Source of the DNA: Pseudonocardiales bacterium
Lineage (GTDB): Bacteria; Actinomycetota; Actinomycetes; Mycobacteriales; Jatrophihabitantaceae
NCBI GenBank assembly: GCA_030840445.1
Contig: JAVEEN010000075.1
Span: 1 to 35,973, forward strand
DNA: 35,973 bases
Direction: 5' to 3'
The first letter of the stretch is position 1, and each line of letters begins with the position of its first letter. The notes beneath the pieces were generated by a model. It had not been told where the DNA came from, searched no databases, and worked only from the letters and a program-made list of their open reading frames with translations. A program made the position numbers and the translations under genes. This document shows, piece by piece, positions 1 through 35,973 of this stretch.

Positions 1-72
1 GACTTCGGTGACGAGTTCGAGTTCGGACTCACCCTGATCCTTGACGCGCTGGCTACCTTGATCCGAGTTTGA
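1..72 (+). CDS. C-terminal end of a TetR/AcrR-type regulator (partial)
   Basis: Frame 1 is open from the first base and ends at TGA 70-72, giving 23 residues with the core FEFGLTLILDALATLI. A run of this kind (FEFGL-x-LLLDGL) is typical of the last helix of many TetR/AcrR regulators in actinomycetes. The rest of the gene lies outside the window, so its DNA-binding domain and target cannot be judged. It reads in the same direction as the LacI-type gene that follows, about 225 bases downstream. The call rests on one short motif and could be wrong. Confidence 0.5.
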   Translation, partial: DFGDEFEFGLTLILDALATLIRV

Positions 73-79
73 GTAAATT

Positions 80-87
80 CACTAAAC
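80..87. promoter_or_regulatory. Possible half-site of the upstream LacI-type operator
   Basis: CACTAAAC here repeats the left half of the perfect palindrome at 234-249, about 155 bases downstream. LacI-family proteins often bind two sites and loop the DNA between them, so this may be an auxiliary site. An 8-mer match alone is weak evidence. Confidence 0.25.
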
Positions 88-233
88 ACGGCAGAGGTTC
101 GCAGCGCCCGACTAGGCGAGGAAATTAGCGGCTTTGGTCGACCTATTTCCGTTGCCCGCGATTCGGCCAGCAGCCTGCCACCTCCGCTACCGGTGCAAGA
201 CAGCCGCTGAGTTGCGCACTATTGCGCTCCCAT

Positions 234-249
234 CACTAAACGTTTAGTG
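234..249. promoter_or_regulatory. Perfect 16-bp palindrome, likely LacI-family operator
   Basis: CACTAAACGTTTAGTG equals its own reverse complement. An even palindrome with a central CG flanked by A/T-rich arms is the usual shape of LacI/PurR-family operators, whose hinge helices insert at the central CpG. It lies 48 bases upstream of the start codon of a LacI-family gene, so autoregulation, and control of the overlapping glycosidase gene, is the natural reading. The site and position are seen; the binding is inferred. Confidence 0.7.
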
Positions 250-284
250 TCTGGCACCGGTGTCTGGCACCGATGCCAGACACC
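247..284. repeat. 13-bp tandem repeat merging into an 11-bp-arm hairpin in the LacI gene leader
   Basis: GTGTCTGGCACCG occurs twice head to tail (247-259, 260-272). The second copy then forms a perfect inverted repeat, GGTGTCTGGCA / CCGA / TGCCAGACACC (259-284). It ends five bases before the GGAGG ribosome-binding site. It could be a second operator or an RNA stem-loop that affects translation of the LacI gene; the sequence does not decide. Confidence 0.6.
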
Positions 285-297
285 AGATGGAGGCGAA

Positions 298-1344
298 ATG
301 GTAACCCTCGCGCAGGTGGCGGTCCTCGCGCAGGTTTCGACTACGACTGTCTCACGCGTGCTGTCCGACGACCCGGGACTATCGGTACCGGAACTCACGC
401 GCCAGCGGGTCGAGGACGCCGCGCACACGCTGGATTACCAGCCGAGAGCTCGGCGCGGACCCGCGCACGCGCACCGAGGTGGCCGTGGCCGCTCGGTCCT
501 GCATACGGCGGCTGTTGTCTACAGCTTCTCGCCTGAGGAAGAGACTCGCGACCCCTATTACAGCGCCATCCGCCTGGGCCTCGAACGGGAAGCGCACCAA
601 CAGGGAATCATCCTTCATACCGTGCCATTCCAGCGCGGCACCGGGCTGCGGCTACCTGATGAGCCACATCTCATTGCCGTTGGTCGGGTCGCAATCGACG
701 CCACGGTTGCTTCGATGTCCGCCAAGCAGGTACTCATCACGGTCGATGACGAACCCGCCGGTGGCGGTGTCGACTCCGTAACCGTTGACCTTGCTGCAGC
801 AACGAGAACCGTGCTCGACCACTTGCTGACGCGCGGACATCGACGGATCGGCTTCATCGGCGGCGCAGCGGATGGTCTCGTGGACGCTCGTCAGGCCGAG
901 TTCGAGCGCTACATGTCCGCGCACGGTCTCCTCGACGCCAGCTGTGTCCTCATCGGCCAGTGGTCGCCGGAGTCACCGCAGTCTGGGTACGACCTGATGG
1001 CTCAAGCGATCGAGAGAGATCTCCGCTGCAGCGCGTACTTCATCGCCAGCGACCCCCTTGCCGCGGCCGCTATGAAGGCACTCGCAGACCGCGGCATTGG
1101 CGTTCCCGCGGACGTCGCGATTATCGGCTTCGACGACAATCCGGTAAGCGCCTGGCTGCACCCCGCATTGACCACGGTCGCCGTCCCGTCAGCGCAAATG
1201 GGCAGATCGGCAATCGATCTGCTTCGCCAACGCCAAGAGGGTCGGAAAGTTCCCCTGAAAATCATTGTTCCAACGACCCTGATTATCCGAGATAGCTCGG
1301 GTCCAAAGGATCCGCCTAACACGCCTGCAGGAGGCCGAAGGTGA
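298..1344 (+). CDS. LacI-family transcriptional regulator
   Basis: This 348-residue protein has the standard LacI plan. An N-terminal helix-turn-helix and hinge fill residues 1-50 (VTLAQVAVLAQVSTTTVSRVL, then LDYQP), followed by a periplasmic-binding-protein-like effector domain with RGHRRIGFIGG and a closing AIIGFDDNPVSAWL...TTV block. The ORF track starts at GTG 247, but that codon lies in the operator palindrome. ATG 298 follows GGAGG with good spacing and begins exactly at the HTH, so I use it. Its end overlaps the GTG of the next gene by four bases (GTGA), implying translational coupling and local control of a carbohydrate-active enzyme by a sugar effector. The effector is unknown. The central part is R/H-rich (RRGPAHAHRGGRGR), a somewhat unusual linker after the hinge. 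Confidence 0.92.
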   Translation: MVTLAQVAVLAQVSTTTVSRVLSDDPGLSVPELTRQRVEDAAHTLDYQPRARRGPAHAHRGGRGRSVLHTAAVVYSFSPEEETRDPYYSAIRLGLEREAHQQGIILHTVPFQRGTGLRLPDEPHLIAVGRVAIDATVASMSAKQVLITVDDEPAGGGVDSVTVDLAAATRTVLDHLLTRGHRRIGFIGGAADGLVDARQAEFERYMSAHGLLDASCVLIGQWSPESPQSGYDLMAQAIERDLRCSAYFIASDPLAAAAMKALADRGIGVPADVAIIGFDDNPVSAWLHPALTTVAVPSAQMGRSAIDLLRQRQEGRKVPLKIIVPTTLIIRDSSGPKDPPNTPAGGRR

Positions 1345-4172
1345 CGTCCAAGTCAGCAAGCATCGCACGTGCGAGATTTCGTCTGCTGTGTTTGGCCGCC
1401 CTCGTGGCGCTCATTGTCGTGGGTAGCCAGACTGTTTTGGTCACCACGCAGGCTCATGCTGCGCTACCGACGTTAGCTAACCCCGGATTCGAAAGCGGGC
1501 AGAGCGGATGGAGCTTCGGCCCCAATGCAGGCGTGACCGGCACCAACGTTCACTCCGGGCGCCAGGCTGGGTACATCAACGCTGGAGGAGGTTCGATCTC
1601 TCAGACGCTCACGGCCGACGCCGACCGGGTCCTAGAGGTAAGCGCTTGGGTTTCGACGAGCGGACCGGGCGCTAGCCTCAGTGCCGCTGTCGGATCCGCC
1701 GCACCGGCGCAGCAGGTCCTTGGCGTCCAGTCGACCTACCAACAGATCAAGCTCGCCGGCATCAACGTCAAGAAGGGCGAGACCGTCACGGTGGCGTTTG
1801 GCGCGCCGACTGGCGGAGCAATCACGATAGATGACGTACAGCTCGACCGCGACGGTGCGAGCGCAATTCCCAACCCCGCCCTGGTCATCGGAGCAGTACG
1901 CATCGCGGCCAGCAGCGGAGGTTGCATCGACGGCGGGTCTACCGATAGCCGGCCTGCCCCCGTGCGGCTGGCAAGCTGCGGCCTAGTATCACCAACGCAG
2001 TTATGGCGCGTCCTCAACACCTCCGCGACACCTCGCGCGACCGGCGCCGCGCAGCAGTTCCTCAACGTCGGTACCGGACGCTGTCTTGCTGTAGCCGGCA
2101 GCAGCCCGTCGCCGGGCGCGCGGATGGTCACCACCTCCTGCCAGCCCGCAGCGTCACCTGAGCAGCTGTTCACGGCCGCGACTATCGGCGACTTCGGTCA
2201 GGTGATGCCGGCCAACAGCACTCTCTGCGTCGATGCGAAGGGAACCGGTCTTACGCAGCAGGCGTGCTCAGACAGCGCGGCTCAACAATGGCGCCTCGAT
2301 GACGGCGGCCTCTCGCTGGTGAACTCCGGCTTCGAGAACGGAACGACGGGATGGACATTCACCGGCAACACCGGCGTGGTTGCGATCAATGCTCACACAG
2401 GTCACGGAGCCGCCGAGCTCGCTTCCGCGGCAGACAGTCTCGACCAAACCGTGACCTCCGTCGGCGGCGTCCTGCAGCTCGCCGCTTGGATATCTAGCAC
2501 CGGTCCGGATGCGAATATGACCGTACGGGTCAATGGAAGCGTTGCCGCGGCACTGCGCATTCCGACTTGGAACGGGTACCAGCGCTACTCCGTTGGAGGC
2601 ATCGATACCCGCGCAGGAGACCGCGTAGAGGTTCAGTTCAGCGGCGCATCCAGCGGTCGGACGGACATCGACGACGTATACCTCGATGCCGACCACGCCG
2701 AGATTACCGTGAGTTCGTCGGATCAGACCGCAACCGATCTCTTCACCTGGGCAAAGGCCCAGGCAAACAACTGGGTGATTCAAGACGGCGCGTCCGGACC
2801 CCTGAACGTCGACGAACGCAACCCCTCAGGCACGGGCACCGGCACCTACCGGGCCAGTTACTGGGCCGGATACAAATATCGGACCGGCTTCTACGGCCGT
2901 GACACAGCGCATCAAGTCATCGGCGCACATCTGCTCGGCCTCGATCTCGAGAACAAGAACATGCTTCGCGCGCTCATCGCCTCGGCGACCCCGGCTCGGG
3001 GCGGATATCCGGTCTGGTCGATAAACTTCGACACCAGCACCCCGCTTGCCATCGACTACAAATCCGACACGAATTTCGTCCGCGAACTGCCGACCGTGTT
3101 TGAACTCGTTCAGAAGAGTGATGAAGCCTTCCAATGGACGGGCGATAAGGACTATGTCCTGAGCAACACGATGTGGAGCTACTACCTCAACGCAGTCTCA
3201 GCATTCATCGCTAGCCACAACGGACGGATCCCTAACGGCCAAGTTCAGGTTGCCGAAGGCACCGACGGGAACATCTTCGACTCCGTAGCGAGTTACAACG
3301 AAAACGGCGCCACTCTCATTGAGGCCGGCGACGCGATCGCCTCTCAATACCAGGCTTACCTCTCGTTCGCCGATCTCGCCGCAGCTCGCGGCGACCTGGC
3401 GACCTCGAGTACGTACAAGGCACGTGCGGGTTCGCTGCGGGTCTACTTCAACAGTTCATGGAGCAAGTATCCGGGAACGACTGATCTGGTCCGGGGCTAC
3501 CAGCTCGCGAACGGACAGCCCGTGGCTGTCCTGGGGTGGGGCAAGGAGAACAGCATCTTCATGCCGCTCAAGGGCATCGTTGCCGCAGGCTCCGGTCTCG
3601 ACTCGTACCTGGCTGCCATCGACGCGAACGAGACCGATCCGGCCCAGCAGTCCCCGAACATCGAGGCCCTGACCTACTTGCCCGACACCTTCTTCGCCAA
3701 CGAGCAAAACGACCTGGCCTGGAAGTGGATGCAGTACATCTACGCCCACCGTGCCGCGCCCCATGTGAACGCCCGACAAGGAGCGAACGGCACGTATCCA
3801 GAAGTGTCCTTCACCCTCGTATCCCAGACGATTACGGGACTGCTCGGTCTTACTCCCTCAGCGTCGGCAACCAGCTTGACCACGCAATCGCGTCTACCGA
3901 GCGGGATGTCATGGTTGAAAGCCGATAACGTCCCCATCGGTGCGGATCGCGTATCCGTCCGCCAGGAACAATATGATCGATCCACCCTGACGAACTCTTC
4001 CGGGCCCACCACACTGTCCTGGACCGTACGTTTCGATGGCGCACATCGAACCATCGACATCAATGGTTCACACATACCGGCCCGGCAGACACGACTCGGC
4101 GACGGGACCCTGGTCTCGGAGGTGACGGTCTCCGTGGGACCCGGCCAGTCGGTTACCGCAGTGGCACGCTGA
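1341..4172 (+). CDS. Secreted modular protein: two CBM-like domains, ricin-type lectin, six-hairpin glycosidase-like domain
   Basis: The 943-residue product starts with a signal peptide: basic N-terminus, hydrophobic core, probable cleavage after AHA near residue 40. Next come a jelly-roll carbohydrate-binding-like module (about 44-175, NPGFESGQSGW ... ITIDDVQLD), a ricin-type beta-trefoil (about 185-325, QxW-like repeats TQLW, EQLF, QQWR) and a second NSGFENGTTGW module (about 328-455). The region from about 460 to 850 (YRTGFYGRDTAHQVIGAHLLGL, EALTYLPDTFF) resembles (alpha/alpha)6-barrel, six-hairpin glycosidases. I cannot name the GH family or the catalytic acids with confidence. A beta-rich C-terminal segment ends the protein. 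The GTG start overlaps the LacI stop by four bases and follows AGGAGG. A role in extracellular glycan or glycoside breakdown under LacI control is inferred. Confidence 0.75.
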   Translation: MTSKSASIARARFRLLCLAALVALIVVGSQTVLVTTQAHAALPTLANPGFESGQSGWSFGPNAGVTGTNVHSGRQAGYINAGGGSISQTLTADADRVLEVSAWVSTSGPGASLSAAVGSAAPAQQVLGVQSTYQQIKLAGINVKKGETVTVAFGAPTGGAITIDDVQLDRDGASAIPNPALVIGAVRIAASSGGCIDGGSTDSRPAPVRLASCGLVSPTQLWRVLNTSATPRATGAAQQFLNVGTGRCLAVAGSSPSPGARMVTTSCQPAASPEQLFTAATIGDFGQVMPANSTLCVDAKGTGLTQQACSDSAAQQWRLDDGGLSLVNSGFENGTTGWTFTGNTGVVAINAHTGHGAAELASAADSLDQTVTSVGGVLQLAAWISSTGPDANMTVRVNGSVAAALRIPTWNGYQRYSVGGIDTRAGDRVEVQFSGASSGRTDIDDVYLDADHAEITVSSSDQTATDLFTWAKAQANNWVIQDGASGPLNVDERNPSGTGTGTYRASYWAGYKYRTGFYGRDTAHQVIGAHLLGLDLENKNMLRALIASATPARGGYPVWSINFDTSTPLAIDYKSDTNFVRELPTVFELVQKSDEAFQWTGDKDYVLSNTMWSYYLNAVSAFIASHNGRIPNGQVQVAEGTDGNIFDSVASYNENGATLIEAGDAIASQYQAYLSFADLAAARGDLATSSTYKARAGSLRVYFNSSWSKYPGTTDLVRGYQLANGQPVAVLGWGKENSIFMPLKGIVAAGSGLDSYLAAIDANETDPAQQSPNIEALTYLPDTFFANEQNDLAWKWMQYIYAHRAAPHVNARQGANGTYPEVSFTLVSQTITGLLGLTPSASATSLTTQSRLPSGMSWLKADNVPIGADRVSVRQEQYDRSTLTNSSGPTTLSWTVRFDGAHRTIDINGSHIPARQTRLGDGTLVSEVTVSVGPGQSVTAVAR

Positions 4173-4223
4173 GCTTGCAGATCCTCCCGCCGGCCGTTCC
4201 ACTCACCACCACCCGCCGCGTAC

Positions 4224-5072
4224 TCAGCCCAGCACACGCAAGTTTGACGGTGCCTGGGCCGGCGGGCCCGCTGCAACCGTGGCGGCGATCGAATCGACGG
4301 ACCAGTCCGGCGGCGTCTGCAGCGCGACCGGGTGTGCTATCTGCAGCACTTCGAGGGTGGCGCCGTCGAAACTCAGAACCTGGCCGTTCAAAGCCGCCGA
4401 TCGATCGTCGAGCAGATACTCCATCAGCGGCGCGATTTCCTCCGGTGATCGGGCGCCGGGCTTCGGCGTTCCGCGCACGACGCTCATCCGGGTCATGGCC
4501 CGAGGGCGGATGCAGTTGACGCGGATCCCGGTGCCCTCGACCTCGATAGCCCAGCTGTAAGTCAGTGACAGGATCGCGCCCTTGGTAGCCGCATAGACCG
4601 ATGAGCCTCCTAGACCCTGGGCCGAACTCGAGGTGGTCGTGATCAGCACACCCGCGCCGGCCTTTCCGAAATTGCGAAGCGCATGGATCCCGACATGCAT
4701 GGTGCCGATCAGATTGCTGTCGACGCTGATCCGGATCGGCTCCGGCGTTTCATCCACCACCGGGGTGATGTGATAGACGCCCGCATTCGAGACCACACCG
4801 TGCAGCCAGCCGTACTCGTCGACGGCTCTGGCTATCAGCTGCTCGGCGAAGTCCCAGTCGGTGACCGAGCCGACGACCGCGATCGCGGTGCCGCCCGCGG
4901 CCAGGATCTCCTCGCGCACCTCCGTTACCACCTCGTCGCAGTCGTTGACGACCATGTTGGCACCGAGTCCGGCCAGATGAAGGGCGTAACTGCGGCCCAA
5001 TCCGCGGCCGGCGCCGGTGATGACGATCGGCTTGCCGCGCAGGCCATCCTGTTGTGCGGGTCGAGACATCAT
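4224..5072 (-). CDS. Short-chain dehydrogenase/reductase (SDR)
   Basis: A 282-residue classical SDR. The Rossmann glycine motif TGAGRGLG lies near residue 20, the NAG motif follows in VVSNAGVYH, and the catalytic Ser/Tyr/Lys are in TTTSSSAQGLGGSSVYAATK. The residues after the second strand (VVNDCDE) put an acidic residue near the cofactor ribose, which favours NAD+ over NADP+. The C-terminus (NGQVLSFDGATLEVLQIAHP) is nearer to multifunctional-enzyme/3-hydroxyacyl-CoA-type SDRs than to the usual DGG ending. It is the last gene of the minus-strand operon, and its ATG overlaps the hydrolase stop (ATGA). A hydroxyl-to-ketone step on the imported substrate or a CoA ester is likely; the substrate is unknown. 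Confidence 0.9.
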   Translation of the reverse strand: MMSRPAQQDGLRGKPIVITGAGRGLGRSYALHLAGLGANMVVNDCDEVVTEVREEILAAGGTAIAVVGSVTDWDFAEQLIARAVDEYGWLHGVVSNAGVYHITPVVDETPEPIRISVDSNLIGTMHVGIHALRNFGKAGAGVLITTTSSSAQGLGGSSVYAATKGAILSLTYSWAIEVEGTGIRVNCIRPRAMTRMSVVRGTPKPGARSPEEIAPLMEYLLDDRSAALNGQVLSFDGATLEVLQIAHPVALQTPPDWSVDSIAATVAAGPPAQAPSNLRVLG

Positions 5073-6244
5073 GCTCCTCCGGAACGGTGTCGACGGACGG
5101 CGGAATAGGCGGCCTCGACGAGGGCCACGATGCTGGGATCGTTCCAGCCGACGGCGGTCATCCGGCTACGCGTAACGGCGAAGCCCGCGCCGAGGTCGGC
5201 GTCGGCCCAGGCGATCGAGCCGCCTGCTCCCGGGTGACCGAAGCGACCAGGCCCGCCGTCCAGGGGCGGACCGAGCGGCGCCTCGGTCGAGCCGGAAACC
5301 CAGAACCCGAGTCCGCGAGCCACCGCGCGGCCGGTAACCGTGTCGGTCCGCTGCTCCCACACCTGACCCGCCCGGCGCGCCCAGCTGCGCTGGTCCAGCA
5401 CCGCCAGCCTCCCGTAGATGCGTGCCATAGCGGCAGCGGTGCCGATGCCGCCGGCACCCGGCAGGCATGCCTGCCGGACGTCGGACCTGCCGTACACCTC
5501 GGGGCCGGTGTCCAGGTGAGCTGGAATCGCCAGCCGGAACAGGCCCATGTCCTCGCGTGGGGCAGCATCCACCATCGCGACGAGCGATACCACGCGATCC
5601 TCGATGTCGACCGGAATCCCGAGCCAGAAGTCCGTCCCGCCGGCCGGTTCGCAGACCAGCCGCCGCACGAGGGTTGCGACGTCCTCGCCTGTTCCGGCGG
5701 CTAGTTTCAAGGCCTGGCCGGCCAGCCAGCCGTAGGTGTATGCGTGATAGCCGACCCTGCTGCCTGGTTCCCACATCGGCGCCATTGCGGCGAGGGCCCG
5801 CACCATGTGGTCCCAGTCGCACATCTGCTCGACGGTGGTGTCAGGCGGCATCTGGGGCAGTCCAGCGGTGTGCGTCAAGACGTGTCGCAGGCTCACCCGT
5901 GACTTGCCCGCGACTGCGAACTCCGGCCACAGCTTCGCGATCGGCTCATCGAGGCTGAGCGCACCGGTTTCCAGCAGCTCCGCGCAGGCCGCGGCGACGA
6001 CACCTTTGGTCGCCGAGAACAGCGGAAACAGGGATCTAGAATCCACCGGTCGCTGCCGTGCGATATCGGCCCAGCCGGCCGCAACGTCCACGATCTGCTT
6101 GCCGTCGACGACGGCGCTGACCTGCAGGCCGAGTTCACCGAACGTGCGGATACCCTTGCGCGCGGCTGTTTCGACGATGCCGTCCACATCGGCCAGCACG
6201 TCGGCGGGTACGGCATCCAGCTCGGCCTGCGTCATCGGCTGCAC
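5069..6244 (-). CDS. Serine hydrolase of the beta-lactamase/family VIII esterase fold
   Basis: This 391-residue protein has the SxxK nucleophile motif (SATK, S77/K80), the second-motif tyrosine in GYHAYTYGWLAGQ, and a C-terminal FGHPGAGGS block in place of KTG. This is the set seen in family VIII esterases and EstB-like serine hydrolases rather than true beta-lactamases. No signal peptide is seen, so it probably acts in the cytoplasm. The GTG start at 6244 follows AGGAG, which sits in the loop of a small ACCGC-TCCT-GCGGT inverted repeat. Lying between a transporter and an SDR, it may cleave an ester or lactone of the imported compound, possibly the product of the BVMO encoded across the divergent promoter. 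That link is inference. Confidence 0.85.
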   Translation of the reverse strand: MQPMTQAELDAVPADVLADVDGIVETAARKGIRTFGELGLQVSAVVDGKQIVDVAAGWADIARQRPVDSRSLFPLFSATKGVVAAACAELLETGALSLDEPIAKLWPEFAVAGKSRVSLRHVLTHTAGLPQMPPDTTVEQMCDWDHMVRALAAMAPMWEPGSRVGYHAYTYGWLAGQALKLAAGTGEDVATLVRRLVCEPAGGTDFWLGIPVDIEDRVVSLVAMVDAAPREDMGLFRLAIPAHLDTGPEVYGRSDVRQACLPGAGGIGTAAAMARIYGRLAVLDQRSWARRAGQVWEQRTDTVTGRAVARGLGFWVSGSTEAPLGPPLDGGPGRFGHPGAGGSIAWADADLGAGFAVTRSRMTAVGWNDPSIVALVEAAYSAVRRHRSGGA

Positions 6245-6361
6245 ACCGCTCCTGCGGTCATGCGAGTCGGCACCGGCTGCTCGCCGATGCCGGTGAACTG
6301 TTGCCGCACTTGCTCAATGTTCCTCCATCTGTGCCACCTGTGGCGTGTGCCAACTGCTGAA

Positions 6362-8107
6362 CTATTTGCCGATCGCCATCTCCTGCGCATTGGGATTGCC
6401 GATGGCGAGCCCGGATGTCAACTTCGAGAAGATGGCCAACGCGGCGCAGGCCATCGCGACGATGATGACGGCGAAGGCACCGGCCTCACAGATCGAGCCG
6501 TACTGCCATCTGTTGAACATGACCGGCGTCGCGACCTGGTAGCCGGGCCCGGACAGGAATACGACGAGCGACAGCTGCCGGATCGTAGCGAGAAACACGA
6601 ATGCGCCGCCTGCCAGCACTGTGGGCCACATGAGCGGCATGAGGATGCGTCGCAGCACCGTGGACTGGTTCGCCCCCGCAACTTGCGCAGCCTCCTCAAG
6701 CTCTTGGTGCAGGGCCACCACCCCGGCCTGGCCGTAACGCATGCCGTACGGCAGGTAGTGCACCACCAGCGCCAGCAGGACGATGTACTGGGTGCCATAG
6801 ATCCCGATGTTGACCGTCAAGTAGGTGCGCAACACCGCAAGGCCCAGCACGATAGCGGGAATCACGAGCGGCAGCGTTACCAGGAAGTCGACCGCACGGG
6901 TCAGCCCGCTACGCCGGCGCACCAGCAACCACGCGGCGAGGACCGTGATCAGCATGACGCAGACGGCGGATCCCACCGCGAGCACCATGCTGTGCCACAG
7001 TCCGTCGGTCACGTTCGGATCGTGCAGTACCGCCGAATACGTGCTCGTCGTGATGTGCTTGAACCCATCCAGACTCGGAACCTGGTACGCCTTGAGCAGC
7101 GAGGCCCACGCGATCATAGCGAGCGGGACGACCACCAACACCGGCACCGCGACCGCGAAGACGGCCGCCGGAAAGCGCCAGTTGCCCAGGTCCAGACGCG
7201 TCGGACGGTACGCCTTGCCACGGATCGTCCCGTAGCGCTGCGAGCGGGCAGTCGCCCGCTGGTAGTTGATCAGCCCGAGGACCGTGAAGATCATCATCAT
7301 GATCGAGAATGCGGACGCCGAGCCGTAGTCGGTGAAGCCGCTGTTGATGCGCGAGTAGATCTCGGTGCTCAGGACGCTGATATGGGCCGGCGAGCCGACC
7401 AGGGCCGGCACCTCGAACGACTCGGCGCTGATGATGAAGGACAGGAAGAGCGCCGCCAATAAGGCTGGGCGGATCAGCGGCAGGGTCACCTTGAAGATTG
7501 TCTTCGCGCGCGAAGCGCCGCTCATGGCCGCGGCCTCTTCGAGCCCGGGATCGGCCGCCCGCATCGCCGGAGCGATCAGCAGGAACATCACCGGCAGCAG
7601 CGTCATCGCCTGGATGAACACCATCGACCCCATCGTGTAGATCGGGAACTCCGAATCTCCACCGAAGACTCCGTGCCACATGGTGTTCAGCAGGCCGGAA
7701 CCCGGGCCCAGGAACAGCAGCCAGCCCATGCCCTGGATGAAGGTCGGCACCGCAAAGGACACGATCAGCAGTCCATAGACCGCCTTGCGTCCTGGCGTGT
7801 TCGTTCGTTCAACCAGCCACGCCAAGCCGGTCGCGAGCAGGACCGCAACTGCCGACGAGCCCACCGCAAAGATCGCGGTGTCCTTGAGCGAAAGGTAGGT
7901 GTATTTGTCGGTGAGGATGCCTCGGAAGTTCTCCCAGGTCGCATGACCGTCCTGCAGCGTCCGCCCGCTGGCGAACGAGGAGATGATCAGGATGACGACC
8001 GGCGGTATGACGAGCACCGCGATCAGCAGCAGCAGGACGAGCGCGAAACCCTTGGCCTTGATCGTGTTGACCAGCAGCGATCGGCGCCTGGCCATGGTGA
8101 TGGTCAT
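6362..8107 (-). CDS. ABC transporter permease, fused double-domain (Fbp/Afu-type)
   Basis: The 581-residue membrane protein carries two BPD_transp_1 halves, each about six helices with an EAA loop: EEAAAMSGASRAKTIFKVTLP in the first and EEAAQVAGANQSTVLRRILMP in the second. Fused permeases of this kind are characteristic of ferric-ion/thiamine/putrescine-like importers (FbpB/AfuB architecture). The start overlaps the ATPase stop by four bases. The gap to the downstream hydrolase is 117 bases with no obvious terminator, so one operon is likely. The fold is clear but does not reveal the substrate. With catabolic enzymes downstream, an organic substrate is at least as likely as iron. Confidence 0.92.
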   Translation of the reverse strand: MTITMARRRSLLVNTIKAKGFALVLLLLIAVLVIPPVVILIISSFASGRTLQDGHATWENFRGILTDKYTYLSLKDTAIFAVGSSAVAVLLATGLAWLVERTNTPGRKAVYGLLIVSFAVPTFIQGMGWLLFLGPGSGLLNTMWHGVFGGDSEFPIYTMGSMVFIQAMTLLPVMFLLIAPAMRAADPGLEEAAAMSGASRAKTIFKVTLPLIRPALLAALFLSFIISAESFEVPALVGSPAHISVLSTEIYSRINSGFTDYGSASAFSIMMMIFTVLGLINYQRATARSQRYGTIRGKAYRPTRLDLGNWRFPAAVFAVAVPVLVVVPLAMIAWASLLKAYQVPSLDGFKHITTSTYSAVLHDPNVTDGLWHSMVLAVGSAVCVMLITVLAAWLLVRRRSGLTRAVDFLVTLPLVIPAIVLGLAVLRTYLTVNIGIYGTQYIVLLALVVHYLPYGMRYGQAGVVALHQELEEAAQVAGANQSTVLRRILMPLMWPTVLAGGAFVFLATIRQLSLVVFLSGPGYQVATPVMFNRWQYGSICEAGAFAVIIVAMACAALAIFSKLTSGLAIGNPNAQEMAIGK

Positions 8108-9279
8108 GCTGTTGCCAGCCCCAACTCGTCCTCGACGTTGCTGCTCAGCGCAAGCGTGCGGTCATCACGCAACACGAGGCAGCGACGTGAGGATATGTCC
8201 AGCGCCACCGAACTCTTGGGCCGGTAGGGGGCCGAGTCGGCCGGGACCCGGATGCGCAGTTCACGGCCGAGCGTCTCGACTAGCAGATCGACCGATTCGC
8301 CGAGAAAGATGCGGGCGCGCACCGTGCCGATCAAGTGGCCCTCCGGCGCGCGTTCGTCCTCGGCCAACGGGGTCGTCTTGACGCTCTCCGGACGGACGAC
8401 CAGAACCACCGGGTCACCTTCGGCGAGATCGCAGGTTGCGCTGCCCGAGGCGCGCACTCCGCCTTCGAGTTCCACCTCGATCAGGTCACCGACCCGGCCG
8501 GCGACCTGGCAGGTGCCGAAGACCAGGTTGGCCGAACCGATGAAGTCGGCGACGAAGTCGGAGCCGGGCTGGTTGTAGATGTCGTTCGGATTGCCCTGCT
8601 GCACAATGACTCCGTCGCGCATGATCGCGATCTCGTCCGAGAGCGCCAGTGCCTCGCCCTGATCATGTGTCACGTAGATGGCAGTGACACCCAATTCGGT
8701 CTGCAACCGCTTGATCTCGAATCGCATTCGCTCGCGGAGCTTGGCATCGAGGTTGCTCAGCGGTTCATCGAGCAGCAGCAACTTCGGCTTGCCGACGATC
8801 GCACGGGCAAGCGCGAGCCGCTGCTGCTGCCCACCGGAGAGCGCGGTGGACGGCCTCTGGGAGTAAGCGCCCATGCCCATCAGCTCCAGCGCCTCATCGA
8901 CCAGTCGGGTGCGTTCCTTGGCTGCTAGCCGGTGGCGGCGGGCAACCACCGTCAGCGGAAACTCGACGTTCTCCCGCACCGTCATGTGCGGCCAGATGGC
9001 ATACGACTGGAAGACCATCCCGATCGCCCGGCGGTAGGCCGGTACCAGCACACCGGTCGTGTCGTCGAACACGTCCGCGCCATCGATGGTGATCTTGCCG
9101 AAGTCCGGATGTTCGAGGCCGGCAATGCATCTCAACGTGGTGGTCTTGCCGCATCCGGACGGACCGAGAAGCGTGAAAAGCTGCCCCGCTGCGACTTTGA
9201 ACGAGACATCGCTGACCGCGGTGATCCTCTCACGCTCATTGCCTGAAAAGGTTTTGCGGAGATTCTCGATTCGCAGCAT
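8104..9279 (-). CDS. ABC transporter ATP-binding protein with TOBE domain
   Basis: The 391-residue product shows Walker A GPSGCGKTT (about residues 39-47), the ABC signature LSGGQQQR, Walker B LLLLDEPLSNLD, the H-loop in YVTHDQGEALALSD, and a C-terminal TOBE-like region (VLVVRPESVK). This is the FbpC/PotA/UgpC class. The ORF track runs further upstream to 9588, but that extension overlaps the binding-protein gene and is low-complexity shadow. The ATG at 9279 starts exactly at MLRIENLRKTF, as in relatives. It energises the permease that follows with a 4-bp overlap. The ribosome-binding site at 9279 is weak. Confidence 0.93.
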   Translation of the reverse strand: MLRIENLRKTFSGNERERITAVSDVSFKVAAGQLFTLLGPSGCGKTTTLRCIAGLEHPDFGKITIDGADVFDDTTGVLVPAYRRAIGMVFQSYAIWPHMTVRENVEFPLTVVARRHRLAAKERTRLVDEALELMGMGAYSQRPSTALSGGQQQRLALARAIVGKPKLLLLDEPLSNLDAKLRERMRFEIKRLQTELGVTAIYVTHDQGEALALSDEIAIMRDGVIVQQGNPNDIYNQPGSDFVADFIGSANLVFGTCQVAGRVGDLIEVELEGGVRASGSATCDLAEGDPVVLVVRPESVKTTPLAEDERAPEGHLIGTVRARIFLGESVDLLVETLGRELRIRVPADSAPYRPKSSVALDISSRRCLVLRDDRTLALSSNVEDELGLATA

Positions 9280-9382
9280 GTGAAAGTCCCAGCTGTAGAC
9301 GGCGTGATCGATCGGACCGAAACCAATAGCGTCGGCCGGCGTGCACTTGCGCCACGCCAGCCGACACCAACCTTGGAGTTGT

Positions 9383-10519
9383 TTACTTTCGGATGAACTG
9401 GTTGCGGAAGTCGACTGTGTACTTTGCGGCCGCTTCGCGGTAGGTGCTGAATTTGTCGACGATCGCCGGGTCAGCAGACTCGACGAGCTTCCAGGTGCTC
9501 GGGTCGGTGCCCGGGATATCGAAGGGAACCAACTTGGCCGTGCTGAACGGCGAGGTGTCACCGTGCGATGCCCAGGTCTGCTGGCCACCGCCGGCCTTTT
9601 GGTCCAATGACCAGTCCAGCAGCAACGTCGCGGCGCACGGGTGTGGTGCGTGCGCCGAGACCGAGTACGTCGAGTAGAACGAGACCATCGGGCTCAACGG
9701 GATGAACTGGAAGGGCGCGCCTTTGGCGATGCCGTCCGCCTTTTGGTAGCTGTCGGGGACACTCCACGCGATCGGGAACGTACCGGCCTCCATCAGGTCG
9801 CCGACGCCGCGGGCCGAGACACCCTCGGTGACCTTGACGTTGGCGGCGAACTTGTTCATCAGGTCGTTGCCGATCTGGGACTTGACCACCTGGTAGGAGA
9901 TCGGCGTGCTGGTGTCGAAGCCACCCGCGATCTTGCCCTTCCACTTCGGATCAGCCAGATCCTGGTACGACTTCGGGGCATCCGCGGCAGAGACAAGTTT
10001 CGTGTTGTATGCAGCACCCATCACGAAGCCGTTGACGCCGAAGTAGTAAGGGTTGTTCTGCGCAGGGTACAAGCCAGTGCTGTTCGGCGAGCTGATCCGG
10101 GCGAAGTACTTGCTGGTCCGCTCCAGGTTGCCGTAGATGTCACCGTAGACATCGAAGATGTGCTTGCCGGCGTCTTCTTCCTCCGTCAGGTGCTGGACGA
10201 GGTCAGTCGTGCCGACGTAGGGGGTGAGTGTCACGCCCGGGTACTTCTTCTCGAACGCGGGCTTGATGTAGGTCAGGATCGCCGACGAGCTCGTGTACAG
10301 CACAACCGAGCCCTCAGTCTTGGCGCAGCTGTACAGGTACTGCTCGCGGTCCGCGCCGGTGTATTTGGTGACCTTCTCGACCGCGCTGAGAGGCGCGTTT
10401 GACCCCGAACCACCCGCGCCGCCCGGCGAGCCGGCGCTGCTCGAACTGCCACAACCAGCCGCGAGCCCGGCAACGGCGAGCAACGCAATCACCGGCCGCG
10501 ACCTGTGGAATGTCCTCAT
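9383..10519 (-). CDS. Extracellular solute-binding lipoprotein of the ABC importer
   Basis: A 378-residue protein with a type II signal peptide: MRTFHRSR, a hydrophobic stretch, then lipobox LAAGC with Cys23 as the lipidated residue and a Ser/Gly-rich tether (GSSSSAGSPGGAGGSGS). The body (VVLYTSSSAILTYIKPAFEKKYPGV, DLADPKWKGKIA, PIAWSVPDSYQK) matches Fe3+-type/family-1-like binding proteins (AfuA class). I do not see the paired Tyr-Tyr iron ligand typical of FbpA, so iron is not assured. ATG 10519 has GGAGAGGA just upstream; the 100-residue extension in the ORF track is rejected. It is the first gene of the import operon, 103 bases ahead of the ATPase gene. Confidence 0.9.
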   Translation of the reverse strand: MRTFHRSRPVIALLAVAGLAAGCGSSSSAGSPGGAGGSGSNAPLSAVEKVTKYTGADREQYLYSCAKTEGSVVLYTSSSAILTYIKPAFEKKYPGVTLTPYVGTTDLVQHLTEEEDAGKHIFDVYGDIYGNLERTSKYFARISSPNSTGLYPAQNNPYYFGVNGFVMGAAYNTKLVSAADAPKSYQDLADPKWKGKIAGGFDTSTPISYQVVKSQIGNDLMNKFAANVKVTEGVSARGVGDLMEAGTFPIAWSVPDSYQKADGIAKGAPFQFIPLSPMVSFYSTYSVSAHAPHPCAATLLLDWSLDQKAGGGQQTWASHGDTSPFSTAKLVPFDIPGTDPSTWKLVESADPAIVDKFSTYREAAAKYTVDFRNQFIRK

Positions 10520-10880
10520 TGAAATGTCCTCTCCTGGTTCTATGGCGCCACGGATGACGGCCCTCGCAGTTAGCGCGACCAGCCGGCCCGGCGCGCCTCG
10601 GTGGCCGCATCGAACCTGTTCTACGTTGTGAAACGAGCTACCCGCCAAGAGGCGAGTCAACGATCGCGCGCAGGAACTGTGGTACCTGTGAGCGCGATTG
10701 GTAAAGGACCTCGGCGGGCAGCAACCCTTGCCAACGCGGCAAGTTCTCCCCAGTGAGCATGAAGTATGGGTCTCCAGCGCAGACTCGGCAAGATCTTGAC
10801 ACCCCCCTGTTCTGGTCATAGAGTCAACGCATCCGTTGACGAGGTGGTTAGGCTTTCACTATGCGAATTCGCGTGCACTG
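10520..10880. promoter_or_regulatory. Divergent promoter region between the import operon and the CoA-transferase operon
   Basis: This 361-base gap holds no convincing gene. On the plus strand there is TTGACA (10796-10801), 17 bases, TAGAGT (10819-10824), and also TTGACG (10836-10841), 18 bases, TATGCG (10860-10865). The palindrome at 10823-10840 overlaps the start region of the first and the -35 of the second. A lone half-site, GTCAAC, lies near 10655. For the minus-strand import operon no good -10 is seen near the palindrome, so its promoter is not located and its leader may be long. Confidence 0.5.
10823..10840. promoter_or_regulatory. Shared 18-bp operator, copy 1 (GTCAAC-N6-GTTGAC)
   Basis: GTCAACGCATCCGTTGAC has 7-base perfect arms (GTCAACG/CGTTGAC). 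It is one of four sites in the window with the same six-base half-sites and six-base spacer. It lies in the divergent region between the import operon and the CoA-transferase/BVMO operon. Its right half supplies a TTGACG -35-like hexamer for the plus strand, so a bound protein would block transcription. Confidence 0.75.
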
Positions 10881-13397
10881 ATGCCGCCCGATGCGGAAAC
10901 GAACCAGGTATTTTCCGGCGTGCGGGTCCTCGACCTGTCGCGGTGGGTGGCCGGTGAGTTCGCCACCAAACTGCTGGCGGACTTCGGCGCCGAGGTCATC
11001 AAGGTCGAGAAGCCGCGAACCGGAAGCCTCACCCGTCAATGGGGGCCGTTCCCCAGGGATGTCCAAGATCTGGAATGTAGCGCGCTGTTCCTTCATCTGA
11101 ACACCAATAAGCGCTCAATCGCGCTTGACCTGACCGGCGCCGAAGACCGCGAGTTGCTGCTACGGCTCGTGGCGGGCTCAGATGCCCTGGTCGAATCCTT
11201 CCGACCAGGCCAACTCGAGCGACTGGGGCTCGGTCCGGACGTGCTGCACGCGGTGAACCCGCGGCTGGTCGTCACCCGGATCAGCGCGTTCGGCCAGGAC
11301 GGACCGTACCGGGACCGCGAAGCGACCGGCCTGGTGTTGCAGGCGATGGGAGGCCCGATGCATTCGACCGGCGACGCACACCGGGCGCCGCAGCGAAAAC
11401 CTGGCAATCTAGAGAACTATTCGATCGGTCGCGCGGCCGCCGAGGCGACCTTGGCGGGATTGATCTACACCCGACGAGCCGGCACCGGATCGATCATCGA
11501 CGTTTCGGGCCAGGAGGTACTGCTGTCAGGAGGGGATCGTCGAGCCTCCTACCTGCTGGCAGCTTCCTACGCCGGCACCGATGCACCGCGTGGCATTCGC
11601 AGTGCCCACCGCGGCCAGTCGAAGTTCACCGGCCCGTTCAAGACCAAGGACGGGTACGTGGTCATCTACATAACCAACCAGGCCTTCTGGGATCGCTTCG
11701 TGGACCTGATCAGCAGCCCGGATTCGGACTTTCACCAGAAGTATTTCGGCAAGCAGATCATGCTGGAGGATTGGCAGGAATTCCGGAAGTACGTGGCGGA
11801 CTGGTTCGCCCAGCGTCCCAAGCTGCAGGTCATGGAGGACGGCGAGGCCGCCCGAATCCCAGTGACGGCATTCCTGGAAATGCACGAACTGCTAGCGCAC
11901 CCCCACTTCCGCGAGCGCGGCGTATTCGTCGCCGCCGACCATCCGGTTGCCGGCACGCTGGAATACATCGGCGCTCCCTGGCGAATGGCCAACGGCTACC
12001 GGCTTCGGCATACCGCGCCGTTGCTAGACCAGCATTCGAGTCAGATCCGGGCCGAGCTGGACCGCAGCGCGCCGGCAACGCCGCCGAGCACTATCAGCTG
12101 GCCTTCGCCGAAGCCAGGAACAGCCAGTCGGGCACCGCTGGAAGGGATCCGAATCGTGGATCTCACGGTCGTGTGGGCCGGCCCCGGTGGCACGGCACTC
12201 CTCGGCGATCTCGGTGCCGAGGTGATCCGTATCGAGGGGAACAACCGGATCGCGCGGCAGGCTTCGGCCAGCCAAACCAAGGAGTCGATGGCCACAACCG
12301 GCTATAGCGCGGCGATGTTCCCCGATCGCGAGCCACAGCCACGGCCTTATGACCGCAGTGCGATCTTCAACTGGCACTCGCGCAACAAGCTGGCCGCCAC
12401 CGGCAATCTCGAGACACCCGAGGGCCACCGGGCCATCCTCGAGCTGATCAAGATCAGCGACGTGTTCATCGAGAACAACTCCAACGGAACCCTGGAAAAG
12501 CTCGGCCTCGGGCACGAACAGCTAATGGAAATAAATCCACGGCTGATCGTCGTTCGGATGCCGCCGATGGGCATGACGGGTCCGATGAGCACTTACCTCG
12601 GTTACGGTCCGAACTTCAACGCGCTGGTCGGCATCGCCGCCATGGACGGCTACGAGGGCGAGACGCCCGACACCGCCGGAGACAACTATCACATGGACGA
12701 AGCCACGCCCACGGGAGTCGCGATCGCCGTCCTGGCCGCACTCTGGGACCGCGAACGAACCGGCGAGGGCGGCCTGGTCGAATTTGCGCAGTCCGAGAAC
12801 GTCATGCAGGACATCGGCGAGTTCGTCCTGGACAGGCAGCTGAATCAGCGCAATCCCAGGCTGCTCGGCAACGCCGATCCGTACCTGCTACAGGATGTAT
12901 TTCCCTGTCGGGAGGACGACCGGTGGATTGCGATCTCGATCCGGAACGACCAGGACTGGGCGGCGGTTCGCTCGGTCATAGGTGCTGCGGACTGGCTGGC
13001 TGACGGCGACACCGCCGAACTACGGGTGCGCAATTCCGTCCCGTTGCGGCGCCATCTCACCGACTGGACGCGGGATCGGCCATCCGAGGCCATCCTTGCC
13101 GCGCTGCATGCGCTGGCCGTGCCCGCCGGAGAGGTCATGTCAGAGCTGCGCCTGCTCAGAGATCCGCATCTGGCTGCGCGGGACTGGTTCAAACTCCGGT
13201 CCCATCCCAACGTGGGTACCCACCGCTACCCGGGCCATCCATGGCGGGCCCAAGGATTCGACACGATGTTCGGTCGTCCGGTGCCGGCTTTCGGCGAGGA
13301 CAACGAATACGTCTACAAGCAGTTACTGGGTTATTCCGACGCCGAGTACGACTCCCAGGTCGAGCGCCGGTTGATCAGCGACGAGCAGTTTGCATGA
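10881..13397 (+). CDS. Double-domain family III CoA-transferase (CaiB/BaiF type, tandem fusion)
   Basis: The 838-residue product contains two full CaiB/BaiF domains. The first is about residues 8-390 (GVRVLDLSRWVAGEFATKLLADFGAEVIKVE) and the second about 415-838 (GIRIVDLTVVWAGPGGTALLGDLGAEVIRIE). The family transfers CoA between acids through an aspartyl-CoA intermediate. By motif spacing the second half keeps the aspartate (HMDEATPTG, D606), while the first half has Asn at that place (ENYSIGR, N179). ORF start TTG 10836 lies in the operator, whereas ATG 10881 sits about 9 bases after a possible transcription start and has no Shine-Dalgarno, so a near-leaderless start is likely. It probably activates a carboxylic acid intermediate, using another CoA ester as donor. 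It begins an operon with MaoC and Ltp2-like genes. Confidence 0.88.
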   Translation: MPPDAETNQVFSGVRVLDLSRWVAGEFATKLLADFGAEVIKVEKPRTGSLTRQWGPFPRDVQDLECSALFLHLNTNKRSIALDLTGAEDRELLLRLVAGSDALVESFRPGQLERLGLGPDVLHAVNPRLVVTRISAFGQDGPYRDREATGLVLQAMGGPMHSTGDAHRAPQRKPGNLENYSIGRAAAEATLAGLIYTRRAGTGSIIDVSGQEVLLSGGDRRASYLLAASYAGTDAPRGIRSAHRGQSKFTGPFKTKDGYVVIYITNQAFWDRFVDLISSPDSDFHQKYFGKQIMLEDWQEFRKYVADWFAQRPKLQVMEDGEAARIPVTAFLEMHELLAHPHFRERGVFVAADHPVAGTLEYIGAPWRMANGYRLRHTAPLLDQHSSQIRAELDRSAPATPPSTISWPSPKPGTASRAPLEGIRIVDLTVVWAGPGGTALLGDLGAEVIRIEGNNRIARQASASQTKESMATTGYSAAMFPDREPQPRPYDRSAIFNWHSRNKLAATGNLETPEGHRAILELIKISDVFIENNSNGTLEKLGLGHEQLMEINPRLIVVRMPPMGMTGPMSTYLGYGPNFNALVGIAAMDGYEGETPDTAGDNYHMDEATPTGVAIAVLAALWDRERTGEGGLVEFAQSENVMQDIGEFVLDRQLNQRNPRLLGNADPYLLQDVFPCREDDRWIAISIRNDQDWAAVRSVIGAADWLADGDTAELRVRNSVPLRRHLTDWTRDRPSEAILAALHALAVPAGEVMSELRLLRDPHLAARDWFKLRSHPNVGTHRYPGHPWRAQGFDTMFGRPVPAFGEDNEYVYKQLLGYSDAEYDSQVERRLISDEQFA

Positions 13398-13413
13398 CCC
13401 GAACGGAGTTGAT

Positions 13414-13938
13414 GTGAGCGAAACCGAGACCGAGTCCCTGATAGGTGACGAGGCACGCGCGGCGATCGGTTCGGAGCTGGGCCGCGCCGTCGGCACGGTC
13501 GTCAAGAAGGAATTCCAACGTTGGGCCGCGGCGGTCGGTGACCGCAACCCGCTGTATTTCGACGAAAATTACGCCCGTGCCAACGGATACCGCGACGTGG
13601 TCATGCCACCCATGTACCTCGCTCACGTCACCGGAGGAGTGGTGGACCTCGACGAGCTTCGGCCTGACGGAATCCCGATCAGGTCCGGCGGCTCCGGTTC
13701 TGTCCAGCTACCCAGGTGCCCGCGCCGAATGGCGGGCGGTGATGACATCACGTTCCTCGAGCCGGTTCACGCCGGCGATGTCATCACCTCGGTCCGATCG
13801 CTGGCGGGCCTGGAACAGAAGTCCGGTCGATCGGGTGATTTTGTCCTGATGCACTTTCGCACCACATACACGCGAGATGACGGGGTACTGGTCGCCGAGA
13901 CCGCCAGTTCGTTGATCGCCCGACCAGCCAATTCCTAG
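13414..13938 (+). CDS. MaoC-like hydratase subunit, N-terminal hot-dog type
   Basis: This 174-residue hot-dog protein matches the N-terminal MaoC/FAS1-like dehydratase domain: IGSELGRAVGTVVKKEFQRWAAAVGDRNPLYFDENYA, then GYRDVVMPPMYL. In split enoyl-CoA hydratases this subunit is usually non-catalytic and builds the acyl pocket. The catalytic His of GDxNPxH is Tyr here (GDRNPLY), which fits. The ORF track starts at TTG 13390; I prefer GTG 13414, preceded by CGGAG and starting nearer the fold. It lies 16 bases after the CoA-transferase and 11 before the partner gene, so a heteromeric hydratase is expected. In cholesterol side-chain breakdown a comparable split hydratase (ChsH1-ChsH2) works with the aldolase Ltp2. 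Confidence 0.82.
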   Translation: MSETETESLIGDEARAAIGSELGRAVGTVVKKEFQRWAAAVGDRNPLYFDENYARANGYRDVVMPPMYLAHVTGGVVDLDELRPDGIPIRSGGSGSVQLPRCPRRMAGGDDITFLEPVHAGDVITSVRSLAGLEQKSGRSGDFVLMHFRTTYTRDDGVLVAETASSLIARPANS

Positions 13939-13949
13939 ACGGGACGACG

Positions 13950-14387
13950 ATGGCTGAGCAGATCTACTTCGAAGACGTCAACGAGGGCGACGAGATACCG
14001 AGCCTGTCGCTCGAGGTCGACCGCGTACAGATGTTCTTCTTCAGCGCGGCGACGTACAACGGGCACCGCATTCACTACGACCAGAGCTGGGCGCAGGGTG
14101 TCGAGGGGTACCAGGACATCCTCGTTCACGGTCCGTTGCAGGTGGCGCTGCTGGCTCGTGCCATCACCGATTGGGTCGGCGGTCGCGGCAGGTTGGTGAA
14201 CTACGCCGTCCAGAATCGTGCCACCGCGTTCCCAGGCGAAGAGCTCCGGTTCAAGGGCACCGTGACCGGCAAGCGGGAAGAGGGCGAAACCTGCCTGGTC
14301 GAGCTGAAGGTACACGGCGAAAAGGGTTCAGGGCAGATCCTGATGCCTGGTACGGCAACCGTGCGCCTACCCAGGCGAGGTCGGTGA
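13950..14387 (+). CDS. MaoC-like enoyl-CoA hydratase, catalytic-type subunit
   Basis: This 145-residue single hot-dog protein carries the variant active-site segment FFFSAATYNGHRIHYDQSWA and the later DILVHGPLQVALLA. This is the NxHRIHYD form seen in mesaconyl-CoA-hydratase-like and MaoC C-terminal domains; its His and Asp/Asn would activate water for addition to an enoyl-CoA. Together with the preceding subunit it should form a two-part hydratase. The start ATG 13950 follows a GGGACGACG stretch. Its TGA overlaps a GTG of the next gene (GTGATCATG), a sign of coupling to the Ltp2-like gene. Confidence 0.85.
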   Translation: MAEQIYFEDVNEGDEIPSLSLEVDRVQMFFFSAATYNGHRIHYDQSWAQGVEGYQDILVHGPLQVALLARAITDWVGGRGRLVNYAVQNRATAFPGEELRFKGTVTGKREEGETCLVELKVHGEKGSGQILMPGTATVRLPRRGR

Positions 14388-14389
14388 TC

Positions 14390-15589
14390 ATGGGCCTTCG
14401 CGGCGAAGCCGCGATCATCGGCATGGTCGAACTTGCCCCGCACCGCAAGCCGACCCGTACGCCGCGCTTTTCCATCGAGCAGTGGGCCTTGCTGTCGGCC
14501 TCGGCTCTCGCCGACGCAGGCATCGACGCGAGCAGCGTGAACGGACTGATCAGCAGCGGCATCTCGGAGTCGGACAAGTTCGCGCCGGCGACCCTGTCGG
14601 AATACCTCGGCATTCCGATCAATTATGGTGAGGTCGTCGATCTCGGCGGCGCCACGGCAGCGGGAATGGTTTGGCGCGCGGCCGTTGCTGTCGAACTCGG
14701 GTTGTGCGACTCGGTGTTGGTCATGTTGCCCGGCTCGCGAGACTTTCCGACTTCGAGCCGACGTCCGGCCGCCGACCGCGGCTACTCCGGCGCGTCCAGC
14801 AACAACTTCGGTTCGCCTCAAGCCGAGTTCGAGATCCCCTACGGCAACCTCGGCCAGAACGCCCCGTACGCCCAAATCGCCAGGCGTTACGCCAGCACGT
14901 TCGGTTATGATCCGCGCGCCACCGCCAAGATTGCGGTCGACCAGCGGACCAACGCATGCGCAACACCGGATGCCGTCTTCTACGGCAAGGCGATCACGGT
15001 CGAGGACGTCCTCGCGAGCCCGATGGTCGCCGATCCGATTCACATGCTCGAGATGGTGATGACCTGCCACGGCGGCGCCGGAGTCATCGTCGCCAATGCC
15101 GAGGTGGCGAAACGGAGCCGCAATCGACCGGTCTGGATCAAGGGCTTCGGTGAGCGAATCTCCTACAAGACCCCGACCTACGCCGAAGATCTGCTCCGCT
15201 CACCGATCTCCCAGGCCGCGCAGACAGCCTTCGGCATGGCGGCCATCGGGCGGGACGAGGTAGACGTCGCTTCCATCTATGACTGCTACACGATCACGGT
15301 GCTCATGAGCCTCGAGGACGCCGGCTTCTGTGAGAAGGGCAAGGGGATGGAGTTCGTCAGTTCGCACGATCTGACTTTCCGCGGTGACTTCCCGCTCAAC
15401 ACAGCGGGGGGCCAGTTGTCCTTCGGCCAGGCCGGCATTGCCGGCGGCATGCACCATGTGTGCGACGGCGCGCGCCAGATCATGGGCCGCGCGGGTGCCG
15501 CCCAGGTCCCAGACTGCAACACCGCCTTCGTATCCGGCAACGGCGGCATCATGAGCGAGCAGGCCGCGCTCATCCTCCAGGGCGACTGA
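14390..15589 (+). CDS. Thiolase-fold acyl-CoA lyase/aldolase, SCP2/Ltp2-like
   Basis: A 399-residue SCP2-thiolase-family protein. The N-terminal half has GLRGEAAIIGMVELAP. The C-terminal half has DVASIYDCYTITVLMSLEDAGFC followed by the glycine-rich NTAGGQLSFGQAGIAGGMHHV. Where true thiolases have the nucleophilic cysteine (NNNCATGS in SCP-x), this one reads DLGGATAAG, with Gly replacing Cys. That matches Ltp2-type retro-aldolases acting on beta-hydroxyacyl-CoA, so I expect C-C cleavage of the MaoC product rather than Claisen thiolysis. ATG 14390 is chosen because AGGCGAGG is well spaced; GTG 14384 is an alternative. A DUF35 partner follows after 10 bases, as usual. Confidence 0.85.
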   Translation: MGLRGEAAIIGMVELAPHRKPTRTPRFSIEQWALLSASALADAGIDASSVNGLISSGISESDKFAPATLSEYLGIPINYGEVVDLGGATAAGMVWRAAVAVELGLCDSVLVMLPGSRDFPTSSRRPAADRGYSGASSNNFGSPQAEFEIPYGNLGQNAPYAQIARRYASTFGYDPRATAKIAVDQRTNACATPDAVFYGKAITVEDVLASPMVADPIHMLEMVMTCHGGAGVIVANAEVAKRSRNRPVWIKGFGERISYKTPTYAEDLLRSPISQAAQTAFGMAAIGRDEVDVASIYDCYTITVLMSLEDAGFCEKGKGMEFVSSHDLTFRGDFPLNTAGGQLSFGQAGIAGGMHHVCDGARQIMGRAGAAQVPDCNTAFVSGNGGIMSEQAALILQGD

Positions 15590-15599
15590 TGGAGCACTC

Positions 15600-16007
15600 G
15601 TGACCAACAAGCCGATGCCTGAGCCGACCCCGGTCAGCGCACCGTTCTGGCAGTCCCTCCGCGAGCACCGGATTCGCATCCAGTACTCGCCAGCTGCCGA
15701 GCAGTACGTGTTCTATCCGCGCATCCTGGCGCCGCGCACACTGGCCGACGACCTCGAATGGCGTGATATATCCGGCCACGGGACCCTCTACACATTCACA
15801 GTCGGCGACCGGCCGACCGCACCGCCGTGGAGCGACTCGCTGCCTCAATTGCTTGCCGTGGTCGAGTGGGACGAAGGTCCCCGCGTGAGCACCGAAATCG
15901 TCAACGCCCAGCCGGGCGAGCTGAAAGTCGGCATGCGCGTCCAGCCGGTCTTCTGCGACTACCCGGACGATGGCATCACCCTGCTGCGCTACGAGCCGGA
16001 GAACTGA
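15600..16007 (+). CDS. DUF35 OB-fold partner of the thiolase-fold protein, zinc-ribbon cysteines missing
   Basis: A 135-residue protein with the DUF35 layout: helical start (APFWQSLREHRIRIQYS), a rubredoxin-like zinc-ribbon region, then an OB fold (DLEWRDISGHGTLYTFTVGDRP ... LLAVVEWDEGPRVSTEIV). Family members normally have CxxC...CxxC before DLEW. Here the segment reads SPAAEQYVFYPRILAPRTL with no cysteine at those places, so zinc binding there is lost. DUF35 proteins usually cap or stabilise Ltp2/SCP2-type thiolases and are needed for their activity. GTG 15600 follows TGGAG. The gene is directly between the Ltp2-like gene and the BVMO. Confidence 0.82.
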   Translation: MTNKPMPEPTPVSAPFWQSLREHRIRIQYSPAAEQYVFYPRILAPRTLADDLEWRDISGHGTLYTFTVGDRPTAPPWSDSLPQLLAVVEWDEGPRVSTEIVNAQPGELKVGMRVQPVFCDYPDDGITLLRYEPEN

Positions 16008-16009
16008 CT

Positions 16010-17614
16010 ATGCAAGATTCTGCTGACAGTCACGATGTTGTGGTCGTGGGTGCTGGTTTTGCCGGGTTGTACGCGGTGCAGCATGTGCGGTCGTTGGGGT
16101 TTTCGGTGCAGGGTTTCGAGGCCGGTAGCGATGTCGGTGGAACCTGGTATTGGAATCGGTATCCCGGGGCGCGTTGTGATGTGGAGAGTGTGGATTATTC
16201 GTACTCGTTCTCTGAGGAGTTGCAGCAGGAGTTCGAGTGGACCGAGCGGTTCGCTGGGCAGCCGGAGATTCTGCGGTATATGCAGCATGTGGCGACCCGG
16301 TTTGATCTGTACCGCTCGATCCAGTTCGACGCCCGGGTGGTCAAGGCCCGCTATGACGAGCAGGGGCGGCGGTGGCAGGTGGAGCTGGAATCGGGGGCGA
16401 TGTGCTCGGCCCGGTTCCTGGTGTTGGCGACCGGGCCGTTGTCGGTGCCGCTGGTGCCCGAGGTCGCGGGCATGTCGACGTTTGAGGGGTCGGTGTATCA
16501 GACCAGTCAGTGGCCCAAGACCGAGGTCGATTTCACCGGCCAGCGGGTGGCGGTGATCGGGACCGGTTCCTCGGGGATCCAGTCGATTCCGGTGATCGCC
16601 GAGCAGTGCGATCAGCTGTATGTTTTCCAGCGGACCGCGAACTTCAGCATCCCCGCCCAGAACAGCGCCCTGACCCGCGAAGCCCTCGACCAGATCAAAG
16701 CCAACTACCCCGAACGCCGCCGACTGGCCCGCGAGGACCGGATCGGGACCCCATACCGGTATCGGCCCTATGGCGTGATGGAGGTGGATGAACAGGAGCG
16801 GGCCAGAGCCTTCGAGGAGGCTTGGCAACGCGGCGGCACCCACTTCACCAAGTCGTTCACCGACATCGTGCGCAACGAGGACTCCAACAAGTACGCAGTC
16901 GACTTCGTGCACCGCAAGATCAAGGCCATCATCGGTGATCCAGAGCTTGCCGATGCGTTGCTGCCGAAGGACCACCCCCTGGGCAGCAAACGAATCTGCG
17001 CCGACACCAACTACTACCAAACCTACCTCCGCGACAACGTCACCCTCATCGACCTCCAACGCACTCCCCTGGTCCAGCTGTATGACACCGGCATCCGCAC
17101 CACCACCACCGACTACCCCATCGACAGCCTCGTACTCGCCACCGGATTCGACGCCCTCACCGGCTCATTCCTCGCCATCAACATCACCGGCCCCCGCCAC
17201 CAGACACTGCGCGACACCTGGCGCGGCGGCCCCCGCACCTACCTCGGCCTCGCCGTCGCCGGCTACCCCAACCTTTTCTTGCTCTCCGGTCCCGGCAGCC
17301 CCTCAGTACTGGCCAACATGGTCGCCACCGCAGAACAACAAGTCGACTGGCTCGGCAACCTCCTCACCCACTTACGCCAACACCACCTCACCACCGCCGA
17401 AGCCGACCCCACCGCACAAGACCAATGGGTCGAGCACGTCAACGAACTCGCCTCCCACACCCTCTTCATGAAAGCCGACTCCTGGTACCTCGGCGCAAAC
17501 GTCCCCGGCAAACCACGAGTTTTCATGCCCTACGTCGGCGGGCTGCACGCGTACCGCACGTTATGCGACGACATCGCCGCGTCGGACTATCGTGGTTTCA
17601 GCTTCACGGGATGA
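16010..17614 (+). CDS. Flavin-containing Baeyer-Villiger-type monooxygenase
   Basis: The 534-residue protein has FAD motif VVVGAGFAGLYAVQHV, the conserved GTWYWNRYPGARCDVES block, an NADPH-binding motif VIGTGSSGIQ and the late ATGFDALTG segment, all typical of class B BVMOs of the cyclohexanone/phenylacetone monooxygenase group. The BVMO fingerprint FxGxxxHxxxW reads FEGSVYQTSQW (F158-W168), with Gln164 in place of the usual His. BVMOs insert oxygen next to a ketone to give an ester or lactone. Codon choice changes sharply inside the gene: G/T-ending codons up to about 16640, then C/A-ending codons to the end. ATG 16010 is three bases from the DUF35 stop. It ends the plus-strand operon, convergent with the next gene. 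Confidence 0.9.
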   Translation: MQDSADSHDVVVVGAGFAGLYAVQHVRSLGFSVQGFEAGSDVGGTWYWNRYPGARCDVESVDYSYSFSEELQQEFEWTERFAGQPEILRYMQHVATRFDLYRSIQFDARVVKARYDEQGRRWQVELESGAMCSARFLVLATGPLSVPLVPEVAGMSTFEGSVYQTSQWPKTEVDFTGQRVAVIGTGSSGIQSIPVIAEQCDQLYVFQRTANFSIPAQNSALTREALDQIKANYPERRRLAREDRIGTPYRYRPYGVMEVDEQERARAFEEAWQRGGTHFTKSFTDIVRNEDSNKYAVDFVHRKIKAIIGDPELADALLPKDHPLGSKRICADTNYYQTYLRDNVTLIDLQRTPLVQLYDTGIRTTTTDYPIDSLVLATGFDALTGSFLAINITGPRHQTLRDTWRGGPRTYLGLAVAGYPNLFLLSGPGSPSVLANMVATAEQQVDWLGNLLTHLRQHHLTTAEADPTAQDQWVEHVNELASHTLFMKADSWYLGANVPGKPRVFMPYVGGLHAYRTLCDDIAASDYRGFSFTG

Positions 17615-17628
17615 GCCGTTGGCCGGCT
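17614..17628 (+). terminator. Weak hairpin between convergent genes
   Basis: AGCCG-TTGGC-CGGCT forms a 5-bp stem directly at the BVMO stop, in the 19-base gap before the convergent dehydrogenase gene. There is no T tract, so this is at best a poor terminator. Confidence 0.3.
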
Positions 17629-17633
17629 TCGGA

Positions 17634-18827
17634 TCAGCGGAATGCGTCCAGGCCGGTGAGTTGTGCACCGAGTACGAGGGTGTGCACCTCGTGGGTGCCC
17701 TCATATGTGTAAACGGTTTCGAGGTTGACCGCGTGCCGCAGGACGGGGTACTCGGTGGTGATGCCACTGCCGCCGAGGATAGAGCGCGCCTCGCGGCAGA
17801 TGTCCAGGGCCGCGCGCACATTGGCGAACTTGCCGAAACTGATCTGATGCGGCTTGATCTGGCCGGCATCCTTGAGATCGCCCAGCCTCCGCGCGACGAG
17901 TTGCGCCTGGTTCAACGAGACCGCCATGTCGGCCAACTTCTTCTGCGTCAATTGGAAACCTGCTATCGGCCTACCGAACTGGGTGCGGGAGCAGGCGTAA
18001 TCGATCGTCGCGGCGAGCGCATCCCGGGCCGAGCCCGCGACACCCCAGATGATGCCGTAGCGGGCTTCGGTCAGGCAGCCCAGCGGCCCGCTCAGCCCCC
18101 GTGCGCCGGGCAGCATCGCATGAGCGGGCAGCCTGACATCGTCGAGGACCAGCTCGCTGGTCACCGAGGCGCGCAGCGACAGCTTGTGGTGAACGTCGTG
18201 CGCGGTGAAGCCGGGTGTACCGCGCTCGACAAGGAAGCCCCGGACGCTGCCTTTCGTGCCGTCGGCCTCGTCCTCGGTGCGGGCCCAGACGACGGCCACA
18301 TCTGCGATGGAACCGTTCGTGATCCACATCTTCGCGCCGTGCAGGATCCAGTCCGTTCCGTCGCGTCGCGCTCGGGTGCGCATCGAACCCGGGTCAGAGC
18401 CGGCGTCGGGTTCGGTCAAGCCGAAGCACCCGATCAGCCTCCCCTCGGCCATCCCCGGGAGCCAGCGCTGCTTTTGTTCCTCGCTGCCGTAGGCATGAAT
18501 CGCATACATCGCGAGGGAGCCCTGCACGCTGACCAGCGAGCGCAGGCCAGAATCGACCGCCTCGATCTCAGCGCAGACGATCCCGTACTGGGTCGCGGTC
18601 GAACCCTGGCACCCGTAGCCCTCCAGGTGCATACCCAGCACACCCAGCGCACCGAATTCCTGCGCCAGGTCGCGTGCCGGCAGCTCGCCGCTCTCGAACC
18701 AATCGCGAATATTCGGCCGCAGCCGATCATCAGCGAATTTGCGAACCGTAGAACGCAGCAGCCGATTCTCATCTGCAACGTCGTCCTCGAGATCCAGCAA
18801 GTCAAGGCGGCCGCGCGCGTCACTCAT
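17634..18827 (-). CDS. Acyl-CoA dehydrogenase, glutaryl-CoA dehydrogenase-like
   Basis: A 397-residue enzyme that follows human glutaryl-CoA dehydrogenase closely in its motifs: LRSLVSVQGSLAMYAI, LIGCFGLTEPDAGSDPGSM, SLRASVTSELVLDDV, QLTQKKLADM and NLETVYTYEGTHEVHTLVLG. The Glu of YEGTHE is the expected catalytic base, and the R-S pair that contacts the distal carboxylate is kept. It may therefore oxidise a dicarboxylyl-CoA, with or without decarboxylation, late in the pathway. ATG 18827 is preferred over GTG 18845: an operator-borne TTGACA and a TACCAT element 19 bases away place transcription start almost at 18827, implying a leaderless mRNA. It is divergent from the FMO gene and shares operator copy 2. 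Confidence 0.9.
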   Translation of the reverse strand: MSDARGRLDLLDLEDDVADENRLLRSTVRKFADDRLRPNIRDWFESGELPARDLAQEFGALGVLGMHLEGYGCQGSTATQYGIVCAEIEAVDSGLRSLVSVQGSLAMYAIHAYGSEEQKQRWLPGMAEGRLIGCFGLTEPDAGSDPGSMRTRARRDGTDWILHGAKMWITNGSIADVAVVWARTEDEADGTKGSVRGFLVERGTPGFTAHDVHHKLSLRASVTSELVLDDVRLPAHAMLPGARGLSGPLGCLTEARYGIIWGVAGSARDALAATIDYACSRTQFGRPIAGFQLTQKKLADMAVSLNQAQLVARRLGDLKDAGQIKPHQISFGKFANVRAALDICREARSILGGSGITTEYPVLRHAVNLETVYTYEGTHEVHTLVLGAQLTGLDAFR

Positions 18828-18860
18828 AGGCCGGATGGTACCCACATGGCGCTTGCCGTT

Positions 18861-18878
18861 GTCAACACTCTCGTTGAC
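18861..18878. promoter_or_regulatory. Shared 18-bp operator, copy 2, in a divergent promoter
   Basis: GTCAACACTCTCGTTGAC has the same half-sites and spacer as copies 1, 3 and 4. Both edges read TTGACA outward. On the plus strand TTGACA (18874-18879), 18 bases, TTGAAT (18898-18903) precedes the FMO gene. On the minus strand TTGACA (18865-18860), 19 bases, TACCAT precedes ATG 18827. One bound regulator could close both promoters. Confidence 0.8.
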
Positions 18879-18965
18879 AGAGCGGCCTGGACTCCGGTTG
18901 AATGAGCAGCGTGGCGCCGCTCGCCAATCAGAGAATGTAGCGTTTCCTTCAGGGGAAGGACTGCA

Positions 18966-20759
18966 GTGACCGGTCGCGAGATGCCGAATTCGACAGCTGC
19001 CGACGACATCTTCGGCGCGTGGCTGACCAGGTTCGGAGCAGCCCTCGCGGACGGCAGTGTTGACGGAATCGTCGAGCTGTTCGTCGCCGACGGTTACTGG
19101 CGAGATATCCTCACGTTTACCTGGACCTATCAGACCTTCGCCGGACCTGCTGAGATCGCCGCCAGCATGAACTCGCGCCTGGACAGGGTAAAACCACGTC
19201 TGGTCCGGCCGGCAGCCGACCGCACCGCCCCCAGAATCGTGAGGCGTTCAGCCAAGACAGTCGTCGAAGCCTATTTCGATTTCGACACCGAGGTAGGTCG
19301 ATCCACCGGCTTCGTCCGACTGCTGCTCGACAACGACAATCCGTGCGACTCCAAGGCATGGATTCTGCTGACGGCGCTTCAGGAGTTACGCGGTCACGAG
19401 GAGCGAATCGGCGAGCGCCGCCCCACCGGCATCGAGTTCTCCCAGACGTTTGCGGGTGACAACTGGCTCGACCAGCGCGTCAAGCAGAGTCAGTATCTGG
19501 ATCGAGATCCCGAGGTGCTCGTTATCGGCGCCGGCCAGTCCGGCCTGATCCTGGCCACCCGGCTCGGCCAGATGGGCGCTGACACCCTTGTGCTGGAGCA
19601 GAAGCCACGCATCGGCGATGGCTGGCGAGATCGCTACCACTCGCTGACGCTGCACAACGAGGTCTGGGCAAACAGCATGCCGTACATGCCATTTCCTCCG
19701 ACCTGGCCGACGTTCGTCCCGAAGGACAAACTCGCAGGCTGGCTCGAGACCTATGCCGAAGCCATGGAACTCAATGTGTGGACCGGGACCGAATTCGTCG
19801 GCGCCAGCTACGACAAGGCCACCCGTACCTGGCTGGCCGAATTGCGGGGACTGGACGGCACGGCACGCACGGTTCGGGCCAAGCACGTGGTCCTGGCGAC
19901 CGGGGGCGCCGCTGGCGCACCTCACGTGCCCACCTTGTCGGGACTCGACACATTCACCGGCACCGTTATGCACTCCAGCCAGTTCACCAGTGGCACCGAC
20001 TATGCCGGCAAACGCACCATCGTGATCGGAACGGGCAACAGCGGACACGACGTCGCCCAGGACTTGCACGCCAACGGCGCCGCCAGCGTGACCATGGTCC
20101 AGCGCAGCCCCACCTGCGTACTGAGCCTGGTTCCGAGTGGAACCATGATCTACGCGCTGTACTCGGAGCATCAGGCCATCGAGGACCTCGACCTCATCAC
20201 CGCGGCGATCCCCTATCCGGTGCTCAAGGAGACCTATCAGTGGATCACGCGCAAGACCTGCGAGCTGGATGCGGAGCTCCTCGATCGCCTGCACGCCATT
20301 GGATTCGAGACGGACTTCGAACCGGACGAGACCGGTTTCTACATGAAGTACCTTCGTCGCGGCGGGGGTTACTACATCAACGTCGGCTGCTCCGACCTGC
20401 TGGCCAAGGGCGAGATCGGGTTGGTCCAAGCCCGCGACATCAACCGATTCACCCCCGACGGCTTGCTGCTGAACAACGGCGAGCAGCTCGATTGCGACCT
20501 GGTGGTCCTGGCCACGGGGTATGAGAACCAGCAGGAATTGGTGCGCCGGCTGCTGGGAGACGAGGTCGCCGATCGGGTCGGGCCGATCTGGGGTTTCGAC
20601 GAGAACTACGAGCTTCGCAACATGTGGCGGCGTACCAACCAACCAGGATTCTGGGTCATGGGTGGCAACCTGCTCGACTCCCGGATGCACTCGAAGTTCC
20701 TTGCGCTACAGATCAAAGCGGACCTGATCGGCGTACTGGACGGGCACCGGTCCGAGTGA
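18966..20759 (+). CDS. NTF2/SnoaL-domain fused flavin monooxygenase (FMO-like)
   Basis: The 597-residue protein has two parts. Residues about 10-150 look like an NTF2/SnoaL-type domain (WLTRFGAALADGSVDGIVELFVADGYWRDIL, KAWILLTALQEL). Residues about 175-597 are a flavoprotein monooxygenase with FAD motif VIGAGQSGLILATRLG, an FMO fingerprint FTGTVMHSSQF, NADPH motif VIGTGNSGHDVAQDL and LATGY. This fused form is found in fungal and actinomycete putative FMOs of unclear function. GTG 18966 follows AGGGGAAGGA. With one operator shared with the dehydrogenase, it belongs to the same regulon. Hydroxylation or BV oxidation of an intermediate is likely; the substrate is unknown. Confidence 0.87.
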   Translation: MTGREMPNSTAADDIFGAWLTRFGAALADGSVDGIVELFVADGYWRDILTFTWTYQTFAGPAEIAASMNSRLDRVKPRLVRPAADRTAPRIVRRSAKTVVEAYFDFDTEVGRSTGFVRLLLDNDNPCDSKAWILLTALQELRGHEERIGERRPTGIEFSQTFAGDNWLDQRVKQSQYLDRDPEVLVIGAGQSGLILATRLGQMGADTLVLEQKPRIGDGWRDRYHSLTLHNEVWANSMPYMPFPPTWPTFVPKDKLAGWLETYAEAMELNVWTGTEFVGASYDKATRTWLAELRGLDGTARTVRAKHVVLATGGAAGAPHVPTLSGLDTFTGTVMHSSQFTSGTDYAGKRTIVIGTGNSGHDVAQDLHANGAASVTMVQRSPTCVLSLVPSGTMIYALYSEHQAIEDLDLITAAIPYPVLKETYQWITRKTCELDAELLDRLHAIGFETDFEPDETGFYMKYLRRGGGYYINVGCSDLLAKGEIGLVQARDINRFTPDGLLLNNGEQLDCDLVVLATGYENQQELVRRLLGDEVADRVGPIWGFDENYELRNMWRRTNQPGFWVMGGNLLDSRMHSKFLALQIKADLIGVLDGHRSE

Positions 20760-20772
20760 CGTGCTAAACCAG

Positions 20773-21426
20773 CTAGGCGGGATCGTTGCGCAGGCCGTTA
20801 ACCAAAGTGTCCGCGAAAGCGGCGCCGATCGCGCCGGCGTCCGGCAGCGTGCCATCCTTGTCCCGGTACCAGCGGTGAGTCCAGTTGAGCATGCCGATAA
20901 TCCCGTAGGCGACCACCCGCGCCGGGGATACCGCACGGAGGCTGCCGTCATCCATACCTGACTGCACGATACCGATGACTGCGTCGTCGAAACGTCTGTT
21001 GATCTTTCTCATCTCGCGTGCCCAGCCGGATTTGCCATCGCCGAGGCGGTTCAATTCCTCCTGAATGTATACGAACAGGTAGGGGTAGTACTCGGCGTAG
21101 GAGGCCATCACGGACGCGATCAACAACTCGAGCTTGTGCGGTGCGGCGTCATCGAGGTCTCGAATCTCCTCCGCGCGACGCACGTTGGCTTCCGCGGCAT
21201 CGCGGACAACGTCCTGGAAGAGATCCTCCTTGCTCGCCACGTAGTAATAAAGCGAAGCCCGGTCGGTGCCAAGCGCTTCGGCTATGTCGCCCAGACTCGT
21301 GCCGCCATATCCCTTCGCCCGGAATACCCGGGCGGCAGCGTCCCGGATTTCACGACGCCGCTCCGTGTAGCTGGCGCTGCTGTCAGCAAGTGCCGCGGCG
21401 CGGCGGCGGCCGATACCGCTAGCCAT
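20773..21426 (-). CDS. TetR-family regulator, proposed controller of the GTCAAC-N6-GTTGAC regulon
   Basis: A 217-residue TetR protein. The N-terminal helix-turn-helix is TSLGDIAEALGTDRASLYYYVASKEDLF (about residues 42-69), followed by an all-helical ligand/dimer domain (YAEYYPYLFVYIQEELNRL, AYGIIGMLNWTHRWYR) as in KstR2/FadR-like regulators of acyl-CoA catabolism. ATG 21426 follows GGAG. It lies 93 bases after the DUF35 gene in the same direction, so it is probably the last gene of the operon that begins at operator copy 3. That would give autoregulation. It is the only full-length TetR gene in the window. A CoA ester as inducer is likely by family, but not shown. Confidence 0.9.
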   Translation of the reverse strand: MASGIGRRRAAALADSSASYTERRREIRDAAARVFRAKGYGGTSLGDIAEALGTDRASLYYYVASKEDLFQDVVRDAAEANVRRAEEIRDLDDAAPHKLELLIASVMASYAEYYPYLFVYIQEELNRLGDGKSGWAREMRKINRRFDDAVIGIVQSGMDDGSLRAVSPARVVAYGIIGMLNWTHRWYRDKDGTLPDAGAIGAAFADTLVNGLRNDPA

Positions 21427-21519
21427 GTCGACGCTCCGATCTGCTCAGGACGAACTGCCGCCCGAGCCCGGGGCGAGGCTCGGCCAGCCAAGTGTAGAGC
21501 AGGCCGATGACCAGCCTGG

Positions 21520-21975
21520 TCAGAACAATGTGAACATGAAGTCCGTGATCCGGCCCTGGGGTTCGTCGACGAAGCAGGCGCGGACCCTTGGCCGTGCCTG
21601 CAACCTGTCCGCGGCGTCGGAGATGTTGCTCAGGTCCAGCCCGGTGACGACATTCAACAAGGCGGTGTCAGCGCCGTCGAATGTGACATAGGCAATAACC
21701 ACGGGCGGCTTGGGCATGCCCGCGAACGTCGCCGTCAGGATGGTGAACGTCTCCACGACTCCTTCCGGTCCTACCTCCACCCAATCCTCGGTCCGTTGAA
21801 AGCACACGTCGCAGAACGAGCGCGCCGGGACCAGCACCCGCTTGCAGGACGGGCAGCACACTCCCATGATCCGTCGATTGTCCTTCAGCTCACCGAAGAA
21901 TCTGCTTGCAGCCTCGCCTGCGAAGTACGTGTAGTCGAACTCCCAGCGTCCGGGAATCGTAATCAGCTCAGTCAT
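21520..21975 (-). CDS. DUF35 OB-fold protein with intact zinc ribbon
   Basis: A 151-residue DUF35 protein. It has a helical N-terminus, a zinc ribbon with all four cysteines (CCPSCKR and CDVCFQR, about residues 40-60), and an OB fold (VGPEGVVETFTILTATFAGMPKPPVVIAYVTFDGAD). Such proteins pair with SCP2/Ltp2-type thiolase-fold enzymes and help bind the acyl-CoA. Here it is 30 bases downstream of two such genes. It contrasts with the DUF35 at 15600-16007, which lost its cysteines. Its ribosome-binding site is weak. Confidence 0.88.
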   Translation of the reverse strand: MTELITIPGRWEFDYTYFAGEAASRFFGELKDNRRIMGVCCPSCKRVLVPARSFCDVCFQRTEDWVEVGPEGVVETFTILTATFAGMPKPPVVIAYVTFDGADTALLNVVTGLDLSNISDAADRLQARPRVRACFVDEPQGRITDFMFTLF

Positions 21976-22005
21976 TCTGTCCGGCTTTCTGCTTGGGAGG
22001 TCGTT

Positions 22006-23172
22006 CTATTCGGGAGACTCGGCGCCGAGTACGCACACCGTTGAAAACTGGGTGGCACCACCCTGACCGGTTGCCACTGCGCGTACGACATCCGGCACCT
22101 GACGCTCACCGGCGAGACCGCGGACCTGCAACGCACACTCAGCGATCCGGACCATTCCCGTCGCGCTGACCGGGTTGGCGGCCTGTGGCCCGCCGGAAGG
22201 ATTGAAGACCGGAAGGCTGACATCGTCAAGCTGTTCTTGCACGAAGCGCGGGCCGTCCTCCGGCGCGCACATTCCTAGCGCGGGATAAGTCATCGCTTCG
22301 GCACTCGAGAAGGGCGAGTAAAGCTCGATGACGTCGACCTGCCGGCGAGGGTCGGTGATTCCGGCATCGGCGTAGGCACGGCGGGCCGACAGCTCCAGGG
22401 TCAACAGGTCCACCAGCGAACCCGCGGGCCGGTTGATCCGATCCCCCATCGCGTAGCTGTCGGTCATCGAGGACAGGCCCTGGATCCAGGCAACGCTTCG
22501 CGACCCGACGACATCTCCGGCGGCAAGCACCATCGCGCACGCACCCTCGGACATCGGACAGGCCTCGTATCGGTGAATCGGCCAGGCCAGCAGGGGTGAG
22601 TTCATGATGTCCTCGACCGTGACATCGAGCTTGAGGTGGGCTAGCGGATTGCGAAGCGCATTGCGATGGTTGCGGGCAGCGATTTCAGCCCAATCCCTGG
22701 ACGTGTAACCGTATACCCGCATCGACATGGACGCCCTGAGCGCCGCCATGGTGATCGTCGTCAACGGAAAGTCTTTCTCGTAAATGGGATCGAAGACCGT
22801 GTTGAACACGTTCTGCGATGAGGTCGCCTGTCCCATTCGCTCGACCCCGACGACGAGTGCCATCTTCGCTCGTCCGGAAGCGACATAGTCAGCCGCCGCG
22901 AACGTGGCCGACGAGCCGGTCGCGCCACCGGTGTTGACCCGAAGGAACGGCTTGCCGCTGCCGAGAACGGCGGTCTTCTCGACACCGTTCTCACCGGACA
23001 GGGCATCCGGTGCGACGCCGGCGATGATGACGTCGATCGCATCGATGTCGACGTTCGCGTCGCGGAGCGCCTCATCCACGGCCGCCCAGATCAGCTCAGC
23101 CGAGCTCAGCTCCGGATGAGCCCGCTTGTAGGGCGTCTGCCCGATCCCGATGATGCCGACCCGCGCGCTCAT
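22006..23172 (-). CDS. Thiolase-fold protein, SCP2/Ltp2-like, without nucleophilic Cys
   Basis: A 388-residue member of the SCP2-thiolase family: MSARVGIIGIGQTPYKR, an NTGGATGSSATFAAADYVASGRAKMALVVG block, DVIELYSPFSSAEAM and the late NPSGG. The equivalent of the thiolase nucleophile (NNNCATGS in SCP-x) reads NTGGATGS, so Cys is Gly. That argues for Ltp2-like retro-aldol cleavage or a binding role rather than thiolysis. The ORF track extends to 23364, but ATG 23172 overlaps the upstream stop (ATGA) and starts at the fold. It lies between a degenerate paralogue and a DUF35 gene; a complex of the three is plausible. Confidence 0.87.
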   Translation of the reverse strand: MSARVGIIGIGQTPYKRAHPELSSAELIWAAVDEALRDANVDIDAIDVIIAGVAPDALSGENGVEKTAVLGSGKPFLRVNTGGATGSSATFAAADYVASGRAKMALVVGVERMGQATSSQNVFNTVFDPIYEKDFPLTTITMAALRASMSMRVYGYTSRDWAEIAARNHRNALRNPLAHLKLDVTVEDIMNSPLLAWPIHRYEACPMSEGACAMVLAAGDVVGSRSVAWIQGLSSMTDSYAMGDRINRPAGSLVDLLTLELSARRAYADAGITDPRRQVDVIELYSPFSSAEAMTYPALGMCAPEDGPRFVQEQLDDVSLPVFNPSGGPQAANPVSATGMVRIAECALQVRGLAGERQVPDVVRAVATGQGGATQFSTVCVLGAESPE

Positions 23173-24248
23173 GCTGCCTCGACAACAATGGCGGTGTGGG
23201 TCTGGCCGGCAACCGTGGATGACCCGGTAGCCATGGCCCGTCTGGCTCCGGCCACTTGGTTGACACCGGCCTCTCCGCGCAGCTGCAGGATGCTCTCGAC
23301 GATCCTTACGAGCCCCATGGCGGGTGGGCAGTAGCCGGCCGCACCGCCTCCGGATGGGTTGCACCGTGGATCATCGGCCAGCTGCTCGAGCCCCTGCCCG
23401 GCCGCGGCGAACCCGATCGATTCCAGGCCCATGGCTTCATCGATGAGTGTCAAGCCGTCGACCTCGACCACATCGAGCTGCGAGCTGGTTGTGCCTGCCT
23501 GCGTCATCGCACGACCAGCCGCCAGCTGGAGCCCTTGTAGGGCACGGAGATTGCGGTCACCGAGCGCGTAAGGCTCTGACGACTGGCCCGCTCCGATAAC
23601 CCGGATCGGCGCCGGCTCGACGGACAGGATGAGGGCAACCGCGACATCCGCCCAGAGCGGTAGGTCCGCTGGCACCAGTGGATAGGGCGCCGCCGATTGG
23701 TATCCGCCGCTCTTGAGCGCCCGTGGATTCGCTCGAGCGGCCTCGTCGCGACGCAGTGACGCTCGTGTTCGCTGCTCCTTGTGGTGGTCGGTCGCCAGGT
23801 ACAGTTGGGCCCGCATCGCGGAAAGAACGAACTCGTTCAAGCCGATCGGCCGCCCGTAGATCGGATCGAACAATGTCTGCGAAAACTGGTCATAGTTGTA
23901 CTCGCTCGACCTGCCCCATGCCGCGACGACCGATCGTCGGGCCCGGCCGCTTTCGAGCTTGGTCATGGCGCCGACGAGAGCACCGGCCGCGTCGTCGGAG
24001 AAGCGGATCTCCTCGCGAAGATACGCTCCTGCGGCCGGAGCGGTGACCATGCTCGACAGCGAGCGGCCATCCACCAGGTCGTGGGCGGCCAACACCACCG
24101 AATCCACCGCGTCTATGGATTGGTCCGCGTCCTCGAGCGCCAGAGTGACGGTGTCGAAGATGAGTTCTGAGAGGTCCTTCGTCGCATCGTGCCAACCGAT
24201 ATTGAGCGCGATTCCTTCGATGTAGACAGGGGTATCGACGACTGTCAT
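23169..24248 (-). CDS. Degenerate thiolase-fold paralogue
   Basis: The 359-residue protein keeps the overall thiolase layout (PVYIEGIALNIGWHDATKDL, SGRARRSVVAAWG, NPSGGGAAGYCPPAMGLVRIVES, GARRAMATGSSTVAGQTHTAIVVE) but has lost usual active-site signatures. The nucleophile region reads FSDDAAGALVGA without Cys, and the Tyr-containing block at the second half reads VDGLTLIDEAMG. It is shorter than its neighbour by about 30 residues. It overlaps the next gene by four bases and shares one base with the E2 gene stop (TGATG). I read it as a non-catalytic or divergent partner subunit of the adjacent thiolase-fold protein. Confidence 0.8.
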   Translation of the reverse strand: MTVVDTPVYIEGIALNIGWHDATKDLSELIFDTVTLALEDADQSIDAVDSVVLAAHDLVDGRSLSSMVTAPAAGAYLREEIRFSDDAAGALVGAMTKLESGRARRSVVAAWGRSSEYNYDQFSQTLFDPIYGRPIGLNEFVLSAMRAQLYLATDHHKEQRTRASLRRDEAARANPRALKSGGYQSAAPYPLVPADLPLWADVAVALILSVEPAPIRVIGAGQSSEPYALGDRNLRALQGLQLAAGRAMTQAGTTSSQLDVVEVDGLTLIDEAMGLESIGFAAAGQGLEQLADDPRCNPSGGGAAGYCPPAMGLVRIVESILQLRGEAGVNQVAGARRAMATGSSTVAGQTHTAIVVEAA

Positions 24249-25405
24249 CAGCTTTCCAACTCACTCGGGACGGCTTGCATGGCCTTGACCAGCGTCGACG
24301 GGTCGCCGACGTAGTTGGCGATGGACTCGAGGAACGTCGCGGGCTGAACCCCGTCGACGATTCGGTGATCGATGCTGAACGAGATCTCTAGCAGGTCCGC
24401 GATGATCAATTGTTCTGCTACTACCCACGGGCGGCGGTTCACCCTCCCGACCGCCAGGATCACGCACTCGGGCGGGTTGAGCATCGGCACGCCCGGCCCT
24501 ACATTTGCCTTCGCCCCGATGTTGGTGATGGTGGCGGTTCCCCTCGTCACATCAGCCGGAGTGCACTCACCCCGGCGAGCCTTCTCCACCAGCTCGCGAA
24601 TGGCGCCACCGAGCGCCGGCAGTGACATCGTCTGCGTCCGCTTCACATTCGGCACGAGCATCCCCCGCGGTGAGGCGGTGGCTATCCCGAGGTTCACGTC
24701 CGAGTGCAGCAGGATGTCATCGGTATCGCTGTCCCAAGATGAATTCATGATCGGCTGTTCGACCAGGGCCTGAGTCATCGCCGCGGCAATCACGGTCAGG
24801 ATATTTATCCGCGACTCCGGCGTAGCCTCAGCGTTGGCATCCTGCACGAACTGGAGCGTCGGCGTCACGTTCACGGTGGTCCAGGTGCCTGCCTGCGGGA
24901 TCTCACGCATGGCTCGGACCATCCGCGCCGCCGTGCCGCGCCGCAGCGAATCAGCGTGAATGCGACTCGTGGCGTAACCCGAGGACTCGGGCTGCGCGGC
25001 CGCCACGATCGGTTCAGGCGGGGCGGCGGTCGCGGGTCGTGGTCGGCGCCGACGGACAGCGAAATCTAGATGCGGTCCGGAACCCACCAGCATCGTGCTG
25101 CCGTCGTCGCTGGACGTGTCGGTCTCGCGAGTTTGAGGATGCTCCTGATCATCGGGGGAATTCGGATCCACCACGTCGACGAGAACGGTGCCGACGTCTA
25201 CCGTCTGATCTTGGGCAACAAAGAGTGTGCGCACGGTGCCTGAGTAGGGCGACGGCAACTCCACGCTGGCCTTGGCCGTTTCCACGACCACTAGTGGCTG
25301 GTTCAGTTCGATGGTGTCGCCCTCGCTGACCAGCCACTCGATCACGGTTCCCTCGGTGAGCCCCTCACCGAGATCCGGCATCAGGAAACGCTGAACGAGA
25401 CTCAT
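24248..25405 (-). CDS. 2-Oxo acid dehydrogenase E2, lipoyl acyltransferase without a visible E3-binding domain
   Basis: A 385-residue E2. Residues 1-80 form a lipoyl domain with lipoylated Lys45 in VVETAKASVEL. A Pro/Ala/Arg-rich linker follows (about 85-160), then the acyltransferase domain (about 165-385) with the catalytic SIDHRIVDG. E2 proteins normally have a 35-residue peripheral-subunit-binding domain between linker and catalytic core; here nothing like RRLARELGVDL is present. The chain passes directly to RGTAARMVRAMREIPQAGTW. It would move an acyl group from the E1 product to CoA. It overlaps E1beta by four bases. No E3 gene lies in the window. Confidence 0.9.
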   Translation of the reverse strand: MSLVQRFLMPDLGEGLTEGTVIEWLVSEGDTIELNQPLVVVETAKASVELPSPYSGTVRTLFVAQDQTVDVGTVLVDVVDPNSPDDQEHPQTRETDTSSDDGSTMLVGSGPHLDFAVRRRRPRPATAAPPEPIVAAAQPESSGYATSRIHADSLRRGTAARMVRAMREIPQAGTWTTVNVTPTLQFVQDANAEATPESRINILTVIAAAMTQALVEQPIMNSSWDSDTDDILLHSDVNLGIATASPRGMLVPNVKRTQTMSLPALGGAIRELVEKARRGECTPADVTRGTATITNIGAKANVGPGVPMLNPPECVILAVGRVNRRPWVVAEQLIIADLLEISFSIDHRIVDGVQPATFLESIANYVGDPSTLVKAMQAVPSELES

Positions 25406-26382
25406 GTCGTGACCCCATATCTCAACGACGTGTCGACCGCATCCACGATCCGGTCCATGCCGGGCAGGTACTCGTGTTCGAGAGCGGCCGCGGGATAAGG
25501 CGTGCTCATGGCGCCGACCCGAAGCGGTGGGGCCTTCAGAGCCGCGAAACAGTCACCCGCCACCCGTGCGACGAGTTCGCCACCGAACCCACCGAAGACG
25601 GGAGCTTCGTGGACCACCACCATCCGACCGGTCCTGGTCACCGAGCCGACCAGCATGTTGATCTCGAGCGGATTCAGCTTGAACAGGTCCAGCACTTCGA
25701 TGCTGACCCCTTCCTGCGCGAAGTACTCCCGCACGGCCAGGCACAGCTTGACGGTCGGCCCGTAACCGACCAGGGTCAGATCGCTGCCCTGGCCGGCGAT
25801 CCGCGCACCCGGCGCGTCCGGCTCCCGCTGCGCGAGTTCGCACTCCTCTTTCACCCAGTAGTCGTGCTTCGGTTCGAAGAAGATCACCGGATCGTCATCC
25901 TCGATCGCCTCACGCAGCAGCGCGTACCCCTGCGACGGCGTGGAGGGCGTGAACACCTTGAGCCCCGGGGTCGGGATGAAATACGCCTCAGGCGAATCAG
26001 AATGATGCTCGGCGGCACCGATGTTGCCGCCATAGGGCACTCGGATCACGACCGGCATGGTCTGCTGGCCACGCGAGCGGTACCTGAACCGCGATAGATG
26101 CCAAGTGATCTGTGCGAATGCCGGATAGACAAACGAATCGAATTGCATCTCGACGACCGGCCGATAGCCACCCATCGCAAGTCCCACGGCCGCGCCGACC
26201 AGCGTCGACTCCGAGATTGGAGTGTTCAACACGCGGTCTTCGCCGAATTGTGCGATAAGGCCATCCGTGACCCGGAAGACGCCACCCAGGTCGCCGACAT
26301 CCTCGCCCATCAACAGCACTCGGGGGTCTGCCTTCATCGAGTCGCTGAGTGCGGCGTTGAGCGCGGTCACGAATGTAGTCAC
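25402..26382 (-). CDS. 2-Oxo acid dehydrogenase E1 beta subunit
   Basis: The 326-residue protein is a typical E1beta (transketolase pyrimidine-binding and C-terminal domains): ALSDSMKADPRVLLMGEDVGDLGGVFRVTDGL, NTPISESTLVGAAVGLAMGGYRPVVEMQF, VIRVPYGG, and the C-terminal EVLDLFKLNPLEINMLVGSVTRTGRMVVVHEA. The ORF track begins at 26511, but GTG 26382 overlaps the E1alpha stop (GTGA) and gives the normal length. With E1alpha it decarboxylates a 2-oxo acid and acylates the E2 lipoyl arm. A branched-chain-like or pathway-specific keto acid is likely; specificity cannot be read directly. Confidence 0.93.
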   Translation of the reverse strand: MTTFVTALNAALSDSMKADPRVLLMGEDVGDLGGVFRVTDGLIAQFGEDRVLNTPISESTLVGAAVGLAMGGYRPVVEMQFDSFVYPAFAQITWHLSRFRYRSRGQQTMPVVIRVPYGGNIGAAEHHSDSPEAYFIPTPGLKVFTPSTPSQGYALLREAIEDDDPVIFFEPKHDYWVKEECELAQREPDAPGARIAGQGSDLTLVGYGPTVKLCLAVREYFAQEGVSIEVLDLFKLNPLEINMLVGSVTRTGRMVVVHEAPVFGGFGGELVARVAGDCFAALKAPPLRVGAMSTPYPAAALEHEYLPGMDRIVDAVDTSLRYGVTT

Positions 26383-27458
26383 GAAGTCGCCTGCGTTTCC
26401 TCGTTGAATGCGAGCCAGGCGCGGCGTTCGGCTTCCAGATGCTGAGGCCGGGTTCCGTAGACGTGATCGAAGATCTGTTCCGGCTGCACCGGTGGCGGAT
26501 CTGCGACGCACGCCGCCCGAACCGCGGTTGCGCAGACCTCGGCCTCCTGGTCGATGGCGTCGAGGTCCGACCGGGTGACGAGGCCCGCGCCAAGCACGAA
26601 ATCACGCATCCGGATGATCGGGTCCCGAAGTCGCCAGGTCGCAACCTCGTCCGCCTTGCGGTAGCGATCTGGATCATCGGAGGTCGTGTGCGGCCCGATG
26701 CGATAGGTCAACGCTTCGACCAGGGTCGGGCCCTCGCCAGCGCGGGCCCGCCGGGCCGCCCTGGCCGTTACCGCGTAACAACCCAGCACGTCATTACCGT
26801 CTACCTGCACACCCGGAAGGCCGAAGCCCTCGGATCGTCGATACAACGGAAGCGGTGCCGACCTCTCGACCGGGTTGGAAAGCGCGTACTGGTTGTTCTC
26901 GCAGAAGAAGACTACCGGCGACTTGTAGAGCGCGGACCACAGGAGAGACTCGTGGACGTCGCCGGTACCGAACGCGCCATCGCCGAGGTAGGCGATAACG
27001 GCGGCGTTCTTCTGATCCCGCCGCAAGGCCATGCCGTATCCGACCGCATGCGGGGCTTGGCTGCCGATCGGGAACGTGTAGAGCGCGATGCCACTTGCTT
27101 CGACACTCCAGCCGCCACCCTGAATCTCGCCGCGCCAGACCGAGAGCATCTCAGCGGGATCGATACCGACGGTCAGGCCGACGCCGAATTGCCGGCCCTG
27201 CGGGAAGGCCCGATCACCTGGCTGCAGCGCAGCGGCACTGCCAACCTGTGCGGCCTCTTGCCCGAACACCGGGCCCCAGAGCTTGAGGTATCCCTGTCGC
27301 TGCAGGTTTATCGCCTCGACATCGGCGCGACGCACGAGAATCAGCCGTCGGTAGAGCCCGATGATGTCCGCGTCACTGAGACCCAACGGGTAGTCAGGGT
27401 GCTCGGTAAACGTCCCATCCTCACTGAGAAGTTGGACGGCGGACGGGTCTAATTCCAT
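26379..27458 (-). CDS. 2-Oxo acid dehydrogenase E1 alpha subunit
   Basis: This 359-residue ThDP enzyme shows the ThDP/Mg motif GDGAFGTGDVHESLLWSALYKSPVVFFCENNQYAL and the usual RIGPHTTSDDPDRYR segment of branched-chain-type E1alpha. The ORF track start, TTG 27494, lies inside operator copy 3. ATG 27458 is chosen: on the minus strand TTGACA (27494-27489), 17 bases, TTCACT (27471-27466) puts the transcription start at about 27459, so the mRNA would be leaderless. It opens an operon E1alpha-E1beta-E2-thiolase fold-thiolase fold-DUF35-TetR. PHTTSDDP matches branched-chain/keto-acid types more than pyruvate enzymes, by recollection of the family. Confidence 0.92.
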   Translation of the reverse strand: MELDPSAVQLLSEDGTFTEHPDYPLGLSDADIIGLYRRLILVRRADVEAINLQRQGYLKLWGPVFGQEAAQVGSAAALQPGDRAFPQGRQFGVGLTVGIDPAEMLSVWRGEIQGGGWSVEASGIALYTFPIGSQAPHAVGYGMALRRDQKNAAVIAYLGDGAFGTGDVHESLLWSALYKSPVVFFCENNQYALSNPVERSAPLPLYRRSEGFGLPGVQVDGNDVLGCYAVTARAARRARAGEGPTLVEALTYRIGPHTTSDDPDRYRKADEVATWRLRDPIIRMRDFVLGAGLVTRSDLDAIDQEAEVCATAVRAACVADPPPVQPEQIFDHVYGTRPQHLEAERRAWLAFNEETQATS

Positions 27459-27489
27459 GTTCCCCAGTGAACCAATCTTGATCTGTGCT

Positions 27490-27507
27490 GTCAACAGGCA
27501 TGTTGAC
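27490..27507. promoter_or_regulatory. Shared 18-bp operator, copy 3, with divergent -35 boxes on both edges
   Basis: GTCAACAGGCATGTTGAC is flanked so that TGTCAAC...GTTGACA gives TTGACA on both strands. Plus strand: TTGACA (27503-27508), 17 bases, TACAAA (27526-27531). Minus strand: TTGACA (27494-27489), 17 bases, TTCACT (27471-27466). It is the clearest promoter/operator arrangement in the window and controls the E1/E2/TetR operon and the small SnoaL-like gene. Confidence 0.85.
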
Positions 27508-27588
27508 AGACGTGCTTGTGCATGTTACAAAGCGCGATGGAGAATGCTGGGACTGCACAGAACGTTAGACCGTGAAGGAGAGAATCCC

Positions 27589-27960
27589 ATTTCCGCTCCG
27601 GAGAATCATCGCGAGCTCATCGAATTCTATTTCGACCGGGTGGACAACCATGATGTCGACGCTCTCATGACCGTCTTTCACGAAGAAATTGTCTATCACC
27701 GCCCGGGTTACGAGCCACTCCGAGGTGCGGCCAGGATGCGGCAGTTCTACCAGGACGAGCGGGTCATCGACGTCGGTCGGCACTCTGTTGATCGAGTTCT
27801 ACTGGACGGCGACTATGCAGCCGCCTACGGCACCTTCGAGGGCACGTCACGGCAGGGCGCCGCCCTAGCGATGACATGGTGCGAGATCTACGGCTTCCTC
27901 GGTGACAAGATCAATTATCGGCGAAGCTACTTCTTCACCCCAGCAGCCATCCAGATCTAA
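27589..27960 (+). CDS. SnoaL/NTF2-like small protein, possible ATT start
   Basis: The product is a single NTF2/SnoaL-like fold: ENHRELIEFYFDRVDNHDVDALMTVFHEEIVYHRPGYEPLRG ... YGTFEGTSRQGAALAMTWCEIYGFLGDKI. Such proteins are small cyclases, isomerases, hydrolases or binding proteins. The start is uncertain. ATG 27544 lies about 6 bases after the likely transcription start, but the codons that follow (AGA, TTA, GGA) are unlike those in the gene. A strong AAGGAGAG at 27575-27582 is followed in frame by ATT at 27589 and no ATG or GTG, so a rare ATT start (123 residues) is plausible; with ATG 27544 it is 138. It is divergent from E1alpha and shares operator copy 3. Function unknown. Confidence 0.7.
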   Translation: MSAPENHRELIEFYFDRVDNHDVDALMTVFHEEIVYHRPGYEPLRGAARMRQFYQDERVIDVGRHSVDRVLLDGDYAAAYGTFEGTSRQGAALAMTWCEIYGFLGDKINYRRSYFFTPAAIQI

Positions 27961-27982
27961 CAAGCCCGCCGGCGCGCACAGA

Positions 27983-28138
27983 TCAAACCGGTACCAATGC
28001 GCCGGTGACCGCCGGCATCACCTCATCGACGAACAGTCGCATCGACCGACGCACCGCGGCTGCGTAGTCGACGGGCAGACCAGGAGACAACCAGCATGCG
28101 GGTTCGCCAACGCCGAGGTCGCCCAGATGGAAGCGCAA
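27983..28138 (-). pseudogene. C-terminal remnant of a luciferase-like (LLM) oxidoreductase
   Basis: The minus-strand frame gives RFHLGDLGVGEPACW, then VDYAAAVRRSMRLFVDEVMPA before a stop. A helix ending in LF-x-x-EV-x-P is how many luciferase-like flavin monooxygenases end. No start, no N-terminal barrel and no room for one exist, since an acyl-CoA dehydrogenase gene ends at 28260. I read it as the decayed tail of a deleted gene. It may simply be chance coding-like sequence. Confidence 0.4.
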
Positions 28139-28210
28139 TTGGGCTACCGGCGCGCGCCTGCGCAGGTAGCCGAGCCAGCCCGACGAAGGTGCCGCGTCGC
28201 CCGAAGGCAA

Positions 28211-28243
28211 CCAGCGCCTGACCAGCGCCTGACCAGCGCCTGA
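28211..28243. repeat. Three 11-bp tandem repeats, CCAGCGCCTGA
   Basis: CCAGCGCCTGA occurs three times without interruption, then a CCGCCGCCGCCG run up to the stop of the acyl-CoA dehydrogenase gene. It lies between the LLM remnant and that gene. Slippage at a deletion junction would explain it; it may also form a weak structure downstream of the dehydrogenase mRNA. Confidence 0.7.
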
Positions 28244-28259
28244 CCGCCGCCGCCGCCGG

Positions 28260-29399
28260 CTAGATCAGACCGCTCTCGCGCTCCAACCAGAGTGCCGCGG
28301 TATCGGTGGTACCGCCCTGTAGTTCGGTCAGCTTCGCCCGCGACGACCACAGATGAAGATCGGTGTCGAGGACATAACCCATCCCGCCTTGTAACTGATG
28401 ACAGTTCAGGGTGGCCCACTTGTAGGCCTCGTTGCATTTCATCTTCGCGATCGCGACCGCGCGGTTGGCGATCTCGCCGCGGCCAGTCCACCACGCGGCC
28501 TGGGTCGCCGTCAGCCGGGCAGCGTCCAAGGCGATCCGCATGTCCGCGACCAGGTGCTGAACCGCCTGGAAGCTGCCGATCGGCCGACCGAACTGCTCGC
28601 GCACCTTCGTGTACGCCACGGTCTGCTCGATGACGGCGGCAGTGCCACCGACCATCTCCATGCATTGCAGGGCAATCGCGGAATTTGCCAGCCATGCCAG
28701 GTCGCCCTCGGCCAAGCCGGTGCCGTCCGGCCCGGTCAGCACGGCGTCATCGGCGACGAAGTAATCGCTCAGTACCACCTCGCTCTGCTGGTCGTGCGCG
28801 ATCGTCATGAGCGCCCGCGCCAACCAGCCTGCGCCACCAGGCTGGATCAGGAATCCGTAGGTGCGCTGCGGTTCACGATGGACCGATGTTCGCGCGGTCA
28901 CCATCAGCACGTCCACCGCTTGAGCGTTCTGGACAAACAGCAGCCTCCCGCTCAGCAACCAGCCATCGGCCACCCGAAGCGCGCTCAACCGAGGACGGAG
29001 ATCGGCGGCATTGGATGGATTCCACGTCGCATGGCTTGCGCGGAGCCGACCCTCGACCAAGTCGGGCAGGTACCGGGACTTGAGTTGATCACCACCGAGC
29101 CGAGCGACGCCGAGGCCGAAGACCATGGTCGAGTACACGATTGTGGGGCACAGAGCACGTCCAGCCTGTTCGAAAACCAGACCGAGTTCGTACTGGCCGG
29201 CACCGGCGCCACCGTACTTCTCCTCGAACGGGATGCCGAAGATCCCGGCGCTCGCCAGGGCCTGCCACAAGGTGGGCGCAAGCCCGTCGGATCCCGGTTC
29301 GCGCAGTCGCCGCACGAGCGAGGTCGGGCATTCTCGCGTGAAGAGCGAACGCGCGACAGCGCCTAGTTCCAGCTGTTCGGCCGAGTGGGTGAGATCCAT
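28260..29399 (-). CDS. Acyl-CoA dehydrogenase, apparently non-catalytic subunit of a pair
   Basis: A 379-residue FadE-type protein (MDLTHSAEQLELGAVARSLF, IPFEEKYGGAGAGQYELGLVFEQAGR, YTKVREQFGRPIGSFQAVQHL, HQLQGGMGYVLDTDLHLW). The C-terminal position of the usual catalytic Glu (YEGT) reads LQGGTTDT, and the alternative Glu of helix G (LxxER) is also absent (NSAIALQCMEM). In actinobacterial alpha2beta2 dehydrogenases such as FadE28-FadE29, one subunit lacks the base, which fits here. The start ATG 29399 follows GAGAGG. The partner gene ends 39 bases upstream. Together they probably desaturate a bulky or ring-bearing acyl-CoA. Confidence 0.85.
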   Translation of the reverse strand: MDLTHSAEQLELGAVARSLFTRECPTSLVRRLREPGSDGLAPTLWQALASAGIFGIPFEEKYGGAGAGQYELGLVFEQAGRALCPTIVYSTMVFGLGVARLGGDQLKSRYLPDLVEGRLRASHATWNPSNAADLRPRLSALRVADGWLLSGRLLFVQNAQAVDVLMVTARTSVHREPQRTYGFLIQPGGAGWLARALMTIAHDQQSEVVLSDYFVADDAVLTGPDGTGLAEGDLAWLANSAIALQCMEMVGGTAAVIEQTVAYTKVREQFGRPIGSFQAVQHLVADMRIALDAARLTATQAAWWTGRGEIANRAVAIAKMKCNEAYKWATLNCHQLQGGMGYVLDTDLHLWSSRAKLTELQGGTTDTAALWLERESGLI

Positions 29400-29438
29400 C
29401 CGTGGTGCCTCTCAGGAGTAGTCCGTGCTGGCTGGGGG

Positions 29439-30617
29439 CTAGCGGCCCAGCCGGGGCATCGTGTACCCGCGCTGCGCGATCACATCGCGCAACACCTCGT
29501 TCGTGCCGGCGCCGAAGCGCATGAGCGGTGCGTTGCGGTACAGCTTCTCGTACCTGCCTGCCGCCGGTGCGGCCGGATCAGCTGTACTCAGCGCGCCAGC
29601 CAGCCCGAAAATCCTGGTGCCCACGTCGGCAATCCGTTGCCGCAACTCGCTCGTGAACACCTTGGCCACAGTTACCGTGATCGTCGGCATCTCCCCGATC
29701 TCCAGCAGGGACGCCGCTTCCAACCCCATCAGCACGGCGGCCTCGACATCGGCGTCGAGCTGGGCGATCGCGCGCCGCACCTCCGCGTTATCGACGGGCC
29801 GGGTGCCGTCCTCCAGCGGTAGCCGTACCAGCTCCTTGAGCTCGTCGACGTGCCTGCGAAAATCACCGGCGTTGGTGAGCGCGCCACGTTCGAGGGACAG
29901 CGCGCCTGTGATGTACTGCCAACCCTCGTTCAGCTGGCCGATCAGGTTCGTGCGCGGTACCCGAACATCGGTGAAGAACGTTTCGTTGGTGCGGTAGTCG
30001 GCCCACGTGATGAGCGGGCGGACCTCGACGCCGGGAGTGTCGATAGGGACGATGATGACGGAGATCCCGCGGTGTTTGGGCGCCTCCGGGTCCGTCCGAA
30101 CGCACAGCCACTCGTGGGTGGCCACGTGCGCCTGGCTGTTCCAGATCTTGGACCCGTTGATAACCCATTCCTCGCCGTCGAGTTCGGCGCGAGTCTTCAG
30201 GCTGGCGAGATCGGTTCCGGCGTTCGGCTCGGAATAGCCCACGGCGTAGCGGACCTCGCCGCGCGCGATCGGTGGCAGGAATTGCTCGCGATTCTGCTGC
30301 GTGCCATGCCGCATTATCATCGGGGCCACCGACGTCACGGTGAGATCGGGACCCTGGACGCCCCAGTATTCGAACTCGTCCATCAGGATGTGCTGGTAGA
30401 TCGGACCGAGACCCATGCCGCCGAATTCCGCCGGCCAGTTCAAGCCGAACCAGCCCTTGGCGCCGATCTTCTTACGAAACGCGGCGACCTCGCCACCTAA
30501 CAGCGTGGTGCGGTGCTCACCAACCTCGGCCAGGAGTTCGGGCGTGACGTTCTCGCGAAGAAAGGCGCGCACTTCATCGCGCCAGACAGATTGGGCGGCG
30601 TCCAGTTCGAAGTTCAC
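29439..30617 (-). CDS. Acyl-CoA dehydrogenase, catalytic partner subunit
   Basis: A 392-residue FadE-type enzyme: FRKKIGAKGWFGLNWPAEFGGMGLGPIYQHILMDEFEYWGVQ, YAVGYSEPNAGTDLASLKTRA, KIWNSQAHVATHEWLCVRTD. The helix-G segment GALSLERGAL supplies a Glu at the isovaleryl/FadE29-type catalytic place; the C-terminal YEGT site reads GAGT. It would thus be the active partner of the 28260-29399 subunit. The ORF track extends to 30692; GTG 30617 begins the conserved MNFELDAAQSVWRDEVRAF and gives the usual length, though its Shine-Dalgarno is weak. It is downstream of the ThDP enzyme, separated by 136 bases with a stem-loop. Confidence 0.88.
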   Translation of the reverse strand: MNFELDAAQSVWRDEVRAFLRENVTPELLAEVGEHRTTLLGGEVAAFRKKIGAKGWFGLNWPAEFGGMGLGPIYQHILMDEFEYWGVQGPDLTVTSVAPMIMRHGTQQNREQFLPPIARGEVRYAVGYSEPNAGTDLASLKTRAELDGEEWVINGSKIWNSQAHVATHEWLCVRTDPEAPKHRGISVIIVPIDTPGVEVRPLITWADYRTNETFFTDVRVPRTNLIGQLNEGWQYITGALSLERGALTNAGDFRRHVDELKELVRLPLEDGTRPVDNAEVRRAIAQLDADVEAAVLMGLEAASLLEIGEMPTITVTVAKVFTSELRQRIADVGTRIFGLAGALSTADPAAPAAGRYEKLYRNAPLMRFGAGTNEVLRDVIAQRGYTMPRLGR

Positions 30618-30699
30618 GCAGCGCAGTATGGGTGCCTCGACTGACCTCGGACAAGCGCCTTGACCACCCACCGGCACGGACAATTGCCGCACCTACCGA

Positions 30700-30744
30700 A
30701 TCGTGTAACGCTCGGCATCCCCAGGCTGCCGGTTGTTACACGAT
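30700..30744 (-). terminator. Long stem-loop after the ThDP gene (10-bp arms)
   Basis: ATCGTGTAAC (30700-30709) and GTTACACGAT (30735-30744) are perfect inverse copies around 25 bases, which contain a smaller CGGCA/TGCCG pair. It starts 10 bases after the ThDP gene stop and lies about 80 bases ahead of the dehydrogenase start. It could be a terminator or attenuator between them, or an operator for the two dehydrogenases. No T tract follows, and it does not match the GTCAAC-N6-GTTGAC sites. Confidence 0.5.
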
Positions 30745-30753
30745 CCAGGGTTT

Positions 30754-32379
30754 TCATGCATGCTGTCGCTGGTAGACCTCGCTCATTGGCGTCATCGCGA
30801 TCGAGACGTCCAGCAACCGCACCCCGCTCATCCCCAGCAGCTCGTTCAGGCCATCGCGCAACGAGGCAAGGTCCTCGGCTCGCCGTGCGGTAACACCTAG
30901 CGCCTGCGCGACGGCGACCAGATCGATCGCGTCTTCGAAGGTGCCCTCGCGGGTATCCAGATCGCCCAGTACCAGCTTGTGATACTCCGAGCCGTAGCCA
31001 CGATTGTTCATCACCAACACCAACAGGTCCCGACCGAAACGGACCGCGGACTGCAGCTCCTGCAGGTTCATCGCCATGCTGCCGTCACCTTCCAGGGCAA
31101 CGACCAACCCGCCCGGCTCGGCTACCGCCGCCCCGACAGCGAGCGGCAACGCCTGCCCAATCAGGGCAAAACCGCAGCCGAACTGAAACCGGCGGTGATC
31201 GTTCGTGCGCAGGTATGGCGCGAGGAAATACCAGAAGTGCCCGATGCCGACGACGAAGTAAGCATCCTCGGGCAGCACTTCGTTGAACACCGAGACCACG
31301 GCCCATGGGTTGGGCCCGTCCGGTTCTGGTGCAGCGATCAGCGCCTCCTGGCGGCTACCCTCGACCGCGAGCCGATCAAGGGTGGTCTGGGTTCGCAACC
31401 CCACGCGCGGCTCCGGCAACTGCTTCGCCAATGCCTGCACCAGATCAGCGGCATCACCGGTCAGGTGGACTACCCGCTCGGGCGCCGGATCCCAAAGCTC
31501 GGAGGGTGCGCGGTTGTCGATCCGGACGATCGAGGCGCTGCCGAAAGCCGCGCCTGCCTCGGTGTTGTAGAGGTCCAGCGCCGCCCCGACGATGAGCACG
31601 ACATCGGCCTCGGCGGCAAGCTCCCGGGCGAGGGGGGTGGCCATCCAGCCCGTCAGCTCCAGCCGGAAAGGCTCGCTGCCCAGGACACCCTTGGCGCCCA
31701 CCGTCGTGAGGAAGGCGGCGCCCAGACCACGTCCCAAGTCGAGCACCTCGGCGATGCAACCAGTGGCGCCGTGGCCCACGACAACCAGCGGAGCCCGGGA
31801 GCCGGCCAACAACCGGACGGCGGCATCGAGGTTCGGCTCATCCCGCGGCGCCACCGGCTTAATCAACGGCGCGGCTTGGGGAAGCTGCTCTAGTTCAGCC
31901 CCGAACACGTCGATGACGACCGAGAGGACGCATGGTGTGCCGCCACGGGCGATAGCCAGAGACCGAGCCAGCGCATCAGCCAGGTCGGCGGCCGAGTCGA
32001 CCCGGATGTAGATGGCACCGCACGCCTGGACCCAGGCGGCCTGCTCGGCGGACTGGGCCTGCCCCGGCGGGTACTCGCTGGTCTCGGCAGTGATCAACAA
32101 CACAGATCGGCGGGTTCGCACGGCGGCGGTCAGTGCGGCCAGCGACTGTGCCAGACCCGGTCCCATGGTCACGGTCGCGACGCCCACATCGCCGAGCGCC
32201 GCGGCGTAACCGTCGGCCATGCCCAGCGCGCCGGCTTCGTGCCAGGCGGGGCACCACAGGGTGCCCGGCAGTCGGTTATAGGCCGAGATCCAATGCATAT
32301 TCCCGTCGCCTATAACTCCAAAGACCACGCTGACGCCGTGGCCTGCTAGCAGCGCGGCGAACGCCTGGTAGGCCTTCAC
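30754..32379 (-). CDS. ThDP-dependent enzyme of the acetolactate synthase/benzoylformate decarboxylase family
   Basis: The 541-residue product has the three domains of the POX/ALS family. The PYR domain has KAYQAFAALLAGHGVSVVFGVIGDGN and the activating-Glu region AWHEAGALGMADGYA, then a central domain, then the PP domain with ThDP motif GDGSMAMNLQELQSAVRFGRDLLVLVMNNRGYG. Reactions in this family include 2-oxo acid decarboxylation, carboligation and C-C hydrolysis of cyclic diketones; motifs do not settle which. GTG 32379 is preferred because AAGGGGG lies five bases upstream. The ORF track start at 32418 lacks this. It is the first gene of the unit containing the paired dehydrogenases. Confidence 0.85.
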   Translation of the reverse strand: MKAYQAFAALLAGHGVSVVFGVIGDGNMHWISAYNRLPGTLWCPAWHEAGALGMADGYAAALGDVGVATVTMGPGLAQSLAALTAAVRTRRSVLLITAETSEYPPGQAQSAEQAAWVQACGAIYIRVDSAADLADALARSLAIARGGTPCVLSVVIDVFGAELEQLPQAAPLIKPVAPRDEPNLDAAVRLLAGSRAPLVVVGHGATGCIAEVLDLGRGLGAAFLTTVGAKGVLGSEPFRLELTGWMATPLARELAAEADVVLIVGAALDLYNTEAGAAFGSASIVRIDNRAPSELWDPAPERVVHLTGDAADLVQALAKQLPEPRVGLRTQTTLDRLAVEGSRQEALIAAPEPDGPNPWAVVSVFNEVLPEDAYFVVGIGHFWYFLAPYLRTNDHRRFQFGCGFALIGQALPLAVGAAVAEPGGLVVALEGDGSMAMNLQELQSAVRFGRDLLVLVMNNRGYGSEYHKLVLGDLDTREGTFEDAIDLVAVAQALGVTARRAEDLASLRDGLNELLGMSGVRLLDVSIAMTPMSEVYQRQHA

Positions 32380-32440
32380 TGTTGCCCCCTTCATGCCCTG
32401 AGTCGGGGTCGCCGGCACGCGCGACTGGGCGCAAGGCTAA

Positions 32441-32464
32441 CCGGCAAAGTGCCGGAACGGCACT
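32441..32464. promoter_or_regulatory. Overlapping inverted repeats in the divergent ThDP/SDR promoter region
   Basis: CCGGCA-AAG-TGCCGG (32441-32455) overlaps AGTGCCG-GAA-CGGCACT (32448-32464); the TGCCG element is shared. They lie in the 175-base gap between divergent genes. They may be operator sites for an unidentified regulator, or alternate RNA hairpins. The four-copy operator is absent here. Confidence 0.4.
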
Positions 32465-32554
32465 ACGGTGCTTCGCGACAGGCCCCCTTGTGCGAACGCG
32501 GTGCAGGCCCGACGCTGTGCCACACAAGCCACCATTACCCGCAGGAGGAAGACG

Positions 32555-33340
32555 ATGTCCGCACGACTCAAGGGCAAGATCGCGATTGTCACCGGTGCTG
32601 GTTCAGGAATCGGCAGGGCTGCCGCGTTGCGGTTCGCCCTCGAGGGCGCGGTGGTCGTGTGCGCCGATGTGTCCGGTGAGAACGCCGACAAGACCGCCGC
32701 CGAGGCGAGCGCCGCGGGATACCAAGCCGTTGCCAAGCAGGTCGACGTGGCCAACGCGGAGCAAGTGCGGCGATTGGCTGACGAGACCGCCAGCGAGTTC
32801 GGCCGCATCGACGTTCTGTACGCCAATGCCGGCGTCGGCGGGGTCGGCACCGCGATGGACACCGACGAGGCCGAATGGGCCCGGGTGATCGGCATCAACC
32901 TGACCGGGGTCTGGCTCAGTGCGAAGTACGTCCTCCCGCACCTGCTGGCCGCAGGCGGCGGCTCGATCGTCAACCAGGCCAGTATCGGCGGGCTGGTCGG
33001 GGTACCAGCGGTTGCGGCATACGCGGCGGCCAAGGCCGGGGTGATCGGGCTGACCCGCCAGATGGCGCTCGACTACGGGGGCGCCGGCATCCGCGTCAAC
33101 GCGATCGCGCCGGGAACCGTGTCGACCCCGCTCGTGCAGGGCATCTGGGAGAGCGGCGCCGGCTTGGTCAGCGGCGGAGACCTCGCGGCGCGCGAGGCAG
33201 CGGCCGCGGCGATCTACCCACTCAAGCGCATCGGCACCCCGGATGACATAGCGAACCTCGCACTGTTTCTCGCCAGCGACGAGGCCAGCTGGATCACCGG
33301 CGCGGTTTACGTCGTCGACGGTGGCAAGACGGCGAGCTAG
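32555..33340 (+). CDS. Short-chain dehydrogenase/reductase (SDR)
   Basis: A 261-residue classical SDR: cofactor motif TGAGSGIG, acidic residue after strand 2 (VVVCADVSGEN, NAD+-type), NAG in VLYANAGVG, catalytic Ser/Tyr/Lys in NQASIGGLVGVPAVAAYAAAK, and the usual DGG ending (VYVVDGGKT). A segment GIWESGAGLVSGGDLAAREAAAAA enlarges the substrate loop. ATG 32555 follows a near-perfect GCAGGAGGAAG. It would interconvert a hydroxyl and a ketone, perhaps making the ketone that the BVMO-like enzymes use. It is divergent from the ThDP gene; operator copy 4 follows directly after it. Confidence 0.92.
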   Translation: MSARLKGKIAIVTGAGSGIGRAAALRFALEGAVVVCADVSGENADKTAAEASAAGYQAVAKQVDVANAEQVRRLADETASEFGRIDVLYANAGVGGVGTAMDTDEAEWARVIGINLTGVWLSAKYVLPHLLAAGGGSIVNQASIGGLVGVPAVAAYAAAKAGVIGLTRQMALDYGGAGIRVNAIAPGTVSTPLVQGIWESGAGLVSGGDLAAREAAAAAIYPLKRIGTPDDIANLALFLASDEASWITGAVYVVDGGKTAS

Positions 33341-33357
33341 CGTCCGACCTCACCGTC

Positions 33358-33375
33358 GTCAACTCCAACGTTGAC
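33358..33375. promoter_or_regulatory. Shared 18-bp operator, copy 4
   Basis: GTCAACTCCAACGTTGAC has the same half-sites and spacing as copies 1-3. It lies in the 103-base gap between the SDR and the LLM gene, both on the plus strand, and TTGACA (33371-33376) can serve as a -35 box. The matching -10 is unclear (AATGCT at 33394 or nearby). It should control the LLM-CoA-transferase-cyclase operon. Confidence 0.75.
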
Positions 33376-33402
33376 AGACGGCGTCCGGTCATAAATGCTA
33401 CG

Positions 33403-33418
33403 GCTACGTATACGTAGC
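33403..33418. promoter_or_regulatory. Perfect 16-bp palindrome downstream of operator copy 4
   Basis: GCTACGTATACGTAGC equals its reverse complement and lies 27 bases after copy 4, about 26 bases before the LLM start codon. It may bind a second regulator or be part of the leader. No other copy was noticed in the window. Confidence 0.5.
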
Positions 33419-33443
33419 ACTCTCGGTGCCAATAGGAGGAACC

Positions 33444-34532
33444 ATGGACTACGGACTGTTGTTCGAGATGGGTATCCCCAAGCCTTGGACGGCCACCACC
33501 GAGGCAACGGCGTACTGGAACAGCATCGAGCAGGTGAAGGTCGCCGAGCAGTCCGGCTTCACGCACGCCTGGGCCGTCGAGCACCATTTCCGCGAGGAGT
33601 TCTCGCATATGGGCGCGCCCGAGATCTGGCTGGCGGCTGCCGCCCAGCACACCGAGACGATCCGGCTGGGCCACGGCATCGCGCTGTTGCCGACACCGTT
33701 CAACCACCCGGTCCGCGTTGCCGAGCGCATCGGCGCCCTGGACATCCTGTCCCATGGCCGCATCGATTTAGGCACCGGTCGTTCGATCGCCGAGCACGAG
33801 ATCGACGGCTTCGGCATCGATCCCGGTGACACTCGCGGGATGTGGGCCGAATCCGTGGAGCTGATGCAGAAGCTGTGGACGCACCGTGACGAGAACGTCA
33901 GTTTCGACGGGCAGTACGTGAAGCTGCCTCCGCGCAAGGTCTTTCCGCGTCCCGTGCAGGATCCGCATCCACCGATGTGGCTGGCCGCCACCAGCCCGCC
34001 CAGCTACCAGTTGGCTGGGGAGTACGGGCTCGGCGTGCTCGCATTCGGCATGGCTATCGACAAGGACGCGATGGGCCGCCGGCTGGCGGAGTGGCGCGCC
34101 GCCATGGCGACGACAACCCGCGACGTCTCGATGAAGAACGAGCAGGCGGCAATTTTCATGATGTCCTTTTGCGCTCCGACCGACGACGAGGCGATCGCGA
34201 CCTGCGAGCAGGCCTTCGTCGAATACCTCGACGTCACGATCGACCATTTCCTGCGCTGGGGCGAGAAGCGCGAACTGCCGCCGGGCTATGAGTGGTACGC
34301 CAAGGCGGTGAAGCAGGGCGCCCAGTCCGGAAAGGCCAAATTCGAGTACCTCATCGAGAACGGCATGGTGCTCGTCGGCTCGCCGGCCACGATCACAAAG
34401 ACCATCGAGGAGTTCAAGGACACCGGAGCGACACAGATGCTGGTCGCGATGCAGTTGGGCGCGATCCCGCATGAGAAGGTGCTTGAATCCATCAAGCTGT
34501 TCGGCAGTGAGGTCATCCCCAACGTCGGGTGA
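33444..34532 (+). CDS. Luciferase-like (LLM class) flavin-dependent monooxygenase
   Basis: The 362-residue protein fits the bacterial-luciferase TIM-barrel family: MDYGLLFEMGIPKPW, VEHHFREEFSHMGAPEIWLAAAAQHTETIRLGHGIALLP, NHPVRVAERIGALDILSHGRIDLGTGRS, and the nucleotide-contact region PPMWLAATSPPS. Members use FMNH2 or F420 and oxygen for BV oxidation, hydroxylation or desulfonation. It has the length and VEHHF motif of the FMN group. ATG 33444 follows AGGAGGAACC. It opens an operon with a CoA-transferase and cyclase gene, under operator copy 4. No flavin reductase gene lies nearby. Confidence 0.9.
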   Translation: MDYGLLFEMGIPKPWTATTEATAYWNSIEQVKVAEQSGFTHAWAVEHHFREEFSHMGAPEIWLAAAAQHTETIRLGHGIALLPTPFNHPVRVAERIGALDILSHGRIDLGTGRSIAEHEIDGFGIDPGDTRGMWAESVELMQKLWTHRDENVSFDGQYVKLPPRKVFPRPVQDPHPPMWLAATSPPSYQLAGEYGLGVLAFGMAIDKDAMGRRLAEWRAAMATTTRDVSMKNEQAAIFMMSFCAPTDDEAIATCEQAFVEYLDVTIDHFLRWGEKRELPPGYEWYAKAVKQGAQSGKAKFEYLIENGMVLVGSPATITKTIEEFKDTGATQMLVAMQLGAIPHEKVLESIKLFGSEVIPNVG

Positions 34533-34578
34533 CGACCTGATCGGTGCGGCGTCCATCCACGACAAGAGGAGGCATGGC

Positions 34579-35781
34579 GTGACCACGGCAACCGTTCCCG
34601 GTCCGCTGGCGGACCTGCGGGTGCTCGACGCGTCCAACCTCATCGCCGGGCCGTTGACGACAATGCTGCTTGCCGACCTTGGCGCGGACGTCATCAAGCT
34701 CGAGCATCCCCGCGGCGGCGACTCGCTGCGCACCCACGGCGCGCAGAAGGACGGCCATGGCCTGTGGTGGAAAGTGCTCGGGCGGGGCAAGCGCAGTGTC
34801 ACGCTGAATCTCAGCCATCCCCGCGGGCAGGAGGTCTTCCGGCAGCTGGCCGCCAACGTCGACCTCGTGGTGGAGAACTACCGGCCCGGCACCATGCAGC
34901 GGTGGGGGCTTGGTTACGACGTGCTCAGTGCCGCCAACCCGGGTCTGGTGATGGCCCACGTCACCGGCTTCGGACAGACCGGGCCGCTGTCGGCCAACCC
35001 CGGCTTCGGGACTCTGGCCGAGTCGATGAGCGGGTTCGCCAACCGCAACGGAGCGCCGGACGGCCCCCCGACGCTGCCTCCGTTCGGGCTGGCCGACACC
35101 GTTGCCGGTATCACCACCGCGTTCGCCGTCATGACGGCACTGTGGGCGCGGCGGATGACCGGGCACGGACAGGAGGTCGACATCTCGATCATCGAGCCGC
35201 TGCTCACCGTGCTGGAACCGCAACTGATCGAGTACGACCAGATGAACACCGTGATGGGCAGGATGGGCAACCGTTCACCCGTCAATGCGCCGCGGAACAT
35301 GTACCTGTCACGCGATGGCCGCTGGGTCGCGATCTCGACCAGCACCCAGTCCACCGCGGACCGTCTTCTCGTACTGGTCGGGCGTGCGGACTTTCTCGAG
35401 CAGGCCTGGTTTCAGAACTCCCACCAACGCGCTCAACACAGCGATGAGTTGGACGAGGCGGTCGGTTCGTGGGTACTCACCCGCGACGCCGACGAGGTCC
35501 TCGCGGCCTGCCGCGAAGCGGGTGCACCGGCCTCTGTGGTCTTCACCGTGCCCGATATTCTGCGCGATCCTCAGTACGCGGCCATCGGCGCCATCGCCAC
35601 AGTCGAGGATCCGGACCTCGGCCCGCTGCGAATGGCCAACACCCCGTTCAGATTGTCGGCAACGCCGCCGCGCATCCGGTGGTCGGGTCCGCGGCTGGGC
35701 GAACACACCGACGAAGTGCTCGGCAAGCTCGGTCTGAGTGCCGACGAACTGAGCGAGCTGCGCGGGCTCGGAGTGCTGTGA
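34579..35781 (+). CDS. Family III CoA-transferase (CaiB/BaiF type), single domain
   Basis: A 400-residue enzyme with LADLRVLDASNLIAGPLTTMLLADLGADVIKLEHPRGGD, NYRPGTMQRWGLGYDVLSAANPGLV, GFGQTGP and the catalytic-Asp segment FGLADTVAGITTAF, then TGHGQEVDISIIEPLL. By spacing to this last motif the Asp is in place, unlike the first half of the fused CoA-transferase at 10881. GTG 34579 follows AGAGGAGG; the longer ORF overlaps the LLM gene out of context. It is 46 bases after the LLM gene and overlaps the next gene by four bases. It probably activates a carboxylic acid with CoA from another acyl-CoA. Confidence 0.92.
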   Translation: MTTATVPGPLADLRVLDASNLIAGPLTTMLLADLGADVIKLEHPRGGDSLRTHGAQKDGHGLWWKVLGRGKRSVTLNLSHPRGQEVFRQLAANVDLVVENYRPGTMQRWGLGYDVLSAANPGLVMAHVTGFGQTGPLSANPGFGTLAESMSGFANRNGAPDGPPTLPPFGLADTVAGITTAFAVMTALWARRMTGHGQEVDISIIEPLLTVLEPQLIEYDQMNTVMGRMGNRSPVNAPRNMYLSRDGRWVAISTSTQSTADRLLVLVGRADFLEQAWFQNSHQRAQHSDELDEAVGSWVLTRDADEVLAACREAGAPASVVFTVPDILRDPQYAAIGAIATVEDPDLGPLRMANTPFRLSATPPRIRWSGPRLGEHTDEVLGKLGLSADELSELRGLGVL

Positions 35782-35973
35782 GGACAGCACCAGGCTGGAC
35801 AACGCAGAGCGTGGCCGAGTTCGAAGTACTAACCGCTGCGCTCAGCAATTGGGGCAGATGGGGGGCCGACGACGAGTTGGGCACCGTCAACCTGCTCACG
35901 CCAGAACGTGCCGCCGCTGCGGCGGCAGGGGTTCGCTCGGGTGTGACGGTCGGCCTCGGCCGGACCTTGACCA
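35778..35973 (+). CDS. Cyclase-family (kynurenine formamidase-like) hydrolase, N-terminal part
   Basis: The reading frame starts at GTG 35778, overlapping the CoA-transferase stop (GTGA), and is open to the window end (65 codons). The N-terminal sequence LSNWGRWGADDELGTVNLLTPERAAAAAAGVRSGVTVGLGR is the usual opening of the metal-dependent cyclase/KynB-like hydrolase family. The metal-binding HxGTHxD motif would lie beyond the window. GTG 35811 is a second possible start. Members hydrolyse amides or lactones and open rings; here ring opening is a reasonable guess. Confidence 0.78.
   Translation, partial: MRTAPGWTTQSVAEFEVLTAALSNWGRWGADDELGTVNLLTPERAAAAAAGVRSGVTVGLGRTLT

Follow-up and report, generated by a model that had tools for sequence, protein, structure and literature searches.

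A predicted TetR-family operator in an actinobacterial CoA-ester catabolic cluster whose arms often appear to serve as -35 boxes

Introduction

Among named catabolic regulators whose structure is known, KstR2 comes closest to the repressor considered here, with a distant similarity at the protein level. In organization, the present repressor resembles both KstR2 and BkaR: it is a predicted local TetR repressor, probably autoregulated, with palindromes before acyl-CoA dehydrogenase, thiolase and keto-acid dehydrogenase genes. The BkaR operator is GTTA(N)T(N4)A(N)TAAC (PMC3920632), and assignment of the present cluster to the BkaR regulon was rejected because this motif differs from the palindrome GTCAAC-N6-GTTGAC found here. 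Another system of this kind is that of EdcR in Caenibius tardaugens, a TetR repressor that likewise controls a catabolic cluster whose promoters are divergent, and for which the operator TnnCnnTACnAnTnGTAnnGnnA, overlapping the -10, was proposed (PMC8700777). There the operator lies over the -10, whereas in the family described here an operator arm would form the -35; the EdcR regulon was rejected as well, since its operator motif is different. By description alone, and as far as the accessible part of the source goes, SRTF1 of Pimelobacter (Nocardioides) simplex is similar too, being a TetR repressor whose 22-bp palindrome is located within a divergent promoter of an island of catabolic genes (PMC7062782); relatives of the present regulator occur in Nocardioides.

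With respect to promoter architecture, the bidirectional promoters described by Warman and colleagues, such as acrA/acrR, have a shared -10, and a distance of 18 (or 10, 23) bp between the starts is typical of them (PMC12825309). The likeness lies in the symmetry of the DNA, in the use of one short element for both strands, and in the fact that acrR encodes a TetR-family repressor. In the present family, in contrast, the -35s would stand back to back, with separate -10s and about 80 bp between the predicted starts, and a promoter of the Warman type was rejected on account of these differences in shared element and start spacing. The site of CrtR in Corynebacterium covers the -10/-35 between two divergent genes, and a leaderless transcript was reported for crtR (PMC5401885), but this regulator is of the MarR type, its site contains TTAA, and its target crtE has a 114-nt leader. 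For leaderless transcripts of mycobacteria, a 5'-terminal ATG or GTG suffices (PMC4633059). Thus, leaderless mRNAs and regulators that sit on a -35 are already known in actinobacteria. What seems particular to the present system is that the half-site is identical to the -35 hexamer whichever strand is read, an arrangement of which no description was found in a search limited to open papers. A literature search with the exact palindrome gave no relevant paper, and an operator of this TetR subfamily was not found described in the open literature.

Materials and methods

The window is a stretch of 35,973 nucleotides from a Pseudonocardiales bacterium (contig JAVEEN010000075.1), and the assembly that holds it (G000) measures 4.34 Mb. 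It was compared with a relative in the same family (G011), within a set of 24 genomes of that taxonomic family, and with regulator-linked stretches, of which 37 were scanned, one being the window and three coming from G011. Genome-wide palindrome counts are pattern searches. Gene calling relied on a codon model whose output for the window is consistent with the Pfam hits there; gene starts outside the window rest on this home-made caller. An arm was taken to be gene-facing if a gene start falls within 260 nt, and distances were counted from the end of TTGACA. The matrix used for scoring -10s was trained on relatives only.

Results

Regulator and palindrome

The window comprises a cluster for CoA-ester catabolism with a single TetR-family gene, and its features are collected in Table 1. 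The enzymes encoded are CoA-transferases, acyl-CoA dehydrogenases, thiolases with an OB-fold partner, a keto-acid-dehydrogenase set, and FMO-like and luciferase-like monooxygenases, and the target genes indicate CoA-linked breakdown of a hydrophobic acid. The regulator has a TetR_N DNA-binding domain (PF00440, 1.5e-14) and a TetR C-terminal domain (PF17932, 1.1e-16). Since its gene closes the leftward operon that starts at 27458, copy 3 of the palindrome would control the regulator itself, which is thus probably autoregulated. Outside the TetR cluster, the window holds a gene for a large protein with ricin-B-type lectin domains (1341-4172), next to a LacI-type regulator.

Table 1 Features of the window that relate to the four palindromes (distances are to the operator arm; G011 is a relative in the same family)
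Feature	Position	Strand	Remarks
Operator copy 1, AGTCAAC-GCATCC-GTTGACG	10822-10841		Found by pattern search
-35 TTGACA, upstream promoter of CoA-transferase operon	10796-10801	+	Predicted; conserved in G011
-10 TAGAGT	10819-10824	+	Predicted; exactly 17 nt past the -35; overlaps left edge of operator; conserved in G011
Operon read from copy 1	10881-17614	+	CoA-transferase, dehydratase-like, thiolase, FMO-like and others
Operator copy 2, TGTCAAC-ACTCTC-GTTGACA	18860-18879		Between acyl-CoA dehydrogenase (-) and FMO-like monooxygenase (+) genes
-10 TACCAT	18835-18840	-	Predicted; 19 nt from left arm; p about 0.04
Acyl-CoA dehydrogenase gene	17634-18827	-	ATG 18827, no Shine-Dalgarno, 33 nt from arm; predicted leaderless
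FMO-like monooxygenase gene	18966-20759	+	GTG 18966, Shine-Dalgarno upstream, 87 nt from arm; leadered
TetR-family regulator gene	20773-21426	-	TetR_N + TetR_C_24; last gene of leftward operon from copy 3
Operator copy 3, TGTCAAC-AGGCAT-GTTGACA	27489-27508		Between divergent E1-alpha (-) and SnoaL-like (+) genes; 28.2 bits with family matrix
Left arm as putative -35 TTGACA, leftward operon	27489-27494	-	From sequence and family position test
Right arm as putative -35 TTGACA, SnoaL-like gene	27503-27508	+	From sequence
Candidate -10 TTCACT	27466-27471	-	17 nt from arm; p about 0.13-0.17; conserved in G011
Candidate -10 TACAAA	27526-27531	+	17 nt from arm; p about 0.4; conserved in G011
E1-alpha gene	26379-27458	-	ATG 27458, no Shine-Dalgarno, 31 nt from arm; predicted leaderless
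SnoaL-like gene	27544-27960	+	ATG 27544, 36 nt from arm
Operator copy 4, CGTCAAC-TCCAAC-GTTGACA	33357-33376		One mismatch at outer edge; absent from the preliminary description
Weak -10 AATGCT	33394-33399	+	Downstream of copy 4
Luciferase-like monooxygenase and CoA-transferase genes	33444-35781	+	Downstream of copy 4; leadered

The exact core GTCAAC-N6-GTTGAC has four matches in the 4.34-Mb assembly, all of them inside the window (10822, 18860, 27489, 33357), and a control pattern searched in the same assembly has none. When three mismatches were allowed, the search of the window gave four palindrome matches. The palindrome is not a chance occurrence. Among the 24 genomes of the family, only G000 and G011 carry the regulator, that of G011 being a close orthologue (98%), and only these two have four palindromes; two other genomes have one stray exact core each. 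Comparison of the four copies between G000 and G011 gave differences at 0 of 48 arm positions and at 6 of 24 spacer positions (p = 0.0009); in this comparison the arms are conserved and the spacer is not. The arrangement of the window is kept in one other genome only, so that copies 2-4 are beyond deeper orthologous comparison; for the orthologues of the E1-alpha and acyl-CoA dehydrogenase genes in 20 genomes, the place was found to be kept in G011 only.

Remoter relatives of the regulator, 36-61% identical, were collected from further families and orders. A palindrome matrix with a threshold of at least 15 bits gave 110 sites in the 670 kb that the regulator-linked stretches cover, as compared to one in the reversed-sequence control, and a site is present in 31 of the 37 loci. 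The sites could belong to another regulator, of which the TetR gene is merely a neighbour, and several TetR-linked loci are indeed without a site (L072, L076, L084, L134, L145). Nevertheless, the operators track the TetR subfamily through many genera, mostly in actinobacterial clusters but also into a Caenibius contig, and the same-family genomes that lack the regulator have no site or a single stray one. Judged from this distribution, control by another regulator appears very improbable.

Operator arms as probable -35 boxes

If an operator arm contributes the -35, a -10 should recur at a fixed distance from arms that face a gene. In 129 de-duplicated gene-facing arms, the counts of the pattern TANNNT are 19 at 17 nt and 13 at 18 nt; no other position up to 61 nt has more than four, and these other positions average about 0.5. 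Arms that face no gene have it at 16-19 nt in just 1 of 53 cases. With stricter de-duplication and the window and G011 excluded, 32 of 120 arms still have TANNNT at 17-18 nt, with a binomial p of about 1e-24 for 17 nt and about 3e-15 for 18 nt, and matched -10s come from 25 loci. Of the 57 sites that are one-sided, 24 have the -10 at the facing arm and 2 at the opposite arm, and TTGACA is complete in the facing arm in 20 cases as compared to 7 for the opposite arm. About 60% of the gene-facing arms in the family are without a recognisable -10 at 17-18 nt. Since the position of the -10 is locked to gene-facing arms, the operator arm would often be a -35 box, and at the level of the family the notion of an operator that is also part of the core promoter may be considered well supported. 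The pattern is the trace to be expected of a double role as operator and -35, and for the family as a whole it appears to have no simple alternative.

The preliminary description had gone further and called the operator a symmetric core promoter part. The symmetry of the sequence and the family-wide -35 role agree with that; usual two-sided use does not follow. Among 41 divergent sites, a matched -10 is present on at least one side in 30 and on both sides in 4, where about 7 would be expected if the two sides were independent. A truly symmetric divergent promoter, in which both arms are -35s, with back-to-back competition between two polymerases and a repressor that shuts off both directions at once, would agree with the intact TTGACA in both arms of copies 2 and 3, with a site at position 4076 of locus L080 that is flanked by TAGCCT and, on the opposite side, by TAGGCT, and with the start codons of G011, which lie at 29-31 nt on either side of copy 3. 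The low number of two-sided sites argues against it, as does the absence of any operator with two good -10s in the window, and we regard such a promoter as distinctly unlikely.

Predicted leaderless start codons

An arm that acts as -35 leads one to expect a leaderless start codon about 29-34 nt beyond it. Among gene starts at this distance, with the window and G011 excluded, 10 of 16 lack a Shine-Dalgarno sequence, as compared to 25 of 106 at other distances (p = 0.003), and a matching -10 is present in 10/10 of the Shine-Dalgarno-less starts at 29-34 nt. A leaderless reading is thus supported for a subset of the family genes, as far as sequence patterns can indicate it.

The four operators of the window

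In the window, the arm would act as -35 most clearly at copy 2 in the leftward direction, where TACCAT is the only TANNNT at 16-19 nt past an outward arm of copies 1-4. Copy 2 had been thought to behave in the same way as copy 3. The geometry of ATG 18827 bears this out, as its distance and lack of a Shine-Dalgarno sequence place it in the leaderless class of the family, but the spacing is not 17 nt, the recognisable -10 being located two bases further away. At copy 4, the target ATG 33444 is 68 nt from the arm and is preceded by a Shine-Dalgarno sequence, AGGAGG, at 33434-33439.

Copy 1 is different. A leader of at most 9 bases before ATG 10881 had been proposed, which fails because a consensus promoter, TTGACA-N17-TAGAGT, lies upstream and overlaps the operator. 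The start predicted from it is near 10831, within the operator and about 50 nt before the ATG. Both boxes are conserved in G011, whereas the spacer varies. The layout also occurs in six arms of relatives, where the -10 is four bases ahead of the operator core; it was observed at loci L133, L135, L137, L138, L139 and L142. Together with copy 1, these relatives indicate at least two layouts in the family, one with the arm as -35 and one with the operator over the -10 and start site. A six-codon frame with ATG 10861 (10861-10883), which has GAGGTGG upstream and also occurs in G011, ends in a TGA that overlaps the ATG of the CoA-transferase gene (TGATG), and translational coupling of the two is possible. 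On its other side, copy 1 adjoins an ABC transporter set (6362-10492; permease, ATPase and binding protein) that resembles the 2-aminoethylphosphonate type, and no -10 facing this set was found on that side of the operator.

Copy 3 is the site on which the preliminary description was centred. That TGTCAAC-N6-GTTGACA provides TTGACA on both strands is exact to the base. The two boxes at 17 nt are also placed as was claimed, but their quality as -10s does not hold up: compared with TANNNT, TTCACT is without the A and TACAAA without the final T, and with the -10 matrix both score no better than random stretches. The claim that ATG 27458 is leaderless is favoured by its distance, by the lack of a Shine-Dalgarno sequence and by the leaderless class of the family to which it would belong, and is weakened by the chance-level -10. 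Alignments with E1-alpha homologues begin at residue 4. On the plus side, the distance between the arm and the in-frame ATG of the SnoaL-like gene is 36 nt in the window, as compared to 29 nt in G011. In the region 27544-27575, a 1-nt difference with locus L046 shifts the SnoaL-like reading frame and thereby switches the in-frame ATG; due to this difference between the window and G011, the start codon used on the plus side is uncertain. From the local sequence, the promoter half of the claim at copy 3 appears weakly supported.

This leaves room for the explanation that the palindrome is a plain TetR operator, that the DNA preference of the repressor produces the likeness to TTGACA as a by-product, and that the promoters of copy 3 are elsewhere, with the operator in the leader. 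Besides the chance-level scores of the chosen -10s, it can be brought forward for this explanation that the sole TANNNT in the 85-bp gap is a leftward TAACAT (27527-27522) located upstream of the operator, and that the promoter at copy 1 is not the arm-built one. However, no hexamer resembling a -35 precedes TAACAT at a distance of 17 or 18 nt, a by-product would not be expected to lock the -10s of the family to gene-facing arms only, and ATG 27458 and ATG 18827 are both at the leaderless distance of the family and are both without a Shine-Dalgarno sequence. We therefore consider a mere by-product unlikely, and prefer the reading in which the arm often serves as -35, which in the window would apply to copy 2 in the leftward direction and to copy 3 with weak -10s.

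Discussion

The preferred reading, which we consider likely, is that the TetR-type protein encoded at 20773-21426 represses the surrounding CoA-ester catabolic cluster via the four palindromes, with an arm that often would serve as -35, mRNAs of which some would be leaderless, and a second layout at copy 1. Four things are read directly from the DNA: the palindromes themselves, their association with the regulator, the place of the -10 across the family, and the spacing of the start codons. In the absence of ligand, a repressor dimer would cover each palindrome. The ligand is probably an acyl-CoA of the pathway or a related compound; it would be made or taken up in the pathway, and its binding would release the repressor. 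The outward arm GTTGACA would often hold the -35 hexamer of the promoter on that side, the -10 being 17-18 nt further on, so that repressor and sigma domain 4 would compete sterically for the same bases. For a subset of genes, transcription would begin at the start codon and yield a leaderless mRNA. In the copy 1 arrangement, the promoter would be one step upstream, with the repressor positioned over the -10 and start site. Where -35 boxes stand back to back, they are 8 bp apart, and two polymerases would therefore probably not be bound together. A more far-reaching proposal, in which the half-site of a widespread TetR subfamily has come to match the sigma-A -35 hexamer, and the 20-bp palindrome serves both as operator and as a back-to-back pair of -35s for two leaderless divergent promoters, with joint repression and, after release, competition between two polymerases, is one to which we would give little credence.

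An operator that doubles as -35 is a neat economy and not a new kind of machine. If the recognition sequence of the repressor and the -35 of the polymerase are merged in the same bases, a change of either is constrained and direct competition between the two is predicted. The 110 predicted sites provide a sequence handle on this TetR subfamily, and also a way to predict leaderless starts.

The Caenibius contig (L049), which is alphaproteobacterial, holds a relative of the regulator as well as the same operators, which suggests transfer between phyla. Tandem operators are frequent in the family, with a spacing of 18-23 bp, or about two helical turns (L048, L050, L075, L078, L081, L082, L140, L141).
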